From Deltaproteobacteria bacterium RIFCSPHIGHO2_02_FULL_40_28 (lineage in GTDB: Bacteria > UBA10199 > 2-12-FULL-40-28), in the NCBI GenBank assembly GCA_001798135.1, contig MGRJ01000022.1, positions 12,979-76,978 of the forward strand: 64,000 nucleotides of DNA, read 5' to 3'. The notes under the pieces are model-generated. The model saw only the letters and a list, made by a program, of their open reading frames with translations, had not been told where the DNA came from and did no database searches. A program made the translations under genes and the position numbers. Shown here one piece after another: positions 1 through 64,000 of this stretch (the first letter of the stretch is position 1; the number at the start of each line of letters is the position of its first letter).

Positions 1-356
1 GAAGTAATATTGTAGGCAAACCCATGGCCCTCTTGCTTTTACAAGCCAATGCTACAGTGACTATTTGCCATTCACACACGAAAGATTTGCAGCAAAAAGT
101 AAAAGAAGCCGATGTAGTGGTGGCAGCGATTGGGAAACCAAATTTTGTCAAAGGAGATTGGATTAAAACAGGAGCTGTTATTATTGATGTGGGCATTAAT
201 CGTTTGCCCAATGGTAAGTTGGTTGGGGATGTTGATTTTGAAGCAGCAAGTAGGGAAGCTGCTTGGATTACACCTGTGCCAGGGGGAGTAGGGCCCGTGA
301 CTATTGCAATGCTGTTAAATAATACTTTGTTGGCTACGAAAAATATTAGTCATTGA
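1..356 (+). CDS. folD: Bifunctional methylenetetrahydrofolate dehydrogenase / methenyltetrahydrofolate cyclohydrolase, C-terminal part
   Basis: This is the 3' end of folD; the gene begins before the window. The frame is open from base 3, where it reads SNIVGKPMA, the start of the NADP-binding half of FolD. It continues through GDVDF and ends with the family signature [14 protein letters not shown]. FolD is a cytosolic enzyme interconverting 5,10-methylene-, methenyl- and 10-formyl-THF. The catalytic N-terminal domain is outside the window. The next gene is gcvT, so folate one-carbon genes sit together, which fits because the glycine cleavage system makes 5,10-methylene-THF. The internal ATG at base 24 is not the start because conserved residues precede it. 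Confidence 0.95.
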
Positions 357-371
357 TAAAAACGGGTGGCA

Positions 372-510
372 CGGGGTTTCTTGTCCCCTCCCCCTTGAGG
401 GGGGAGGGTTAGGGAGAGGGTGAAAATTTAGGTCACCCTCCCCCTGCACCCCCTCCCCTCAAGGGAGGGGGGAATTTTCCCTCCCCTTAGGATAAGGGGA
501 GGTTGGAGGG
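372..510. repeat. C/G-rich palindromic repeat cluster between folD and gcvT
   Basis: This intergenic segment is a run of alternating C-rich and G-rich blocks (for example CCCCTCCCCCTTGAGGGG, then TAGGGAGAGGG, then CCCCTCCCCTCAAGGGAGG) that form several overlapping hairpins. Related blocks occur inside metH (31500-31542) and at the right edge (63969-64000). It is therefore a dispersed repeat rather than a gene-specific signal. It could stop transcription from folD. I looked for a glycine riboswitch before gcvT and saw nothing resembling one. Confidence 0.7.
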
Positions 511-527
511 GTTACGACAAAACTTTT

Positions 528-1625
528 ATGCTTAAACAAACACCTTTGTATGAAGTTCATAAAAAACTAGGAGGCCGAATTGTAGAATTTGGTGGTTGGG
601 AAATGCCCGTTCAATATTCGGGTATTATGGAAGAACACCGTGCAGTACGCAAAGCTTGTGGCCTGTTTGATATCAGTCACATGGGGCAGGTTTTAATTAC
701 AGGCCCCAAGGCTTTAGAGCAGGTTAATTATTTAACCACTAACGATGTTTCTCAAATTCCAGATGGAAAATGTCAGTATACAGCAGCTCTTTATCCCGAT
801 GGAGGAGTTGTTGATGATCTCATTGTTTATCGGATAAATGCCGAAAATTTTTTGATTGTGGTTAATGCTTCCAATGACGAAAAAGATTTTAATTGGTTTG
901 TTCAAAACAATCGGTTTGATGCAAAAATCTTACACGTAAGTCATGCCTATGGTATGTTGGCTCTTCAAGGCCCTAAGGCCAAGGATGTGTTGGCTAATTT
1001 GGGTGGGGCTTTGATGACAACAACTCTTAATCCCTTCTCTTTTGTGGAAGAAAAGCTCATGGGTATTTCTTGTATTATTTCTCGTACAGGTTATACAGGT
1101 GAAGATGGTTTTGAATTTTTACTTTCATCAGATAAAGTTGTTGATTTATGGAATAAAATAATTGAGGCAGGGCGACCTTTTGGCTTACTCCCCATTGGTT
1201 TAGGAGCAAGAGATACTTTGCGGTTAGAAGCGGCTCTTTCTCTTTATGGTCATGAGATTGATCAAAAAATTAATCCCTTAGAGGCCAGACTTGCTTGGAT
1301 TGTCAAACTTGACAAACCTGATTTTATCGGCAAATCATCTTTGCAAAAAATTGAAAAAGAAGGCATTACAAGGCACTTGGTTGGTCTTTCTATGATAGAT
1401 GCAGGTATCCCAAGAGCTGGATATGAAGTGTATGAGGGAGAAAAAAAGTTGGGTTGGATCACCAGCGGTACTTTTTCTCCCAGTTTAGGTAAGGCTATAG
1501 CCTTAGCCTTAATTGAAGGGACAAAAAAATCAGGGGATGAACTTTTAGTTGGTATTAGAAAACAAAAGGCAAGAGCACAGATTGTGAACTTACCATTTTA
1601 TCGTAAGAAGAAGGGAAAGATATGA
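528..1625 (+). CDS. gcvT: Glycine cleavage system aminomethyltransferase (T protein)
   Basis: GcvT transfers the methylene group from the aminomethyl-lipoyl H protein to THF, releasing ammonia. At 365 residues the length is normal. The N-terminus has the family's TPLYEVHKKLGGRIVEFGGW, and downstream come SRTGYTGEDGFE and ARDTLRLEA, which line the folate site. The C-terminal beta-barrel domain is present (GWITSGTFSPSLGKAIALA). The stop codon overlaps the gcvH start, so gcvT-gcvH are translationally coupled. No strong Shine-Dalgarno lies just before the ATG. A paralogous folate-binding protein, YgfZ, lies at 39332-40204. Confidence 0.96.
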   Translation: MLKQTPLYEVHKKLGGRIVEFGGWEMPVQYSGIMEEHRAVRKACGLFDISHMGQVLITGPKALEQVNYLTTNDVSQIPDGKCQYTAALYPDGGVVDDLIVYRINAENFLIVVNASNDEKDFNWFVQNNRFDAKILHVSHAYGMLALQGPKAKDVLANLGGALMTTTLNPFSFVEEKLMGISCIISRTGYTGEDGFEFLLSSDKVVDLWNKIIEAGRPFGLLPIGLGARDTLRLEAALSLYGHEIDQKINPLEARLAWIVKLDKPDFIGKSSLQKIEKEGITRHLVGLSMIDAGIPRAGYEVYEGEKKLGWITSGTFSPSLGKAIALALIEGTKKSGDELLVGIRKQKARAQIVNLPFYRKKKGKI

Positions 1626-2008
1626 CAATTCCACAAGATCTTAAATATTCCAAAGAACACGAATGGGTGCGTGTTGAAGGACAAATAGCTACCATTGGTG
1701 TAACAGATTTTGCCCAAGAACAATTAGGTGATATTGTGATGGTAGAGTTGCCCTCTGAAGGTACTATTTTAACAAAGGACGAATCTTTTGGGGTGGTAGA
1801 ATCGGTTAAATCAGTGAGTGATGTGTTTGCCCCTGTGTCTGGAAAAATTGTTGAAGCCAATGATCCTTTAACCGATAGCCCTGGAATTATGAATGAAGAT
1901 TGCTATGGGGAAGGATGGATTGTTAAAGTAGAAATGAGTGACCCAAAAGAGTTGGATAGTTTGATGGATGCTAAAGCCTATCAGGCTTGCCTTGCCGAGG
2001 GGCATTAA
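1622..2008 (+). CDS. gcvH: Glycine cleavage system H protein
   Basis: This 128-residue lipoyl carrier shuttles the aminomethyl intermediate between P, T and L proteins. The lipoylated lysine is Lys63 in the context GVVESVKSVSDVFAPVSG. The length and the N-terminal pattern (YSKEHEWVRVEG) are typical of the family. The start overlaps the gcvT stop by four bases (ATGA type). No gcvL/lpd gene for the L protein is in the window, so dihydrolipoamide dehydrogenase must come from elsewhere in the genome. Confidence 0.97.
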   Translation: MTIPQDLKYSKEHEWVRVEGQIATIGVTDFAQEQLGDIVMVELPSEGTILTKDESFGVVESVKSVSDVFAPVSGKIVEANDPLTDSPGIMNEDCYGEGWIVKVEMSDPKELDSLMDAKAYQACLAEGH

Positions 2009-2015
2009 TCGGTTT

Positions 2016-3359
2016 ATGAGATATTTGCCTCATACTGAAAATGAAATTACCGAGATGCTTGCCACCATTGGTGTAAAAAGTGTTGAAGAACTTTTTCGCA
2101 GTATTCCTCCCAGTCTTAAATTAAATCGAGAACTCAACATTCCTGAAGCTCTTTCTGAAATGGAGCTGCGCAAGGCTTTGCTTCAACTTTCCAAAAAAAA
2201 TAAAACCATCCGTGATACCATTACTTTCTTGGGAGGGGGGGCTTATCATCACTACTTGCCATCAGCCATTTCTCAACTAATTAATCGTGGAGAATTTTTT
2301 ACAGCTTATACCCCCTATCAACCAGAAGTAAGTCAAGGAACCTTGCAGTCTCTTTTTGAATATCAAACCATGGTGTGTGAATTAACAGGCATGGATGTTG
2401 CTAATGCCTCTCACTACGATGCCTCCACAGCTTGTGCCGAAGCCCTTTTAATGGCTCATCGAATTACCAAAAAGAAAAAAGCTCTCGTTGCAAGATCCCT
2501 GCATCCCCAGTATCGCAAGGTTTTAAAAACCTACCTGGTGCGTTTTGGTTACGAAATTGAGGAAATAAAATACAACAAAGATGGCACTCTCGATTGGGAA
2601 GATTTTAATGCAAAGCTTAACTCGGATGTGGGAGCTGTGATGGTTGGCTCTCCTAATTTTTTTGGTGTGATTGAAGATTTGGAAAAAATTGGAGTAAAAA
2701 CCAAGGCCAATCATTCAATTTATATTACCGTAGCCTCTGAGCCGCTTTCTTCAGCACTGCTTGCAACTCCCGGAGGTGTTGGTGCCGATATCGCTGTAAT
2801 GGAAGGACAGTCTTTTGGGGTAGGGCTTAATTTTGGTGGCCCCTTTCTTGGAATGTTTGCAACCAGAGCCCAGTATATTCGCAGTATGCCGGGGCGTGTG
2901 GTTGGAGAAACAGTTGATGAAGAAGGCGCCCGTGGTTATGTTTTAACCTTTTCTACACGCGAGCAACACATTCGTCGTGAAAATGCCACGTCTAATATTT
3001 GCACAAATCAGGGTTTATGTGCCCTGATGGCCTGTATTTATTTGTCTCTGATGGGCAAAGAGGGTTTGGTGGAGTTAGCTCAAATTAATTTATCGCGTGC
3101 AACCTATGCTAAGGAAAAATTAGCCAGCATAAAAAGGGTGAAGCCCCTATTTAATGCTCCCATCTTTAATGAATTTGTACTTCATATTCCTAATGCCAGT
3201 AGTGTTCTTGAAAAATTAAAAACAAAAAATATTTTTGGGGGCATTCTTTTAGAACGTTATTACGAAGAAATGAAAGATGCCGTTCTTGTGTGTGTAACCG
3301 AGATGAATTCTAAAAAAGAAATTGATACGTTTTGTGAAGAATTGGGACGTGCTCTATGA
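2016..3359 (+). CDS. gcvPA: Glycine dehydrogenase (decarboxylating) subunit 1
   Basis: This is the N-terminal half of the two-subunit P protein, 447 residues, which with GcvPB decarboxylates glycine. I chose ATG 2016 (protein MRYLPHTENEITEML) because this matches the family N-terminus. An in-frame ATG 48 bases upstream lies inside gcvH and adds 16 unrelated residues. Family segments FLGGGAYHHYLPSAI and YTPYQPEVSQGTLQSLFEYQ are clear. The stop overlaps the gcvPB start by four bases. Like other split P proteins, this subunit lacks the PLP lysine, which is on GcvPB. Confidence 0.96.
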   Translation: MRYLPHTENEITEMLATIGVKSVEELFRSIPPSLKLNRELNIPEALSEMELRKALLQLSKKNKTIRDTITFLGGGAYHHYLPSAISQLINRGEFFTAYTPYQPEVSQGTLQSLFEYQTMVCELTGMDVANASHYDASTACAEALLMAHRITKKKKALVARSLHPQYRKVLKTYLVRFGYEIEEIKYNKDGTLDWEDFNAKLNSDVGAVMVGSPNFFGVIEDLEKIGVKTKANHSIYITVASEPLSSALLATPGGVGADIAVMEGQSFGVGLNFGGPFLGMFATRAQYIRSMPGRVVGETVDEEGARGYVLTFSTREQHIRRENATSNICTNQGLCALMACIYLSLMGKEGLVELAQINLSRATYAKEKLASIKRVKPLFNAPIFNEFVLHIPNASSVLEKLKTKNIFGGILLERYYEEMKDAVLVCVTEMNSKKEIDTFCEELGRAL

Positions 3360-4840
3360 AAACTTTCAATGAACAAACCATTTTTGAAATTTCTTCATCA
3401 GGCCGTAAGGGATATTCTCTTCCTAAAACAGAAGTGCCCCAGGTTAACCCTGACGAAGTGATTCCAAAGGCTTTTTTAAGAAAAACAAAAGCCAAACTTC
3501 CCGAAGTATCTGAATTTGATGTGGTAAGACACTTTACCCGTTTATCGCAGTGGAATTTTAGCATCGATACCGCTTTTTATCCTTTGGGTTCTTGCACCAT
3601 GAAGTACAACCCAAGAATTAACGAAGAAGTGGCTCGTTTTCCTGGTTTTGCTCTTTCTCATCCCTATCAAGATGAAAAAACCATGCAGGGGAGCTTGCAG
3701 TTGATGCATGAACTTCAAAATTACCTGTGTGAGATTTCCGGAATGGATTTTTGCACTTTGCAACCTGCAGCGGGTGCCCATGGCGAATTTACCGGACTTT
3801 TAATGATTCGCTCTTACCATGAATCCAGGGGTAATCCACGCACGAAGGTGATTATTCCAGATTCAGCTCATGGAACAAACCCTGCTTCTGCTGCCATTTG
3901 TGGTTACCAAGTTGTGACAGTTAAAACAGGCAAGGATGGTATTGTTGTTCCTGAAGAGTTAGCGCCTCTTTTGGATAATGAAGTGGCTTGTTTAATGCTT
4001 ACCAACCCTTCCACCATTGGTTTGTTCGAAAAAAATATCCAAAAAATTGCAGACCTCTTGCATTCAAAAGGCGCTCTTTTATATTGTGATGGGGCTAACA
4101 TGAATGCCTTGATGGGAGTGGCTAGGCCGGGAGATATGGGTGTTGATTGCATGCATTATAATTTGCACAAAACTTTTACAACTCCCCACGGTGGGGGAGG
4201 GCCAGGGGCTGGGCCTGTGGTAGTCAAAAAAATCTTGGAACCTTTTTTGCCTGTACCTGTGATTGTAAAAGAAGGCGACACTTATCGATTAGAGACCAAT
4301 TGCCCCCAAAGTATTGGGCGAGTACGTGCTTTTTTTGGAAATTTTGGAATGTTTGTTCGAGCCTATACTTACATTCGTGAATTAGGCCCCGATGGTATTC
4401 GCAAAACTTGTGAAATGGCAGTTCTTAATGCCAATTATTTACGAGCTCTTTTAAAAGATCATTTAACGTTAGCTTACGAGGCCGATAGTTTGCACGAAGC
4501 CATTTTTACAGATAAATTTTTGAAAGATTATTCTACAGGTAAGGTTACTAAAGATGGTCGTCCCATTCCTTTAAAAACTTTGGACATTGCAAAGAGGCTT
4601 ATTGATTATGGTTTTCATCCTCCCACAGTTTATTTTCCATTGATTGTTTCAGGATCTCTTATGATTGAACCCACTGAAACCGAAAACAAGCAAACCCTCG
4701 ATGCCTTTGCCGAAACTGTCAAAAAAATTCTTGCTGAAGCTAAAACAACCCCTACACTTTTAACCGAAGCGCCCCATACCACTCCTGTTCGCAGGCTTGA
4801 TGAAGTAAAAGCCGTTCGCGAACCAAAACTACGCGCTTAA
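3356..4840 (+). CDS. gcvPB: Glycine dehydrogenase (decarboxylating) subunit 2
   Basis: This is the PLP-bearing subunit of the two-part P protein, 494 residues. The cofactor lysine is Lys272 in NLHKTFTTPHGGGGPG. Other family blocks include GSCTMKYNPRINE near the N-terminus and DGANMNALMG before the lysine. It is the last gene of the gcvT-gcvH-gcvPA-gcvPB operon, with ATGA overlaps at two junctions. A perfect hairpin follows and separates it from the convergent ATPase gene. Confidence 0.96.
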   Translation: MKTFNEQTIFEISSSGRKGYSLPKTEVPQVNPDEVIPKAFLRKTKAKLPEVSEFDVVRHFTRLSQWNFSIDTAFYPLGSCTMKYNPRINEEVARFPGFALSHPYQDEKTMQGSLQLMHELQNYLCEISGMDFCTLQPAAGAHGEFTGLLMIRSYHESRGNPRTKVIIPDSAHGTNPASAAICGYQVVTVKTGKDGIVVPEELAPLLDNEVACLMLTNPSTIGLFEKNIQKIADLLHSKGALLYCDGANMNALMGVARPGDMGVDCMHYNLHKTFTTPHGGGGPGAGPVVVKKILEPFLPVPVIVKEGDTYRLETNCPQSIGRVRAFFGNFGMFVRAYTYIRELGPDGIRKTCEMAVLNANYLRALLKDHLTLAYEADSLHEAIFTDKFLKDYSTGKVTKDGRPIPLKTLDIAKRLIDYGFHPPTVYFPLIVSGSLMIEPTETENKQTLDAFAETVKKILAEAKTTPTLLTEAPHTTPVRRLDEVKAVREPKLRA

Positions 4841-4878
4841 ATAGTTTTTTAAACAAGCAAGGATAGAAATTTTTCATC

Positions 4879-4910
4879 TGACTTTTTATCAAATAGCTGA
4901 TAAAAAGTCA
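4879..4910. terminator. Bidirectional hairpin terminator between gcvPB and the convergent ATPase gene
   Basis: There is a perfect 13-base inverted repeat, TGACTTTTTATCA and TGATAAAAAGTCA, around a six-base loop (AATAGC). The A/T-rich stem gives U-runs on both strands. It lies 38 bases after the gcvPB stop and 10 bases after the end of the minus-strand gene. Confidence 0.75.
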
Positions 4911-4920
4911 TCCTCTTGAT

Positions 4921-6075
4921 TTATAATTCCGGAATTACTGATTCTAGAAAATATTCAAAAGGACAAACTAAAATATCACCAATTTTTTGAGATTTGTCTC
5001 CTTGAAAGACAATGTATTTTTCTCCCTTTTTTCCAGTGAGATGTTCGAAGGCTTGTAGGCCTTTAACTTGTTTTTTTTCTATCTTTGTTCCAGCCTTAAC
5101 CTCAATGAGCACTATTTTTTTTTCAGTTTGTATTACTAAATCTACTTCATTTCCTGTATCAGTGCGAAATGAAAAAAAACGCCAATCTTTTTTTGTTGCT
5201 TGAGCATAAAAATAACACTGAAGGATGAACCAGTGCTCAAATAAATGTCCCAATTCTGTGGGGGTAAAATCTTTTTGTACTAAACCCAAAATGGCGTGGC
5301 GTACACCCAGATCGAATAAAAAAATACGATCGCGTTGGCTAATTCTACGATGATCAGAAGCTGATGTAAAAGGAGAAAGACGTACTGCTAGGAGTGTATC
5401 TTCAAGTACAGAATAAAATCTTCTGATCGTATCTTTGGTAACTTCTGAGTCACTTGAAATTTTGGAGTAGTTAATCCATAAGCCACTTTGCCCCGCTGCT
5501 AATTCCAAAAAGCGGGTATAAGCTCCCACATTGCGTGTAAGACTTTCGGCCTGAATTTCTTCTCTGATGTAAATGTTTGTGTAAGATTTAAGCATTTCCA
5601 AACCAGTTAAATCATCTAAGTAAATTCCAGGAAGGCTTCCTCGTGTGAGACATTTGTGTAAGTCAAATTTTTCTTTAAGTTCCCAGTACAATAAAGGAGA
5701 AAGGTGTTCTTCAATAATACGACCAGGCAAAAGATTAGCACCCCCTCGTTTCAATTTGCGTGCACTCGAGCCAGTTAAAATAAAACGCGCTGTATATTTT
5801 TCATCCACCAGGAATTGGATTATGTTGAGAAGCGAAGGGATGCGTTGAATTTCATCAATAAGAATAAGTTTGGGCTGATGGAGGGCCAACAATTCTCTTT
5901 TTACTAATCCGGGGTCTTTAAGATATTTGAGGTATTGTTCTTCATCTGCAAGGTTTAAAATATAATCTGGACTTAAGCTTTTGACTAAAGTGGATTTTCC
6001 TACTTGGCGTGGACCAAGCAATAAAACACTTTTTTTATTGGCTTTTAAGCGTTTTTCTATGATTCTGGATAGCAT
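4921..6075 (-). CDS. AAA-family ATPase with C-terminal DUF4143 domain (copy 1)
   Basis: The protein has an N-terminal P-loop (GPRQVGKST) and Walker B (LILIDEIQRIP), as in the AAA_14 family. Its C-terminal DUF4143-type region contains EVDLVIQ...VLIEVKAG, which resembles a PD-(D/E)xK nuclease core (E-V-D then E-x-K). The ATG at 6075 (MLSRIIEKRL, 384 aa) is preferred over an in-frame TTG at 6090, because that codon lies inside the dyad at 6077-6103. The cellular role of this widespread family is not established. It stands alone between a terminator and a divergent B12 riboswitch. A diverged second copy is at 26129-27337. Confidence 0.85.
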   Translation of the reverse strand: MLSRIIEKRLKANKKSVLLLGPRQVGKSTLVKSLSPDYILNLADEEQYLKYLKDPGLVKRELLALHQPKLILIDEIQRIPSLLNIIQFLVDEKYTARFILTGSSARKLKRGGANLLPGRIIEEHLSPLLYWELKEKFDLHKCLTRGSLPGIYLDDLTGLEMLKSYTNIYIREEIQAESLTRNVGAYTRFLELAAGQSGLWINYSKISSDSEVTKDTIRRFYSVLEDTLLAVRLSPFTSASDHRRISQRDRIFLFDLGVRHAILGLVQKDFTPTELGHLFEHWFILQCYFYAQATKKDWRFFSFRTDTGNEVDLVIQTEKKIVLIEVKAGTKIEKKQVKGLQAFEHLTGKKGEKYIVFQGDKSQKIGDILVCPFEYFLESVIPEL

Positions 6076-6076
6076 A

Positions 6077-6110
6077 TAATCTATTTTCAATGGAAATAGA
6101 TTAATGTCAA
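6077..6110 (-). promoter_or_regulatory. Promoter with overlapping dyad in front of the DUF4143 ATPase
   Basis: Reading the minus strand, a consensus -35 TTGACA (6105-6110) is followed by an AT-rich stretch. That stretch holds a perfect 10-base inverted repeat (6077-6086 and 6094-6103, 7-base centre) ending one base before ATG 6075. Any -10 must lie inside the dyad (AAAATA at 17-base spacing), so a protein bound there would block transcription. No Shine-Dalgarno is visible. Operator function is inference. Confidence 0.5.
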
Positions 6111-6137
6111 GCTTTTTTCAAATTCATCTCCATTCTC

Positions 6138-6143
6138 TTGACT
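6138..6143 (+). promoter_or_regulatory. Candidate -35 box upstream of the cobalamin riboswitch
   Basis: TTGACT lies about 35 bases before the riboswitch aptamer and is divergent from the ATPase promoter. No convincing -10 is seen at 16-18 bases (the sequence is GACTAA/ACTAAG), so this is a weak call. Confidence 0.3.
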
Positions 6144-6164
6144 TATTTTTTGGAAATGACTAAG

Positions 6165-6350
6165 CCAGCCCCATCAGGTTCACCCATGGTGGGTGATGAA
6201 AAGGGAAGATGGTGTAAGTCCATCACGGTCCCGCCGCTGTAACTCTAACCCTTCGGGGTAAAACCACAAAAGTCACTGTCCGCCAAAGGCGAATGGGAAG
6301 ACGGTTTTAAGAGAAGTCAGAAGACCTGCCTGAGACAAGGTTACCTTGTA
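6165..6350 (+). promoter_or_regulatory. Cobalamin (adenosylcobalamin-class) riboswitch
   Basis: The segment contains the conserved core in the right order: GGGTGATGAAAAGGGAAG, GGTGTAAGTCC, GGTCCCGCCGCTGTAA, an AAGTCACTG/GGGAAGACGG arm, and the B12 box AAGTCAGAAGACCTGCC at 6314-6330. After the box, a short palindrome ACAAGGTTACCTTGT (6335-6349) lies just before the Shine-Dalgarno GCGAGG and ATG 6366. The switch could act by occluding translation initiation; there is no U-run to suggest a terminator. Riboswitches of this class repress downstream genes when B12 is plentiful. It sits directly in front of three lipoprotein genes. Confidence 0.93.
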
Positions 6351-6365
6351 ATATGCGAGGACATC

Positions 6366-8018
6366 ATGCGGTCTTTTGTTCTTATTTTTATTTTCTTTTT
6401 CTGCCTTACGGCCTGCCAAAATACGGGTTTTGTTTTTGATTCTGAGCCAGGTTCTGATGATGACGTCCCAGACACTAACGAAAGTCCTACTCCTTTAAAT
6501 CCCATAGATCCCACAACAAGTAGTGTTTCTCTTTTGTCTCTTAATTTGGAGCAAGAAGGAGAAGTTTTTATTCTTGAGGTGGGTCAAACCCAAGACTTAA
6601 GTTTTCAGGTTCAATTTTCTGATGGCACCATTGAAAATTCAATCACTTCCATTCTCAACTGGCCCAATGGAAGTACAGAAACCATTTTATGGCAAAGTGA
6701 TAACACAACTGTTGCATCAGTAGATCAGGGAAGGGTTACAGCCTTGCACGAAGGAGTAGCCTTAATTGGTGCAAGCGTAGGTGAAAAAAATATCCTTGTT
6801 GATTTTGTGGTCAATCCTCAAACTTCATCTGAAAAAACTCTCACACAGCTTTCTTTTTACCAAGACTCTTATTCACAAACAAGTTCTCGCAGTTTTTTAA
6901 TAACACTGGATGGAAGTTATTCTGACCAAACTAGTTTTTCCAACCAGTATGCCGATAATGTTTCTTTAAGATTGGGATGCTCACTTTTACTTTCAAGTAG
7001 TCGTCCTGCAGTGGCCGAAATTACTCAAGCGGGTGCTGTTATTCCTAAAGCAAATGGGGCAACAAACTTGATTGCTGCTTGCGGCAGTGTGCAGACCTTA
7101 AGTGTTTTAACAATTTCTGGTTTAGATGTCGATGCTCCTTTTGCAGGAACAGAAACCCTGGAATCACTTGCTATTGTTGGGTTAGAGGATGAACAAACAT
7201 CCGGAAGCGAAGCTTCCCTTTTTTGTGATGTGACTTTTAATGGCGGGACTGTTTCAAATGCTTCTGGAGATTTTGTTTCACCCGGAGGACAAATTTATTC
7301 CATCATTTGGTCTAGTTCCGATGAAAGTATTTTTTCTATCGATGAAAATACTGTGAATTTTCTGGTTTATGGTGAAGCCACCCTTCAAGCTGAAGTTGAT
7401 GGCATGAGTACGACACAAGAGATTGCTGTAAAAATGTCTACCGAATGGGCTGCAACCAGTACAGATTATTTTCTTTCCAGTAATGATGAATTTACCCTCA
7501 CAGAGGAAACTAATGGTGGTTACGGTTCCTATCCTAATGCTCTCTATGGTGCACCCTGGACTGGAGGGACCGATGTAGTTTCTTTAGGCGGTGGTGGATC
7601 CATTCTTATTCATCTTCAGGATTATGTTGTGGTCGATGGAGTGGGTGTTGATTTTACTGTTTTTGAAAATCCTGTTTTAGCCGATGTACTTTTTGCTGAA
7701 CGTGCACGAGTTTTGGTGAGTGAAAACGGAACAGATTTTTTTGAATTTTCTTGTGATGAATGGAATACAGCAGAAAATTATCCAGGATGTGCAGGAGTTA
7801 ATCCTGTAAATGCGCTGGCTAGTCCCTTTAATCCTTCTATTTCTGGAGGAGATAGTTTTGATTTAGCCGATGTTGGTTTAACATCGGTTTCTTATATTTT
7901 AATTGAAGACTTAAATACCTGCGTAGAAGGTGATCCCACTTATCCCTTATGTGGAGTCAGTTATACTCAGGGTTTTGATTTAGATTCTCTGGTGATCATT
8001 AATGGTCAACAGGAATAA
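6366..8018 (+). CDS. B12-riboswitch-controlled lipoprotein with Ig-like (BIG2-like) domains
   Basis: The 550-residue precursor has a lipoprotein signal (MRSFVLIFIFFFCLTAC, lipobox LTAC), so the mature protein starts at Cys17 followed by an acidic linker. The middle has Ig-like repeats of BIG2 type (ILWQSDNTTVASVDQGRVTAL; IIWSSSDESIFSIDE). The last ~170 residues form a distinct domain with VSLGGGGSILIHL, DGVGVDFTVFENP, CAGVNPV and GGDSFDLADVGL. I recall similar C-terminal patterns in cell-surface proteins near B12-uptake genes; that link is from memory. It is the first gene after the cobalamin riboswitch and is followed 17 bases later by another lipoprotein. Likely role: surface protein for B12 capture; binding itself is not shown. 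Confidence 0.8.
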   Translation: MRSFVLIFIFFFCLTACQNTGFVFDSEPGSDDDVPDTNESPTPLNPIDPTTSSVSLLSLNLEQEGEVFILEVGQTQDLSFQVQFSDGTIENSITSILNWPNGSTETILWQSDNTTVASVDQGRVTALHEGVALIGASVGEKNILVDFVVNPQTSSEKTLTQLSFYQDSYSQTSSRSFLITLDGSYSDQTSFSNQYADNVSLRLGCSLLLSSSRPAVAEITQAGAVIPKANGATNLIAACGSVQTLSVLTISGLDVDAPFAGTETLESLAIVGLEDEQTSGSEASLFCDVTFNGGTVSNASGDFVSPGGQIYSIIWSSSDESIFSIDENTVNFLVYGEATLQAEVDGMSTTQEIAVKMSTEWAATSTDYFLSSNDEFTLTEETNGGYGSYPNALYGAPWTGGTDVVSLGGGGSILIHLQDYVVVDGVGVDFTVFENPVLADVLFAERARVLVSENGTDFFEFSCDEWNTAENYPGCAGVNPVNALASPFNPSISGGDSFDLADVGLTSVSYILIEDLNTCVEGDPTYPLCGVSYTQGFDLDSLVIINGQQE

Positions 8019-8035
8019 ATCTTAAAGGAGAAATT

Positions 8036-9568
8036 ATGGTTGCCCCTTTAGTTTATTTGGCCCTTGCGGCCGTGCCTTTTATTGCGAGTTGTATGAAAAA
8101 CGAGGAAGAAGGAGAAACGCCTACTCCCGTTGGTCCAGTAACAAATCCCGAAGGAGATACACCCGAAGCTTCCCTAGACACAGGGGTAGATAGTGGAGGA
8201 ACAACTCCAACAGGTGATGCATATGTTGACGCTGCTATTCCCTCAAATGTAGGCACTTTTGATATCGAAGGGAGTGTTTTTTCTTCACTGTGGGTTAACA
8301 ATGAAGGTGAAGAGCAGTTTTATTATGTGCACAAAGTGGGAGGAACTACCGTTGATGATCCAACAACTCCCGAGCCGGATCCTGTTACTGTTCCCCAAGA
8401 ATTTTACTTGGGCCAATGCAGCACTCTTCCCATTTCTCCAGATCAACAAACAGCTATTTGTGATGATTTAGGTTATGCACTTCCGTTTTCAGATCAAATT
8501 GCAGTTTCTTCCCATGTAAAAAATTATGAGATTGATGGGGAAGGCGTCATTGTGGTGCCTTACAATAGTGTTGGCCAGGACATGATAGAGGTTGCTAGCA
8601 CCGATGCTATCACGCTTCAAGACTCAGCCGATCATCAAGGTGTGTTTGTGTATGCCACTGATGGAACTTTGTATGCCAATCATAATCTGGCATCAATGAC
8701 CACAGACTCTGGCTGGAAACTCTCCGGTGCTGAAGATAGTGCTTATATTTCTGGCCAAAACGAATTGGCTGTTAGTTTTTCCCAGTTTGCAAGTGGAGCA
8801 AAAGCGGGTGATGAGAATGTAATCACAAATCAATACAACATGGCCTATCCACCAGGAGCTATTGCCTATCTTAACATTGAAAATCCCCTCGATCAAAATC
8901 CAAATGTGCGTGTAGTTGAATTAACCGATGGTGTTGATTATTTCTACAATCCAACAGCCATGCATTTAAAGGATGGTCGCTTGGAAGTTGTGGCTAACTT
9001 AGGTACAGGAGATGGAGTTCCAGTTAAACTTTCTATTGATCCAAGACAAAATGATCTTTCTCTTTCAGGAGCCTTAACGATTGTTACCGAAGGCATTCCT
9101 GTTGGAGGTGCTTACAATGCCACAGCTACAGAATCGGGGGATTTTTTATTAACAGGAGCCACTGGTTTTGGTGAAGAAAATACGGGTAGCCTTACTCGCA
9201 TTGCCTCTGATGCCAGTGTGATACCCTATAACGATCTGCCAAATGATTTTACTTTTGTGGCAGGTGCAGAAGGTTTTCATGACGTGGAAGGTCAAGAGGC
9301 CCTTGGAAATTATGGTGTGGTTGTTTCTGGTCAATACGAATACGTTCCAGGAGAAGCAAGCGACGCCTCTCTTTGGTGGTATTACAATGGAAATTGGACA
9401 GATTTAGCTTTTGAAGATGCCACTGGTGCCCAAGGATTTGCGCTTCCTCCAGTTGTGATGGAGGCGAGTGCTTATGGCAAACAAGGGTCACTTATTTTAG
9501 CTCCTGTTTCAGGAATTCGCACCGAAACAAGCCCAGTAACCCGTGTGAATGTCTTTGCAACGAATTAA
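8036..9568 (+). CDS. B12-riboswitch-controlled lipoprotein, second gene
   Basis: This is a 510-residue protein with the lipoprotein signal MVAPLVYLALAAVPFIASC (lipobox IASC, Cys19), then a low-complexity acidic, Thr/Pro-rich linker. The rest is rich in beta-strand-like, Gly/Asp-rich segments with no family I recognise. The overall look is a multi-bladed or multi-domain beta surface protein. A strong Shine-Dalgarno (AAAGGAG) precedes ATG 8036, and only 17 bases separate it from the previous gene, so it is co-transcribed behind the riboswitch. It ends 10 bases before the next start and within that gene's ribosome-binding region. Confidence 0.78.
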   Translation: MVAPLVYLALAAVPFIASCMKNEEEGETPTPVGPVTNPEGDTPEASLDTGVDSGGTTPTGDAYVDAAIPSNVGTFDIEGSVFSSLWVNNEGEEQFYYVHKVGGTTVDDPTTPEPDPVTVPQEFYLGQCSTLPISPDQQTAICDDLGYALPFSDQIAVSSHVKNYEIDGEGVIVVPYNSVGQDMIEVASTDAITLQDSADHQGVFVYATDGTLYANHNLASMTTDSGWKLSGAEDSAYISGQNELAVSFSQFASGAKAGDENVITNQYNMAYPPGAIAYLNIENPLDQNPNVRVVELTDGVDYFYNPTAMHLKDGRLEVVANLGTGDGVPVKLSIDPRQNDLSLSGALTIVTEGIPVGGAYNATATESGDFLLTGATGFGEENTGSLTRIASDASVIPYNDLPNDFTFVAGAEGFHDVEGQEALGNYGVVVSGQYEYVPGEASDASLWWYYNGNWTDLAFEDATGAQGFALPPVVMEASAYGKQGSLILAPVSGIRTETSPVTRVNVFATN

Positions 9569-9578
9569 AGGAGTTTTA

Positions 9579-10835
9579 ATGAAAAACCTATTTTATCTTT
9601 TGTTACTCATTACAAGTTTAATAGCCTGCGGATCGCTTAAACAGCAATCTGCAGCTGATGAAGGAGAAGCCGAAGAGGCTGGGGATATTATTCCTGATCC
9701 AGATATTGACGTGAGTGAAGAGGAAATTATCCAGGAAATCCTCTTTTTATTTGGAACAGATTATACTTCTTCTGGTCAATTGTATGTAACTGATGCCGAT
9801 CCCATTACAGAACTTTTAAATTCTGGGCTTGCAAGTCTTGGCTCTTCTGCTGTGATTCGTTTTTTTGATGGGTTGCTTTATGTTCTGCATGATGGGTATT
9901 CCTTTTTTAGTTCAGATAATGTGCAAATTATCGATTCGGCAAACAGTTTTGCAACCCAAAATACGTGGTCCACAGGAAATAGCACTAACCCGCACGACCT
10001 TGTAGTTGTTGAAAATACCGCTTATATTACTCTTTATGATGCTGGCAGTGACCCCTCTAATTTAGCTGACAATGGACATCCTGGAGATCTTATTGTGATG
10101 GATTTGGCTACTGGCAGCATTACAAAAAGAATGAGTTTTTATGATTATCTCAATGTTGATGCCGATATGATGGCTAGAGCTGATCAGATGGTTGTTGTCG
10201 GAAACAGGCTTTATGTGTGCATCCAGGATTTTGGAAGTGATTTTACTCCTAATGCCCCGGGGAAGTTGGCTGTTATTGATCTGGCCACTAACGAGATTGA
10301 AACGGTTTATACTTTAACAGGATGGAATCCTGTAGATATTGTTTATTCAGAAACGGCCAATAAGCTTTTTGTTGCCCAGTCGGCAGGGTATGGAGCTTAT
10401 GATTTTGCAGCCACAGATCATGGAGGAATTGAAATTGTTCCCTTGAGCAGCCCAACCGCCACCATTTTTTTAACCGATGATATTGCCGATGGGTATATCG
10501 AGCGTCTGGTTGTTTCTGAAGGAAGAGTTTTTGCTGTAGCTTCAGAATTGCAATTTGCTCCTGTGTTTTTGTTTTTATCGGATGTGTGGGTGATGGATGA
10601 AAATAACGAGGCAGAAGCTGGTCTTTCTGTTTTTAGTGCAGATAATGCCGATATTCGTGATATGGTTGCAGATGGCAATGGTTCCTTGTGGATTGCACGA
10701 AGAACGATCGAAGTAGGCAGTGGTGATGCAACAGATCCTCACGTAGATGTGCTTAACAGCACAACGGGAGAAAGTATCGCATCGAATTTAACTTCCGACG
10801 TACCAATTACATCGATGGCAATCGGACAATTTTAG
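9579..10835 (+). CDS. Beta-propeller lipoprotein, BtuG-like candidate, third gene of the B12 operon
   Basis: I chose ATG 9579 (MKNLFYLLLLITSLIAC, lipobox LIAC) because AAAGGAG lies six bases upstream; a start at 9549 would add ten residues before a normal signal peptide. The 418-residue protein has YVTN/YncE-like propeller blades: FFDGLLYVLHDG, VVENTAYITLYD, GKLAVIDLATNEIETVY, ETANKLFVAQSAGYG, LWIARRTIEV. In Bacteroides, BtuG is a propeller lipoprotein that binds B12 at the surface next to BtuB. The fold class plus the riboswitch make the same job plausible here, but no TonB receptor is in the window. Binding function is inference. Confidence 0.78.
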   Translation: MKNLFYLLLLITSLIACGSLKQQSAADEGEAEEAGDIIPDPDIDVSEEEIIQEILFLFGTDYTSSGQLYVTDADPITELLNSGLASLGSSAVIRFFDGLLYVLHDGYSFFSSDNVQIIDSANSFATQNTWSTGNSTNPHDLVVVENTAYITLYDAGSDPSNLADNGHPGDLIVMDLATGSITKRMSFYDYLNVDADMMARADQMVVVGNRLYVCIQDFGSDFTPNAPGKLAVIDLATNEIETVYTLTGWNPVDIVYSETANKLFVAQSAGYGAYDFAATDHGGIEIVPLSSPTATIFLTDDIADGYIERLVVSEGRVFAVASELQFAPVFLFLSDVWVMDENNEAEAGLSVFSADNADIRDMVADGNGSLWIARRTIEVGSGDATDPHVDVLNSTTGESIASNLTSDVPITSMAIGQF

Positions 10836-10841
10836 AGGTGC

Positions 10842-10870
10842 TTGCCAATTATTTTTTCTTGTTTTAAACA
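10842..10870 (+). promoter_or_regulatory. Promoter of the MFS gene with almost no leader
   Basis: TTGCCA (10842-10847), a 17-base spacer and TAAACA (10865-10870) lie nine bases before ATG 10880. Initiation about seven bases after the -10 would leave a leader of ~3 bases. No Shine-Dalgarno is present, unlike the strong ones of the preceding operon genes. Confidence 0.4.
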
Positions 10871-10879
10871 TTTACCTTC

Positions 10880-12040
10880 ATGCAAAAAAAACCTCTTCTC
10901 ATCATTTTTTTCGTCATTTTTATTGATCTGTTAGGCTTTGGCATTGTGATTCCCATCTTGCCTTATTACGCGGCTTCCTTTGGGGCTACAGCTACAAATC
11001 TTGGGTGGCTCATGATGTGTTATTCGGCCATGCAGTTTCTTTTTTCTCCTTTCTGGGGAGGGCTTTCAGATCGTATTGGACGAAGACCTGTCATTCTTAT
11101 TTGTTTGGTGGGGATTGGTAGTTCCCTTGTTTTGTTGGGTATGGCCAAGTCCATGGCATGGCTTTTTCTTGCTCGTCTTTTAGGGGGATTTTTCGGAGCC
11201 AACATTTCGGCCGCCACGGCTTATATTGCCGATACGACCACCACGGAAAATCGTACCAAGGGTATGGGTATTATTGGAGCTGCTTTTGGTTTGGGTTTTT
11301 TATTTGGTCCTGCTTTAGGTGGAGTGCTTTCTCGTACCAGTTATGGTTTTCCTGCTCTTGTTGCTGCTGGTATTGCAGGGCTTAATTTTATTTTTGCTTT
11401 CTTTTTTTTAAAAGAACCCCGTTTAAACGAAAAAGAAAGAGCTACTCATCGAAGTCACCTTTCTTTATTTTTTATACGTCAAACCTTGCAAAAACAAAAA
11501 ATAGCCTGGCCCATTTTGTTTTTTTTTCTAACAACCTTGGGTATTGCTCAATTAGAAACTGCTTTTGGTCTTTTTTTGCTCAAACGTTTTCATTTGGATG
11601 CCTACCATGCAGGATTAATTTTGGCTTTTATAGCTTTGGTGATGGTTTTTATTCAAGGAGGAGCCATTGGTTCCTTGGTTAAAAAATTTGGTGAAAAAAA
11701 TCTCATTCGAGGCGGTTCTTTGTTAATGACTCTTGGTTTAGCTCTTGTGGCTGTGAGTTTTTTATTTAATCTTTCACTTGTTGGTTTTTTTATCCATGCC
11801 CTGGGTTATGCTGTGGTTAATCCTTCTCTTGCCGGCCTGGTTTCATCGGAAACCACGGGAGATGTACAGGGTTCTACCATGGGAGTTTATCATTCGGCAG
11901 GGAGTTTAGGACGTATTGTAGGCCCTCTTTTAGCCGGGAGACTTTTTGATTCTTTTGGTGAATCTTATCCGTTTCTTGTTGCTTGTCTCTTTTTTGTGCT
12001 GGTTTCATTTTTTGCTTCAGTCAAATTATCTCAAAAATAA
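10880..12040 (+). CDS. Major facilitator superfamily transporter (DHA1/TetA-like)
   Basis: This is a 386-residue inner-membrane protein with about 12 hydrophobic segments. The DHA1 opening is FIDLLGFGIVIPILPYY, and the MFS motif A GGLSDRIGRRPVIL follows TM2. The second-half repeat shows LVKKFGEKNLIRGG. Such proteins export drugs or other small molecules by proton antiport; the substrate here cannot be read from sequence. It follows the B12-controlled lipoprotein genes by 44 bases but appears to have its own promoter, so a link with B12 is uncertain. Confidence 0.88.
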   Translation: MQKKPLLIIFFVIFIDLLGFGIVIPILPYYAASFGATATNLGWLMMCYSAMQFLFSPFWGGLSDRIGRRPVILICLVGIGSSLVLLGMAKSMAWLFLARLLGGFFGANISAATAYIADTTTTENRTKGMGIIGAAFGLGFLFGPALGGVLSRTSYGFPALVAAGIAGLNFIFAFFFLKEPRLNEKERATHRSHLSLFFIRQTLQKQKIAWPILFFFLTTLGIAQLETAFGLFLLKRFHLDAYHAGLILAFIALVMVFIQGGAIGSLVKKFGEKNLIRGGSLLMTLGLALVAVSFLFNLSLVGFFIHALGYAVVNPSLAGLVSSETTGDVQGSTMGVYHSAGSLGRIVGPLLAGRLFDSFGESYPFLVACLFFVLVSFFASVKLSQK

Positions 12041-12127
12041 TTTTCTCACCCTTTTTTTCTGGACAAGATTTTTCCCCCATAATAGAAGCCCGCATTACCT
12101 TTAATGTAGGGACTTTTTGAAGCCAAG

Positions 12128-12655
12128 ATGCTGAATTTTCAGGAATATAAAAAACAAATATGTGCCATTTTAATTGTGGTTTTGCTTGTTTTTTTTGGTA
12201 TTGCAACCTGTCTCAGAAAAACCGGGGATAATAGAGGTTTTGCACCTACACAACCCATTCCTTTTAGTCATAAAATACATGCGGGAGATAACCAAATTCC
12301 TTGTCAGTATTGTCATACAGGAGCCGATGAATCGCGTCATGCCACTATTCCCCCCATGAATGTATGCATGAACTGTCATAAAGTTGTAAAAACAGAGAGC
12401 CCCTTCATTCAAAAAATGGCTGAGATGTATCAAAAAGGTGAGCCTATCGAGTGGGTTCGGGTTCATGATCTTCCCGATCATGCTTATTTTTTCCATAAAA
12501 GACATATTCAGGTGGGAATTGAATGTTCTACGTGTCATGGAGCTGTAGAAACAATGGATAAAATAAAACAGGAAAAAATTCTCAACATGGGTTTTTGTGT
12601 AGATTGCCATAAGACAAATAAAGCACCCACAGATTGCGTGGTTTGCCATCAGTAA
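12128..12655 (+). CDS. actA: Alternative complex III subunit ActA, pentaheme cytochrome c
   Basis: The 175-residue protein has one N-terminal membrane anchor (residues ~11-28) and five CxxCH heme sites (CQYCH, CMNCH, CSTCH, CVDCH, CVVCH), the number expected for ActA. It sits in the periplasm and accepts electrons from the quinol-oxidising core. It opens the actABCDEF operon, which replaces the bc1 complex. No clear -35/-10 pair was found in the 87 bases before it. Confidence 0.93.
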   Translation: MLNFQEYKKQICAILIVVLLVFFGIATCLRKTGDNRGFAPTQPIPFSHKIHAGDNQIPCQYCHTGADESRHATIPPMNVCMNCHKVVKTESPFIQKMAEMYQKGEPIEWVRVHDLPDHAYFFHKRHIQVGIECSTCHGAVETMDKIKQEKILNMGFCVDCHKTNKAPTDCVVCHQ

Positions 12656-12668
12656 TGTGTAGGGAATT

Positions 12669-15662
12669 ATGAGTAAGAAAAAAGAAAAATTCTGGGGCAG
12701 TTTGGAACAAGCAGAAGATGTGGGGCGTGAGTTTATCTCTCCTCCAGAAAAACAAGTTGTCAGTGAAATTGATCGTCGTGATTTTTTAAAGTACATGGGC
12801 GCGGGTATGTTACTGGCTACAATGGCTTGTACCCGCCGTCCTATTGAAAAAATTATTCCTTATGTCAATCGTCCTTTGGAGGTGACTCCTGGTGTTGCTA
12901 ATTGGTATGCCTCTACTTGCACAGGGTGCGCAGCTTCTTGTGGGGTTTTAGTTAAAACCCGCGAAGGCAGGCCTATTAAACTTGAAGGCAATACTGATCA
13001 TCCCGTTAATCAAGGTGCTTTGTGTATTCGTGGGCAAGCTTCCTTAATTGATCTTTATAACCCCGACCGACTTGATGGCCCCATTGAAATGAAACGTGAT
13101 GTCACGCAAAAAGGTCAAATTTCATGGGCGGTTCTTGATCGCAAAATTCAGGTGAAGCTTGATGAAGTAAAAGCTCGTGGCCAATCTGTTTATGTTTTTA
13201 CAGGGCTTGCCAATAGTCCTGCTACTTCAAAATTAATTGAAGAATTTTTAACTGTTTATCCTGGTCGTCACGTAACCTACGATGCATCCTTCCCTGCAGA
13301 AATTTTAGATGCTTTTGAACAATCTTATGGTTCTCGTTCTCTCCCTCGGTATCGTTTTGATCAAGCACGTACCATTCTTTCTTTTGGAGCTGATTTTTTG
13401 GGAACTTGGGTTTCACCTGTTGAATTTGCCAAAGGTTTTTCTAAGGGCAGAAGAGTTGAAAGTGGATCTATGTCTCGCTTTGTGGCCATTGAACCTGCCT
13501 TAACTCTTACAGGCACTAACGCCGATTTGTATTTTCCTGTAAAGCCTGGGGATGAGCTTTTAGTTGCTTATGCTTTAGCTCATGAAATCCTAGTAAAAAA
13601 CGCCTTAGGCAATGGAATTTATCATACCCTTCTTACTCCTTATTCAATTGAAAATGTAGCAGCCCAGGTGGGAATTAAAGCAGCCATTTTGAAAAAAATT
13701 GCTCAAAATTTACTGGATCATCGTGGCAGTGGACTTATTGTAGGTGGTAATCCAGGTGCTAAAAACGCTGCAGCCCTTCAAGTGGTGGTTAATCTTCTTA
13801 ATTCAGCTCTAGAAAATGATGGTGCTACTCTTGATTGGTCTTTATCTCCCAGTTTAGTTTCTACATCTCTTTCTGAATTAGTTGATTTGGTTTCTGAAAT
13901 GAAAAAAGGCAATGTGGGTGCCTTATTTATGTTGGATAGCAATGCTGTTTTTTCTCTTCCACGTGAATTAGGTTTTACCGAAGCCTTGAAAAAAGTTTCT
14001 TTGTTTGTCGATTTTTCAAATCAACTCAATGAAACTGCTGTTCTCGCTGATTTTGTAGCTCCTCAAACTCACTTTTTAGAATCCTGGGGAGATAGAGCAG
14101 CCTATAAGGGAGTATTGAGTCTGGTGCAGCCAACCATTGCTCCTTTAATGAACTCACGTTCTTTTGAAGATTCGTTGCTTGTGTGGAAAGGTGCTACAAC
14201 GAGTTTTTATGATTATTTAAGAAATTTTTGGCAAAATGAAATTTATCCAAAAGCTGCGACGGGTGTGGGGTTTGAAGCTTTTTGGCAAGAAGCTCTCCAA
14301 AAAGGAGTTGTTGATTATCGAGCCGGCGATGATTCGAAGGCCAAACTTGCTAGTAGCAGAAGTGTGGGAGGGCAAGCTTTAGGTACTTTGCCTGCAACTA
14401 TAAAGTCGCAAGAAGGTTTTCAGTTATCGCTTATGCCATCGCTTCAAGTGCTTGATGGACGTTTTGCAAATAATGGATGGCTTTACGAGCTACCCCATGC
14501 CTTGTCTAAGGTTACTTGGGATAATACTCTTTCAATTTCTCCTGAGGCAGCCAAAGATTTAGGTGTTGTGCAAGGGGAAGTGGTGCGTATTGAAGGAGAT
14601 GGCTTTAGTTTGGAACTCCCTATTTTTGTTCAACCCAAATTATATGGAAAAAGTTTGATGACTGAAGTTGGATATGGACGCACGGTTATTGGTCGATTTG
14701 GTGAAAAGGTTGGTGTGAATACTTTTCCAGCACAAAAACTGGTCAATCAAAATATTGTGTGGCAGGGGATTACCATTCATTCTATTTCTAAAACAGGTAT
14801 TCGTGAAAAATTAGCTATAACCCAGGGAAGTTTTAATACTCATGGCAGACCTGTTGTGCGTGATGCAAGTTACTCTGAATTTTTAAAAGATCCCAAAGCA
14901 GGAAACGAAGATTCTACCCATTTGATGACTCTTTGGACCAAGCACGAATATAAGGGGCATCGATGGGGTATGGCCATTGATACTAGTCTTTGCATTGGTT
15001 GTGGAGTTTGTCAGATTGGATGCCAAGCTGAAAATAATGTGCTTGTTGTTGGTAAAGATCAAGTGAGTATTGGTCGTGAAATGAGTTGGATTCGTATCGA
15101 TCGTTACTTCAAAGGAGATACAGCTAATCCCGAAGTTGTTTATCAACCCATGCTTTGTCAACATTGTGAAAATGCACCCTGCGAAACAGTTTGCCCTGTG
15201 TTGGCCACCGTTCATAGCGATGAAGGTCTTAACCAAATGATTTATAACCGTTGTGTAGGAACGCGGTATTGTTCTAATAACTGCCCTTACAAGGTGCGTC
15301 GCTTTAATTATTTTGATTATGCAGAACAAATTCACAAACCAACACACCTGGCTCTTAATCCTGATGTAACCGTGCGAAGCCAGGGAGTGATGGAGAAGTG
15401 TTCTTTTTGCACTCAACGTATTCGTGAAGTAAAAGATACGGCCAGAACAGAAAAAAGAGTTGTGAAAGATGGGGAAATTAAAACAGCTTGTCAGCAAAGT
15501 TGCCCAACCGATGCCATTGTTTTTGGTGATATCAATGATGCAAATTCGATGGTGTTACGTTGGCAGCAAGGCCCACGGGCCTATCGGGTTTTAGAAGAGG
15601 TTAATGCCTTGCCCCAGATAGCGTACATGACCAAGATTAGAAATCATGAGGAGACAACATAA
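12669..15662 (+). CDS. actB: Alternative complex III subunit ActB (molybdopterin-oxidoreductase-like plus 4Fe-4S ferredoxin domain)
   Basis: The 997-residue fusion is typical of ActB. The N-terminus has a Tat-like motif (DRRDFLKYMGAGM) for export, then CTGCAASCGVLVKTREGRP, as in the molybdopterin oxidoreductase family. In characterised ActB that domain holds no molybdenum. The last ~240 residues form a NrfC-like ferredoxin domain with cysteine groups CIGCGVCQIGC, CQHCENAPCETVC, CVGTRYCSNNC, CSFC and CQQSC, enough for several iron-sulfur clusters. It passes electrons from quinol to the cytochrome subunits. The actC start follows three bases after the stop. Confidence 0.95.
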   Translation: MSKKKEKFWGSLEQAEDVGREFISPPEKQVVSEIDRRDFLKYMGAGMLLATMACTRRPIEKIIPYVNRPLEVTPGVANWYASTCTGCAASCGVLVKTREGRPIKLEGNTDHPVNQGALCIRGQASLIDLYNPDRLDGPIEMKRDVTQKGQISWAVLDRKIQVKLDEVKARGQSVYVFTGLANSPATSKLIEEFLTVYPGRHVTYDASFPAEILDAFEQSYGSRSLPRYRFDQARTILSFGADFLGTWVSPVEFAKGFSKGRRVESGSMSRFVAIEPALTLTGTNADLYFPVKPGDELLVAYALAHEILVKNALGNGIYHTLLTPYSIENVAAQVGIKAAILKKIAQNLLDHRGSGLIVGGNPGAKNAAALQVVVNLLNSALENDGATLDWSLSPSLVSTSLSELVDLVSEMKKGNVGALFMLDSNAVFSLPRELGFTEALKKVSLFVDFSNQLNETAVLADFVAPQTHFLESWGDRAAYKGVLSLVQPTIAPLMNSRSFEDSLLVWKGATTSFYDYLRNFWQNEIYPKAATGVGFEAFWQEALQKGVVDYRAGDDSKAKLASSRSVGGQALGTLPATIKSQEGFQLSLMPSLQVLDGRFANNGWLYELPHALSKVTWDNTLSISPEAAKDLGVVQGEVVRIEGDGFSLELPIFVQPKLYGKSLMTEVGYGRTVIGRFGEKVGVNTFPAQKLVNQNIVWQGITIHSISKTGIREKLAITQGSFNTHGRPVVRDASYSEFLKDPKAGNEDSTHLMTLWTKHEYKGHRWGMAIDTSLCIGCGVCQIGCQAENNVLVVGKDQVSIGREMSWIRIDRYFKGDTANPEVVYQPMLCQHCENAPCETVCPVLATVHSDEGLNQMIYNRCVGTRYCSNNCPYKVRRFNYFDYAEQIHKPTHLALNPDVTVRSQGVMEKCSFCTQRIREVKDTARTEKRVVKDGEIKTACQQSCPTDAIVFGDINDANSMVLRWQQGPRAYRVLEEVNALPQIAYMTKIRNHEETT

Positions 15663-15665
15663 GGC

Positions 15666-17033
15666 ATGGAATCAAATGCTAACTTATTAAATCGAGAATC
15701 CCTGATTACGCCGCAAAGAAGTTATGCTGATGTTAGTCGTGATGTGTGTAGGCCGCTCGAAAGTTTCCCAACAGGGCGTTGGTATGTTTGTTTGATGATT
15801 TCCCTGGGTGCGCTTTTAATTGGTGTGGTTGCTGGCTTTCCTCTTTTACGAGATGGTCTTGGAGTATTGGGTATTAACAATGTGGTGGCCTGGGGAACGT
15901 TTATTACCAACTTCGTGTTTTGGATTGGTATTGGTCATGCGGGCACTTTAATTTCGGCTATTTTGTTTTTATTTCGCCAAAGATGGCGAACGGCTGTTAA
16001 TCGGTCTGCTGAAGCCATGACTATTTTTGCCGTGATGACCGCGGGCATATTTCCTATTTTGCACACGGGTCGTCCTTGGTATGGTGCGTTCTGGCTTTTC
16101 CCTTATCCCAACCAAAGGCAACTTTGGGTTAACTTTCGCTCTCCTCTCGAATGGGATGTATGGGCTGTTTCTACTTATTTTACCATTTCACTGTTATTTT
16201 GGTACTTGGGATTAATCCCAGATATTGCCTCGGTGAGAGATCGAGCTAAAAATAAAATGCGCAAGTTGGTTTACACCATTCTTTCATTTGGATGGCGTGG
16301 AGGAGCCAGACATTGGAATCATTATGAGATGCTTTATCTTTTGCTGGCAGCCTTAAGTACACCCCTGGTTCTTTCTGTGCATAGTATTGTGAGTTTTGAT
16401 TTTGCGGTTTCTATTTTACCAGGTTGGCATACTACCATTTTTCCACCTTACTTTGTTGCAGGAGCCATTTTTTCTGGTTTTGCCATGGTTGTTACCTTGT
16501 TGGTGATTGCTAGAGAAGTTTTTAATCTTAAAGATTACATTACAACTTATCATTTAGAGAACATGAATAAAATTATGCTGCTTACCGGCATGATGGTTGG
16601 ATATGCCTACATCATGGAATTTTTTATCGCCTGGTATAGTGGTAATCTTTATGAGCGTTTTGCTTTTATCAATCGTGCTACCGGGCCTTTTGCTTGGGCT
16701 TATTGGATTATGATGAGTTGCAATGTGATTACTCCACAAATTTTTTGGTTTCGAAAATTACGCCGCTCTATTCCAATCATGTTTGTGGTTTCGCTGATCA
16801 TCAATGTGGGAATGTGGTTTGAGCGTTTTGTTATTATTGTTACTTCACTCCATCGTGATTACTTGCCTTCAAGCTGGGAATATTATGTTCCTACGCGTTA
16901 CGATTGGGCAATAACGCTGGGTAGTTTTGGTTTCTTTTTTACATTTTTCTTGTTGTTTTGTCGTGTACTGCCCACCGTTGCAATGTTTGAAGTAAAATCA
17001 ATAATGAAACCAGGTAAGGAGTCTTACAATTAG
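15666..17033 (+). CDS. actC: Alternative complex III subunit ActC (NrfD/PsrC family)
   Basis: This 455-residue integral membrane protein has about ten hydrophobic segments and is the quinol-binding subunit of alternative complex III. NrfD-family features include [19 protein letters not shown] and [18 protein letters not shown]. It starts three bases after actB and ends three bases before actD. ActF, later in the operon, is a related membrane subunit. Confidence 0.95.
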
Positions 17034-17036
17034 TTT

Positions 17037-17570
17037 ATGTCAAAAGTAAAAGTGAAATCAAAAGAAAAAGGCTTGCTTGGAATTTTTTCTGATCCAGAAA
17101 AAATTTTAGAAGCTGCTAAAAAAGTTAGAGCTTTAAAAATCGAAAAAGTTGAGGCTTATACTCCTTTTCCAATTCATGGAATGGAAAAGGCCCTTGGTTT
17201 AAAACGTTCTCTTATTCCTTGGGCCACGCTGGTTTATGGTCTTGCTGGTATTGCCCTTACTTTTCTTTTTCAAAGTTGGACTTCAGCTGTAGATTGGCCA
17301 TTAAATGTAGGTGGTAAGCCGCTTATTTCTTGGCCTGCCCTTATTCCTGTTACTTTTGAAGGTATGGTTTTGTTTGCCGGCGTTTTGAGTTTTCTTACTT
17401 TTTTTGTGATTAATAAACTTCCGGATTATTCTAAACCCGTTTTGGATGAGCGTTTAACCAACGATAAGTTTGGTCTTTTTATTGATGAAACAGATGCTGC
17501 CTTTGAAGCTGAAAAATTGGAAGCTTTACTTAAAGAATGTCAGGCGGAGGAAGTAAAAAGAATTTCATGA
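17037..17570 (+). CDS. actD: Alternative complex III subunit ActD (DUF3341)
   Basis: A 177-residue protein with a cytoplasmic N-terminal domain containing IFSDPEKILEAAKKVRALK and YTPFPIHGMEKALGL, the hallmark of DUF3341. Two transmembrane helices follow (about residues 61-80 and 100-122). It packs against ActC/ActF in the complex. Its TGA stop overlaps the actE ATG (ATGA), indicating coupled translation. Confidence 0.93.
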   Translation: MSKVKVKSKEKGLLGIFSDPEKILEAAKKVRALKIEKVEAYTPFPIHGMEKALGLKRSLIPWATLVYGLAGIALTFLFQSWTSAVDWPLNVGGKPLISWPALIPVTFEGMVLFAGVLSFLTFFVINKLPDYSKPVLDERLTNDKFGLFIDETDAAFEAEKLEALLKECQAEEVKRIS

Positions 17571-18124
17571 AAATTTTTTTATTCAATTTATTTTTTGTTG
17601 GAATCATGGTGGCTTGTTCATCAGAAAAACCCACTTATGAATACATGCCCGATATGATGGATTCACCTGCAGTAAAGGCGCAAAAGGAAACCATGCGTTC
17701 TCCAGTGGCAGGTACGTTGCCACGGAATTATGTACCGTATCCGTATGGAGTAGAAGAGGGTGATCTTGCGGGGCAGCAATTAAAAAATCCACTTTCCATT
17801 TCGCGCGAGACTTTAACTTATGGCAAAGACAGATTTAATACTTATTGCATGGTTTGCCATGGTGCTGATGGAAAAGGGCAAGGAAGTATTGTTCCTAAAT
17901 TTCCCATGCCCCCTTCTCTTCATTCAGAAAAAGTGCGTCAGTGGACAGATGGGCGTATTTTTCATGTTATTACCCAAGGGCAAAATTTAATGTCATCCTA
18001 TGCTACACAAATAAAGCCAGAAGAGAGATGGGCTTTAATTCTCTATATGCGAGCTCTCCAAAGGGCGGTAGCACCCAAGGATAGTGATATTGAAGCCTAT
18101 AAAAAGTACTTGCAGTCACAGTAA
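17567..18124 (+). CDS. actE: Alternative complex III subunit ActE, monoheme cytochrome c lipoprotein
   Basis: I placed the start at ATG 17567 (MKIFLFNLFFVGIMVAC), which gives a clean lipoprotein signal (lipobox MVAC) and the ATGA overlap with actD. An upstream in-frame ATG at 17537 would prepend polar residues. The mature protein carries a single CxxCH (YCMVCHGADGKGQG) and an axial-Met region (QNLMSSYA). It passes electrons from the complex to the caa3 oxidase encoded downstream. Length 185 residues. Confidence 0.93.
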   Translation: MKIFLFNLFFVGIMVACSSEKPTYEYMPDMMDSPAVKAQKETMRSPVAGTLPRNYVPYPYGVEEGDLAGQQLKNPLSISRETLTYGKDRFNTYCMVCHGADGKGQGSIVPKFPMPPSLHSEKVRQWTDGRIFHVITQGQNLMSSYATQIKPEERWALILYMRALQRAVAPKDSDIEAYKKYLQSQ

Positions 18125-18134
18125 AGGAGAACCA

Positions 18135-19310
18135 ATGACTTTGCAGACTAAAAAATTTGATTGGTCAACCAAGGAAAAGGGGATTTTCTTAGTCCTTACA
18201 GGCATTGGCATTATCACCTTTGTGGTCAGTTTATTTTATACACACGAACGGGCTTGGGCAGCTTACCTTGTTGGTTATTATTTTTGGTTGTGTGTGGCAC
18301 TTGGGGGAATTTTCTTTTCAGTCTTGCAATTCATTGCTGGGGCTTCTTGGAGTGTTACAGTACGTAGGGTAGCAGAAAGTTTTTTAGGATATATTCCCGT
18401 GGCGGTTGTTTTATTTGGTGTGCTTCTTTTTGGAGTGCATACTCTTTTCGAATGGACCCATCATCATGTGGTGGCAGCAGATCCCTTACTCACTGCTAAA
18501 ACTCCTTATTTAAATGTGCCTTTTTTTATTATTCGTTCTTTGGCTTTGTTTGTTTTGGTTTTTTTTCTAGGTGGGCGCGTTATTAAAAATTCTATTGCTC
18601 AAGATGAAAACGGGGATGTTGCTTATACTTTTAAAAATCGAAAATTAGCACCGGTTTTTATTTTAGCTTTTGCATGGATGTTTTCTTTTGTCAGTATTGA
18701 TCTGATGCAATCACTTTCTCCCCATTGGTTCAGCACTATTTTTGGAGTGTATTGTTTTTCAGGACTTTTAACTTCCAGTCTTGCTATGATTACTTTGCTT
18801 GTTATTTGGCTTCGCAAAAAAGGAGTGCTTGATACTTATGTTTCATCCGATCATTTGCATGATTTAGGAAAACTCATGTTTGCCTTCATGGTATTTTGGG
18901 CCTACATTGCCATCTCGCAGTTTTTACTTATTTGGTATGGCAATCTTCCTGAAGAAACTTTTTATTATCTTGATCGTTTTAAGGGAGGGTGGAGTGGTGT
19001 TAGTCTTGCCCTCATTCTTTTTAAATTTGTTATTCCATTTTTTCTTTTAGTGGCCAGACCTTTTAAGAGAAGCGAGGGTTGGCTTGTGTTTATGGTTCTT
19101 TGGTTTATGGCCGCTCAGTGGCTTGATATTTATTGGCTGGTTTATCCCACTTTTTTTAAGGAAGGCCCGGTTTTTGGTCTTCCAGAAATCGGTATTTTTC
19201 TTGGTTTTGCAGGGCTTTTCTTTTTGAGTGCGGGTTATTTTTTGTCTCGGATTAATCCTGTGGCGATAAAAGATCCCTTGCTTCATGAAGCCCTTCATCA
19301 TCATCAGTAA
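18135..19310 (+). CDS. actF: Alternative complex III subunit ActF
   Basis: This is a polytopic membrane protein of 391 residues with about ten hydrophobic segments, related to ActC. The start ATG 18135 has AAAGGAGA eight bases upstream; an earlier in-frame ATG at 18084 lies inside actE and adds a polar tail. It completes the actABCDEF set. The downstream SCO gene overlaps its 3' end or starts just after it. Confidence 0.93.
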   Translation: MTLQTKKFDWSTKEKGIFLVLTGIGIITFVVSLFYTHERAWAAYLVGYYFWLCVALGGIFFSVLQFIAGASWSVTVRRVAESFLGYIPVAVVLFGVLLFGVHTLFEWTHHHVVAADPLLTAKTPYLNVPFFIIRSLALFVLVFFLGGRVIKNSIAQDENGDVAYTFKNRKLAPVFILAFAWMFSFVSIDLMQSLSPHWFSTIFGVYCFSGLLTSSLAMITLLVIWLRKKGVLDTYVSSDHLHDLGKLMFAFMVFWAYIAISQFLLIWYGNLPEETFYYLDRFKGGWSGVSLALILFKFVIPFFLLVARPFKRSEGWLVFMVLWFMAAQWLDIYWLVYPTFFKEGPVFGLPEIGIFLGFAGLFFLSAGYFLSRINPVAIKDPLLHEALHHHQ

Positions 19311-20118
19311 GGTGATTGTGAAGTTTTTGTTTTTGTTTTTGTTCTTTGGCAATTTGGTCGCAAACCTTGATAAGGCAGTTTTTGCAACAGAAGTTATTCC
19401 TCCTGAGCTCCAAGGGATTGGGATTACCGAAAAGTTAGGAGAAGATTTGCCTTTAGAACTTTTTTTTGTTGATGAAAACGGGGCATCTTTACAGCTCAAA
19501 GAGCTTTTAGCTTCTGGCAAACCTACTCTTTTAACTTTGGTGTATTATGGTTGCCCTAATCTTTGTGGTTTTCTTTTAAATGGTCTGATGGACACTTTAA
19601 AGCAAATGTCCTGGACGGCAGGGGATCAATTTCAAATTTTAACAGTGAGTATTGATGCCAGAGAAACACCGGATTTAGCTTTAGATAAAAAAGAAAATTA
19701 TCTTAAAGAATATGGCCGACTCATTCATAAAAAAGGATGGAAATTTTTAACCGGCAAAAAAGAAGATATTCAAAAACTAGCAAACTCGGTTGGTTTTGGT
19801 TTTCGTTACGATGAAAAACAAGATGAATTTGCTCATGCGGCAGTTGTGACGGTGATTAGCCCCAGTGGAAAAATATCCCGTTATTTGTATGGGATTCAGT
19901 TTAATCCCAAAGATTTAAAATTAGCCCTTTTAGAGGCAGCTCAAGGCAAGATAGGAAATGTGGTCGATCAATTTTTACTTTTTTGTTATCACTACGATCC
20001 TATCGGTAAAACATATGCCTTGTTTGCGACCCGATTGATGAAGGTTGCTGCTGGAGTTACTGTACTTGGAATTTTTTTATTTGTTATGATGCAGAAAAAA
20101 ATTAAGCGAAAGGAGTAG
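19285..20118 (+). CDS. SCO1/SenC-family copper chaperone for the CuA site
   Basis: The thioredoxin-like domain carries the copper ligands CPNLC (CxxxC) and a downstream His (DEFAHAAVV), as in SCO1. There is an N-terminal signal/anchor and a C-terminal membrane helix (VAAGVTVLGIFLFVMMQ). SCO proteins load copper into the CuA centre of oxidase subunit II, whose gene is next. The start is unsure: ATG 19285 overlaps actF by 26 bases and lacks a Shine-Dalgarno. GTG 19318, with TAAGG five bases upstream, gives a tidier signal peptide. Confidence 0.9.
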   Translation: MKPFIIISKVIVKFLFLFLFFGNLVANLDKAVFATEVIPPELQGIGITEKLGEDLPLELFFVDENGASLQLKELLASGKPTLLTLVYYGCPNLCGFLLNGLMDTLKQMSWTAGDQFQILTVSIDARETPDLALDKKENYLKEYGRLIHKKGWKFLTGKKEDIQKLANSVGFGFRYDEKQDEFAHAAVVTVISPSGKISRYLYGIQFNPKDLKLALLEAAQGKIGNVVDQFLLFCYHYDPIGKTYALFATRLMKVAAGVTVLGIFLFVMMQKKIKRKE

Positions 20119-20122
20119 GTAA

Positions 20123-21064
20123 GTGTTTACCTTTTTTGAACTTCCAAAAGCTTCTACCATTGCTGCTTCTATTGATCATCTGTATGATTTTGTGTATTGG
20201 GTTAGCTTTGTTAGCTTTGTTGGGATTGTAGTGGCCTGTCTTTATTTTATATTTAGGTATCATCGAAGCAGAAGTGATCCTAACAAAACTCCTTATATTG
20301 AAGGGCATCATCTTTCTGAAATAATCATCAGCATTATTTTGTTTATTGTAGTGATGATTATTTTTGCATGGGGTTGGATTGACTATAAAAAGATTATTAC
20401 GACTCCTCTTAAACCATTAGAAATTAATATCACTGGCAAACAATGGCTGTGGGAAACAGAATATCAAAATGGTCGCAGGCTTACTAACGAACTTGTTGTG
20501 CCTCTAGGGCAGCCTGTTAAGCTGGTGATGACTTCTAGCGATGTATTGCATAGTTTTTTTATTCCCAACTTTCGTTTAAAACAGGATGTTATTCCTAATC
20601 AGTATACTTTTCTTTCTTTTACAGCGATTAAAAGAGGTGATCATCCAGTTTTTTGTGCTGAATATTGTGGCACAGCTCATTCTAAAATGTTGGCCACCGT
20701 AAAAGTGATGGAGCCGGTGGATTATCAAAAATGGCAACAAGAGTGGGAATTTAAACAAAGAGGCGGAACACCATTAGAAGAAGTAGGTGCTTCTCTTTTT
20801 GCCTCTAAGGGCTGTATTGCTTGCCATACAGCTACCGATCAAAAATTAGTTGGTCCTGGTATGCAAGGTATTTATGATCATGATGTGGAACTTGTAGATG
20901 GTTCCAAGATAAAAGTTGACGAAAATTATCTGCGTGAATCTTTGATGGAGCCTCAAGCAAAAATTGTAAAAGGTTTTGCTCCTGTTATGCCTACTTTTAA
21001 GGGTACATTAACAGATCAGGAAGTGGGAGATTTAATCTCCTATATCAAAAGTTTAGAAAAATAG
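20123..21064 (+). CDS. ctaC: Cytochrome c oxidase subunit II with fused cytochrome c domain (caa3 type)
   Basis: The GTG start at 20123 is supported by AGGAG seven bases upstream. The protein (313 residues) has two N-terminal membrane helices and a CuA cupredoxin domain with HSFFIPNFRLKQDV and CAEYCGTAHSKM (Cys, Cys, His, Met ligands). A C-terminal cytochrome c domain follows (GCIACH, with axial Met near PVMPTF). The fusion defines a caa3 oxidase, which takes electrons from its own heme c rather than needing a docked soluble cytochrome. The operon partner upstream is the SCO copper chaperone. Confidence 0.95.
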   Translation: MFTFFELPKASTIAASIDHLYDFVYWVSFVSFVGIVVACLYFIFRYHRSRSDPNKTPYIEGHHLSEIIISIILFIVVMIIFAWGWIDYKKIITTPLKPLEINITGKQWLWETEYQNGRRLTNELVVPLGQPVKLVMTSSDVLHSFFIPNFRLKQDVIPNQYTFLSFTAIKRGDHPVFCAEYCGTAHSKMLATVKVMEPVDYQKWQQEWEFKQRGGTPLEEVGASLFASKGCIACHTATDQKLVGPGMQGIYDHDVELVDGSKIKVDENYLRESLMEPQAKIVKGFAPVMPTFKGTLTDQEVGDLISYIKSLEK

Positions 21065-21078
21065 TTTAAGGGGTATTT

Positions 21079-22674
21079 ATGGCACACGCCGAACATGCAC
21101 ATGCAAATTATCTTGAGGCTAAAAAAGGCATTTGGTCCTGGCTTGTTACCCTAGATCATAAGCGTATTGGGGTTATGTATTTGTGGACCACTCTCTTTTT
21201 CTTTGTGGTGGGAGGCTTGTTTAGTTTGGGTGTACGTTTAGAACTTTTAAAACCAGGCCCTCTTTTTCAGCCTGATACTTACAATAAAATGTTCACCATG
21301 CATGGGGCCATCATGGTTTTTCTTTTTATCATTCCCATTATTCCAGCAGCTTTAGGGAACTTTTTTCTTCCCATCATGATTGGAGCTAAAGATGTGGCTT
21401 TTCCACGGCTTAATCTTTTAAGTTACTACATTTTTCTTGTGGGGTCATCTCTAGCTGTTGGGGCTCTTATTGCAGGCGGTGTTGATACGGGTTGGACCTT
21501 CTACACTCCCTACAGTATTCGGTCTGCGAGTCATGTTATTTTGATTACCTTAGGAGTTTTTATCAATGGTTTTTCAGGAATTTTAACGGGTTTAAATTTC
21601 ATGGTAACTCTGCATAAGTTAAAAGCTCCTGGGATGACTTTTTTTAACATGCCCCTTTTTCTTTGGTCTATTTATGCCACAGCCATTATTCAAGTTTTAG
21701 CAACTCCTGTTGTTGGGATTACAACTTTTCTTTTAATTTTAGAGCGCGTTTTAAAAATTGGAATTTTTGATCCAGCCTTAGGTGGCGATCCTATTTTATT
21801 TCAACATTTCTTTTGGTTTTATTCTCATCCAGCAGTGTACATCATGATTTTGCCAGGCATGGGAATTATTAGCGAGGTTGTTACAGTTTTTTCACGTAAA
21901 CATATTTTTGGTTACAAGGCTGTGGCTTACTCCAGTTTGGCCATTGCCTTTATTAGTTTTCTTGTTTGGGGACATCATATGTTTGTTTCTGGGCAATCCC
22001 CGCTTTCTAATTTTTTATTTTCCTGGCTTACCATGTTTGTAGCCGTACCAACGGCCATTAAAGTGTATAACTGGACGGCTACGCTTTATCGGGGATCGAT
22101 TGTACTTGCAACGCCCATGCTTTATGCCCTTTCATTTTTATTTATGTTTACCATTGGTGGAGTTACGGGGCTTTTCCTGGCGGCTCTTTCGGTTGATGTG
22201 CATCTTCACGATACTTATTTTGTGGTGGCTCATTTTCATTATACGATGATGGGGGGAACTGTGATGGGCCTTTTGGCTGGTATTCATTACTGGTGGCCAA
22301 AAATGTTTGGAAGAATGTATCCTGAACTTTGGGGAAAAATTTCCTGTGCTTTTATTTTTGTTGGTTTCAATGTTACTTTTCTTTCGCAATTTATTTTAGG
22401 AAAGTTAGGGATGCCCAGGCGTTACCATGATTATTTTCCAGAATATGCAGGCTGGAATATGGTTTCAAGCATTGGTTCCTTGTTTATTGGGATTGGTTTT
22501 TTAATCATGTTTATTTATTTGTTCTGGTCTTTAAAAAGGGGAGCTAAGGCACCTGCTAATCCCTGGGATGGGAAAACCCTCGAATGGCAAATTTCTTCGC
22601 CACCAATCGAACATAATTTTACAAAGGTACCGGCTATTCCTGCCAGTCCTTACGAATACGGAGTAAAGGGGTAA
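21079..22674 (+). CDS. ctaD: Cytochrome c oxidase subunit I
   Basis: The 531-residue heme-copper subunit has about 12 membrane helices. Heme and CuB ligands are seen in [24 protein letters not shown] (His250, Tyr254), GHHMF and [17 protein letters not shown]. The YSHP motif at 248-251 replaces the glutamate-bearing GHPEV of A1-type enzymes, placing it in the A2 subgroup, like Thermus caa3. It reduces O2 at the heme a3-CuB site and pumps protons. Confidence 0.97.
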
Positions 22675-22676
22675 TT

Positions 22677-23309
22677 ATGTCGACACATGTTATTCCACAT
22701 CATTTTGACAATGCTGAGCAAGCCTATCAATCATCTAAGCTTGGTTTTTGGTTATTTTTAGTTTCTGAAATTTTGCTTTTTGGTGGTTTATTTGTGGCCT
22801 ACATTGTTTTCAGGTCACTTTATCCAGATATGTTTCATGAAGCATCTGGTGAGCTCAATCGTATCATGGGAGGTTTTAACACCATTGTTTTAATTTGTTC
22901 TAGTTTTACCATGGCTATGGGAGTTAACAGAGTTCAACATAATGATCCCAAAAAAGCAGTGATGTTTTTGGCTATTACCATTGCCTTTGCTGCTATTTTT
23001 ATGGTGATTAAATATTTTGAGTATTCCCATAAAATTCATCTTGGGCTACTGCCAGCTGGTTTTTATCATTATGATGGAATTACTCATCCAAGGGCCCCTC
23101 TTTTTTTCTCACTCTACTTTGTCATGACGGGATTGCATGGAGTTCACGTGTTAGTGGGGATGGGTCTTATTACTTGGGTACTCTTGCGTGTCAAGAGAGG
23201 TGATTTTTCAAATCAGTACTATACCCCTGTTGAATTAGTGGGACTTTATTGGCACTTGGTAGATCTTATTTGGATCTATCTATTCCCTCTCATGTACTTG
23301 ATTGGATAA
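22677..23309 (+). CDS. ctaE: Cytochrome c oxidase subunit III
   Basis: The 210-residue membrane protein has five to seven helices and the family blocks KLGFWLFLVSEILLFGGLF, MTGLHGVHVLVGMG and YWHLVDLIWIYLFPLMYL. The start lies two bases after the ctaD stop. It is a structural subunit of the caa3 oxidase. Confidence 0.96.
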   Translation: MSTHVIPHHFDNAEQAYQSSKLGFWLFLVSEILLFGGLFVAYIVFRSLYPDMFHEASGELNRIMGGFNTIVLICSSFTMAMGVNRVQHNDPKKAVMFLAITIAFAAIFMVIKYFEYSHKIHLGLLPAGFYHYDGITHPRAPLFFSLYFVMTGLHGVHVLVGMGLITWVLLRVKRGDFSNQYYTPVELVGLYWHLVDLIWIYLFPLMYLIG

Positions 23310-23323
23310 CTTAAGGAGTTGAT

Positions 23324-24100
23324 ATGAGCGATCATAAACATGATCATCGCAAAACTTATCTCAATGTTTGGTTCATTTTGATGGCTTTAACTGTCATCAC
23401 TGTTGTTGCAGCCTCTATTAATTTTGGAAAGATAAATTTGTTTATCGCCATGGCCATCGCTTCTGTAAAAGCCAGTTTGGTTATTTTATATTTTATGCAT
23501 TTAAAGGGCGATGCTACTTTAAATCAGGTGGTTTTTTTATCTGCTTTTGGTTTTCTAGCTGTTTTTGTTCTTTTAACTTTATCTGATGTGATTGCAAGAC
23601 CTCCCGTTGCCCCAGTGGTAGTAACGAAAATTCAAGGAATTACTGGAAACCAGGGAGTAGTGATGGCTCGGCTTAGGAATTCTACTCCAGAACAAATTCA
23701 AAAAGGAAAAGCTATTTATATGGCGCAATGTGCTACCTGCCATGGTGAAAATGCAGATGGTCTTGGCCCTGCAGCAGTAGCTTTCAATCCAAAACCCAGG
23801 GATTTTAAATCCGGTTATTGGAAATTGGGAGGTGAGCCTTCTCGTGTTTATCATACCGTGGAAAATGGAATGCCTGGTACTCCCATGCCTGCTTTTAAGG
23901 GATTAACTCCTGAAGATCGTTGGGCTGTGGTTCATTTTATTCGATCTTTTTCTCCCAATACACCTGCCGATACAAGAGCAACCTTGGCACTGATTGGTTT
24001 AAAACCTGATGGCACTCCCCAAAGTGTTTCAACCGAAAAAGTAATCCCAGAACTTCCCGTTGATTTTATTATTGAGCAGATAGTGAAAGAAAATCCATAG
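23324..24100 (+). CDS. ctaF: Cytochrome c oxidase subunit IV fused to a cytochrome c domain
   Basis: The first ~95 residues are a prokaryotic subunit IV (COX4_pro type) with a His-rich start and three helices (NVWFILMALTVITVVAASI; AIASVKASLVILYFMHL; VFLSAFGFLAVFVLLTL). The remainder is a periplasmic class I cytochrome c domain with CATCHGENADGLGP and the axial Met in MPGTPMPAF. Subunit IV is usually ~100 residues, so this 258-residue form is a fusion. With ctaC the enzyme would hold two c-type hemes. A good Shine-Dalgarno (AAGGAG) precedes the start. Confidence 0.92.
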   Translation: MSDHKHDHRKTYLNVWFILMALTVITVVAASINFGKINLFIAMAIASVKASLVILYFMHLKGDATLNQVVFLSAFGFLAVFVLLTLSDVIARPPVAPVVVTKIQGITGNQGVVMARLRNSTPEQIQKGKAIYMAQCATCHGENADGLGPAAVAFNPKPRDFKSGYWKLGGEPSRVYHTVENGMPGTPMPAFKGLTPEDRWAVVHFIRSFSPNTPADTRATLALIGLKPDGTPQSVSTEKVIPELPVDFIIEQIVKENP

Positions 24101-24118
24101 GCGTTACACGCCCATTAT

Positions 24119-25027
24119 ATGAAAACATTTACCTGGATTGCCCTTTTTCTAGCCTTTGGTGTTGTAGTCTTGGGTGCCTATACACGGCTAACCGATGCGG
24201 GCCTTGGGTGTCCCGATTGGCCAGGTTGTTATGGCAAACCCATTGTGCCACAAATCAACGCAATTGATTCTGGTAAAGCCTGGACTGAAATGATTCACCG
24301 CTATCTTGCAGGAAGTTTGGGAATTTTTATCCTGATAAATTTTATTTTTTCTCGTTCCAAACTTTCTTTTTGTTTATTTTTGCTTGTTATTTTTCAAGCC
24401 CTTTTGGGAATGTGGACAGTGACAAAAAAATTACATCCACCCATTGTGATGGCTCATTTATTAGGGGGTATGGTAACGATGGGATTGTTAGCTTTTATCG
24501 CTTTCAAACATTCTTTTGTACAAAAAATTTTAGTTTCTCCAAAACTGTGGAGTACAGTTTTTTTTGGACTTGTGTTGATTGGTTTTCAGATAGCTTTTGG
24601 AGGGTGGGTTAGTTCTAATTATGCAGCCTTGGTTTGCCCTGATTTTCCTACTTGTTTAGGAAATCTTTTTCCTAATATGGACTGGAATGCTTTTTTTATA
24701 CCCTATGATACATCTTTGAATTACGAGGGTGGTATTTTAAATCATACAGCTCGTGTTACTATTCACATGGTTCATCGTTTTGGAGCTTATGCTGTTGTAG
24801 TGTATTGGTTTTGTTTGTTGGTTTTTCTTTTTCGTCAAAAACAAGCCATACTCATACAAGCAGGTGTTTTAGTTTTAATGGCACTCATCTTTCAATTTTT
24901 GTTGGGAGTTTTAAATGTTTTTACAAAACTTCCTCTTTTTTTAGCAGTAGCTCACAATGCAGGGGCCGCTCTTTTACTTATTAGTGTTATTCATTTGAAT
25001 TATCGGTTAAATTCAAGAAAAACATAA
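24119..25027 (+). CDS. ctaA: Heme A synthase (COX15/CtaA family)
   Basis: A membrane protein of 302 residues with eight hydrophobic segments in two related halves. Family features are GAYTRLTDAGLGCPDWPGCYG and its second-half counterpart GGWVSSNYAALVCPDFPTCLG, plus histidines in MIHRYLAG, MAHLLGG, MVHRFGA and VAHNAGA that bind heme. It oxidises heme O to heme A for the oxidase. The 18-base gap from ctaF has no Shine-Dalgarno. A strong hairpin covers its stop codon. Confidence 0.94.
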   Translation: MKTFTWIALFLAFGVVVLGAYTRLTDAGLGCPDWPGCYGKPIVPQINAIDSGKAWTEMIHRYLAGSLGIFILINFIFSRSKLSFCLFLLVIFQALLGMWTVTKKLHPPIVMAHLLGGMVTMGLLAFIAFKHSFVQKILVSPKLWSTVFFGLVLIGFQIAFGGWVSSNYAALVCPDFPTCLGNLFPNMDWNAFFIPYDTSLNYEGGILNHTARVTIHMVHRFGAYAVVVYWFCLLVFLFRQKQAILIQAGVLVLMALIFQFLLGVLNVFTKLPLFLAVAHNAGAALLLISVIHLNYRLNSRKT

Positions 25028-25058
25028 AATACTTAAATTTTAAGTATTTTATGTTTTT
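25018..25058 (+). terminator. Terminator hairpin at the end of the respiratory operon
   Basis: A 15-base perfect inverted repeat (25022-25036 and 25040-25054, loop ATT) is flanked by A's on the left and T's on the right (25055-25058), so stem and tail form an intrinsic terminator. The ctaA stop codon lies in the left arm. Confidence 0.8.
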
Positions 25059-25088
25059 CAGAGCCTATTTTTGTAACCTGATCAGTTA

Positions 25089-25117
25089 TTGACCTCCCCT
25101 TGAAACCTCACTATACC
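25089..25117 (+). promoter_or_regulatory. Promoter of ctaB
   Basis: TTGACC (25089-25094), exactly 17 bases, then TATACC (25112-25117). The ATG at 25126 is nine bases past the -10, so the transcript would begin 0-3 bases before the start codon. No Shine-Dalgarno is present. Confidence 0.6.
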
Positions 25118-25125
25118 CATCCAAC

Positions 25126-25980
25126 ATGAAACATTATTTAAACCTGACAAAACCACGTATTAGCTTCCTTTTTGCCTTTACAGGCTTAACAGCTTTGGTG
25201 ATGGAAGGAAACCTCGGTGCTCGTTCTTTTCAATTTTGGATGATTGGGTTGGCCATTTTTTTGGTGGGAGGGTCAGCTAATAGTTTTAATCAATTTTTTG
25301 AAAGAGAAGTTGATGCCCGTATGGCACGCACTGCTAAAAAACGTCCTCTTCCTTTAGGATTAGTTTCTCCTAGGGGTGCTTTCATTTTTAGTGTGATGAT
25401 TGGGTTGATTGGTTTAGGAATTTTATGTGCTTATGAAAGTTTTTTGGCTTTTGGTTTAGGTTTAGCTACCATTTTATTTTATAGTTTTTATTACACTCTT
25501 TGGCTTAAACCAAGAACTCCCTACAATATTGTAATTGGCGGAGCGGCAGGCGCAACTGGCCCCCTTATTGCTTGGGCTTGCGTTTCTAACCAGTTATGGG
25601 GGATTCCCTTAGTGATGTTTTTAATTATCTTTTTTTGGACTCCTCCTCATTTTTGGTCTTTGGCTTTGTGTTGCAAGGAAGATTACAAAGAAGTGGGATA
25701 TCCCATGTTGCCGTTGGTTAAGGGAGATGAGGAAACCCGCAAACAAATTCTTTACTATTCTTATTCTCTTTTACCTCTTTCACTTTCTCTCTATTTTTTG
25801 AAAGGAATGGGGAATATTTACTTAATTACAAGTTTTATCCTTGGGTTTTTATTTATTTTAGGAGCTCTTAAAATTCGTAAAAATCCTACTATAAAGGCTT
25901 ATTGGCAATTTTTTGGTTATTCCATCGTCTATCTTTTTCTGCTTTTTACAGTGATGATTGTGGATGTGATATGGGGATAA
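25126..25980 (+). CDS. ctaB: Protoheme IX farnesyltransferase (heme O synthase)
   Basis: A UbiA-family membrane prenyltransferase of 284 residues. It has the first Asp-rich motif NSFNQFFEREVDARMARTAK and the second-half FWTPPHFWSLALCCKEDYKE typical of CtaB/CyoE. It farnesylates heme B to heme O, the substrate of CtaA encoded upstream. It is separated from ctaA by a terminator and has its own promoter. Confidence 0.95.
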   Translation: MKHYLNLTKPRISFLFAFTGLTALVMEGNLGARSFQFWMIGLAIFLVGGSANSFNQFFEREVDARMARTAKKRPLPLGLVSPRGAFIFSVMIGLIGLGILCAYESFLAFGLGLATILFYSFYYTLWLKPRTPYNIVIGGAAGATGPLIAWACVSNQLWGIPLVMFLIIFFWTPPHFWSLALCCKEDYKEVGYPMLPLVKGDEETRKQILYYSYSLLPLSLSLYFLKGMGNIYLITSFILGFLFILGALKIRKNPTIKAYWQFFGYSIVYLFLLFTVMIVDVIWG

Positions 25981-25999
25981 TCCCATTTTATAGCATTTC

Positions 26000-26077
26000 A
26001 ATCCGCCTTAAGCGGATTAGAAATACTTATGGTTGAACAATTAAAATGTACTAATTGAAAGTTAATCAACCATAATT
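26000..26077. repeat. Two inverted repeats after ctaB
   Basis: AATCCGC and GCGGATT (26000-26018) form a short hairpin after the ctaB stop, without a clear U-run. Next to it, TTATGGTTGA (from about 26028) and TCAACCATAA (to about 26077) form a perfect 10-base inverted repeat around ~30 bases. The roles are unknown; the first may end ctaB transcription. Confidence 0.4.
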
Positions 26078-26102
26078 TTTCTGCAAAAATTTCTTTACCA
26101 TC

Positions 26103-26154
26103 TATACTGAAAGTGCTACTTTCAATTTATGTATATTAATGAAAGTGATACTTT
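26103..26154 (+). promoter_or_regulatory. -10 box and tandem GAAAGTG-TACTTT palindromes at the start of the second DUF4143 ATPase
   Basis: A TATACT -10-like box (26103-26108) is followed at once by the palindrome GAAAGTGCTACTTTC (26109-26123). A second copy, GAAAGTGATACTTTT, lies at 26141-26155, inside the first codons of the gene. The copies are 32 bases apart, about three helical turns, as expected for cooperative binding on one DNA face. The -35 is weak. An operator role is inference. Confidence 0.45.
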
Positions 26155-27337
26155 TAATAGAGATAAATACTTAATATTAAAAGATAAATTAGATAAAAAG
26201 GAATCCTTTTTACTGTTTGGACCACGTCAAACTGGCAAATCTACCCTTTTAGAACAGTTATTTGCCGATAGCAAAAAGTCAAAAATATCTTTTTACTGCC
26301 AACTCCCTTCAGACCGGCAAATTTTAGAAAACGATGCTGAGATCATCAAAAGACGTGTTGAGGCACTACCGGGCCCAAAGCCTGTTCTTGTTTTTATCGA
26401 CGAAATTCAAAAAGTCCCCCACATCATGGATGTGTTGCAATACCTTATTGATCATCGTCTTATTATCCTTATGGCTAGCGGGTCATCGGCACGTAAAATG
26501 AAAAAAATTTCTACTAATTGGTTACCAGGTCGTGTGAGTCTTCAACATCTTTTTCCTCTAACCTGGGATGAGGTTGGCTTAACTCACATTCCACAGCATC
26601 TTAATCGGCATTTGTTGTACGGATTTTTGCCGGGTATTTGCCGTTTGAGCGAAAATTCCCAAAAAGAAGAAAAGCTGCGCTCTTATGCCCATCTGTATCT
26701 TGAAGAAGAAATCCGTATGGAGGCTGTGGTTCGGGAGTTGCCACGCTTTGCCAAATTTTTGCAATTAGCCGCACTGGAATCTGGTACATCACCCAATTTT
26801 TCCAAATTGGCCTCCCAGATAGGAGTTACCCACCCCACCGTTCGGGAGTACTTTCAGATTCTGGAAGACACTCTCATTTTGCACCGCTTGAATCCAATGG
26901 GAAATTCGCGCAACAAAGTTTTAGGAAAACCAAAATATTATTTTTTTGATATCGGTGTGAGAAATGCTGCTGCTCACGTGGGACATAGTGAAGGTATTCT
27001 CATTTTGGAACATGGAAAGTTATTTGAGCATTTTATCGTGCTGGAATGTTTGGCCAGATACACCGGGAAAGCTCGCTTTTTTTATTGGACTGATCACAAA
27101 ACCGAAGTGGATTTAGTGCTGGAATTTGCAGAAAAAAAAGTGGCAATTGAAATCAAATCTACAAATAAACCAAATGCTGCTGATTTTAAAGGTTTGCAAG
27201 CACTTGGCAAAAAAACCAGGTTGACCCAGAAACTTTTGATTTGTCGAGTTAATGAACCACAAAAATTCGATGGTGGATTAGCCATTCCTTGGTATAAATT
27301 GCACTACTTTATTTCCCACACCAGAGCTCTAAAATAA
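26129..27337 (+). CDS. AAA-family ATPase with C-terminal DUF4143 domain (copy 2)
   Basis: A 402-residue relative of the ATPase at 4921-6075. The P-loop is FGPRQTGKST, Walker B is VLVFIDEIQKVP, sensor-like MASGSSARKM, and the DUF4143 region has TEVDLVLEF...VAIEIKST, again a PD-(D/E)xK-like pattern. The copies differ along their length, so they are not a recent duplication. The last 34 bases overlap the end of the convergent methyltransferase gene. The function is not established. Confidence 0.85.
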   Translation: MYINESDTFNRDKYLILKDKLDKKESFLLFGPRQTGKSTLLEQLFADSKKSKISFYCQLPSDRQILENDAEIIKRRVEALPGPKPVLVFIDEIQKVPHIMDVLQYLIDHRLIILMASGSSARKMKKISTNWLPGRVSLQHLFPLTWDEVGLTHIPQHLNRHLLYGFLPGICRLSENSQKEEKLRSYAHLYLEEEIRMEAVVRELPRFAKFLQLAALESGTSPNFSKLASQIGVTHPTVREYFQILEDTLILHRLNPMGNSRNKVLGKPKYYFFDIGVRNAAAHVGHSEGILILEHGKLFEHFIVLECLARYTGKARFFYWTDHKTEVDLVLEFAEKKVAIEIKSTNKPNAADFKGLQALGKKTRLTQKLLICRVNEPQKFDGGLAIPWYKLHYFISHTRALK

Positions 27338-28458
27338 TTACGTTCGGGGAGGGATTTTAATTCGGGATGGTCAAAGCTGGGGCCTATTTTTTGGATGAGT
27401 TTAATTTTTTGTTCCAAAGTTTTTGCAGATTCTAAAGTATATTTAATTTGATCTTCTTTACTTAAACGTTCCGTACAGGAAATAGAAATTAATTTTCCAC
27501 CTGGTTTTAATCTTTTAAAAGAATTGATGTGTAAAAATTTCCATGTGTTGGCTAAATTTCCTTTTTGTTTTTTTTGTGTGGAAAGGGAAGGGGGATCTAA
27601 AATAATCACATCAAATTTTTCATCAGTTTCTTTTTCTAAATATTTCCAAACATCATCGGTTATCCAGTTTTTATCCTCAAAGGGGATTTCCCAGAGATCA
27701 AAGAGAGCTTGTGCCTGGGTCTTACTTGTTTCATGTTGCTCTACAGAAATAACTTTTTGAGCACCTAAACTTTTAGAAATCACTGAAAGGTTTCCATCAT
27801 TGGCAAATAAATTGAGCATAGTATCCCCCTCTTTGACAAGATGGGCTAAAGCTAGACGTACCTCTCTTAAATCGAGAAAAAATCCAGTTTTTAAACCTGA
27901 GAGAGGCCATGCCAAAAAAGGGCATGAATTTTCGATAAACTGGATGGGTTTAGTAATATCACCCTCCCCTCCGTTCCCATGTGGTTCCTTCACGTAAATT
28001 TTTTCTATTCCAATTTCCATTAATTCTTTTTCCAAAATATTTTTCAAAATTTCTTTCCAAGATTTTAAATAAAAAACAACAATGGCTGTTTTATCGAAGA
28101 TATCGATGGTTAAACCAGGAAATCCATCTGCTTCCCCATGAATTAAACGGTAAGCATTGGTGTTGTAACTGGCTAGATATTTTAATCTTTTGTTGTGTGC
28201 TTTTAATAATTTTCGAAAGAAATATTTTTCATCAATTAAAATATCTTCCCATTGAAAAACACGGATAGCTATAGCTCCTAGAGGTTCGTAAATACCAATT
28301 CCTAAAAAATTATTTGTGGGGCCCAACAAGCGTACCAATGAACCAATTTTTAATCCACCAAGAGCTGTTGAACATTGATTTTTAAAAATCCAGGGATGGT
28401 TTTTCTTCAATGCTGCTTCAACCCGTTTATTTACCTGAAATCGTTTTAAATCAAACAT
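27304..28458 (-). CDS. RlmI/RlmK-like class I SAM-dependent rRNA methyltransferase
   Basis: The N-terminal PUA-like domain (KKNHPWIFKNQC...LVRLLG) precedes an RlmI-type core. The SAM motif is LNLFANDGNLSVISKSLGA with the acidic end SVEQHE, and the motif IV catalytic segment is VIILDPPSLS. Known members methylate C5 of a 23S rRNA cytosine, but the exact target here is not readable. ATG 28458 (MFDLKRFQV) fits the promoter; an in-frame TTG six bases upstream is less likely. The 3' end overlaps the convergent ATPase gene. Confidence 0.85.
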   Translation of the reverse strand: MFDLKRFQVNKRVEAALKKNHPWIFKNQCSTALGGLKIGSLVRLLGPTNNFLGIGIYEPLGAIAIRVFQWEDILIDEKYFFRKLLKAHNKRLKYLASYNTNAYRLIHGEADGFPGLTIDIFDKTAIVVFYLKSWKEILKNILEKELMEIGIEKIYVKEPHGNGGEGDITKPIQFIENSCPFLAWPLSGLKTGFFLDLREVRLALAHLVKEGDTMLNLFANDGNLSVISKSLGAQKVISVEQHETSKTQAQALFDLWEIPFEDKNWITDDVWKYLEKETDEKFDVIILDPPSLSTQKKQKGNLANTWKFLHINSFKRLKPGGKLISISCTERLSKEDQIKYTLESAKTLEQKIKLIQKIGPSFDHPELKSLPERNYFRALVWEIK

Positions 28459-28464
28459 ATGCAA

Positions 28465-28494
28465 TTAGTATTTTTAAACCTGATTTTGTTTCAA
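28465..28494 (-). promoter_or_regulatory. Promoter of the RlmI-like gene, predicted leaderless
   Basis: On the minus strand TTGAAA (28489-28494), an 18-base spacer and TACTAA (28465-28470) lie six bases from ATG 28458. The expected start of transcription falls on the A of the start codon. Confidence 0.5.
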
Positions 28495-28589
28495 AATGGC
28501 CCAACCTTCTTTGTTGTTTTTTTTAGAAAGTCAAAATAACCTAATAATTTCAATAACTTTTTATCTCCTGTCTTGGCCCTTTGTTTGCT

Positions 28590-28607
28590 CCTCTTACCTT
28601 TAAGAGG
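28590..28607 (+). promoter_or_regulatory. Hairpin holding the Shine-Dalgarno of the pseudo-M6 lipoprotein gene
   Basis: CCTCTTA and TAAGAGG pair around a four-base loop (CCTT). The right arm contains AAGAGG, the only candidate ribosome binding site for ATG 28614, six bases away. Translation may thus depend on opening this stem. This is inference from base pairing only. Confidence 0.35.
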
Positions 28608-28613
28608 CTTACT

Positions 28614-31061
28614 ATGAGGGGAGTTGTGTATCAAGGGTATTGGAGGACTTTTCTTTTTTTGACTTGTGTAGGTACAATCCAAGGCTGTGCTGACGATAAT
28701 AATTTTTTAGGGGTTCCTCATGAAGCTCCTCAACCATCTTTTGTTGTTTCGGCAGATGTAAGTAAGCTTTCGGTTGCTCCAAGTTCAAATCAATTGACCA
28801 AATTTAATTTTGTTACGAATGCTGTAACTCAAACTGCTTGTGTGAAGGGAAGTTGTGTTGTGTGTACACCAGATGGCTTGGTGAGTTGGGAGGGAAAAAC
28901 AAATGCGTTTGGGCAGTTAAAACTTTCTGTACAAACAATTGAATCTTGGAGGGATGCAAGCAACAATACAGAATTTATTCTTTCTTGCTCTTGCGATGGA
29001 GCCCTGGTGCAAACATATCACAAGGTTAATTTGGCTAAAGAAACAGATCGCGAAATTTCTCTTGGCTCTGTTGATTTTGAAACCACTCTTCCCATGCAGG
29101 GAGCTGGCATGAGCATTCCTGATTTTAAGGGTTGGTGTGAAGCTGATTATTCAGAAAACATTGAAGGTGAGGGAATTGTTTTAGAGGATATGATCGCAAT
29201 GCAGAAAACATTGTGGGAAGAAGTTGCTAACCAAGATTCTAATAATTCTAGAAAATTGGGAATGTTAAAAGAATTTATTTCGGCTTGTGTAGCTACAAAT
29301 CAAAAAGGGTCTTTGGAGGAGGGGGAATTTTATCAAAAAGCCCTTCGAGGCGAGCTGACCAATGTTTTAGAATTAGCCCAAGCTGCCTCCAAAGCTTTTT
29401 CAATTGATCCTGATGAAATTGAAAATGTTTTTTCAGAAGCTACAAATATTTTTTATGAGATTGATGAAAAGATAACAAAAGATTTTTTACCTGTTACGGA
29501 TAGTTTTGCAAATAAACGCCTTGCTATTGAAGCTCTTCTTATCTACGAAGATTTGGAAAAATGGGATAGAAATGCTTTTTATTTGCTTTATGACACTTAT
29601 AAAGAAGCCAAAGAAGAGAATGAAAAGTTAGATCTTGTTGGAGTGGTTGCTGCCATGGATGAACATCTTGGCAAGCTTGATGATTATTGTTTTGAGAAAG
29701 GTTGTGAAGATAGCTTTATTACTAAAATTTCAAAAAAAGTTAAGGAAGGAAATTGTGATGATTTAGAATTTAATGAATGTCGTGAAAATTATCGCAAACA
29801 AGATCAAGCTGCTGAAGAAAAGAAAAAAGAAATGGAGAAAGAAGAAAAGATAGTAGTCATTCAAGAAAAGAAGGAAAAAGATAAAGAGCGAGATTCTCCT
29901 CCAGTTTTGCCGCCACCTCCTCCTCCAGAGCCCGTTGTAGAAGAACCAAACACCATTTTACTTCCTGTTTTAATGGTGGATTGGGAAGATTTTGTTCCAC
30001 AAAATATCCCCATAACGAAAGCAGAGCTTGAAGAAAGTTTAAATGGTGCTTCTGGAGTAGCCCAATATTTCTATGATGTTTCTGGAGGAAAAACTGATCT
30101 TGGGTTTGATGTTTTTGGATGGCTTGAGTCAAATGCCCCTGATTCCTATTTGAAACCACGAGATGATTATATTGTTTACGAAAAAAAATCTAAGGATGAT
30201 CAATGCAAAAGAGCCGATATTTTCTTAGATGCTCTAAGAGATATCATTGTCTACCATGATGCTGATCTTGATTTTTATGATGGTGATGAAAATCAAGTGA
30301 TGGATGGTGCTTTGTTGCTTTATGAAGGGAATGATGGACTTTGTGCGGGGAGTGGCCAAATTGATTTAGAGGGGACAGATCTTGTGAATGAAGATGATCC
30401 CAATAGTGCTTACTTTGTAGATCAAGATGTATCCCTTAATTTGTATCACACTCTACCAGAAGAGGGAACCAACTCTCAAACTTGGGCACGACAGTTGGGG
30501 CAACTTTTATTAAGCTTACCTGATTATTCTGATCCTGAGTTGAATTTAAATGGTTGGTGTTTGAGTGGAGGAGGGGATGAAGAAAATTTAGTTCATCCCT
30601 GTGCTTTTGAAAAATGGCTTTTTGGAGGTTGGATACAACCCACAACTCTTTCATCAACAGGAACTTATAGTCTTTACGCCAATGAAATTGCAGATGGAAG
30701 TTCTTATGATGCAGGTGCTTATCTTTATCGCATTGTGATTGATGGTGATCCTAATCACTTTTTAACTATCGAAAGTCATTGGTTTGATACAGGTGCTAAT
30801 CCAAATACAAAAACCTTGTGGGCTCATACAGAAACAAACGAAAGTGGTTTGATGATTATGGAATTTAATTCAGGTGAGGTTTACAGACATTATCCCAATC
30901 GTAAAGCTGTTAAAGGAAAAGTTTTACCAGCTTCTGAAGTAAGATCTTTTATTCCTGGCGATGCATTTAACCAATGTTATGAAAGTGTGTGTATTAAAGT
31001 AACTCCTCTGAGTGCTCCCGAAGCAGAAATGAATATGAGCGTGGAAATCACTTCAAAATAA
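28614..31061 (+). CDS. Large lipoprotein with a catalytically dead M6-type protease domain
   Basis: Start ATG 28614 gives a lipoprotein signal with lipobox IQGC and an 815-residue precursor. Residues ~40-400 are of unrecognised type with many Cys. Residues ~405-455 are a Lys/Glu-rich coiled-coil-like stretch followed by a polyproline linker (PPVLPPPPPPEPVVEEP). The C-terminal ~370 residues match immune-inhibitor-A-type M6 peptidases in layout: ILLPVLMVDWEDF, ASGVAQYFYDVSGGKTDL, and later an LGQLLLSLPDYSD block followed by FEKWLFGGWIQP. At the zinc site, HExxH is replaced by RQLGQ (Arg626, Gln627, Gln630), so zinc cannot bind in the usual way. A binding or structural role is more likely than proteolysis. 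Confidence 0.75.
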   Translation: MRGVVYQGYWRTFLFLTCVGTIQGCADDNNFLGVPHEAPQPSFVVSADVSKLSVAPSSNQLTKFNFVTNAVTQTACVKGSCVVCTPDGLVSWEGKTNAFGQLKLSVQTIESWRDASNNTEFILSCSCDGALVQTYHKVNLAKETDREISLGSVDFETTLPMQGAGMSIPDFKGWCEADYSENIEGEGIVLEDMIAMQKTLWEEVANQDSNNSRKLGMLKEFISACVATNQKGSLEEGEFYQKALRGELTNVLELAQAASKAFSIDPDEIENVFSEATNIFYEIDEKITKDFLPVTDSFANKRLAIEALLIYEDLEKWDRNAFYLLYDTYKEAKEENEKLDLVGVVAAMDEHLGKLDDYCFEKGCEDSFITKISKKVKEGNCDDLEFNECRENYRKQDQAAEEKKKEMEKEEKIVVIQEKKEKDKERDSPPVLPPPPPPEPVVEEPNTILLPVLMVDWEDFVPQNIPITKAELEESLNGASGVAQYFYDVSGGKTDLGFDVFGWLESNAPDSYLKPRDDYIVYEKKSKDDQCKRADIFLDALRDIIVYHDADLDFYDGDENQVMDGALLLYEGNDGLCAGSGQIDLEGTDLVNEDDPNSAYFVDQDVSLNLYHTLPEEGTNSQTWARQLGQLLLSLPDYSDPELNLNGWCLSGGGDEENLVHPCAFEKWLFGGWIQPTTLSSTGTYSLYANEIADGSSYDAGAYLYRIVIDGDPNHFLTIESHWFDTGANPNTKTLWAHTETNESGLMIMEFNSGEVYRHYPNRKAVKGKVLPASEVRSFIPGDAFNQCYESVCIKVTPLSAPEAEMNMSVEITSK

Positions 31062-34000
31062 TTATTCCATTGTTTCTCTATCTCCCACTCCAAAATAAAT
31101 ACAATCGGGATGATGAAAAACAATGGCAGAAACACTGGCTTCTGGATCCATCATGTAACCTTCGGTTAACCCAACTCCAATTTCCTCTGGTTTTAAAAGT
31201 TTCCAAATGCCTTCTTGGTCTTTTAAATCAGGGCAGGCAGGATAGCCAAAGCTGTAACGTTTTCCACGATACTTGGTTACAAAACGATCTTTCATGGTGA
31301 TTTTAACATCATCCGGAAAACCCCAATCCTCGCGGATACGCCGGTGCATCCATTCTGCACAGGCTTCTGCTGTTTCAATGGCCAAGGATTGCAGAGCATG
31401 AGATTTAAGATATTCACCCTTGTTTTTAAATTCTTCTGACTTTTCACGAATGCCTTTTCCAGCCGTGACAACAAAAAGAGCAATGTGATCGCGGGTTTTC
31501 CCCTCACCCCCGCCCCTCTCCCCAGGGAGAGGGGAGAGAATGTAATCTGATAAACATAATCCATCTTCTTTGCGTTGTCTGTAAAAACGAAAACTATGCA
31601 GGTCTTTTCCATTTTTATCAAACAGGCAAAGCTTATTACCTTCACTTTCAGCTTCAAAAAATTGCCATACTGCAGATACTTTCATAAAGTGGGCAGCTTC
31701 TTCTTTAAGATTTTCTACAAAATCAAAAAGCTCTAAGGCCTTGGGATCTCTGTCTGCTAATTTATTTTCAAAATTTCCCTTAAAACCCAAATGACGCACA
31801 TAGAGCATTTGAGGATTAATATAACTCCATACCTCTTTTAATTGGGGCACACTTCTTACTTTTCTTTCCAATGAAGGAACAGACGGAATAGAAATATCTA
31901 GCCTTATTTGTGAAGAACGAATTTCAGTTTCTGGAGGTAATTCTTTTTTTGTATTTTTATCATCTGTGCTTACCAATTTTTGTGATTCTTCTAAAAGATT
32001 TTCATGATTTTTTGGATCCATGAGTTTATTGGCTAACCCTAATCCCGTCATGGCATCTTTCGCATAGAGAACAATATGAGAATAATGAGGAGCAATTTTT
32101 TTACGTGTAAACTGATCTGAAAGGGCAGCACCTCCCACTAAAATAGGAATAGCAATGCCTGCGTTTTTTAAATCTCCTACGGTAATACTCATCTGCTGAG
32201 CTGATTTTACAAGCAGCCCCGATAAACCAATCATGTCGGGTTTGTGTTCTTTATAGGCCTTGATTAATTCTTCGGGTGGAACTTTAATTCCCAGGTTGAT
32301 TACTTCATAACCATTATTTTTGAGAATAATTTCCACTAAATTTTTTCCAATATCGTGCACATCTCCTTTTACTGTTGCCAAAATAATTTTCCCTTTAGAA
32401 ACCACCTCACTTTTTTCCATAAAACCTTCTAAGTGAGCAACAGCAGCCTTCATAGCCTCAGCCGATTGAAGCACTTCGGCAACGATGAGTTCGTTATTGT
32501 TAAATAAACGTCCTACTTCACTTATTCCAGCCATTAAAGGGCCATTAATGATATCAAGAGGCTTTATTTCTTCTTTTAATTTTAGATTAAGATCATCAAT
32601 GAGGCCATCTTTTGAACCTTCGATAATGTAATTGGCCAGGCGTTGATCAAGAAGGAGATCTTTGGTTTGTTTTTTTTCTTTTTTTGTTTTACCCCGATAA
32701 AAATCAGCAATGGCAGCAATACTTTTTTGTGAAGAATTAAAAAGTAAATCTTCTGCCAGTTTTTTTTCATCAATTGCAATACTGGCAAAGCGTTCTAGTT
32801 TTTCGGAACTCACAATGGCTAAATCAAGCCCAGCCTGTGTACAATGGTATAGAAAAACAGAATTAACTATTTCACGTGCAGCTGGGGGTAGGCCAAATGA
32901 AATATTTGAAATGCCTAACACTGTTTTACAATGAGGAAATTCTTTTTTGATGAGACGAATTCCTTCAATGGTTTCTACGGCTCCCCCAATATAATTTGCA
33001 TCTCCTGTAGCGCACGGAAAAACAAGAGGATCAAAAATAATATCTTCTTCGGGAACACCATATTTTTTAGTGAGCAGTTGATGTGAACGCTTGGCTACCT
33101 CTAGTTTACGTTCTCTCGTAAAAGCCTGGGCTTGTACAGGATCTTCATCAATGGTTCCAACTATAACAGCGGCTCCATATTTTTTAATCAAAGGAACAAC
33201 ACGTTCAAATTTTTCTTCTCCATCTTCCAGATTGATTGAATTGATGATGGATTTCCCTTGGCAATAGGTAAGAGCTGCCTCAATGGCCTTGGGATCGGTG
33301 GTATCAATCATCAAGGGAGCTTTAATTTTTTTAATAAGCTGAGCATAAAAAGGATCGATATCTGGAAGCTCATCACGATCGGTACTTTGCAAGCATACAT
33401 CAATCACTTGAGCGCCATTTTTAATTTGTCGTCTAGCAACATCCGTTGCTTCATCCCATTTTTCTGCATTCACCATGTCTTTAAAAAGACGTGATCCAAT
33501 CACATTGGTTCGTTCTCCAACAATGAGTGGCCTGGTGTCCAGGGTAGCTTCCACTAACTCAATGCCAGAATAAAAACTACGCCCCTTAATTGCATGAGGT
33601 TTGCGAGGTTTTTTACCTGCCACCATTTGAACAATGGCAGCGATGTGTTTTTCTGTTGTGCCGCAACATCCGCCAACCATGTTAATCCATCCAAAATCTA
33701 CAAATCTCTCAAGTTGCTTAGCCAGTGATTGGGGAGTTTCTAAATAGGAACCATCTTCATTTGGAAGGCCTGCATTGGGATAACAAGAAACATAGGAGGG
33801 AGCCAACTCATGAATACTGCGGATGTGGTCTGTCATAAATTCTGGACCAGTTGCGCAATTAAGACCAATGGCTAAAAGGTCTACATGAGAAAGTGATACC
33901 ACCAAAGCTTCTGCATTTTGTCCGGCTAACATAGTGCCCATGGGTTCAATGGTTCCCGAAACAATGAGAGGTCTTTTTACTCTCAATTCGCTTAAAGCTT

Positions 34001-34550
34001 TGTTGATACCAATAACACCTGCTTTAATATTTCGTGTGTCTTGAGCTGTTTCTAAAACCAAAATATCAATTCCACCAATAATTAAACCCTTGGCTTGAAT
34101 GTAAAAATTTTCGATGAGTTGATCAAAAGTAACTCCACCTGTAACAGAAATAGCCTTGGTGGTTGGGCCCATAGAGCCAATAACAAAGCGAGGTTTTTGA
34201 GTTGTTGAAAATTCATCGGCAGCCTTTCGTGCAATTTGGGCTGCTGCTACGTTAATTTCGTGAGCAAGATGTGCAAGTTTGTATTCTCCTAAAACAAGAG
34301 GGGTGGCACCAAAGGTATTGGTTTCAACCAGATCAGCTCCAGCCTCAAAATATTTGCGATGGATATCGAGAATAACATCTGGACGGGTAAGAACCAGATT
34401 TTCGTTACACCCTTCAAGATCAGCTCCTCCAAAATCCTCAGCTGTTAAGTTTTTTTGCTGAAGCATGGTGCCCATGGCGCCATCCAGCACAAGAATGCGT
34501 TCAGAAAAAAGCTGTTTTAATTCTGGGGTACGATCGGGTTTAAGATTCAT
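31062..34550 (-). CDS. metH: Cobalamin-dependent methionine synthase
   Basis: A full-length MetH of 1162 residues. Its domains are: homocysteine-binding with zinc Cys in GLNCATG and GGCCGTT; folate-binding (ERTNVIGSRLFKDM); cobalamin-binding with GDVHDIGKNL (His732 as the lower Co ligand); and the SAM-binding activation domain (FGYPACPDL, GLTEGYMMDPEASVSAIVFHHP). It makes methionine from homocysteine and 5-methyl-THF. ATG 34550 is chosen because the in-frame TTG at 34592 lies in the -35 box. Between the activation-domain segments CLSDYI and DHIALFVV is an insert rich in Gly, Pro and Glu that is translated from a palindromic repeat. Confidence 0.96.
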   Translation of the reverse strand: MNLKPDRTPELKQLFSERILVLDGAMGTMLQQKNLTAEDFGGADLEGCNENLVLTRPDVILDIHRKYFEAGADLVETNTFGATPLVLGEYKLAHLAHEINVAAAQIARKAADEFSTTQKPRFVIGSMGPTTKAISVTGGVTFDQLIENFYIQAKGLIIGGIDILVLETAQDTRNIKAGVIGINKALSELRVKRPLIVSGTIEPMGTMLAGQNAEALVVSLSHVDLLAIGLNCATGPEFMTDHIRSIHELAPSYVSCYPNAGLPNEDGSYLETPQSLAKQLERFVDFGWINMVGGCCGTTEKHIAAIVQMVAGKKPRKPHAIKGRSFYSGIELVEATLDTRPLIVGERTNVIGSRLFKDMVNAEKWDEATDVARRQIKNGAQVIDVCLQSTDRDELPDIDPFYAQLIKKIKAPLMIDTTDPKAIEAALTYCQGKSIINSINLEDGEEKFERVVPLIKKYGAAVIVGTIDEDPVQAQAFTRERKLEVAKRSHQLLTKKYGVPEEDIIFDPLVFPCATGDANYIGGAVETIEGIRLIKKEFPHCKTVLGISNISFGLPPAAREIVNSVFLYHCTQAGLDLAIVSSEKLERFASIAIDEKKLAEDLLFNSSQKSIAAIADFYRGKTKKEKKQTKDLLLDQRLANYIIEGSKDGLIDDLNLKLKEEIKPLDIINGPLMAGISEVGRLFNNNELIVAEVLQSAEAMKAAVAHLEGFMEKSEVVSKGKIILATVKGDVHDIGKNLVEIILKNNGYEVINLGIKVPPEELIKAYKEHKPDMIGLSGLLVKSAQQMSITVGDLKNAGIAIPILVGGAALSDQFTRKKIAPHYSHIVLYAKDAMTGLGLANKLMDPKNHENLLEESQKLVSTDDKNTKKELPPETEIRSSQIRLDISIPSVPSLERKVRSVPQLKEVWSYINPQMLYVRHLGFKGNFENKLADRDPKALELFDFVENLKEEAAHFMKVSAVWQFFEAESEGNKLCLFDKNGKDLHSFRFYRQRKEDGLCLSDYILSPLPGERGGGEGKTRDHIALFVVTAGKGIREKSEEFKNKGEYLKSHALQSLAIETAEACAEWMHRRIREDWGFPDDVKITMKDRFVTKYRGKRYSFGYPACPDLKDQEGIWKLLKPEEIGVGLTEGYMMDPEASVSAIVFHHPDCIYFGVGDRETME
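31500..31542. repeat. C/G-rich palindromic repeat inside metH
   Basis: The plus strand reads CCCCTCACCCCCGCCCCTC, then TCCCCAGGGAGAGGGGAG, a hairpin of the same C/G-rich type as at 372-510 and 63969-64000. On the coding strand it stays open and gives roughly residues 1003-1016 (SPLPGERGGGEG). Other MetH proteins have a short loop here, so the element seems to have landed in a tolerant surface loop. Confidence 0.65.
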
Positions 34551-34563
34551 AATTATCTGAAAG

Positions 34564-34592
34564 TTATTAACTTTTTGAGATAGGAAAGACAA
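34564..34592 (-). promoter_or_regulatory. metH promoter
   Basis: On the minus strand TTGTCT (34587-34592), a 17-base spacer and TAATAA (34564-34569) lie 13 bases before ATG 34550, predicting a leader of about seven bases. It is back to back with the lexA promoter, with 16 bases between the two -35 boxes. No B12 riboswitch is seen here. Confidence 0.5.
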
Positions 34593-34608
34593 GAAAAGAG
34601 AGATTATC

Positions 34609-34638
34609 TTGACAGGTAAACGATCGTTTACCTATAAT
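34609..34638 (+). promoter_or_regulatory. lexA promoter with an 18-base palindromic operator filling the spacer
   Basis: A consensus -35 TTGACA (34609-34614) and consensus -10 TATAAT (34633-34638) are separated by exactly 18 bases, GGTAAACGATCGTTTACC, a perfect palindrome. A repressor dimer bound there would cover the whole promoter, as expected for LexA autoregulation. The -10 ends six bases before ATG 34645, so transcription should begin at the start codon. Confidence 0.85.
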
Positions 34639-34644
34639 GGAAAT

Positions 34645-35232
34645 ATGCGACAAAGTTATCATTTAGAAGAAATCAGGCAACGTTTATGGAGATTTTTTAG
34701 AAGAGAAGGGCGCCTTCCTAGTTACCAAGAAATGTGTTTTCTTTTTGGTTATGCCTCTAAAAATGCTGCTTTTAAACTCACCAAAAAACTCATTGAAGAA
34801 GGCCTTCTTGAAAAAGGGAGTCAGGGACACTTGGTTCCTAAAAGACTTTCAATTCCCTTAAATGTTTTGGGGGCCGTGCAGGCTGGGTTTCCAACACCCG
34901 CAGAAGAAGGTTTGCTTGATACTTTTTCTTTGGATGATTATCTTATTCAAAACCCAGAGGCTACTTTTTTACTTCGGGTTACAGGTGATTCCATGATTGA
35001 TGAAGGTATTCATCCAGGCGATTTAGTCATTGTTGATCGAAGTGTTATTGCTAAACACGGAGATGTTGTTTTGGCCCAAATAGATGGAGAATGGACACTC
35101 AAATTTTTAGAAAAAAAGAGAGGGCAGGTTTGTCTCATTGCTGCCAATAAAAATTATCCTCCCTTAATTCCAGAACAAGAACTTGTTTTAGGTGGAGTGA
35201 TTCGTGGTGTTGTGCGCCGTTATGCGGCTTAA
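34645..35232 (+). CDS. lexA: LexA-type SOS repressor, self-cleaving
   Basis: The 195-residue protein has an N-terminal winged helix-turn-helix (IRQRLWRFFRREGRLPSYQEM) and an S24 peptidase domain. The cleavage site is Ala80-Gly81 (QAGFPTP), and the catalytic pair is Ser116 (VTGDSMIDEG) and Lys153 (WTLKFLEKK), close to the E. coli positions. It represses DNA-damage genes and is cut after RecA activation. Start ATG 34645 coincides with the predicted transcription start; no Shine-Dalgarno exists. A LexA paralogue or UmuD-like protein is less likely because the DNA-binding domain is complete. The stop overlaps the end of the convergent oxidoreductase gene. Confidence 0.92.
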   Translation: MRQSYHLEEIRQRLWRFFRREGRLPSYQEMCFLFGYASKNAAFKLTKKLIEEGLLEKGSQGHLVPKRLSIPLNVLGAVQAGFPTPAEEGLLDTFSLDDYLIQNPEATFLLRVTGDSMIDEGIHPGDLVIVDRSVIAKHGDVVLAQIDGEWTLKFLEKKRGQVCLIAANKNYPPLIPEQELVLGGVIRGVVRRYAA

Positions 35233-36248
35233 AAAGAAATGAGTTTTCCCTTTTCAGAAGAGGATTGATAAATTCCCCAAATAATTTGATGAGCCAGCAT
35301 TGAAGACCCAGCTTTAATACGAAGAGGAAAATGATTTGTGAGAGCTTGGATGAAATGGCGAATCACTTTGTAATGCCCAGGGCCATAGTAGTTTGGTTTA
35401 AATTTTTCTGGAATATTTTCAACTTCCTCGGGGCTTGGGGGTGGGATTTTTAAATCCCATTCTAAAATATTTTGAGAATCAAGAACCACTTTTCCTTTTT
35501 TCCCCTCAATGGTGGTGAGGCCTCGCCATGTATCAGTTTTTGAATTGGTGGTTGCTTGTAAATTAACTTTGATGCCACCCTTAAACTCGATGGTAGCTAC
35601 TGCTTCGTCTTCCACATCAATTGTGGCCCTGGTTGTTTTAATTTGGCCTGTCACCGAAACTGGTTTTCCAAAGAAAAAAACAAGTTGATCAATGGAGTGA
35701 ATAGCCTGGCTCATCAAGACTCCACCACCTACAAATTTTTTCTTTCCCCTCCAATTTTGATAATACAAATCATCTTTTTTTGTTTGGAGATCAAAAACAA
35801 CATTTGTAATGGTACCAAAACTTTCATCCCTGATAGCTTGAGCAACCGCCAAACTGTTATTGTAAAAGCGACGGGGAAGCATTACTCCCAGTAACAAAGG
35901 AGAGTGAGTATAAAGAGCCAATGTTTTGAGAGCTTGCCTTTCAGAAATAAAAAGTGGTTTTTCACAAAGGGTATTTATTTTTTTTTGAAAAGCAGCTTCA
36001 ATTTGAGCAGCATGGTAACAAGGGGGGGTTGCAATAGAACATACATCAAACTGTTCTGTTTCTAAAATTTCTTCGAGGTTGGTGGAGGCTTTTTTAAAAC
36101 CAAAATCATTTTTAAATTTTTGTGCATTTTTTTCATTGGTATCAACACAAGCCACAGCTTCAATTTCTTTGGATTTTGAAAAATGATAGGCATGCACAGC
36201 TCCTGCTGTTCCACAACCGATGAGAAGATATTTAAGTTTCTGAGTCAT
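35229..36248 (-). CDS. Gfo/Idh/MocA-family NAD(P)-dependent oxidoreductase
   Basis: The protein (339 residues) has an N-terminal Rossmann fold (LLIGCGTAGAVHAYHFSKS), a family Lys-Pro in CEKPLFIS, and a C-terminal Gfo/Idh alpha/beta domain with GGGVLMSQAIHSIDQL. The family acts on sugars and related alcohols; the substrate is not readable. It lies after a long hairpin that separates it from the MBL gene on the same strand. It may belong with the downstream cluster of small-molecule enzymes. Confidence 0.85.
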   Translation of the reverse strand: MTQKLKYLLIGCGTAGAVHAYHFSKSKEIEAVACVDTNEKNAQKFKNDFGFKKASTNLEEILETEQFDVCSIATPPCYHAAQIEAAFQKKINTLCEKPLFISERQALKTLALYTHSPLLLGVMLPRRFYNNSLAVAQAIRDESFGTITNVVFDLQTKKDDLYYQNWRGKKKFVGGGVLMSQAIHSIDQLVFFFGKPVSVTGQIKTTRATIDVEDEAVATIEFKGGIKVNLQATTNSKTDTWRGLTTIEGKKGKVVLDSQNILEWDLKIPPPSPEEVENIPEKFKPNYYGPGHYKVIRHFIQALTNHFPLRIKAGSSMLAHQIIWGIYQSSSEKGKLISF

Positions 36249-36262
36249 ATTGTAAAAAATTA

Positions 36263-36361
36263 AAACACGGAGGGGGGTTCCTGGAGAAGCCGAGGACTGT
36301 CTGACGAGCCCTTCGGGGCGAGGAGTTCCGCAGGCGCCGCAAGGAACCCCCCTCCGTGTTT
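36263..36361. repeat. Long hairpin with conserved head, copy A
   Basis: There is a perfect ~20-base inverted repeat (36263-36282 and 36342-36361; AAACACGGAGGGGGGTTCC and its complement). Its head contains CGAGGACTGTCTGACGAGCC (36291-36310), a CTTCG turn and GGCGAGGAGTTCCGCAG (36317-36333). The same head occurs inverted in copy B (41465-41564) with unrelated stem sequence. On the minus strand the hairpin is followed by a U-rich stretch, so it may end transcription of the MBL gene, whose stop codon lies in the arm. Confidence 0.8.
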
Positions 36362-37109
36362 ACAAATTCAATTTCAATTCTTCAAACACTCGAAAATCGT
36401 GTGCAGGCAAGATGTAATCTGCAGCAGCTACAATTTTTTCAAAGCTGGCCCAGGTTTTTTCAAAATCCATATAGCGGCCAATCATACAAAATGGGGAACT
36501 TCTTTTTGGATCTTTTTCCAAATTATCATAAGTCATCACTGCATCTCCTGCGATAACAAAGCGTCCCTTTGGTGTTACTATCTGAACCGATTGATGCCCA
36601 GGTGAATGGCCAGGTGTTGACAGTACACGAATGCCAGGAAAAATTTCTGCATCTCCATCAAGTAATTCCATTTTTATAGAACGAAAATCAGCAGTGATTC
36701 CAATTTTTGGAAATTCATAGGAGTGATGGTAGGGAAAAATGGGATTTAAGGCAAATTCCCACTCTTTTTTCTGTACCACGTGTTTTGCCTTGGGAAACTT
36801 TTGACAATTGGCACAATGATCCCAATGAAGATGAGTATAAATCACAGTATCAATTTCATGGGTTTTAATTCTCATTTTTTCTAAAGCTTGATCGATGCGT
36901 TCACCTGCTTTTTGGCAAGAACCAGCATAATGGTATTTTACCGCACGCTCTGTGTCACACATGCCGGTATCTACTAGAATTTTATGGCCGGGATCTTCTA
37001 CCAACCAGGCTGTTGCAGGGATGTCGATTTCTTGATCAAAATTGCGTCCCAAAGTGAGAATGCTTTTATTAACGTGAATGGTTCCAGTTTGAATAGGTGT
37101 AATTTTCAT
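36360..37109 (-). CDS. MBL-fold metallohydrolase, AHL-lactonase-like
   Basis: The 249-residue protein has the metallo-beta-lactamase motif THLHWDHC (HxHxDH), then LSTPGHSPGHQS and a metal-bridging Asp in IAGDAVMTYDN, with the final His in LPAHDF. The spacing and WDHCANC pattern resemble the AiiA/AttM group of N-acyl homoserine lactonases, but lactonase activity is not proven. It is the first part of the hairpin-bounded minus-strand cluster with the phosphatase, which ends only four bases upstream. Confidence 0.82.
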   Translation of the reverse strand: MKITPIQTGTIHVNKSILTLGRNFDQEIDIPATAWLVEDPGHKILVDTGMCDTERAVKYHYAGSCQKAGERIDQALEKMRIKTHEIDTVIYTHLHWDHCANCQKFPKAKHVVQKKEWEFALNPIFPYHHSYEFPKIGITADFRSIKMELLDGDAEIFPGIRVLSTPGHSPGHQSVQIVTPKGRFVIAGDAVMTYDNLEKDPKRSSPFCMIGRYMDFEKTWASFEKIVAAADYILPAHDFRVFEELKLNL

Positions 37110-37113
37110 TTTT

Positions 37114-37758
37114 TTACAAAGCCGATTTGTTAACGCTCACTAGTTTCTTTGGCAAGTGAGAAGTTTGATTTAGAATACACGATGTAGCTCTCCCATTTTT
37201 GTCCACTTCCAAAATATTGAGGCACGCATTTGTTTGATAAATTTGAGCAGCCTCATCTACCTTTTTATCCATCAAAATACCCAAGCACATGCGGCCAAAA
37301 TCACCATGGGCCACTAAAAAAATAGTTTGTCCCAAATGAAGGGAAATGATGGATAAAATAAATTTTTTAGCACGCTTGTACAAATCATTAAAAGATTCCC
37401 CCTTTTCTGGCCTGTTTTCATAAGGGTTGGGGAGATTTCTTTCTGTTCTATAAAATTGTGTGCGGCTGGTTCCTTCAAAAATACCAAAACAACGTTCTCT
37501 TGCCTCTGGAGTTTTTTGAACAGAGATGCCGTGGGGTTTGGCGATTATTTGAGCTGTTTCAAAGCCACGAGCTAAATCGCTGGAATAAATCACATCTACT
37601 TTTTCATTTTGAAGTGTGCGAGCCAGATTTTCTGCTTGCTCATAGCCTTTAGGACTTAAAAGGCCATTTTTGTGGCCTTGAAGAAGATCGTCATTATTGC
37701 CCATCGTTTCACCATGACGAATGATGAAAAGTTTTACTTTGTTTTTTTCTGTAACCAA
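37114..37758 (-). CDS. Histidine phosphatase (phosphoglycerate-mutase-like)
   Basis: A cytosolic phosphatase of the PGAM superfamily, 214 residues. The phospho-accepting His is in IIRHGETMGN, the second catalytic Arg/Glu region is ARERCFGIFEG, and the C-terminal His is in VAHGDFGRM. The start overlaps the upstream kinase-HAD gene by 25 bases, so the two are coupled. The substrate is unknown. Confidence 0.85.
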   Translation of the reverse strand: MVTEKNKVKLFIIRHGETMGNNDDLLQGHKNGLLSPKGYEQAENLARTLQNEKVDVIYSSDLARGFETAQIIAKPHGISVQKTPEARERCFGIFEGTSRTQFYRTERNLPNPYENRPEKGESFNDLYKRAKKFILSIISLHLGQTIFLVAHGDFGRMCLGILMDKKVDEAAQIYQTNACLNILEVDKNGRATSCILNQTSHLPKKLVSVNKSAL

Positions 37759-39002
37759 GGGGATAAAGTTTTTCTAAGTTTTGTAGGTGAAAGATACAAA
37801 ATACCAAAAAAACCTAAATTTTGAGCCTCACTTACATTTTTTGCCACATCATCAATAAAAACACATTCGTGTGGTTTAAGATTATTTTTTTCTAAAACAT
37901 AGAGGTAACTCTCAATGCTTGGTTTTTTGTAACCAATGCGATGAGAAAAATAAACATGATCAAAAACATCATAAAACCGATGATTTTTTAGAACCGCTTT
38001 TTCGAGTTCGGGACAAGAATTAGAGAGAATAAAAAGAGGGTAGGATTTTTTGATTTCACTGAGCAGATCTATCATTTCTGAATCTGTTGGACCATAGAGA
38101 TGGCCAAAAGCATCAGCTAGTCTATGAGCCTCGCTTGGATTAATATCTAGACGCTTGGCCATCAGTTTCCAAAATTCGGAAGTAGAAATTTTATTGGTTT
38201 CATAAAGTCCAAAGCCTTTTTCTTTTTCAAAATAAAGTGCGTTGCGAAAAGCATCCATGGTGAGATCAGGTTTTAAATCATTAAGCTCATTGGACACAGC
38301 TTCCCAACGTAAGCTTTGCAGTACTCCGCCAATGTCAAATAAAAAAGATTTAACGCATTGAAAAGCCTGTGCATTTTTTTCTGATTGAGGAGAAGCCGAC
38401 CTTTTTAAACTCTCGGTTACTTTTTTTAAAATGGATGAACCTTGATGATTTGTTTTTGTCGTTTTTAGAGTTTGGGTTTCGGTATTATATTCTAAAAGAG
38501 TATAGGGAATATCTGGAAATTGGTCATCAAGAAGGGGATCGGATGAGTCTTTAATAAGATTATAGAGTTCCATGGTTGAAGCCTTGTTAGAAATTGCATC
38601 TGGATTTTTTTGGCGGGCGCTAAGCCTTTCTTTGATTTCTTCCATGCCACTTACTAGACATTCGATGATAATCAGTTCGGCACCAAAACGAGGAAGAAGT
38701 TCATAAACAGCATTTCTTCTCGTTTGTTTATTAAAATTTCCATCAAGGATAATAATTTGGGAACCATCGATGAGTTTTTCATTCGTTAAATGGACAATTT
38801 GATTATAAACTTTTTGGCGATCAGTTTCTGAATGAAGACTTTCCATAAGGCCCAGGGAGTCACGGATGCTTAAAGTGGTTAACAAAGCTACTTGATGGTC
38901 ATTGGCTAAGTCAAAATAGAGCCTTTGCGTGCTTGTTGTTTTCCCTGTGGAAGGGTAACCCACGCAAATCACAACTGTTGTTTTAATATTTAAAGCAGTC
39001 AT
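37734..39002 (-). CDS. Fusion of a P-loop kinase and a HAD-family phosphatase
   Basis: The first ~190 residues are a P-loop kinase-like domain (VGYPSTGKTT; IIILDGNFNKQTRR; LVSGMEEIKERLSARQ) resembling AAA_33 or PFK-2 kinases. The second half is a HAD type IA hydrolase with nucleophile Asp223 (FDIGGVL), LSNSCPELEK, KKPS and VFIDDVAKN. It overlaps a histidine phosphatase. Kinase plus PGAM-type phosphatase is also the eukaryotic PFKFB arrangement, but equivalence is speculation. It is unlike T4-type polynucleotide kinase, whose HAD half has DxDGT. It could be a bifunctional metabolite kinase/phosphatase or repair enzyme. Confidence 0.8.
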   Translation of the reverse strand: MTALNIKTTVVICVGYPSTGKTTSTQRLYFDLANDHQVALLTTLSIRDSLGLMESLHSETDRQKVYNQIVHLTNEKLIDGSQIIILDGNFNKQTRRNAVYELLPRFGAELIIIECLVSGMEEIKERLSARQKNPDAISNKASTMELYNLIKDSSDPLLDDQFPDIPYTLLEYNTETQTLKTTKTNHQGSSILKKVTESLKRSASPQSEKNAQAFQCVKSFLFDIGGVLQSLRWEAVSNELNDLKPDLTMDAFRNALYFEKEKGFGLYETNKISTSEFWKLMAKRLDINPSEAHRLADAFGHLYGPTDSEMIDLLSEIKKSYPLFILSNSCPELEKAVLKNHRFYDVFDHVYFSHRIGYKKPSIESYLYVLEKNNLKPHECVFIDDVAKNVSEAQNLGFFGILYLSPTKLRKTLSPWLQKKTK

Positions 39003-39013
39003 AAAAGAGTTTT

Positions 39014-39042
39014 AAACTAGTGGAAAAGAGCTAGGGCGTCAA
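39014..39042 (-). promoter_or_regulatory. Promoter of the kinase-HAD gene
   Basis: On the minus strand TTGACG (39037-39042), a 17-base spacer and TAGTTT (39014-39019) lie 11 bases before ATG 39002, again predicting a leader of about five bases and no Shine-Dalgarno. Confidence 0.5.
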
Positions 39043-39165
39043 TTGTAATTAACTAGTTGATTTTATTACATAAATTTTTTTGACTCTTTGTGGCAAAAAG
39101 AACGAAACTTTTTTGAGCTTAAAACCGATACAAAGTTTGTCAATGGTGATCCAAGGAGTAAGCCC

Positions 39166-39342
39166 ATGTTAGAACAAAAATTAGAGCAGAAAATAGTCAA
39201 GCTTTTAGAGCAAATTTCGCTTCAACTCAAAGAAATCGCGACTACTCAGGTAATTATCCGTGAAGAAATAGGTGCGCTGAAGGTGGAATTTGAATTGGGT
39301 GCAAATCCCCCCGAAAAAGATTTACCTGTTCTCATGCATTAA
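39166..39342 (+). CDS. Small coiled-coil-like protein, 58 residues
   Basis: ATG 39166 is preferred because AAGGAG lies seven bases upstream; an earlier in-frame ATG at 39088 has no ribosome site. The product is a short, charged, Leu/Ile-heptad protein (MLEQKLEQKIVKLLEQISL, then KEIATTQVIIREEIGALKV), likely a coiled coil. No family is recognised. Its end overlaps the end of ygfZ by 11 bases. Confidence 0.55.
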   Translation: MLEQKLEQKIVKLLEQISLQLKEIATTQVIIREEIGALKVEFELGANPPEKDLPVLMH

Positions 39343-40204
39343 GAAGTCGAATGATTTTACTGCCTAGCATAACAGGCATTTTATTGTCGTATGCCTTGGA
39401 AGAAAGATATCCCAACATAAAAAAACCAGAATGATCAGTTGCTTGTGCCACTGAGGTTAGTTTTCCCACTTCTTTGTCTTGAGAAAAAAGGAGATCCCCT
39501 TGTTGGGGGATTGTTTCACTTTTTTCCATTTTAAAATGGCAAAGAATTTTATTTACATGCCCCTTGTAATGGAGTCGCGCAATAATTTCTTGGCCTAAGT
39601 AACATCCCTTCGTAAAATGAAGGGCCAAGTCAAGTTTTCCTTCTTGCGGGAGATTTTCTTCAGTGACATCAATGCCTACCTGAGGAATGCCCGCTTCAAT
39701 TCGCATTGCTTCTGCCTTTTCAGGGGAACACAAGACAAAACCATTTTTTTTAAGAACATCGAGAACTTCATTTTGATGAGTGATGTCTCCAATAAGATCA
39801 ATTCCTGGATATCCTAACCGATTTGTGGGGATCATCATTCCTTTGTTTTTCCAAGAATCCCAAGACGGATTTTTTGAAAAAAGATGAAGAAAAAAATAAC
39901 TGGCTGTTTCATCTGTAAGAATCACACGAGAGAGAGGTGCTAATCTTCCCAATTGTTCTTTAATTTTATTGAGAAACATTTTTTCACATAAAATAAAAAA
40001 GTCTAAATCATTTCGGTATACCCAGGCATCGGCCATTACCTTTCCCTTGGTATTTAAAAAAAGATTGTAATTACTCTCACCTTTTAAAAGGGTGTTGATG
40101 GAATTTGTGAGTTGCCCATGCAAAAGACTTCCTGCTTTTTCTCCAGAAAGACGCAAAAGTCCCATGTTTTTGAAAAGATAACCTTGTAAAGTGGATGTCT
40201 TCAT
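39332..40204 (-). CDS. ygfZ: Folate-binding protein YgfZ (GcvT-like)
   Basis: The 290-residue GcvT paralogue carries the YgfZ signature KGCYLGQEIIARLHYKG. Members use THF to support repair or synthesis of certain Fe-S clusters in enzymes such as MiaB; RimO, a MiaB relative, is in this window. The catalytic residues of GcvT are not conserved. It is divergent from the SLT lipoprotein gene with only 16 bases between start codons, so their promoters must overlap the opposite gene. Confidence 0.88.
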   Translation of the reverse strand: MKTSTLQGYLFKNMGLLRLSGEKAGSLLHGQLTNSINTLLKGESNYNLFLNTKGKVMADAWVYRNDLDFFILCEKMFLNKIKEQLGRLAPLSRVILTDETASYFFLHLFSKNPSWDSWKNKGMMIPTNRLGYPGIDLIGDITHQNEVLDVLKKNGFVLCSPEKAEAMRIEAGIPQVGIDVTEENLPQEGKLDLALHFTKGCYLGQEIIARLHYKGHVNKILCHFKMEKSETIPQQGDLLFSQDKEVGKLTSVAQATDHSGFFMLGYLSSKAYDNKMPVMLGSKIIRLLNA

Positions 40205-40220
40205 GAAATGATCAAAACTG

Positions 40221-41456
40221 ATGAGATTTTGTTTTGCTCTTATCCTCCTCTTTTTTTTATTCCTTTTTCAAACAGCCTGTCAATTGTCAGTTTTGGATCT
40301 TTTTAACGGGGGAGATGATTCAGATGATCCCCAGGTGGAAAGTATTGGAGGAAACCCTTCTGCAGGTTCTCGTACCATTTATGAAAATGTGAATTTAAAT
40401 GATTTGTGTTTGGATGATGCTTGCGAAGCCCCCTATGAAGAATTACCTGATGATTGGTTTGTCACTGATGGCCAAGAGCCTCTGGATTCTTCTCAGTGTA
40501 ATTATGATTATAATCCAAATCTTCTTTCTACTTTTATAATGGGCAAACCAGGTGAAGGGGTTAATGGACTTAATCTTCTTTTTTCAAAGGAGGATTTGTT
40601 TTTTTTAGCCTGGATTTCTATCCGTGAAAAAATTAATCCTTATTTTTTGATGGGAGTTATTTCACAAGAATCAGCAGGAAATTGTTCTCTTGTTTCCAGT
40701 TCGGGTGGTGAAGGGTGTTTTCAAATTACAAATACTTTTGGTCAAGGACAATTATTGGATAGTTACCCTGATCGAACCGAAGATTGGCATTGGTCTACCC
40801 GTACAGAAGATTATCCCGAAAGTATTTTTCTGGATCTGGAAGATTATTTTGGAGAAATACCAGATTCTGATCAATACCGGCTAACCCTTGATGCCCAAGC
40901 TTCTGAAATTGATGGAGTAGATGTTTCGAGTGTTGTTAATTTTCCATTTGGTTCTATTGGTTCTGGGCTTTATTTTTTTTGGCAGCCCTATCTTTTATTT
41001 TTTAGTTATTCTTCTGCAGAAAATAATGCACAAAATCTTTTTGAAACAGCTAATGGAAAGGCTGCTTGGCAAGCCGCAGCTTATAATGGCGGAGCCTATG
41101 GAGCAGCAGAGGCCTTGCGTGATTTCGGGGAAAATTTTTTAGCAGATATGGCGGAGGAAACAGAAGATTATGCAGGACGTGTTGTTGATTATTGTAAAGA
41201 ATATGAGGCCGGTAGTGAAATTTTTGAAGAAAGTTTCGATTTTGATGATATTGTCTTGTTTATTGATTTATTAAGCTACACCTATCCAGACGATTGGGTA
41301 GATTGGAATGCGTTGAAATCTGAAGTGTATCAAAACTTTTTTTCAGATGGTACGACTACGCTTTCTTTTGTGGATGATATTAAAGCGGTGGTGTATGTGA
41401 TTTCAACCTACGAGGAAGCACTAGCGCCAGAATGGCCAGAAGAAAATTCCTTGTAA
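40221..41456 (+). CDS. Lipoprotein with lytic-transglycosylase-like (SLT) domain
   Basis: A lipoprotein signal (MRFCFALILLFFLFLFQTAC) is followed by an acidic linker. The domain has SLT features: FLMGVISQESAGNCSLVSS (catalytic Glu in ISQESA), GEGCFQITNTFGQG, and a late AAYNGGAYGAAEALRDF that matches the family's A-Y-N-A/G-G motif. SLT enzymes cleave murein glycan strands. The catalytic Glu and AYNGG appear intact, so activity is plausible. Length 411 residues. Downstream is a long hairpin and a convergent gene. Confidence 0.75.
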   Translation: MRFCFALILLFFLFLFQTACQLSVLDLFNGGDDSDDPQVESIGGNPSAGSRTIYENVNLNDLCLDDACEAPYEELPDDWFVTDGQEPLDSSQCNYDYNPNLLSTFIMGKPGEGVNGLNLLFSKEDLFFLAWISIREKINPYFLMGVISQESAGNCSLVSSSGGEGCFQITNTFGQGQLLDSYPDRTEDWHWSTRTEDYPESIFLDLEDYFGEIPDSDQYRLTLDAQASEIDGVDVSSVVNFPFGSIGSGLYFFWQPYLLFFSYSSAENNAQNLFETANGKAAWQAAAYNGGAYGAAEALRDFGENFLADMAEETEDYAGRVVDYCKEYEAGSEIFEESFDFDDIVLFIDLLSYTYPDDWVDWNALKSEVYQNFFSDGTTTLSFVDDIKAVVYVISTYEEALAPEWPEENSL

Positions 41457-41464
41457 GATTAATT

Positions 41465-41564
41465 AAGACTGGAAAGGGGTATTTCTTTCGTCCCTGCGGA
41501 ACTCCTCGCCTTGAAGGCTCGTCAGACAGTCCTCGCTCCTCAAGAAACACCCCTTCCCAGTCTT
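41465..41564. repeat. Long hairpin with conserved head, copy B
   Basis: The arms 41465-41487 and 41542-41564 pair over 21 of 23 positions (left AAGACTGGAAAGGGGTATTTC). The head, read on the minus strand, has CGAGGACTGTCTGACGAGCC (41516-41535) and GGCGAGGAGTTCCGCAG (41494-41510), identical to copy A. The arms themselves differ completely from copy A. It sits between convergent genes, where it could terminate both. Confidence 0.8.
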
Positions 41565-42716
41565 TTAGAACCTCGCATCTACATCTTCGCTTCCAACATC
41601 GGTGTAAACCAGGTCGCCAGAAGTTTCTGCAGCCATATAAACCGTTATCCCAACATCATCGGTGTCTTTGTAGATGTCGATGCTGGTTAAGTTATCTGTT
41701 GCTGTAGATAAGGTTGTATTGGAATAAGTTGAAATAGTTGAATCGATGGTGAGCATATTGATGGTGCCATCAGATAAAGCAACATAACCAAAAATAGTTC
41801 CATCTGATATGCTTGTGATTCCTAAAGATCCAACCGCACTACTAATGCCTAATCCAGAAGAAAGAAGTCCATCTTGCAGCGCAGTATCGCTACTGGTTAT
41901 CCCTGTTGCACTTGCAAAATCAGTGGCTACAAGCTGAATATACACCTCTTGTTCATCAGAACGATGAGTTAAAAGTACAGTTCCCGTGCTGTTAGAAACT
42001 ACAGCCACATCATTAGTGGGGATATTTAAATCGATGGTGGTTGTAGCAAGTGTTGCAGTATTAACAACTGTAATCACTTGTTCACTCGTTGTGCCAGATG
42101 AATTGGCTACAAAAAGGTGCGAACTTGCCAGGGCCATTTTATTTGGTTTGCCTGCAATAGTTACAGAATTAAGGAGATTTCCCGTTGTGGTACTAAAAAC
42201 ATACAATGCACCCAAAGTTAAATCAGTGACAAAAAGTTGATTGTTATCGTCATCTACAAAAAGTCCGCCAGGGATATTATCGGTATCTGTGGTTGATGTA
42301 TCACTATCTTCAAAAATAAGTGGAGAGTTTGAAGCTACACTTAAGGTTATTCCATCAAAATCTAAAACTAAAATTCGATTAAAGACGGCTTGGTTTTCAT
42401 CGTTTACTTGTTTTCCTGCAATAAAAATTTTGGTGGAAGTATCTTGGGCTTCTACAGCCATTGCAATAGGACTGCTTGGCAAAAGATCGAAAATTGCTTC
42501 TTCTCTATCTTCGGTGACAAAGGGTTGGTCTCCAATGCTACTCCTGTCAGAGGCTGCTACAATATGCAGCACGCCATTATTTTCTAAAATAAAAAGGCGA
42601 TTATTGGTGGAATCAATAGCAACTAAAGTAGGTTCATCATAAAGAGGATTTTGTCCATCTCCACCACAATGGATAAAGGCAAAAACTAACAGAAGAACTA
42701 AAAAAACTTTTTTCAT
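41565..42716 (-). CDS. Secreted beta-propeller lipoprotein
   Basis: A 383-residue lipoprotein (MKKVFLVLLLVFAFIHC, lipobox FIHC). The mature part has YVTN-type propeller repeats: LVAIDSTNNRLFILEN, GGLFVDDDNNQLFVTDLTLGALYVF, MALASSHLFVANSSG. It resembles its upstream neighbour, from which it is separated by two bases, so the pair is an operon born from duplication or domain recruitment. The ligand is unknown. Both read like the propeller lipoprotein of the B12 operon, but without a riboswitch. Confidence 0.8.
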   Translation of the reverse strand: MKKVFLVLLLVFAFIHCGGDGQNPLYDEPTLVAIDSTNNRLFILENNGVLHIVAASDRSSIGDQPFVTEDREEAIFDLLPSSPIAMAVEAQDTSTKIFIAGKQVNDENQAVFNRILVLDFDGITLSVASNSPLIFEDSDTSTTDTDNIPGGLFVDDDNNQLFVTDLTLGALYVFSTTTGNLLNSVTIAGKPNKMALASSHLFVANSSGTTSEQVITVVNTATLATTTIDLNIPTNDVAVVSNSTGTVLLTHRSDEQEVYIQLVATDFASATGITSSDTALQDGLLSSGLGISSAVGSLGITSISDGTIFGYVALSDGTINMLTIDSTISTYSNTTLSTATDNLTSIDIYKDTDDVGITVYMAAETSGDLVYTDVGSEDVDARF

Positions 42717-42718
42717 AC

Positions 42719-43876
42719 TTAATCTGGGAAAGAAGCTACTACGTTTAAAGTTTGTGTATTAATCACTGAAATTGTATTGGATCCAAAATTAGCTACAAAA
42801 ACATAAGGCACTGAATTGAATGTTCCAAGAGCCAAAGAAAAAGGATCAACTCCTTCTTTAAAACCAGTGTCTTGATCTTTTAATGAAATCAAATCAATTT
42901 GTTCAAAAAGATTCAGATCAATGACTGAAATAGTGCGATCATCTGAGTTGGCAACATAGGCTCTGTTACCCGTTGTATCAATAACAAGGCCTTGAGGATC
43001 ATGTCCCAAATCAACAACATCAATCACTAAAGTAGAATCATCAATGGCTTCTGGAGGGCTGGTTGTTGCGGAAACTTGATTAGGGTCAAAAACCCACAAA
43101 GAAGGTTCATCTCCACCATTTACAGCATAAATGTAGGTTCCATCAGTGGCCATTCCACGCGTATCAAGGGTTCCCTGGATAACATGGGTTAACTCTAAAG
43201 AAGTTAAATCAACAATAAAAATATTTCCATTTCCGTTAGAAATAAACGCTCGCAAATTTGTTTCATCAAAAACAATATCTTCAACTCTCTCAGCATTTGT
43301 ATCCTCAATGTCAGCATCTGTTGCTGTTGTGAGATCGATACTGGCTGTTCGATCAAGTGTTGAATTATACAAATGCAGTGCATTATCAGCAACAACAAGC
43401 AGATCCCCATTGTTTCGCACCACAATACCAAAGGGATTTTCACCGCCCTGGGTTTGCACTCCTTCGGTAATGGATCCGCTAGCAATGGTGTAGGTAGCTA
43501 AAATATCTTCATTGGGATCATCAAAGAGCGCTTCACGAAAGGGAATATACAGTGTGGTTCCATTAGAGGCTATTTGAGTTCCATAATTAGGGGCTGCAAT
43601 AATGGAGGTTGCAGTAAGCACTGGGGCATCTGTATCTGTGGCATCTACGAAGATAACTGCCAGAGAACCCTGATTGTAAAACACATCCACATTGGAATTA
43701 AGAACAATAATTTGATTATTGGCAGCATCTGTAAGGATAGAAATGGGATTGGGAAGATCAACATCGGCTGTGCTCGTTGAAAGGGGCACTTCAGGAAAAA
43801 CATCATTCTCCGAGGCACAAGAAATGAGGGTAATAAAAAAAGAGAAGGCAAAAAAGTAAACAAAAAAACGTTTCAT
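42719..43876 (-). CDS. Secreted beta-propeller (YVTN) lipoprotein
   Basis: A 385-residue lipoprotein (MKRFFVYFFAFSFFITLISC). It has YVTN repeats: NGNIFIVDLTSLELTHVIQG, GLVIDTTGNRAYVANSDD, VFVANFGSNTISVINTQTL. Such propellers act as surface ligand-binding scaffolds. It is the first gene of the two-gene operon and is separated from ppdK on the same strand by a palindromic repeat. Confidence 0.83.
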   Translation of the reverse strand: MKRFFVYFFAFSFFITLISCASENDVFPEVPLSTSTADVDLPNPISILTDAANNQIIVLNSNVDVFYNQGSLAVIFVDATDTDAPVLTATSIIAAPNYGTQIASNGTTLYIPFREALFDDPNEDILATYTIASGSITEGVQTQGGENPFGIVVRNNGDLLVVADNALHLYNSTLDRTASIDLTTATDADIEDTNAERVEDIVFDETNLRAFISNGNGNIFIVDLTSLELTHVIQGTLDTRGMATDGTYIYAVNGGDEPSLWVFDPNQVSATTSPPEAIDDSTLVIDVVDLGHDPQGLVIDTTGNRAYVANSDDRTISVIDLNLFEQIDLISLKDQDTGFKEGVDPFSLALGTFNSVPYVFVANFGSNTISVINTQTLNVVASFPD

Positions 43877-43881
43877 AAGAT

Positions 43882-43909
43882 GGATTCCCGCCTTCGCGGG
43901 AATGACAGA
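43882..43909. repeat. Dispersed palindromic repeat (GATTCCCGC...GCGGGAAT type)
   Basis: GGATTCCCGC, CTTC, GCGGGAATGACAGA. The hairpin arms are ATTCCCGC/GCGGGAAT. The same unit is found within the element at 48043-48175. Similar ATTCCC...GGGAAT units are widespread intergenic repeats in proteobacteria. It may end ppdK transcription. Confidence 0.7.
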
Positions 43910-43911
43910 AG

Positions 43912-46605
43912 TTATTGTTTGGCCTTGCTGGATTTTTTATCCTTAATAGCAGCTTGGGCTGCTGCAAGACGTGCAATGGGTATTCGATACGGTGAACAGC
44001 TTACATAGTCAAGCCCGATCGAATGACAAAAAGTAACCGAAGCCGGATCGCCACCATGTTCACCACAAATCCCTAACTTTAAATTACGATTTACCTTTTT
44101 GCCCTTTTCTTTGCTCATTTTCATTAAAGCCCCTACACCTTCAACATCTATACTGACGAAGGGATCTTCTGAAAGAATATGATTTTCTATATAGAAGGGT
44201 AAAAACTTGGCAGCATCATCACGAGAAAGGCCGTAGGTAGTTTGGGTTAAATCATTGGTTCCAAAGCTGAAAAATTCTGCTTCCTTGGCTATGGCGTCAG
44301 CTGTAAGAGCTGCACGAGGTAGTTCGATCATGGTTCCAATGAGGTATTTAATTTTAACACGCATCGATTCCATCACTGCATTGCAAACAGCAATGGCATT
44401 TTTTCTCATCAGAGCTAGTTCATTTACATGTCCAACCAAGGGAATCATAATTTCTGGAATAATTTTAAAACCTTCTTCTTTCACCAATTCACAAGCAGCT
44501 TCCATAATGGCTCGTACTTGCATGTCATAAATTTCAGGGAAGGTAATGCCTAACCGACAGCCCCTGTGTCCTAACATGGGATTAAATTCTTTGAGTGATT
44601 CGTTTTTTTCTTTCAAGAGTTGTACTGGAATACCCATACTTTGAGAAAGATTTTCTAATTCTTGGTCTGTATGGGGAAGAAATTCGTGCAAGGGAGGATC
44701 TAAGAGACGAATCGTCACAGGAAGATTTTTCATTTCACGAAAAATTCCCTTAAAATCTTGTTTTTGCATTGGTAGAATTTTGGCCAGAGCTTTTGCGCGC
44801 CCTGCTTGATCTGGAGATAAAATCATTTCACGCACAGCTTCAATGCGTTCGGCGTCAAAAAACATATGTTCGGTACGACAAAGGCCAATACCCTCGGCAC
44901 CAAATTTACGAGCCACCTTTGCATCATGAGGTGTATCGGCATTGGTTCTTACATTGAGTTTGCGGTGGCCATCCACCCATCTCATTAAGGTTCCAAAATC
45001 ACCTGATAGTTCTGCCTCAACAGTTTCAACTTGACCCAACATGACCTCTCCGGTGGAACCATCAAGAGTAATCCAATCTCCTTCTTTGATGATAAGATTG
45101 TTTCTGGCTTTAAAAGTTTTTGAGGTAACATCGATGACTATTTCACCACAACCAGCCACGCAACACTTACCCATCCCTCTGGCTACAACCGCGGCATGAG
45201 AGGTCATGCCACCACGAGCTGTTAAAATACCTTCTGATACATGCATGCCATGAATATCTTCGGGTGAGGTTTCTGCACGTACTAAAATCACCTTGTTCAA
45301 ACCAGTTTTGGCTACAGCCTCATCTGCAGTAAAAACAACTTGGCCTGTTACAGCTCCTGGAGATGCAGGCAGCCCTTTTGCAATCACATGTTTTGATGCC
45401 TTGGGATCTAATTGTGGATGGAGAAGTTGATCTAATTGATTGGGTTGTACTCTTAAAATCCCTTCTTCTTGACGAATCATTTTTTCGCGTACCATATCCA
45501 CGGCAATTTTAATGGCAGCCTGGGCTGTTCTTTTTCCATTTCGAGTTTGCAGCATCCATAATTTACCTTGTTGAATGGTAAATTCGATATCCTGCATATC
45601 GCGATAATGTTTTTCTAAAGTTTTATAAATACTCACCAGTTCACGATAACATTTGGGAAGAGTTTCCTCCATCGAGGGAAGGTTAACCCCACTGCGTTTT
45701 TTAGCAGCAATGTTAATGGGCTGTGGGGTACGAATACCTGCCACCACATCTTCACCTTGGGCATTGATGAGATATTCTCCAAAGAAAACTTTTTCGCCTG
45801 TTGAAGGATCACGGGTAAAAGCCACCCCCGTTGCAGAATCATTTCCCATGTTGCCATACACCATGGATTGCACATTAACAGCTGTTCCCAAATCTTCAGA
45901 AATAGTGTTGATACGGCGGTATTCGATGGCGCGCTTGGTCATCCATGAGTTAAATACCGCTCCAATAGCGCCCCACAGTTGTTCTCTGGGGTCATCAGGA
46001 AAATCTTTACCTGTATATTCCTTAATTTTGGCCTTGAAGGCGTAAACCAAATCTTTCCAATCCAAGGCCGTCATTTCATTATCAAGTGTAATCCCTTTTT
46101 GATGTTTTTTTTCTTCGAGAAGATGTTCCAACTTGGAGATGTTCATCTTCATCACCACATTGGCGTACATTTGTACAAAGCGGCGATAGCTATCGTAGGC
46201 AAAACGCTCATCCCTGGTTTTTTTGATAATGCCTAAAACAACACGGTCATTAAGGCCTAAATTTAAAATGGTATCCATCATTCCGGGCATACTAACCGGG
46301 GCTCCTGAGCGAACAGAAACCAAGAGTGGATTTGTATCAGAACCAAAGGTAGCTCCCATGGTTTTTTCCACAAGAGCCAGATTTTTTTCTACTTGATCAC
46401 GAAGCCCCGAGGGATATTTTTTATTGTTACGATAATATTCGGCACACACCTCGGTTGTAATAGTAAATCCAGCGGGAACAGGAATACCTAGGTTTGTCAT
46501 TTCAGCAAGATTAGCACCCTTACCACCCAAAAGATTTTTCATGACGGCTTTTCCGTCAGCCTTTTTATTACCAAAAAAATAAACGTACTTTTTACGTGCC
46601 TTCAT
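43912..46605 (-). CDS. ppdK: Pyruvate, phosphate dikinase
   Basis: The 897-residue protein is full length. The N-terminal nucleotide-binding domain starts GGKGANLAEMTNLGIPVPAGFT, the swivelling phospho-His domain has the signature ARGGMTSHAAVVARGMGK, and the PEP/pyruvate barrel has GLCRTEHMFF, LGHRGCRLG and FGTNDLTQTTYG. It interconverts pyruvate and PEP with ATP/Pi and AMP/PPi, for gluconeogenesis or PPi-linked glycolysis. An AGGAG sits upstream. It begins three bases after glyS, so they form an operon. Confidence 0.96.
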   Translation of the reverse strand: MKARKKYVYFFGNKKADGKAVMKNLLGGKGANLAEMTNLGIPVPAGFTITTEVCAEYYRNNKKYPSGLRDQVEKNLALVEKTMGATFGSDTNPLLVSVRSGAPVSMPGMMDTILNLGLNDRVVLGIIKKTRDERFAYDSYRRFVQMYANVVMKMNISKLEHLLEEKKHQKGITLDNEMTALDWKDLVYAFKAKIKEYTGKDFPDDPREQLWGAIGAVFNSWMTKRAIEYRRINTISEDLGTAVNVQSMVYGNMGNDSATGVAFTRDPSTGEKVFFGEYLINAQGEDVVAGIRTPQPINIAAKKRSGVNLPSMEETLPKCYRELVSIYKTLEKHYRDMQDIEFTIQQGKLWMLQTRNGKRTAQAAIKIAVDMVREKMIRQEEGILRVQPNQLDQLLHPQLDPKASKHVIAKGLPASPGAVTGQVVFTADEAVAKTGLNKVILVRAETSPEDIHGMHVSEGILTARGGMTSHAAVVARGMGKCCVAGCGEIVIDVTSKTFKARNNLIIKEGDWITLDGSTGEVMLGQVETVEAELSGDFGTLMRWVDGHRKLNVRTNADTPHDAKVARKFGAEGIGLCRTEHMFFDAERIEAVREMILSPDQAGRAKALAKILPMQKQDFKGIFREMKNLPVTIRLLDPPLHEFLPHTDQELENLSQSMGIPVQLLKEKNESLKEFNPMLGHRGCRLGITFPEIYDMQVRAIMEAACELVKEEGFKIIPEIMIPLVGHVNELALMRKNAIAVCNAVMESMRVKIKYLIGTMIELPRAALTADAIAKEAEFFSFGTNDLTQTTYGLSRDDAAKFLPFYIENHILSEDPFVSIDVEGVGALMKMSKEKGKKVNRNLKLGICGEHGGDPASVTFCHSIGLDYVSCSPYRIPIARLAAAQAAIKDKKSSKAKQ

Positions 46606-46608
46606 TAC

Positions 46609-47925
46609 CTACTCCTTCATTTGAACATGCTCATTCAAAAAATTTTCAATTTGATTTAAATCAATGCGTTCTTGTTTGGTTGTATCGCGATGACGAATGG
46701 TGGCTTTGCCATCGTTTTCGGTTTCAAAATCGATGGTAACACAAAAGGGGGTTCCAATTTCATCATGTCTTCGATAGCGTTTTCCGATACTGCCCGAATC
46801 GTCATAATCGCTCATAAATTTTTTTCGCAAGTCTTTTTCGATTTTTTGGGTTTTTTCTTCTAATTTTTTTGACAGAGGAAATACGGCAACCTTGTAAGGT
46901 GCAATACTTGGTGCAAATTTAAGTACAATGCGTTCTTCACCATCCACGGTATCTTTGTGGTAAGCATCACAAAGCAGGGTTAAAAATGTTCGATCTACTC
47001 CTACCGAGCATTCGATAACAGAGGGAACATATTTTTCTTTTTTTGCGTCATCAAAATATTGGAGATCTTTTTTAGAAAACTTGATGTGTTGGCTTAAATC
47101 GTACGAAGCCCTGTTTGCAATACCTTCTAGCTCGGACCATCCCATTGGAAATTCGTATTCGATATCCACACAACCTTTGGCATAGTGGGCCAGCTCGTCT
47201 TTTTCATGCGGGCGCAGTCTTAGTTTTTCTTTTTTTACCCCTAAACTATAAAACCAGTTGAGCCTTTCAGTGTACCAGTATTTGTACCACTTTTCTCCTT
47301 CTTCATCACCAGGACGAATAAAATATTCCATTTCCATTTGTTCAAATTCACGCGAACGAAAAATAAAATTACGCGGGGTAATTTCGTTTCGAAAACTTTT
47401 ACCAATTTGTGCAATGCCAAAAGGGATTTTTTTCCGCGCTGTTGTCATCACATTTTTAAATTGTGTAAAAATAGATTGGCAGGTTTCGGGACGCAGATAA
47501 GCAATGCTCCCTTGATCTTCTACAGGACCAACATAGGTTTTAAACATTAAATTAAAAGAACGTGGTTCAGTAAGTTCACCACCACACTCTCCAGGTTTTT
47601 TACTGGGTTTTTCAGGACAAATGGCGTCTTTGAGATGATCGGCTCTAAAACGGCCCTTGCACTTTTTACAATCCACCATGGGATCAGAAAAACAATCGAG
47701 GTGACCAGAGGCCTTCCAAGTTTCGGGGTGGGCAATAATGGAGGTGTCAATTCCTGCTATATCATCCCTCCATTCCACCATCCTTTTCCACCAAGATTGT
47801 TTGATATTATTTCGAAGGAGCACACCCACAGGACCAAAATCCCAAAACCCATTGATTCCACCATAGATTTCGCTGGATTGAAAAACAAAGCCGCGGCGCT
47901 TGGCCATTGAGACAATTTCTTCCAT
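46609..47925 (-). CDS. glyS: Glycyl-tRNA synthetase, single-chain class II type
   Basis: The 438-residue protein is the alpha2 type of GlyRS used by many bacteria and all archaea/eukaryotes, not the tetrameric GlyQS. Motifs include YGGINGFWDFGPVGVLLRNN, PETCQSIFTQFKN, FRNEITPRNFIFRSREFEQ (class II motif 2), and EVGVDRTF-like CSVGVDRTFLTL (motif 3). The C-terminal anticodon-binding domain ends the protein. A Cys-rich segment (CKKCKGRF, CPEKP, CGGEL) may bind zinc. It leads the glyS-ppdK operon. Confidence 0.96.
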   Translation of the reverse strand: MEEIVSMAKRRGFVFQSSEIYGGINGFWDFGPVGVLLRNNIKQSWWKRMVEWRDDIAGIDTSIIAHPETWKASGHLDCFSDPMVDCKKCKGRFRADHLKDAICPEKPSKKPGECGGELTEPRSFNLMFKTYVGPVEDQGSIAYLRPETCQSIFTQFKNVMTTARKKIPFGIAQIGKSFRNEITPRNFIFRSREFEQMEMEYFIRPGDEEGEKWYKYWYTERLNWFYSLGVKKEKLRLRPHEKDELAHYAKGCVDIEYEFPMGWSELEGIANRASYDLSQHIKFSKKDLQYFDDAKKEKYVPSVIECSVGVDRTFLTLLCDAYHKDTVDGEERIVLKFAPSIAPYKVAVFPLSKKLEEKTQKIEKDLRKKFMSDYDDSGSIGKRYRRHDEIGTPFCVTIDFETENDGKATIRHRDTTKQERIDLNQIENFLNEHVQMKE

Positions 47926-47937
47926 ATAAGGGGGATA

Positions 47938-47967
47938 TTGCTACAACACGGAAACCTTTCCCGTCAA
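47938..47967 (-). promoter_or_regulatory. glyS promoter
   Basis: On the minus strand TTGACG (47962-47967), an 18-base spacer and TAGCAA (47938-47943) lie 12 bases before the glyS ATG. No Shine-Dalgarno is present, consistent with the very short leaders seen elsewhere in the window. Confidence 0.45.
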
Positions 47968-48042
47968 GTTAAAAAGATGAATGTTTTTCATACTTTAACT
48001 TCCTTGGAGAGTCCTTGACAGGCTCTTAAAAAATAGCAATAG

Positions 48043-48175
48043 TGGGTCTGTTGAAGAATGTCATTCCTCTGTCATCCCTGCGAAGGCAGGGATCCAGAAC
48101 TTATTGAAAAGACTGGATTCCCGCCTCCGCGGGAATGACAGAATTAGTGGAAAACTACATTTTTCAACAAGCCCA
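48043..48175. mobile_element. MITE-like element of 133 bases
   Basis: The terminal inverted repeats TGGGTCTGTTGAAGAATGT (48043-48061) and ACATTTTTCAACAAGCCCA (48157-48175) match at 16 of 19 positions. They are flanked by TAG on both sides, a possible three-base target duplication. Inside are two hairpins, ATCCCTGC/GCAGGGAT and ATTCCCGC/GCGGGAAT, and an outer TGTCATTCC/GGAATGACA pairing. There is no coding capacity. It lies in the intergenic gap between divergent glyS and the patatin gene. Confidence 0.6.
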
Positions 48176-48190
48176 TAGTTACTTTGATAG

Positions 48191-49069
48191 ATGATAATCA
48201 TGAAGAAAAAAGCTTTAGTTTTGGAAGGGGGAGGTATTCGCTCGGCCTATCTTTCTGGTGTGCTTTTAGCTTTTCATCAAAAGAAGCTAACAGGTTTTGA
48301 TTATGTTTTAGGCACATCTGCTGGGGCTTGTTGCGGAGCTAATTTTATTGCGGGCGAACCTGAGAAAAATCGACGGATCCTTGAAGACTATTTGACTGGT
48401 CGTCGTTTTGTTCGTTTTGGCAACTTATTTTCTAAAGAAAACATTGTTGATATTGATTACCTGGTTGATGAAGTTTGTAAAAATCATGTGCCTTTGAATA
48501 TTGAAAAGATCAGGAAAGCTGCTCCTACCTTGATGGTTACGGCTACTCACTATCAACATGGAGGCGCAGTTTACTTTAACAGTCGCGAGCACGATATTCA
48601 CGAAATTTTGAGAGCCAGTTGTGCCATGCCCTACCTTTATCGCAAACAGGCTTGCTACAGAGGAGAGCGCTTTATTGATGGGGGCATGGTTGATTCTATT
48701 CCTGTAAAAAAAGCGATAAATCTTGGAGCAACCGATATTATCGTTGTAGGAACAAGAGAGGAAGGGTATCGCAAGTCACCTGACCTGTTGCCAAATTGGG
48801 TTCATAGGCTTTTTTATCCTGATAGTCCCCAGATGCCTCAGGTTTTTGAACTTCGTTCTAAAAGGTATAATCAAGCCATCGATTTAATTTGCAATCCCCC
48901 ACAGGGTGTTAAAATTCATTTTTTACGTCCTAGTCAAAAATTATCTGTTTCCAAAACTACCCGCTCTAAAAAACGTGTGCATGAGGCTGTAGAACTAGGT
49001 TTTAAAGATGGGATGAAGTTTACAAGTGAGAAAGGAGCTGCTTCTTTTGTCTCCCAAATTTCACCTTGA
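48191..49069 (+). CDS. Patatin-like phospholipase family protein
   Basis: The 292-residue protein has the patatin oxyanion motif EGGGIR, the nucleophile elbow GTSAGA (GxSxG) and the catalytic Asp in FIDGGMVDSIP. These enzymes hydrolyse acyl chains of membrane lipids, by a Ser-Asp dyad. No signal peptide is present, so it is likely cytoplasmic (YjjU-like). An ATG nine bases downstream (48200) is an equally good start; neither has a Shine-Dalgarno. Confidence 0.87.
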   Translation: MIIMKKKALVLEGGGIRSAYLSGVLLAFHQKKLTGFDYVLGTSAGACCGANFIAGEPEKNRRILEDYLTGRRFVRFGNLFSKENIVDIDYLVDEVCKNHVPLNIEKIRKAAPTLMVTATHYQHGGAVYFNSREHDIHEILRASCAMPYLYRKQACYRGERFIDGGMVDSIPVKKAINLGATDIIVVGTREEGYRKSPDLLPNWVHRLFYPDSPQMPQVFELRSKRYNQAIDLICNPPQGVKIHFLRPSQKLSVSKTTRSKKRVHEAVELGFKDGMKFTSEKGAASFVSQISP

Positions 49070-49094
49070 ACTCACTGGTAAAATCCACTAGCAT
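49066..49094 (+). promoter_or_regulatory. bamD promoter
   Basis: TTGAAC (49066-49071), a 17-base spacer and TAGCAT (49089-49094) are followed by 12 bases to ATG 49107, predicting a five- to six-base leader. The -35 lies at the 3' end of the patatin gene. Confidence 0.4.
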
Positions 49095-49106
49095 CCAACA
49101 TCTTTC

Positions 49107-49892
49107 ATGTTATTTTTTAATATAAAAATCAGGCAGGTTGTTGTTTTTGGATTGATGGGTCTTTTTATTTTCACCACAGCTTGTTTAGAAGAAGGAAAAC
49201 GTCGTCCTGTTTCTTCAGGAAATGTGGATGGGGAGTTAAATCGTTGTCTTTCTTTAGCCTCTCGTAAAAAATATGAAGACGCGGTTGAATGTTTAGAAAT
49301 TTTTAAAAGCCGCTATCCTTCTGGAGACAAGGCAGCCAGTGCTGATCTTTTAATTGCCGATAGTTATTTTCGAAAAAAAGATTACCTCGTTGCAGCAGAA
49401 GCTTATCAGGAATTTTTAAGACAATACCCCACTCATGCTAAGGCAGCTTATGCTTATTTTCAGAGTGGGCTTTCTTATTTGCGGTTTCTGCCCAAGTCGA
49501 TTGCTAGAAATCAAGAGCATCTCGATTTGGCAATTAAAAATTTGGCCCTGGTTGTGGAGTATTATCCAGATTCAGATATGTTTCGGCCAGCTCAGCACGA
49601 GCTCCATCGGGCCTTGGGTCGTATGGCTGCCAGGGATTATTACATTGCCAGGTTTTATTATCGTTTTGGTGAATACAAAGCTTCCATTCTGCGTTTTGAA
49701 GAAATTGTTACTAAATATCCAGGTGTGGGGTATGATGAAAAAAGTTTTTACTATTTAGTGCTAGCACATATTCGTTCGGGCCAGATTGATCAAGCAAGGC
49801 GGGCTTCCGAAATATTTGCCGATCGTTTTCCTAGAAGCCCCCTGGCCAAGAAAATGACTCAAAAGGTTTCACAAGTTTCGAAAAAAGGTTAA
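49107..49892 (+). CDS. bamD: BamD-like outer-membrane assembly lipoprotein
   Basis: A 261-residue TPR lipoprotein with signal and lipobox ending FTTAC. The TPR repeats are typical of BamD/YfiO: EDAVECLEIFKSRYPSGDKAASADLLIADSYFR (interrupted family helix pattern), LVAAEAYQEFLRQYPTHAKA, IARFYYRFGEYKASILRFEEIVTKYPG. BamD is part of the beta-barrel assembly machine on the inner face of the outer membrane, which confirms a Gram-negative envelope. A TPR gene follows. Confidence 0.88.
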   Translation: MLFFNIKIRQVVVFGLMGLFIFTTACLEEGKRRPVSSGNVDGELNRCLSLASRKKYEDAVECLEIFKSRYPSGDKAASADLLIADSYFRKKDYLVAAEAYQEFLRQYPTHAKAAYAYFQSGLSYLRFLPKSIARNQEHLDLAIKNLALVVEYYPDSDMFRPAQHELHRALGRMAARDYYIARFYYRFGEYKASILRFEEIVTKYPGVGYDEKSFYYLVLAHIRSGQIDQARRASEIFADRFPRSPLAKKMTQKVSQVSKKG

Positions 49893-49918
49893 CCCCAGAG
49901 GGGCTAGCCCCAAAGGGG
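49893..49918. repeat. Short C/G palindrome between bamD and the TPR gene
   Basis: CCCCAGAGGGG and GCCCCAAAGGGG are tandem mini-hairpins that can also pair across (GGGGCTAGCCCC). They lie directly before AAGGGAG, the ribosome site of the next gene. Confidence 0.4.
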
Positions 49919-49930
49919 AAGGGAGTGTGT

Positions 49931-50659
49931 ATGGATGCTGATGTTAGGCTTTTACTCGAAAAGGGGAAAACCCTTTTTAAGAATCAATCCTATAAAAAGG
50001 CAGAGAGTATTTTTCGTAAAATTGTAGCTGCAGGTCACGATTATGCCGATGTTTATAATTTATTGGGGATGATTTACCATTATGATGGTAACTATAGTGA
50101 TGCCATTGATTCTTTTAAAAAGGCTCTCCGTTTAAATCCTCATTATACTGAAGCTCTTTTGAATTTAACTGTACTCTACAATGATTTGGGGGACTACAAA
50201 CTTTCCAAACAACTTTTGTCCAAAACCAAAAAAGAAATTAAAAAAACCAAAGACCAGATCGATCCCTTTATCAAAGGGAAGCTTGCCAACAAACACTCCG
50301 AAATTGGTGATTTATATCGTGGTGTTGGATTATTAGGCCAGGCTGTTAACGAATATCAACGGGCTTTAGAGTTGGCAGAGGGTTTTCAGGATATTCGTAA
50401 TAAAATGGCTGTTTGTTTGCGTGAATTGGGACATAAAAAAGAAGCTTTAAAGGAATTTAAAACCATTATTTCAGATAGGCCTGGTTATGCAGAAGCTGTT
50501 GTTCAACTAGGGGTTACTTTTTATTCGCTTGGTCAAAAAAAGGATGCTAAAAAAGTATGGCAAAAATTGGCCCAAAAAGATCCGCGGAATCAAATGGTTA
50601 AAATGTATTTAAAACTCACTGAAGGAGCCCCTAAATTGTCACGGCAAAAAAGCCGTTGA
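49931..50659 (+). CDS. Tetratricopeptide-repeat protein
   Basis: Cytoplasmic-looking protein of 242 residues (ATG 49931, with AAGGGAG upstream; a GTG at 49925 is a weaker start). It has consecutive TPR motifs: SYKKAESIFRKIVAAGHDYA, NYSDAIDSFKKALRLNPHY, LLGQAVNEYQRALELAEG and HKKEALKEFKTIISDRPGY. TPRs mediate protein contacts. It follows bamD closely, so may share its operon. The partner is unknown. Confidence 0.8.
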   Translation: MDADVRLLLEKGKTLFKNQSYKKAESIFRKIVAAGHDYADVYNLLGMIYHYDGNYSDAIDSFKKALRLNPHYTEALLNLTVLYNDLGDYKLSKQLLSKTKKEIKKTKDQIDPFIKGKLANKHSEIGDLYRGVGLLGQAVNEYQRALELAEGFQDIRNKMAVCLRELGHKKEALKEFKTIISDRPGYAEAVVQLGVTFYSLGQKKDAKKVWQKLAQKDPRNQMVKMYLKLTEGAPKLSRQKSR

Positions 50660-50715
50660 GAAAGCTAGGAGGGTGTGATACTAAAGCGCAAATCAATTTC
50701 TACTAGGAGGAATTA

Positions 50716-51282
50716 ATGAAAACTTTAATAACGTTTTTACTGGGTGCGATGCTCCTGTTGGTTACAGGTGTAACGTATGCTGAAACAGCTTGCGGTGGTA
50801 TTGTGCAATTTAATGATGATTGTTCTAACAGTGGTCGTGGGTGGCATTATAGTTGTTGTCCCGATGGTTATCGTGTTCAAGGTGTTGCTTATAACGACAT
50901 CAAAGGCCAAGACCATGTGGATGCTATTAGTGCAGTTTGTCGTAGTATTTCCAAGGGAAATGACATCATGACAGAAGATTTTTCTCGTCAACCTAAAACC
51001 TTTGTTTGTGATAAATCTGAAGTGATGGCTGGCACTGGTTCTAAAGATGTACTGACAGATAGTGGTAGTTTTAGAGACAGCTTGGATGGTGTTACTGCTT
51101 TTTGCCAAAAACCAGGAAGCGATGGGATGCGTCGCATTGGAAATGGCGATATCGATGGTAATAAGAGAGCCGAAAGACAACAAACTGTTCTTCTTCCCAA
51201 AAGAATTGTGGGTATTGGTTACAAAGAATTGGACAAGGGTGAGTCTGATCGTGCTGATTGTGTTGCTATCGTAACCAAGTAA
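50716..51282 (+). CDS. Secreted cysteine-rich protein of unknown function
   Basis: The 188-residue precursor has a Sec signal (MKTLITFLLGAMLLLVTGVTYA). The mature protein has eight Cys, including a CC pair, and two similar segments, PDGYRVQGVAYNDIKGQDHV and KRIVGIGYKELDKGESDRAD, each followed by a Cys. This G-Y-x-V-x-G-x-x-Y pattern recalls repeats of beta-prism proteins, but I do not claim the family. An excellent Shine-Dalgarno (AGGAGG) and a strong terminator make it a single, probably well expressed gene. Confidence 0.75.
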   Translation: MKTLITFLLGAMLLLVTGVTYAETACGGIVQFNDDCSNSGRGWHYSCCPDGYRVQGVAYNDIKGQDHVDAISAVCRSISKGNDIMTEDFSRQPKTFVCDKSEVMAGTGSKDVLTDSGSFRDSLDGVTAFCQKPGSDGMRRIGNGDIDGNKRAERQQTVLLPKRIVGIGYKELDKGESDRADCVAIVTK

Positions 51283-51307
51283 TTTCTTTTCAGATTATGT
51301 TTTGCAA

Positions 51308-51336
51308 AATCCCCCCTTTTTGGGGGGATTTTTTTT
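51308..51336 (+). terminator. Strong intrinsic terminator
   Basis: AAATCCCCCC, a TTTTT loop, GGGGGGATTT, then a run of T's. It follows the cysteine-rich secreted protein by 25 bases. Confidence 0.9.
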
Positions 51337-51376
51337 ATATGGTTTTTTCAAATTCTTTTCATTACAAAGAGTAAAG

Positions 51377-53368
51377 ATGGAAATTGAAGTTTTGACTCAA
51401 AAAGACGAAGGTTTTGTGGTTTCAGTAGATCCCTATGAAACTGCTTCTTTTTCAAAACGTTGGGGAGTTATTTTAGGGCGATTATTGCTTTTATCGAGCC
51501 TTCTTTTTTTAGTAGCGCATCTTGTTTTTAATTTTGTTGTTCCTTCTTTTTTTCCTTTTTTTATAGAAAAGCTTGCTTCTCTCAGAGTGATGATTGCCAT
51601 TCTTTTGAGTGGAACTCTTTTTGTTCCCTTTTTTTTAAGGATTTTTTCACATATTAAAGTGGGGCGTAATGTGGGCCCAATTTTTTTGATTATCTTAGCT
51701 ATTTGTTGGGATTGGATTCATGGAGATTTTGTTTTTGGGGGTTTAGCCATGATGGCCCTCTATTCTCTTTTAATATGGGATGAGCGGTGTCTTAAGGAAG
51801 CAAAAAAAGATTATGAGATGTTGCGTGGCAGGCGTTCTCAATATGCCAATCTGTTAGTTAAAAATCAAATTACCGTCGTTAGTATTCAAAATTTAAAGGA
51901 AGGAGATATTATCCAGGTTAAAGCTGGAGAAGTGATTCCAGTTGATGGCATTATCCAACAAGGGGCAACAAGTGTTGATGAGTCAGAATTTATTGGTGAA
52001 GATGCAGTTGTCTTTAAACAAAGAGGCAATCTTGTTGTTGCAGCAACCATTAATCGTGATGCCACCATTGAGGTGGAGGTAAAATTAAACCATGGTAAAA
52101 CTTTTTTAAATCAGGTTTTAGAAAATTTCGAAAATTCTTTTTTTGATCACAAATCGCGTGCTCAAATTGTGAAAAAAAATCTGGCTCTTGTTTTTTCTAT
52201 TTTGCTTTTGGTCACTTTTATTTTTATTTTAAAAAAAGATATTGTTTCTTCCTTGGATTTAACAAATTGTATTTTTGCTGTTCTTGTTGTGCTTGGTTTT
52301 TGTTTTCCAGGAGAAAATCGTTTGCGTATCTTAATGATTGCTGCATCAAAGTGTTTGCATTATGGAGTTTTTATCAAAAATAGAGATATGCTCTCCAAGC
52401 TTTCTCGTTTAAAAACTCTCTTTTTTGACAAAACAGGAACTCTCACACGAGGCGAGTTTTATTTTTCTTCTATTTTTTTGGAAAATGGGGTTAATCAGGG
52501 ACAATTTCTTTCCTACCTTTTTTCGCTTGAAGAAAAAACTAATCATCCCCTGGCTTTTGGAGCTAAAACCCATCCTTGGTACACAGAAATTGCTCGTTAT
52601 GCTGTGGCTGATTTTAAAACAGAACCAGGGCTTGGTATTTCTGGCAAGGTAAATACAGATGGAAAAAGGGAATGTTTTATTGCTGCTGGCAATGTAAGAT
52701 TTTTGAAAAGATTTCAAATGCAAATTTCGAGAGCGTTAAGAGAGAAGATTGATAATCTAGAATCGATGGGAGAAACCGTTATTGTTTGTGGTTGGGATGG
52801 TTTGGTTAGAGGGCTGGTTGGTTTTTCGGATACGTTAAGAACAGATGTGCAGGAACTTTTAACCCAGTTAAGGAAGCTCAAAGTGCATCCGATGATGTTA
52901 ACAGGTGATCATGATGAAATGATTTCTAATTTAACTTATACGGATTACCTTGAAAAAAGTTATACACGGTGCTTGCCGGAAGAAAAAATCAAAAAAATTC
53001 AAGCTGCTAAGAAAAGAGGAAATGTAGTTGGTATGGTGGCTAGTCCTTTTGATAATGAAGTGGTTTTATCTGAAGCAGATGTCGGATTATTTTTAGGAAC
53101 AGGATTAACTCTTCCAGGAGATAAAGCTGGGGTTGTGATTTTTGGTAAAAGGCTTTTAAATCTTGTTAATCTCATTCACTATGCTCGTTATGTGATAGGC
53201 ACACTCCGCTACCATATATTCTTTGGTGTTGTTTACTGGAGTTGTTCTCTTTTTTCTGCTGCTCATGGGTTGCTCTCTCCTTTAATGGCGCTAGTGGTTA
53301 TGTTTACCTCCAGCATTGTCATGATAGCATTGCCTTTGAGATTATCGCGTCTTAAATTTAAAATATGA
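51377..53368 (+). CDS. Aberrant P1B-like P-type ATPase lacking the hinge motif
   Basis: Start ATG 51377 lies after the terminator (a longer frame from 51302 would run through it). The 663-residue protein has P1B-type topology without an N-terminal metal-binding domain. Its actuator domain reads DESEFIGED (usual DES-TGES), the membrane motif is CFPG at 309-312 (usual CPC), phosphorylation Asp351 is intact in DKTGTLT, HP is present (NHPLA), and TGD is at 509-511. The hinge GDGxND is replaced by ASPFDN (555-560), losing the Mg-binding Asp. Transport activity is therefore doubtful. It overlaps the PAP2 gene by four bases. Confidence 0.8.
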   Translation: MEIEVLTQKDEGFVVSVDPYETASFSKRWGVILGRLLLLSSLLFLVAHLVFNFVVPSFFPFFIEKLASLRVMIAILLSGTLFVPFFLRIFSHIKVGRNVGPIFLIILAICWDWIHGDFVFGGLAMMALYSLLIWDERCLKEAKKDYEMLRGRRSQYANLLVKNQITVVSIQNLKEGDIIQVKAGEVIPVDGIIQQGATSVDESEFIGEDAVVFKQRGNLVVAATINRDATIEVEVKLNHGKTFLNQVLENFENSFFDHKSRAQIVKKNLALVFSILLLVTFIFILKKDIVSSLDLTNCIFAVLVVLGFCFPGENRLRILMIAASKCLHYGVFIKNRDMLSKLSRLKTLFFDKTGTLTRGEFYFSSIFLENGVNQGQFLSYLFSLEEKTNHPLAFGAKTHPWYTEIARYAVADFKTEPGLGISGKVNTDGKRECFIAAGNVRFLKRFQMQISRALREKIDNLESMGETVIVCGWDGLVRGLVGFSDTLRTDVQELLTQLRKLKVHPMMLTGDHDEMISNLTYTDYLEKSYTRCLPEEKIKKIQAAKKRGNVVGMVASPFDNEVVLSEADVGLFLGTGLTLPGDKAGVVIFGKRLLNLVNLIHYARYVIGTLRYHIFFGVVYWSCSLFSAAHGLLSPLMALVVMFTSSIVMIALPLRLSRLKFKI

Positions 53369-54018
53369 TTCATTTGAGATCAATTGTGATTCTTTTTTTT
53401 CTTTTTGTTGTTTATTCTCTTTTTGTTTTTAATTCTTTTCTTTTTACTCAAATTGATGAGCTTGTTTATTTTTATTTTCATGGTTTGGCTAATAATGCTC
53501 AGTGGTTTTCTTTTTGGAGAAAGGTAACTATTTTTGGTAATGGCAGTACTTTGTATTTGATTGTACTTCTTTGGTGGTTGTTTTCTTGGATTAAAAACCG
53601 TAATCCATGGCCAGGTTTTATTTTTGAAGTTGCTTTATTTTTAGGCTTACAATTAAATTTTATTCTTAAAATTTTAACACATAAGGTGAGGCCTTTTTCT
53701 TTAGATCCAGATTATTTTCTTTCTACTTATTCTTATCCCAGTGGACATGCTTTTGGATCTTTTTTAGTTTTTGTTTTCTTATTCATTTCTATTGATGCTC
53801 TGGTAAAGAAAATTTTTTTCCAAAATTTGGTTCGATTTTTTTGTATTATTTGTGCTGGCTTAATACCCTTGTCTCGTCTTGCTTTGGGAGTGCATTGGTT
53901 TAGCGATGTTGTGGGTGGTATTTTGTTAGGAATGTTTTGGTTTCTTGTGTATTTAAAAATAGTAAGTTCTAATCCTAAAATTTCTCCTTATGCCTCAATA
54001 TCAACCGATCTTGCTTGA
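53365..54018 (+). CDS. PAP2-family membrane phosphatase
   Basis: The 217-residue integral membrane protein carries the three PAP2 motifs: KILTHKVRPF (KxxxxxxRP), YPSGHAFGS (PSGH) and SRLALGVHWFSDVVGG (SRxxxxxHxxxD). Enzymes of this family dephosphorylate lipids such as phosphatidic acid or undecaprenyl diphosphate. The ATGA overlap with the P-type ATPase gene shows they are co-translated. The 3' end overlaps the convergent rimO by 18 bases. Confidence 0.88.
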   Translation: MIHLRSIVILFFLFVVYSLFVFNSFLFTQIDELVYFYFHGLANNAQWFSFWRKVTIFGNGSTLYLIVLLWWLFSWIKNRNPWPGFIFEVALFLGLQLNFILKILTHKVRPFSLDPDYFLSTYSYPSGHAFGSFLVFVFLFISIDALVKKIFFQNLVRFFCIICAGLIPLSRLALGVHWFSDVVGGILLGMFWFLVYLKIVSSNPKISPYASISTDLA

Positions 54019-55395
54019 TTCAACCCTTGCTACTAAATCGTACTCAAAACCCTTTGTTACCGTAGCAGTTATAAATTCTCCCACGGTGGGTTTGTTGGAA
54101 TCAGGATAATCCAAAAAAACTTGCCCATCAATTTCGGGAGCTTGGCCTTCATAACGACCCACACCTTGTACAAAATAATCTGTTTCTGGATCTGTGGCAT
54201 TGAGTTCACCTTCAAAAAGAACCTCAATTTTTTTACCAACGAGAGCCTTGTTTTTTTCAAGTGATATTTTTTGTTGGGTTTTCATTATTTCATCACGACG
54301 TTCTTGCTTAATTTTTTCAGGTACTGGATTTGGAAGCTTTGCAGCCATAGTTTGATCTTCTTTAGAATAAGTAAAAACGCCCAGACGATCAAATTTGGTT
54401 TCTTTAATGAAATTTAAAAGTTTGCCAAAGGCACTTTCCGTTTCACCAGGATATCCAGTAATGAATGTTGTACGAAGCACCAGATGTGGAATTTCAGTTT
54501 TAAGTTTTTCTAAGAGACGATGGATATATTTGGAAGATGAACCTCTTTTCATGGATTTTAAAATTTCATCATCAATATGTTGAAGTGGAATATCCACATA
54601 GGGAATTACATGGGGATGGTTTTTAATGAGGGTAATGAGTTTATCAGGAAATTGAAGAGGGTACATATAAAGCAGGCGAATCCAAAAAGAACCCGAAAGG
54701 CCTCCTGTTTTTTCTAACAAATGATAAAGGCTATCTCTCTCTGGTAAATCACGGCCATATTCGTTTAAGTCTTGTGCAATCAAATTAAATTCTTTAACAC
54801 CACGGGAGGCGCCTTGTTTTATTTCTTGGGCAATGTTGTTTGATGTTCTACTTTTTAAATTACCACGCATGAGGGGGATGGTACAAAATGAACATGTGTG
54901 TGAACATCCTTCTGAAATTTTTATAAAACGAGTATAACTGGGTGTTAAATAAAGCCTTGGTGTGTCAATTGAATAGAGTTCGTCAGGGTAACGAATAAAA
55001 TTTCTGGTAGTTTCTCCTCCCAGCTTTTTTTGGATAATTTCATCTAAACGGCTAAAATCCCCTGTACCAATAAAAGCATCTACTTCAGGAAGAAGAGCAG
55101 GTAATTCTTTAGCATAGCGTTGTGAAAGACAGCCAGAAACTACTAATAGTTTTAATTTTCCCTGCTTTTTTTCTTCAGCTAATTTCAGAATGGTATCGAT
55201 GGATTCTTTTTTAGAGGCTTCAATAAAGCCACAAGTGTTAATAACTCCTACATCGCTTGTAGTTTCGGAAGAGACAATGCGGTAATTTTTTTGGTGCAAA
55301 AGGCCTGTCATGACTTCGGTGTCCACCAAGTTTTTAGGGCAGCCAAGTGAGATAAAGCGAACCGTTGGGATTTTTTTAACTTTTGAAGTTTGCAT
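54001..55395 (-). CDS. rimO: Ribosomal protein S12 methylthiotransferase RimO
   Basis: A radical SAM methylthiotransferase of 464 residues. The N-terminal UPF0004 domain begins FISLGCPKNLVDTEVM with further cluster Cys in INTCGF and VSGCLSQRY. The radical SAM Cys triad is CSHTCSFCTIP. A C-terminal TRAM domain follows (KKIEVLFEGE...YEGQAPEIDG). The SLGCPKNLVDTE opening indicates RimO rather than MiaB. It modifies Asp88 of S12. Confidence 0.93.
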   Translation of the reverse strand: MQTSKVKKIPTVRFISLGCPKNLVDTEVMTGLLHQKNYRIVSSETTSDVGVINTCGFIEASKKESIDTILKLAEEKKQGKLKLLVVSGCLSQRYAKELPALLPEVDAFIGTGDFSRLDEIIQKKLGGETTRNFIRYPDELYSIDTPRLYLTPSYTRFIKISEGCSHTCSFCTIPLMRGNLKSRTSNNIAQEIKQGASRGVKEFNLIAQDLNEYGRDLPERDSLYHLLEKTGGLSGSFWIRLLYMYPLQFPDKLITLIKNHPHVIPYVDIPLQHIDDEILKSMKRGSSSKYIHRLLEKLKTEIPHLVLRTTFITGYPGETESAFGKLLNFIKETKFDRLGVFTYSKEDQTMAAKLPNPVPEKIKQERRDEIMKTQQKISLEKNKALVGKKIEVLFEGELNATDPETDYFVQGVGRYEGQAPEIDGQVFLDYPDSNKPTVGEFITATVTKGFEYDLVARVESSKIG

Positions 55396-55399
55396 ATAA

Positions 55400-55495
55400 A
55401 TAAAGAGCGGGTCCTGCCGCTTGGGGGGTATTTTAAGTGCTCGCTCCCGTTATCGCTGCGCTCTTAAAACATCCCCCAGCGTCACCCGCTTTATA
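55400..55495. repeat. Long hairpin, copy C (different head)
   Basis: Two stem blocks pair: AGCGGGT (55406-55412) with ACCCGCT (55484-55490), and TGGGGGGTATTTTAAG (55422-55437) with CTTAAAACATCCCCCA (55463-55478, one mismatch-type pair). The head on the minus strand reads AGCGCAGCGATAACGGGAGC, unlike copies A and B. It separates two minus-strand genes and could terminate the upstream metalloprotease or rimO region. Confidence 0.65.
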
Positions 55496-57088
55496 CTATA
55501 TCCCCGTTTGAATCAAGTAAGCGCCGTAATTTGTATTATTTCCTAGGCTAAGCGAAATGGTGCCATCAAAATCGTTAATGATATCAGAGGTGAGACGAAG
55601 ATAAAAAACGGTAGTACCAGCCATGGTATCTGTTAGTCCAGAAGACGAGAGGTCTGTTAATTCAGGACCAGAAAGAGTTGTATTGCGATTATCATCTTGG
55701 GTGGAACGGAGGTTGATAGCATCCAAGGCCAAGCGAGAATCGCTGGAAAGTCCTGTGTCATCTAAAAAGATAGCCAAACCAAATTGCCCCATAAGCCCTA
55801 ACATGTAGGATTGTACATTGGCTGTGCTTCCGTAAACAGAATCGATGATGTTTTCTACTCCGGTTAAGTTGGTTTGAGAGAGATTGGAAAGCAACTCTTT
55901 GCCCTCAGAAACATAGCTTATATTACCACGATCAGCTTGATCAAAGAGGAAACGCAGGAGAAGATAAATGCCACCTCTTTGATAAAGAGAAGATCCGCAA
56001 GTGATGCACAAATTTTCTGTATTGGCCAAGTATCCCAAAACACGGGCTGGATTTTCAAGACCAGTGGATTCAAAATCGCTATAAATATCTTCTGCCATAT
56101 GTGATAGCCCTTCATTTAAAAAGGATTCTTCAATACTGTCATCTCGAATAAAGTAATGATTGTTGAAATTAATCATGTGCTGAAATTCATGGGGGAGTAC
56201 GCTGGGGAGAAGATTGGAGAGGGTAAATTCTTTGGATACAGTAACACCATAGTCTCCATCTGAATCAGGCACCATAGTGTAGTAAATTTCACAACCATTT
56301 GATTGGCTATAGCCATCAAGTAGATCAATGGCATAAAAGAAGCCGGTAATAATGCCTCCTGCAGAGGCTCCCATTTCGTTTACTTCGCGGGTAGAGAGAA
56401 TATTAAATCTGCCATCTCCATCTACATCTGAAGTATCACCAAAAATATTTTTTTCTTCCTCTACTACACTATCAAACTGTGTCATGATTTCTTCTACTTC
56501 ATCATCACTTAAGTCTGATGAATCGCGGCTATCAATCCAGTAGAGAAAGTTGGAAGTTTTGTAACGGAGTACCGCTGTGATGGTTGATGTTGATGTGCCC
56601 GAGGTGGATTGAATCACCTTAAAGCTTCTGGTGTCTCCAACTTCGTAGCTTGTAGTACTTGTAGCAAAGCGAACAGTTGTGCTTCCAGTTGAACCTTCAT
56701 AAGCGGGAAGGGTGGCTTCCATTTCTCGCAATTGACCATGAAAATCTTCTGTTATATTTTCATCGGAATTTTCTAAAAGAGCAGTTAAAGAAGTAGGAGT
56801 ATTTTCTGAGGTTCCTACTTCAAGAGCTTCTGTGGCCCCATCTTCATCGTAATGGTAAAGCATTAAAACATATTCTGTGTCTCTGGCAACCTCACCAAGA
56901 TCAATAGTGCCGGAACCATTTTCATCTAAAGTAATATTTGTGATGGCTCCTCCCTCAAAAGAGGCACCAACTTCGCCACTATTGAAATTGGCTTGGTTAT
57001 TTGATGATTCCCCCGAGCACGACGCTAAAAACACTAAAAAAAGGAGAGAAAAAAAGGCGGGAATTTTTCCACGGATGCGCACTATCAT
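55496..57088 (-). CDS. Secreted M30 (hyicolysin)-like zinc metalloprotease lipoprotein
   Basis: The 530-residue protein has a lipoprotein signal (AFFSLLFLVFLASC). Residues ~290-335 carry an intact gluzincin site: LPHEFQH (His300, Glu301, His304) and, 22 residues after His304, NEGLSHMAED with Glu326 as the third zinc ligand. This spacing and YxxxLxHE pattern fit peptidase family M30. Unlike the M6-type lipoprotein at 28614, all catalytic residues are present. A GGGGG ribosome site lies before the ATG, and the short palindrome GGTTA/TAACC is at 57101-57114. Confidence 0.82.
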   Translation of the reverse strand: MIVRIRGKIPAFFSLLFLVFLASCSGESSNNQANFNSGEVGASFEGGAITNITLDENGSGTIDLGEVARDTEYVLMLYHYDEDGATEALEVGTSENTPTSLTALLENSDENITEDFHGQLREMEATLPAYEGSTGSTTVRFATSTTSYEVGDTRSFKVIQSTSGTSTSTITAVLRYKTSNFLYWIDSRDSSDLSDDEVEEIMTQFDSVVEEEKNIFGDTSDVDGDGRFNILSTREVNEMGASAGGIITGFFYAIDLLDGYSQSNGCEIYYTMVPDSDGDYGVTVSKEFTLSNLLPSVLPHEFQHMINFNNHYFIRDDSIEESFLNEGLSHMAEDIYSDFESTGLENPARVLGYLANTENLCITCGSSLYQRGGIYLLLRFLFDQADRGNISYVSEGKELLSNLSQTNLTGVENIIDSVYGSTANVQSYMLGLMGQFGLAIFLDDTGLSSDSRLALDAINLRSTQDDNRNTTLSGPELTDLSSSGLTDTMAGTTVFYLRLTSDIINDFDGTISLSLGNNTNYGAYLIQTGI

Positions 57089-57313
57089 TCAGCCCCCAAC
57101 GGTTATTTCTAACCCATAATTAACCTAAGATTATTATAAGCAAATGATGTGCCAAGAATTTGTATTATATTAAATTATCGTTATTTTTCATGTATTTATT
57201 GATAAATTCTGAAATTAAAAATTAATTATATGGTATAAAAAACCCAGTATTTTTAATATTTTTTCATTATCATTTTGAAAAGTGATGGGAATATTGACGA
57301 TAGTAAGATAAAC

Positions 57314-58333
57314 ATGCAATACATTGAAGAGGGTATGAAACTAATACGTTACCGTTCTTTTAACGAGGAACTCAAAAAGCAATTCGGAGCAAGGGTGGAT
57401 CGCATTACCATCAATGCCTTCATATCCTGCCCAAACATTGATGGCACTAAGGCCAGAGGGGGATGTACTTTTTGCCAAGATGCTTCTTTTGAAGGTTTAA
57501 CGTTGAGAACCTCTGAGACCTTTTTGAGAGGTTCTGGAATTGCTGATCAAATTCAGCAGGGCATAACTTATCTTGGAAACCGTTACCCCTCCCTAAAGTA
57601 CTTGGCTTATTTTCAAAATGGAACCAACACTTATGCTCCCATAGATGTGTTACAAAAAAACTTTCATGAGGCTTTAAAATTTCCTGAAGTTGTTGGTCTT
57701 ATTATTTCAACTCGCCCCGATTGTCTGAGTTCAGAGATTATTGATTTGCTTACCGAGCTTAACCAAACAACTTATCTTTGGGTAGAACTTGGTATTCCTT
57801 CTCATTTGGATGAATCCAATCGTCGTGTAAACAGAGCTCATACGGTGGATGATTTTGTACAAAGTACTTATAAACTTGCCGAAAGAAGTATTAGAGTTTG
57901 TGCCCATGTTATTTTGGGACTTATAGGTGAGGATTCTCAGGTTGTTATTGAAAAAGCCCGCTTTATGAGTGCGCAAAACATTCAAGCTATTAAAATTCAT
58001 AATCTGGTAGTTTTTAAAGATACTGCCTTGGAAAAAATTTATCGTGAAGAAAGATATCCTCTTTTATCCCTTTCCGAATATGCCAATCAATGTGTCGATT
58101 TTTTAGAAAATTTGAGAAGTGATATTTTTATTCAACGCCTTAATGCTCATGGGCCTAAGCGTTTAACAGTTGCTCCTGCATGGTCGGTAAATAAGTGGAA
58201 CACCATTAATGCAATTCATTCTGTTTTGGAAGAGAGAGATACGTGGCAGGGTAAATTTTTGGATAAACCGGTTTTAACGATTTTTCAAAATTTCTCCGAC
58301 CAGGTTTTTTTTCAAAATGGTGGATGCTGTTAA
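57314..58333 (+). CDS. YhcC-type (TIGR01212) radical SAM protein
   Basis: The N-terminal segment YRSFNEELKKQFGARVDRITI leads to the Fe-S Cys pattern CPNIDGTKARGGCTFC, the signature of the TIGR01212/YhcC subgroup. Downstream are YLAYFQNGTNTYAP and VELGIPSHLDESNRRVNRAH. Its substrate is not known to me. The start is ambiguous: ATG 57314, ATG 57335 (next to GAAGAGGG) or TTG 57275. The natural end is probably near DTWQGK; the last ~25 residues, ending NGGCC, may be read-through into sequence left by the adjoining broken gene. About 225 AT-rich bases upstream hold nothing I can name. Confidence 0.87.
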   Translation: MQYIEEGMKLIRYRSFNEELKKQFGARVDRITINAFISCPNIDGTKARGGCTFCQDASFEGLTLRTSETFLRGSGIADQIQQGITYLGNRYPSLKYLAYFQNGTNTYAPIDVLQKNFHEALKFPEVVGLIISTRPDCLSSEIIDLLTELNQTTYLWVELGIPSHLDESNRRVNRAHTVDDFVQSTYKLAERSIRVCAHVILGLIGEDSQVVIEKARFMSAQNIQAIKIHNLVVFKDTALEKIYREERYPLLSLSEYANQCVDFLENLRSDIFIQRLNAHGPKRLTVAPAWSVNKWNTINAIHSVLEERDTWQGKFLDKPVLTIFQNFSDQVFFQNGGCC

Positions 58334-58690
58334 AACTCCTGCCATCTCGTACACAGTATCTCCAAAATAAACCTTATCGTAGGTTTCCTTCATTGCAGCC
58401 CAGCCTAAATTTCCGTCTGAAATATAATCAAAAACACGACGCAAAATAGAATTTTTACGATGAACTTCTCCCACATAATGAAGCCCCACGTCCCACTCAT
58501 AACCCTTCCTTCCAAAGGTATGTGTAAACCCACCCGCTACATAGTGTTGTTCTAAAACGAGAACCTTTTTCCCTTTTCTTGCAAGAAGGGAAGCTGCGGC
58601 TAGTCCCCCAATACCAGAGCCAATGATGATAAAATCATAAGGTGCTTTAAGATGTTCTTTTTTATAAGATTTAGCTAAAATGGGATTCAT
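58330..58690 (-). pseudogene. Truncated phytoene-desaturase/RetSat-like FAD oxidoreductase, N-terminal fragment
   Basis: The reading frame starts as a complete N-terminus: FIIIGSGIGGLAAASLLARKG (dinucleotide-binding GxGxxG), VLEQHYVAGGFTHTFGRKG and WDVGLHYVGEVHRKNSILRR. These match carotenoid isomerase/retinol saturase-type flavoproteins, normally ~500 residues. After YEMAG, about residue 119, similarity stops and the frame ends 20 residues later, inside the convergent YhcC gene. The C-terminal three quarters are missing, so this is a deletion remnant. Confidence 0.75.
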
Positions 58691-58691
58691 A

Positions 58692-59303
58692 ATGACCTCG
58701 AATGCTTTTACTTATTTTTCAGAAAAAATTCAAAATAAAGATGAATGTAAAAACTCTCCTTCCTTAAAGGCTTTTTTAGCATCTATCGAAGTTTTAAAGG
58801 CTTGGCATCATTATTTTGAAGGTGAATGGAAAAAACGTCTTGATCCAAAAAATGAACTTATTTCTATTCGTCGTTTTTTAACAGAGGAAATTGAAAATTT
58901 AGTGAAGGCCAATGCTTATTTTAGTGGGCAGTTAACCCCCGAAATTAGGCAACAAATTCAACATCAGCTTTATCGTGAAACCTCTTTATCAGTTGATCAA
59001 TTTCGTCAATACATGATGCAAGGGGTTATTTGGGCCGATGCCAGCAAAATTTATCTTCGTTTTTATTTAAATACTTTAGGGCACCAGCGCCTTGATGTTT
59101 GTTTTGATCATTATGAGAAAGCCTATGCCCTTTATATTACTCTTTTGTACAAAATTTTTTTTAATACAAAAAATGTTTCAGCTAAAGCCTCCGAAAGAGC
59201 CAAGGTTTTGGTTGGGGGCTTGAGACAAAAAATAATTGCAGGAGATTATTTTGAGATTGATCAAATGGCCCTAGATGATTTAGGAAAGCAGATTATTGTT
59301 TAA
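58692..59303 (+). CDS. Hypothetical protein, 203 residues
   Basis: ATG 58692 (MTSNAFTYFSEKIQ) is preferred over an ATG 12 bases earlier, which overlaps the divergent remnant. The protein looks soluble and helical, with many aromatic and charged residues (KAWHHYFEGEWKKRL; DVCFDHYEKAYALYITLLY). I recognise no family. It ends three bases before the M23 peptidase gene, suggesting one operon, so it may serve cell-wall enzymes; this is inference. Confidence 0.65.
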   Translation: MTSNAFTYFSEKIQNKDECKNSPSLKAFLASIEVLKAWHHYFEGEWKKRLDPKNELISIRRFLTEEIENLVKANAYFSGQLTPEIRQQIQHQLYRETSLSVDQFRQYMMQGVIWADASKIYLRFYLNTLGHQRLDVCFDHYEKAYALYITLLYKIFFNTKNVSAKASERAKVLVGGLRQKIIAGDYFEIDQMALDDLGKQIIV

Positions 59304-59306
59304 CAT

Positions 59307-60692
59307 ATGTTTTTAAATCAACCCCCCAAGAAGAAGAAATTTTTTTTCATTCCATTTGTTTTTATCCCTGTGGCTTTGATTGTTTGGATTTTATGGATTT
59401 TTAATTTTTTTGGATATCGTCCTCATATTCAAATTCAAAATAAAATAAGTTTAGAAGAAGTGTCTAGCCAAGAAAAAATAAATTTAGGGCGTGGTGTTGT
59501 TGTAGAAGCAGAAATATCTGTGAAGAAGGGACGTCTTTGTGAATCAAAACTAGAAATTAAAAAAGAGGGGATGAATTATTCTATTCAAACAACTCCAGAG
59601 CACCAAATTGTAGGTAAGGGAGAAAAACTTGTTTTTCCCATTTCTCTTGAGGGAATGCCAAACATGGAAGGAGATGCCCTGTTGTTGATCACGGCAAAAA
59701 ATTGTTCTCTTTTGCCCAAAAAACAAAAATACAAGCTACAGGCTTTTATTGATTTAGTTCCTCCTCAGGTAAGTCTTACTTCTGCTCAGCACTACATTAA
59801 TCAGGGAGGTGCCGAGTTTGCTACTTACCACACATCACCAGACACAGTATGGTCGGGCATTCGCATTGGATCTTACGAATTTAGGGGTTATCCAAGAACC
59901 GATAAACCCAAAGAAAGTGGAGATCATTTTGCTTTTTTTGTTTATTCTTACGAACTCCCAGCAGGCACTCCTATTTTTGTAGTAGCAAAAGATGCTGCAG
60001 GCAATGAAGCCCTTTCTCCGCTGATTCCAGCAAAATTTTTTCCCAAAGAGTTTCGTTCAAGACGTATTGATATCGATGATCAATTCATCAACACTAAAGT
60101 TGCCGCCATCATTTCACAAACAGCTGGCTTAAAATCTGAAGGGGATGCTTTGAAGGATTTTCTTTTAGTGAATAAGGAGCTTCGCAAAACCAATACTCAG
60201 TTTTTAAAAGAGCTTTCTAAAAATTCAGATCTTACTTTTTATTGGAAGGATGCTTTTATTCCACTTTCAAATGCTGCAATTAATGCTTCTTTTGCAGACT
60301 TTAGAGATTATTATTATCAAGATCAAAAAGTAGATTCACAAGTTCATTTAGGTTTTGATTTAGCAGCCATCAAACAATATCCCATTGCATCGAGTGCAGA
60401 GGGAAAGGTAGCTTTTGTAGGTTACTTGGGTATTTATGGAAATACCGTTATTGTAGATCATGGTTATGGATTGATGACTTTGTATGGTCATTTAACTTCC
60501 ATGGATGTGCACAAAGGAGACTTGGTGCATCAAAAACAAATTTTGGGAAAAAGTGGTGAAACAGGTTTAGCTGGTGGTGATCATTTACATTATTCACTTT
60601 TAATCCAAGGAGTGCAAACCAACCCTATCGAGTTTTGGGATCAACATTGGATTGATGATCATATTTATCTGAGGATATCTCCCACGTATTGA
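59307..60692 (+). CDS. M23-family (LytM-like) membrane-anchored peptidoglycan peptidase
   Basis: The 461-residue protein has an N-terminal membrane anchor (FFFIPFVFIPVALIVWILW), a ~300-residue periplasmic region with beta-rich segments, and a C-terminal M23 domain. Zinc ligands are HLGFD (His and Asp of HxxxD) and HLHYS (HxH), with VIVDHGYGLMTLYGHL between. Such enzymes cut peptide cross-links, although the extended N-terminal region may regulate activity or recruit other factors. Confidence 0.88.
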   Translation: MFLNQPPKKKKFFFIPFVFIPVALIVWILWIFNFFGYRPHIQIQNKISLEEVSSQEKINLGRGVVVEAEISVKKGRLCESKLEIKKEGMNYSIQTTPEHQIVGKGEKLVFPISLEGMPNMEGDALLLITAKNCSLLPKKQKYKLQAFIDLVPPQVSLTSAQHYINQGGAEFATYHTSPDTVWSGIRIGSYEFRGYPRTDKPKESGDHFAFFVYSYELPAGTPIFVVAKDAAGNEALSPLIPAKFFPKEFRSRRIDIDDQFINTKVAAIISQTAGLKSEGDALKDFLLVNKELRKTNTQFLKELSKNSDLTFYWKDAFIPLSNAAINASFADFRDYYYQDQKVDSQVHLGFDLAAIKQYPIASSAEGKVAFVGYLGIYGNTVIVDHGYGLMTLYGHLTSMDVHKGDLVHQKQILGKSGETGLAGGDHLHYSLLIQGVQTNPIEFWDQHWIDDHIYLRISPTY

Positions 60693-60743
60693 TTTTTAAA
60701 AGTTTGGTAGTATTACTTGAAATGAAAATTCACGAAGTTGTTT

Positions 60744-61679
60744 TCATTGAGCGCCTGCTTTTTTAAGGGCTTCGGTAATTTCTTTGTTTTGACTAACCGT
60801 TGCAGCTTGAAGGGCAGTCCACCCATTGGTTGCTTTTAAATCAACCCTGGCTTTATGAGCCAAAAGGTTGTTAGCAATATCTATATAATCGTAACCGGCT
60901 GCAAACATCAGGGGAGTAAAGCCAGCCGGTGTTTGTAAATTGGGATTAGCCTTGTTTTCGAGCAGCACATGAACCAAGTTGGTATGGCCACTTAAGGCTG
61001 CAATATGCAGAGCTGTTTCTTGGTTTAAATTTTTTATATCTACTTTTGCTTTCTTAATTAAAAGCATCCCTGCAATTTCTGGAGTATTAATACGGGCTGC
61101 AATGTGAAGGGCTGTATTGCCTTCAGCATCAGTTAAATTTGGATTGGCTCCATTATCTAGAAGTAATTGGGCTGTTTGTTGGAAATTACCAATAATGGCT
61201 AACATGAGTGCATTTTTGCCTTCTGGGGGAACAATATTGAGGTTGGCTTTTGCTGTGATAAGAGCCCCCGCAATCTCATAGTAACCATAGGCTGCGGCAA
61301 ACATGATGGCTGTACGTCCCTTGCCATTTAAAATATTGGGATCGGCTTTTTGTGAAAGGAGGTATTGCACTACATCTAATCTTCCTTCGGCAGCAGCAAC
61401 CATTAACGGGGTAGAACTATCACAGCAATTGGGCATTTTCACATTGATGGCAGCTCCCTTTTGAACCAAAGCTGTTACAATGGGAAGATTTCCATTTTCG
61501 CTGGCCATGTAGAGGTAGGTTGCGCCTTCTTCATTGGTTCCATTGGGATCAATGGAGACAAGCAATTGGTTTACCAGGTCTAGGTTGCCATCTTTAATGG
61601 CGGTTGCCATTTCGGGGTTGGCCAGGGCTTGCAAGCTTAAAGAAGCTAAAACAATTGTTATGGATAAAATTTTTCTCAT
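60744..61679 (-). CDS. Secreted ankyrin-repeat protein
   Basis: The 311-residue protein has a Sec signal (MRKILSITIVLASLSLQALA) followed by about eight ankyrin repeats, e.g. TPLMVAAAEGRLDVVQYLL, TALHIAARINTPEIAGMLL, TALHIAALSGHTNLVHVLL. The repeats form a binding solenoid, here in the periplasm. No catalytic domain is present. It is divergent from tRNA-Phe. Confidence 0.88.
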   Translation of the reverse strand: MRKILSITIVLASLSLQALANPEMATAIKDGNLDLVNQLLVSIDPNGTNEEGATYLYMASENGNLPIVTALVQKGAAINVKMPNCCDSSTPLMVAAAEGRLDVVQYLLSQKADPNILNGKGRTAIMFAAAYGYYEIAGALITAKANLNIVPPEGKNALMLAIIGNFQQTAQLLLDNGANPNLTDAEGNTALHIAARINTPEIAGMLLIKKAKVDIKNLNQETALHIAALSGHTNLVHVLLENKANPNLQTPAGFTPLMFAAGYDYIDIANNLLAHKARVDLKATNGWTALQAATVSQNKEITEALKKAGAQ

Positions 61680-61685
61680 ATGAAA

Positions 61686-61714
61686 AGATTTGAACGGAAT
61701 TGTTTATCTGTCAA
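61686..61714 (-). promoter_or_regulatory. Promoter of the ankyrin gene, predicted leaderless
   Basis: On the minus strand TTGACA (61709-61714), a 17-base spacer and AAATCT (61686-61691) lie six bases from ATG 61679, so transcription would start at the initiation codon. The -10 is poor but the -35 is consensus. Confidence 0.45.
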
Positions 61715-61744
61715 GTATTGGTTTTATTACTTGTTGCTGTATTC

Positions 61745-61771
61745 TTGACTATTGGCAGAAAAACCTATAAC
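61745..61771 (+). promoter_or_regulatory. Candidate tRNA-Phe promoter
   Basis: TTGACT (61745-61750) and TATAAC (61766-61771) have a 15-base spacer, shorter than ideal, 26 bases before the tRNA. Confidence 0.4.
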
Positions 61772-61797
61772 GCATCCACTTTTAGGACTTTTAGTGA

Positions 61798-61870
<73 letters not shown>

Positions 61871-61884
61871 CATCATTTTCATTT

Positions 61885-63855
61885 TTAAAGTCCCGCTCTC
61901 GCAACAGGCATTTTGGCAAGGGTTGGAGCAGAAGTTCTAACGGTGTGGGTTCTGTTTCGTGATGGAGTTGTGCCTATTTCCCCATACATTCTTTCAACTA
62001 TTTCTTCTGCATCTAGTTGGTAGCCTTGGTTGGTAGCTCGGTTGCAAAGATCGATCAGAATTAAAATTTCTTCATCAATTGGATCAGCAGATTCGCCTTC
62101 TTCTTCAGTTAATTTTCTTCCTTCTTCAGCTAAAGTTTCTATGTGAGATTCATCTCCTTTGAGTAATTCTAAAAGAATCATTTCATCTTCTATTAAATTT
62201 TCTTTCCAAGCCAAAGCTAAGGTTCCAACTCGTGGTGAAAGTTGAGCAGTTCCACTTGTGGCAGATGGTGGCACACCCCCACTACCTTCTTTTGGCAGTG
62301 AGCCCTCTGTTTCTGATGGTACTGCTTTAACGAGAGTTAATTGTTGAATACCATCCATGTCTCCTTGGCTTCCTACAAGTCTTGGTGGATTTTTAACCCA
62401 GGCCCACTCCCTTTTATCTGCCACAACATAAGAAGCGGGAATGCGGGCTGGAAGAAATTGAGTGCCAAGAGAACTTATCCTAGGGCCAGTAGGCACAATA
62501 CCCTGGGCGCCTTGTGTAATGGGCATCATAGCAAAGTCTGAAGTTACAATGATTCTATCAGCTTGTGTTCCTAATCCATTGATGTGTTGTTGTTGAAGTT
62601 GCATGGAGAATCTCGAAACAAAAGGGCCCATGTGTGTGCTGAGAAGCTCCTCACTTTCTGGAAATTTTTCCAGAAATCTTTTTTGAAAATAAACGACAGG
62701 GAAATAAGCCAATTGGCTTACAAGCATGGTAGAAACTAAAAAATCAGCTTTTTCTCCTGATTCTAAAAATAAAATGGGTTCACTTAAATGGTAGGCCTCC
62801 ACCAAGCGGTTGATGCGTGCTAAGACCTTTTGAAGATTATCTTCTTGGGCTAAAATAGCATCTACCCTTCTTGCAAATTCAAAGGAAACACCGCTTAATT
62901 CTCGGGGACGCAGTTCAATTTTACTGCGTAGAGTAGCATCTCCCACTGCATTTCTTGCATGCACCAGGGAGGGCAAGTCCACATCGTAGAGTGCTACTTT
63001 TCTAAAACGAGCTGCTAATTCTGCAAGAGGCAAATCAAAGCCATGTCCAGCCCCTAAAACAACGGCCAGTTCGTCTCCAGAAGCTTCTCCCATAGCTCTC
63101 AGAATACCCCCCTTGTTTTTAGCCCAATGATCTCTCCATTCAGGTGGGGGGTTTCTCCCATCTTCTCTCATGTGTGTTGCAATAGAGGAATAGCCGATAG
63201 CACCCATAAGGCTGGCATCAATACTTGAATCATAGTGCCAAGGTTTTAGTTCGATGGTGTCTGGAAAAGCAGAGGGGTTAGTTTTTCTTTCTGCTGCTGC
63301 CAGCATTTCATAAACGGTAAGGGCATCACCCATGGTCATGGGAAGTGGAGTTCCTGCTTGAATACCAGCCATTTCAACGGTTCGTCCTAGGGCCACAAAG
63401 GTTTTGTAATAACTGGTATTTCCTGAAGGAGGTTTTTTTTCATCTAACATTTCTCTGATTTCACTTAATTCTGCAGTATAGGGGAATCCCTGTAAAACAG
63501 GACGATTTGCAAACATAAAATCGATGGTAACAGCAACGGCTTCTGCTGAAGCATTTTCCTGCCATTGGCGAGCTAGGGTAACCCTGGGGGCTGCTGCGGG
63601 TGCGGGGCTTGCATAGCGTGTGGCAGCTACTGTTGAAGAAGGTCTGCCCATTGCTGCTTGACCCAATATTTCAAGAATTCTTTGAAGGCGTGGATCAAAC
63701 CTGTTTCTTGTCCCATCGGTAACTTGATCAATTAAAGTGTGCAGGGCCTGTTCAACATCATTCTGGCGCATAGTTGGCCCAGGGCGTAAAAGCCCCTGAT
63801 CAGCAAGGTAGCCAATGATGAAGCTGAAATCTTGTTCAGAAATAGGTGCCGGCAT
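61885..63855 (-). CDS. Large protein with SAM-methyltransferase-like core, function unknown
   Basis: The 656-residue protein has no signal peptide or membrane helix. Residues ~1-110 are a Pro/Ala-rich head. The middle has AVVLGAGHGFDLPLAELAARF followed by the acidic strand end LYDVDLPSLVHARNAV and later PILFLESG, the order of motifs I and II of class I SAM methyltransferases. Similarity to the LCMT/PPM1-like group is possible. The last ~150 residues are low-complexity and acidic (EEGESADPIDEE). I do not recognise the substrate. It sits alone between tRNA-Phe and the right-edge repeat. Confidence 0.6.
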   Translation of the reverse strand: MPAPISEQDFSFIIGYLADQGLLRPGPTMRQNDVEQALHTLIDQVTDGTRNRFDPRLQRILEILGQAAMGRPSSTVAATRYASPAPAAAPRVTLARQWQENASAEAVAVTIDFMFANRPVLQGFPYTAELSEIREMLDEKKPPSGNTSYYKTFVALGRTVEMAGIQAGTPLPMTMGDALTVYEMLAAAERKTNPSAFPDTIELKPWHYDSSIDASLMGAIGYSSIATHMREDGRNPPPEWRDHWAKNKGGILRAMGEASGDELAVVLGAGHGFDLPLAELAARFRKVALYDVDLPSLVHARNAVGDATLRSKIELRPRELSGVSFEFARRVDAILAQEDNLQKVLARINRLVEAYHLSEPILFLESGEKADFLVSTMLVSQLAYFPVVYFQKRFLEKFPESEELLSTHMGPFVSRFSMQLQQQHINGLGTQADRIIVTSDFAMMPITQGAQGIVPTGPRISSLGTQFLPARIPASYVVADKREWAWVKNPPRLVGSQGDMDGIQQLTLVKAVPSETEGSLPKEGSGGVPPSATSGTAQLSPRVGTLALAWKENLIEDEMILLELLKGDESHIETLAEEGRKLTEEEGESADPIDEEILILIDLCNRATNQGYQLDAEEIVERMYGEIGTTPSRNRTHTVRTSAPTLAKMPVARAGL

Positions 63856-63968
63856 AATAAAAACCGGTATCGACTTTCATGAAAAATTTGTTGCTAAGAA
63901 AAAATGACAGGGAGTTCTAGCTACACACCTTTCGTACAGTTGTTTCAAAATGAGAATGAGCTATTTTT

Positions 63969-64000
63969 ATCCCCCCTCCCTTGAGGGGAGGGGGTTGGGG
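63969..64000. repeat. C/G-rich palindromic repeat at the right edge
   Basis: CCCCCCTCCCTTGAGGGGAG and GGGGTTGGGG belong to the same repeat family as 372-510 and 31500-31542; the element continues past the window. Confidence 0.6.

Follow-up and report, generated by a model that had tools for sequence, protein, structure and literature searches.

Why would a bacterium outside the Bacteroidetes place three surface lipoprotein genes, none of them encoding a transporter, directly behind a cobalamin riboswitch? The question is raised by a window of 64,000 nucleotides (the whole stretch of DNA analysed) from Deltaproteobacteria bacterium RIFCSPHIGHO2_02_FULL_40_28, contig MGRJ01000022.1. The original prediction proposed a B12-capture module, possibly of independent origin, comparable to the Bacteroides lipoprotein BtuG. 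Profile searches, fold models and comparison with related genomes make it very probable that the three genes form a riboswitch-controlled operon which captures B12 (cobamides) and hands cobamides to a BtuB encoded on another contig. The features discussed below are:

6161..6347, + strand: cobalamin riboswitch aptamer RF00174 (cmscan)
6366..8018, + strand: ORF1, a 550 aa BtuH-like lipoprotein (LTAC) with a Big_2 Ig-like domain and a C-terminal domain of cobalamin-binding type
7485..8015, + strand: BtuH-type C-terminal domain of ORF1, aa 374–550 (motif G-x-D-F-x-x-F-E-N, fold, profile)
8036..9568, + strand: ORF2, a 510 aa lipoprotein (IASC), the third lipoprotein of the operon (profile match, context)
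9579..10835, + strand: ORF3, a 418 aa BtuG-like beta-propeller lipoprotein (LIAC) (family profile, predicted fold)
31062..34592, − strand: MetH, a B12-dependent methionine synthase outside the operon (Met_synt_B12 8.8e-50, B12-binding 1.3e-21)

The riboswitch and its three genes

The aptamer scores 95.7 bits against RF00174 (cut-off 31.5, E 1.4e-22) and covers the whole model, positions 1–189 of 189, with a B12 box (AGTCAGAAGACCTGCC) recognisable at about 6315–6331. An RF00174 search of the 2.16 Mb genome found it to be the sole cobalamin riboswitch. The end of the aptamer lies 18 bases from the start codon of ORF1, and no terminator-like site was found between the two; control of ORF1–ORF3 at the level of translation is therefore more likely. 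Because folding of the leader RNA gave a structure not above that of shuffled sequences (z −0.94), this translational mode remains one that we infer.

ORF1, ORF2 and ORF3 follow on the same strand, with gaps of 17 bases (ORF1–ORF2) and 10 bases (ORF2–ORF3) and AAAGGAG ribosome sites ahead of both ORF2 and ORF3. The ORF3 start at 9579, behind its AAAGGAG, is preferred over the longest-ORF start at 9549. All three proteins carry lipoprotein signal peptides, with the lipobox cysteines at Cys17 (ORF1, LTAC), Cys19 (ORF2, IASC) and Cys17 (ORF3, LIAC). The riboswitch, the three co-directional lipoprotein genes with short gaps and the ribosome sites were thus correctly read in the original prediction.

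Relationship of the lipoproteins to BtuG and BtuH

On its single sequence, ORF3 scores 23.2 bits against DUF5074 (PF16819), under the cut-off of 27.2, and is for that reason not filed under this family, which is matched by 5 of 18 ORF3-family members at E up to 1e-3; a single-sequence search of the PDB found no chain. Such results, together with an eLife 2018 paper in which no BtuG homologue was found outside Bacteroidetes (PMC6143338), favour an independently evolved B12-capture module that resembles BtuG and BtuH in fold only. The family profile (A1, 18 relatives) speaks against it: BtuG1 of B. theta (8blw_B) is matched at E 6.7e-34 and the BtuG entries 8ptf and 8ptd at 1.2e-31, whereas other propellers in the PDB reach about 4e-9 or worse, some 25 orders behind BtuG1.

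The structure prediction of 9579–10835 against BtuG that had been suggested as a check was built on ORF3 together with 12 relatives (pLDDT 61.8, moderate confidence). Ranked by VIA, the first 11 PDB entries are without exception BtuG or BtuG-like structures (3dsm, 8blw_B, 8bn0 and others, Z 22.0–21.3); non-BtuG propellers follow from Z 20.7 downwards, a difference near the tie margin. Plain Foldseek showed no BtuG among the 50 matches listed, and it was VIA re-ranking that surfaced BtuG. The margin of BtuG over other propellers is small in fold and large in sequence. On profile and modelled fold, ORF3 is a BtuG homologue and probably works like BtuG; since btuB does not lie beside its gene, the protein is termed a BtuG homologue and not a proven BtuG. 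The expected BtuG-like propeller with a lipoprotein signal in the third gene is accordingly present.

ORF1 has a Big_2 Ig-like domain at aa 71–140 (Pfam, E 1.6e-6) and a C-terminal domain; searched against Pfam at E up to 1, none of the 32 proteins in this domain's family matched any model, DUF4465 included. A single-sequence PDB search with ORF1 returned Ig domains of intimin only. The profile of the C-terminal domain family (A2, 32 rows) has a sole, weak PDB match (8blw_B 432–498, E 0.0085), and the matched stretch belongs to the additional, BtuH-homologous domain of BtuG1 (PMC10404256). The fold model of the domain (pLDDT 71.5) points to the same protein: in VIA the best match is the BtuG1 H-domain, 8blw_B 413–660 (Z 10.8 over 132 residues), with the next at 7.3. 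Plain Foldseek gave nothing significant for this domain, the best value being 0.05 for a discoidin/CBM32-type structure.

A genuine BtuH links the family to its characterised relatives. Searching 296 genomes (phylum of L033) with profile A2 gave 37 with a match; one weak match, a protein at locus L107 (E 3.5e-6 for its genome, 8.6e-9 among 30 loci), sits at the end of a riboswitch-btuB-btuG-btuH operon. Its matches in the PDB include BtuH2 (7biz, 3.6e-57) and BtuG1 (1.4e-67), and it is a Bacteroidetes-type BtuH. The ORF1 domain is in this way tied by sequence to BtuH, a second point against a likeness of fold only.

Contacts described for BtuH2 include those of Asn399 with the B12 phosphate and of Phe401 with the lower ligand (PMC8941943). 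Alignment to 7biz, made with profile A7, which contains L107 and whose E-value is not independent, places the NAF of BtuH2 on the invariant FEN of the ORF1-domain family; the BtuH2 residue numbers were worked out by counting through the construct, and they agree with the N-x-F spacing in the publication. The Asn399 equivalent is invariant (32/32 rows), and a Phe stands at +2 from it, as Phe401 does, in 23 of the 32 rows, with Val in ORF1. The corrin contact region of BtuH2 (His476, Tyr510, Trp511, Trp577) is shorter in the ORF1 domain, where the alignment is uncertain and shows no clear counterpart. BtuH2 consists of Ig-like domains followed by a C-terminal domain (PMC8941943), and ORF1 has the same layout; by profile and predicted fold its C-terminal domain is homologous to those of BtuH2 and the BtuG1 H-domain. 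An Ig-like stalk with a B12-linked C-terminal domain had been anticipated for the first gene, and this has held up.

The lack of clear counterparts to several corrin contacts could also mean that BtuG/BtuH scaffolds here bind a non-B12 ligand needed at low B12, for instance a cobamide precursor, a cobalt complex or some other nutrient. The invariant Asn399 equivalent argues against this, as does cobalamin binding by the nearest characterised relatives (PMC8941943, PMC10404256, PMC12751083). Across phyla, the genes are linked to cobalamin riboswitches and to btuB, btuF, btuC and btuD (see below), which weighs in the same direction, and a ligand other than B12 is judged improbable.

ORF2 has no Pfam family above cut-off and no NCBIfam match, and its profile found no meaningful match in the PDB. 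The same profile matches the third lipoproteins of related riboswitch operons (L056, L062, L063) with a probability of 96% (E 2.2e-9) and, weakly, the ORF3 family (probability 81%). Members of the ORF2 family were found in 6 of the 60 genomes, every time adjoining an ORF1 homologue; five relatives of ORF2 come from G002, G006, G007, G025 and G028. From this weak similarity, ORF2 is likely a divergent beta-propeller and a third binder.

Genomic linkage and the separate transporter

Riboswitches were searched in 60 relatives regardless of the genes near them, and the ORF1 domain, the propeller and BtuB were then searched separately. Linkage was counted over a distance of up to 8 kb on one strand, and contig breaks lower all the counts. 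Of the 45 riboswitches in the class set (46 genomes with the own one), 42 have an ORF1 domain, a propeller and/or btuB behind them. Taken from the side of the genes, the ORF1 domain lies behind a riboswitch in 30/40 class genomes, the propeller in 17/24 and BtuB in 28/43. Among other groups, 24 loci in named genomes were found through the ORF1 domain alone; 17 of these have enough contig upstream, and 15 of the 17 have a riboswitch upstream on the same strand (exceptions L045, L049). According to the original prediction, the capture role would fall if homologues mostly lacked riboswitches or B12 genes nearby; the opposite was found, both in the class and at the other loci.

In many families of the class, the lipoprotein genes share one operon with btuB-btuFCD-tonB. 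The order is riboswitch-btuB-ORF1 homologue-lipoprotein-btuF-btuC-btuD-tonB at L071 and riboswitch-propeller-btuB-propeller-ORF1 homologue-tonB at L069. The search of relatives for homologues near btuB or btuF, also suggested at the outset, thus identified sister families with a shared operon. A btuB beside a propeller gene is absent in the own genome and order, and present in sister families of the class, among them G015, G018, G023 and G033.

Besides most genomes of the own class, BtuH-like genes, often with BtuG-like propellers, lie behind cobalamin riboswitches in Myxococcota, Deltaproteobacteria, KSB1, Zixibacteria, Calditrichota, Gemmatimonadota, Fermentibacterota, Chlorobiota and Planctomycetota (genome labels). 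Single proteins that combine a propeller with an ORF1-type domain occur in KSB1, Calditrichota, Zixibacteria and Gemmatimonadota (L036–L039, L041, L042); BtuGH of B. theta likewise combines propeller and domain in one protein (PMC12751083). The same operon partners, the same fusions and intermediates across many phyla add to the case against independent evolution.

The genome holds exactly one TonB-dependent receptor (btuB) and one BtuF-type binding protein, adjacent on contig C9 in the order btuB-btuF-btuC-btuD, followed by a TonB-like gene (G000:C9, L077:6332-11772; btuB at G000:C9:30331-32469). The statement that no TonB receptor lies next to the lipoproteins holds locally only: the genome carries btuB-btuFCD-tonB on another contig, and sister families keep one operon. 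No riboswitch was found ahead of the own btuB on C9, even at E 1, nor, within the same order, ahead of btuB in G001, G002, G004, G006 and G007. In G003, also of this order, a second riboswitch lies ahead of btuB; the btuB of G005 stands outside this comparison, as the contig ends there. A btuBFCD-tonB cluster on another contig and without a riboswitch indicates that lipoproteins and transporter were split in this order, in which the split-off lipoproteins usually kept the sole riboswitch. As a consequence, only the capture layer of uptake would be under riboswitch control.

The organism has a use for the vitamin. MetH, expected from the original prediction, is encoded in the window, and a search for two biosynthesis families, CbiC and CobS, found neither, the completeness of the genome being rated at 100%. 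Together these results suggest that the organism probably relies on imported B12.

Uptake could then proceed as follows. When B12 is scarce, the riboswitch would allow translation of the operon; ORF3, ORF1 and ORF2, lipid-anchored in the outer membrane and exposed at the surface, would bind cobamides and pass them to the BtuB encoded on C9; TonB, BtuF and BtuCD would import the vitamin, which would serve MetH. When B12 is plentiful, cobalamin would bind the aptamer and probably hide the ribosome site just behind it. The capture role itself is well supported by the riboswitch, by homology to BtuG and BtuH and by genomic linkage, from which binding is inferred.

The delivery step admits another reading, in which the lipoproteins bind B12 and BtuB is not directly capped or fed by them: they might face the periplasm, store the vitamin or sit on shed vesicles. 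Nowhere in the own order is the trio linked to btuB, and BtuJ of B. theta works on vesicles and not as a lid (PMC12751083), both of which fit this reading. Against it, the propellers of sister families flank btuB in one operon (L068, L069), as in BtuBG lids. It is regarded as unlikely, and hand-over from surface lipoproteins to BtuB is preferred.

Origin and comparison with known systems

In a midpoint-rooted tree of 50 propellers, the 14 rows of the class form their own clade (support 100/100); the other 36, which include propellers of KSB1, Zixibacteria, Calditrichota, Chlorobiota and Bacteroidota, fall outside it. A separate clade argues for a divergence long ago, and recent transfer from Bacteroidetes was considered and rejected on this tree. 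ORF1 and ORF3 thus appear to be ancient relatives of BtuG and BtuH. The "independently evolved" part of the original prediction did not survive, since profile and fold show homology of ORF3 to BtuG and of the ORF1 domain to BtuH; a module of separate origin is largely refuted and now very hard to sustain.

Published accounts place these proteins more narrowly. Besides the eLife 2018 result cited above, lipoprotein-capped transporters have been described as seemingly exclusive to Bacteroidetes (PMC10404256), and BtuH has been reported in Bacteroidetes and three Firmicutes (PMC8941943). A literature search combining BtuG with non-Bacteroidetes phyla found nothing relevant. Given the old divergence and the wide spread, the Bacteroidetes-only statements (PMC6143338, PMC10404256) need revising, at least at the gene level.

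A broader view is offered tentatively: capture of the BtuG/BtuH type may be old and widespread in Gram-negative phyla and not a Bacteroidetes invention; in this order it may have become uncoupled from the transporter, with B12 repressing the capture layer only and btuBFCD-tonB free of a riboswitch; and ORF2 may represent a further, undescribed class of B12-binding lipoprotein. With BtuH-like genes behind riboswitches in so many groups, widespread "hypothetical surface lipoproteins" can be named and given functions open to testing, and there is a natural case of capture and transport under separate regulation.

Four known systems are relevant for comparison. DUF4465 proteins (BtuJ) are secreted B12-binding jellyrolls that often adjoin PF16819 propellers (PMC13398666), whereas no member of the ORF1-domain family matches DUF4465 or another Pfam model. 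BtuG (BtuG1, BtuG2 and BtuG3 of B. theta; 8blw_B, 8bai, 3dsm) shares with ORF3 the lipoprotein beta-propeller, control by a cobalamin riboswitch, and homology in profile and fold. Identity in structural alignments is about 13–16%, and ORF3 differs in lying outside Bacteroidetes, in having its gene away from btuB in this order and in scoring under the DUF5074 cut-off.

BtuH (BtuH2, 7biz; the BtuG1 H-domain) and ORF1 are both lipoproteins with an Ig-like stalk and a C-terminal domain of cobalamin-binding type; the Asn399 equivalent is conserved without exception in the ORF1-domain family, and propeller fusions occur in both groups. With about 180 residues against about 250 in BtuH2, the ORF1 domain is shorter by about 70, the shortening including the His476/Tyr510/Trp511/Trp577 contact region, and the stalk is Big_2 in ORF1 but PKD in BtuH. 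The BtuBFCD-TonB system is present as one complete btuB-btuF-btuC-btuD-tonB cluster, on a separate contig from the lipoproteins and with no detectable riboswitch. What appears to be new here, judged from sequence comparison, is a BtuG/BtuH-type operon outside Bacteroidetes that is uncoupled from its transporter and carries a third lipoprotein.

Genes flanking the lipoprotein operon

The genes that flank the lipoprotein operon are listed here by window position and strand:
528-4840, +, glycine cleavage genes, gcvT and apparently both gcvP subunits, upstream of the operon
4921-6090, -, gene for an AAA_14/DUF4143 ATPase, separating the gcv genes from the riboswitch
10880-12040, +, MFS transporter gene, starting 44 bases after ORF3
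12128-17033, +, multihaem cytochrome, iron-sulphur molybdopterin-type protein and NrfD-like membrane protein

A similar gcvP pair directly precedes the riboswitch at L059, a locus in another genome. The MFS transporter gene is probably a conserved neighbour rather than an operon member. At three loci elsewhere (L056, L059 and L062), genes with a near-identical start also adjoin the lipoprotein operon, and their orientations differ. The genes at 12128-17033 look like an alternative complex III cluster.

Operon variants and riboswitches in the class

Some class genomes carry two propeller paralogues within one riboswitch operon, flanking btuB on either side (L068, L069) or placed around the ORF1 homologue (L059). 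Among the 45 cobalamin riboswitches of the class, three have no ORF1 domain, propeller or BtuB gene on the same strand within 8 kb:
L073, 6056-6246
genome G017, contig C32, 9860-10030
genome G017, contig C143, 4760-4898

Unusual loci

The propeller at L045, on a contig labelled Bradyrhizobiaceae, is identical to one from G291, a genome of L033's phylum; the contig is probably misbinned. From the same phylum, a protein at L106 (5685-7406), with no riboswitch found nearby, combines an ORF1-type domain with an OmpA-like region C-terminal to it; the ORF1-type domain may have uses besides B12 capture.
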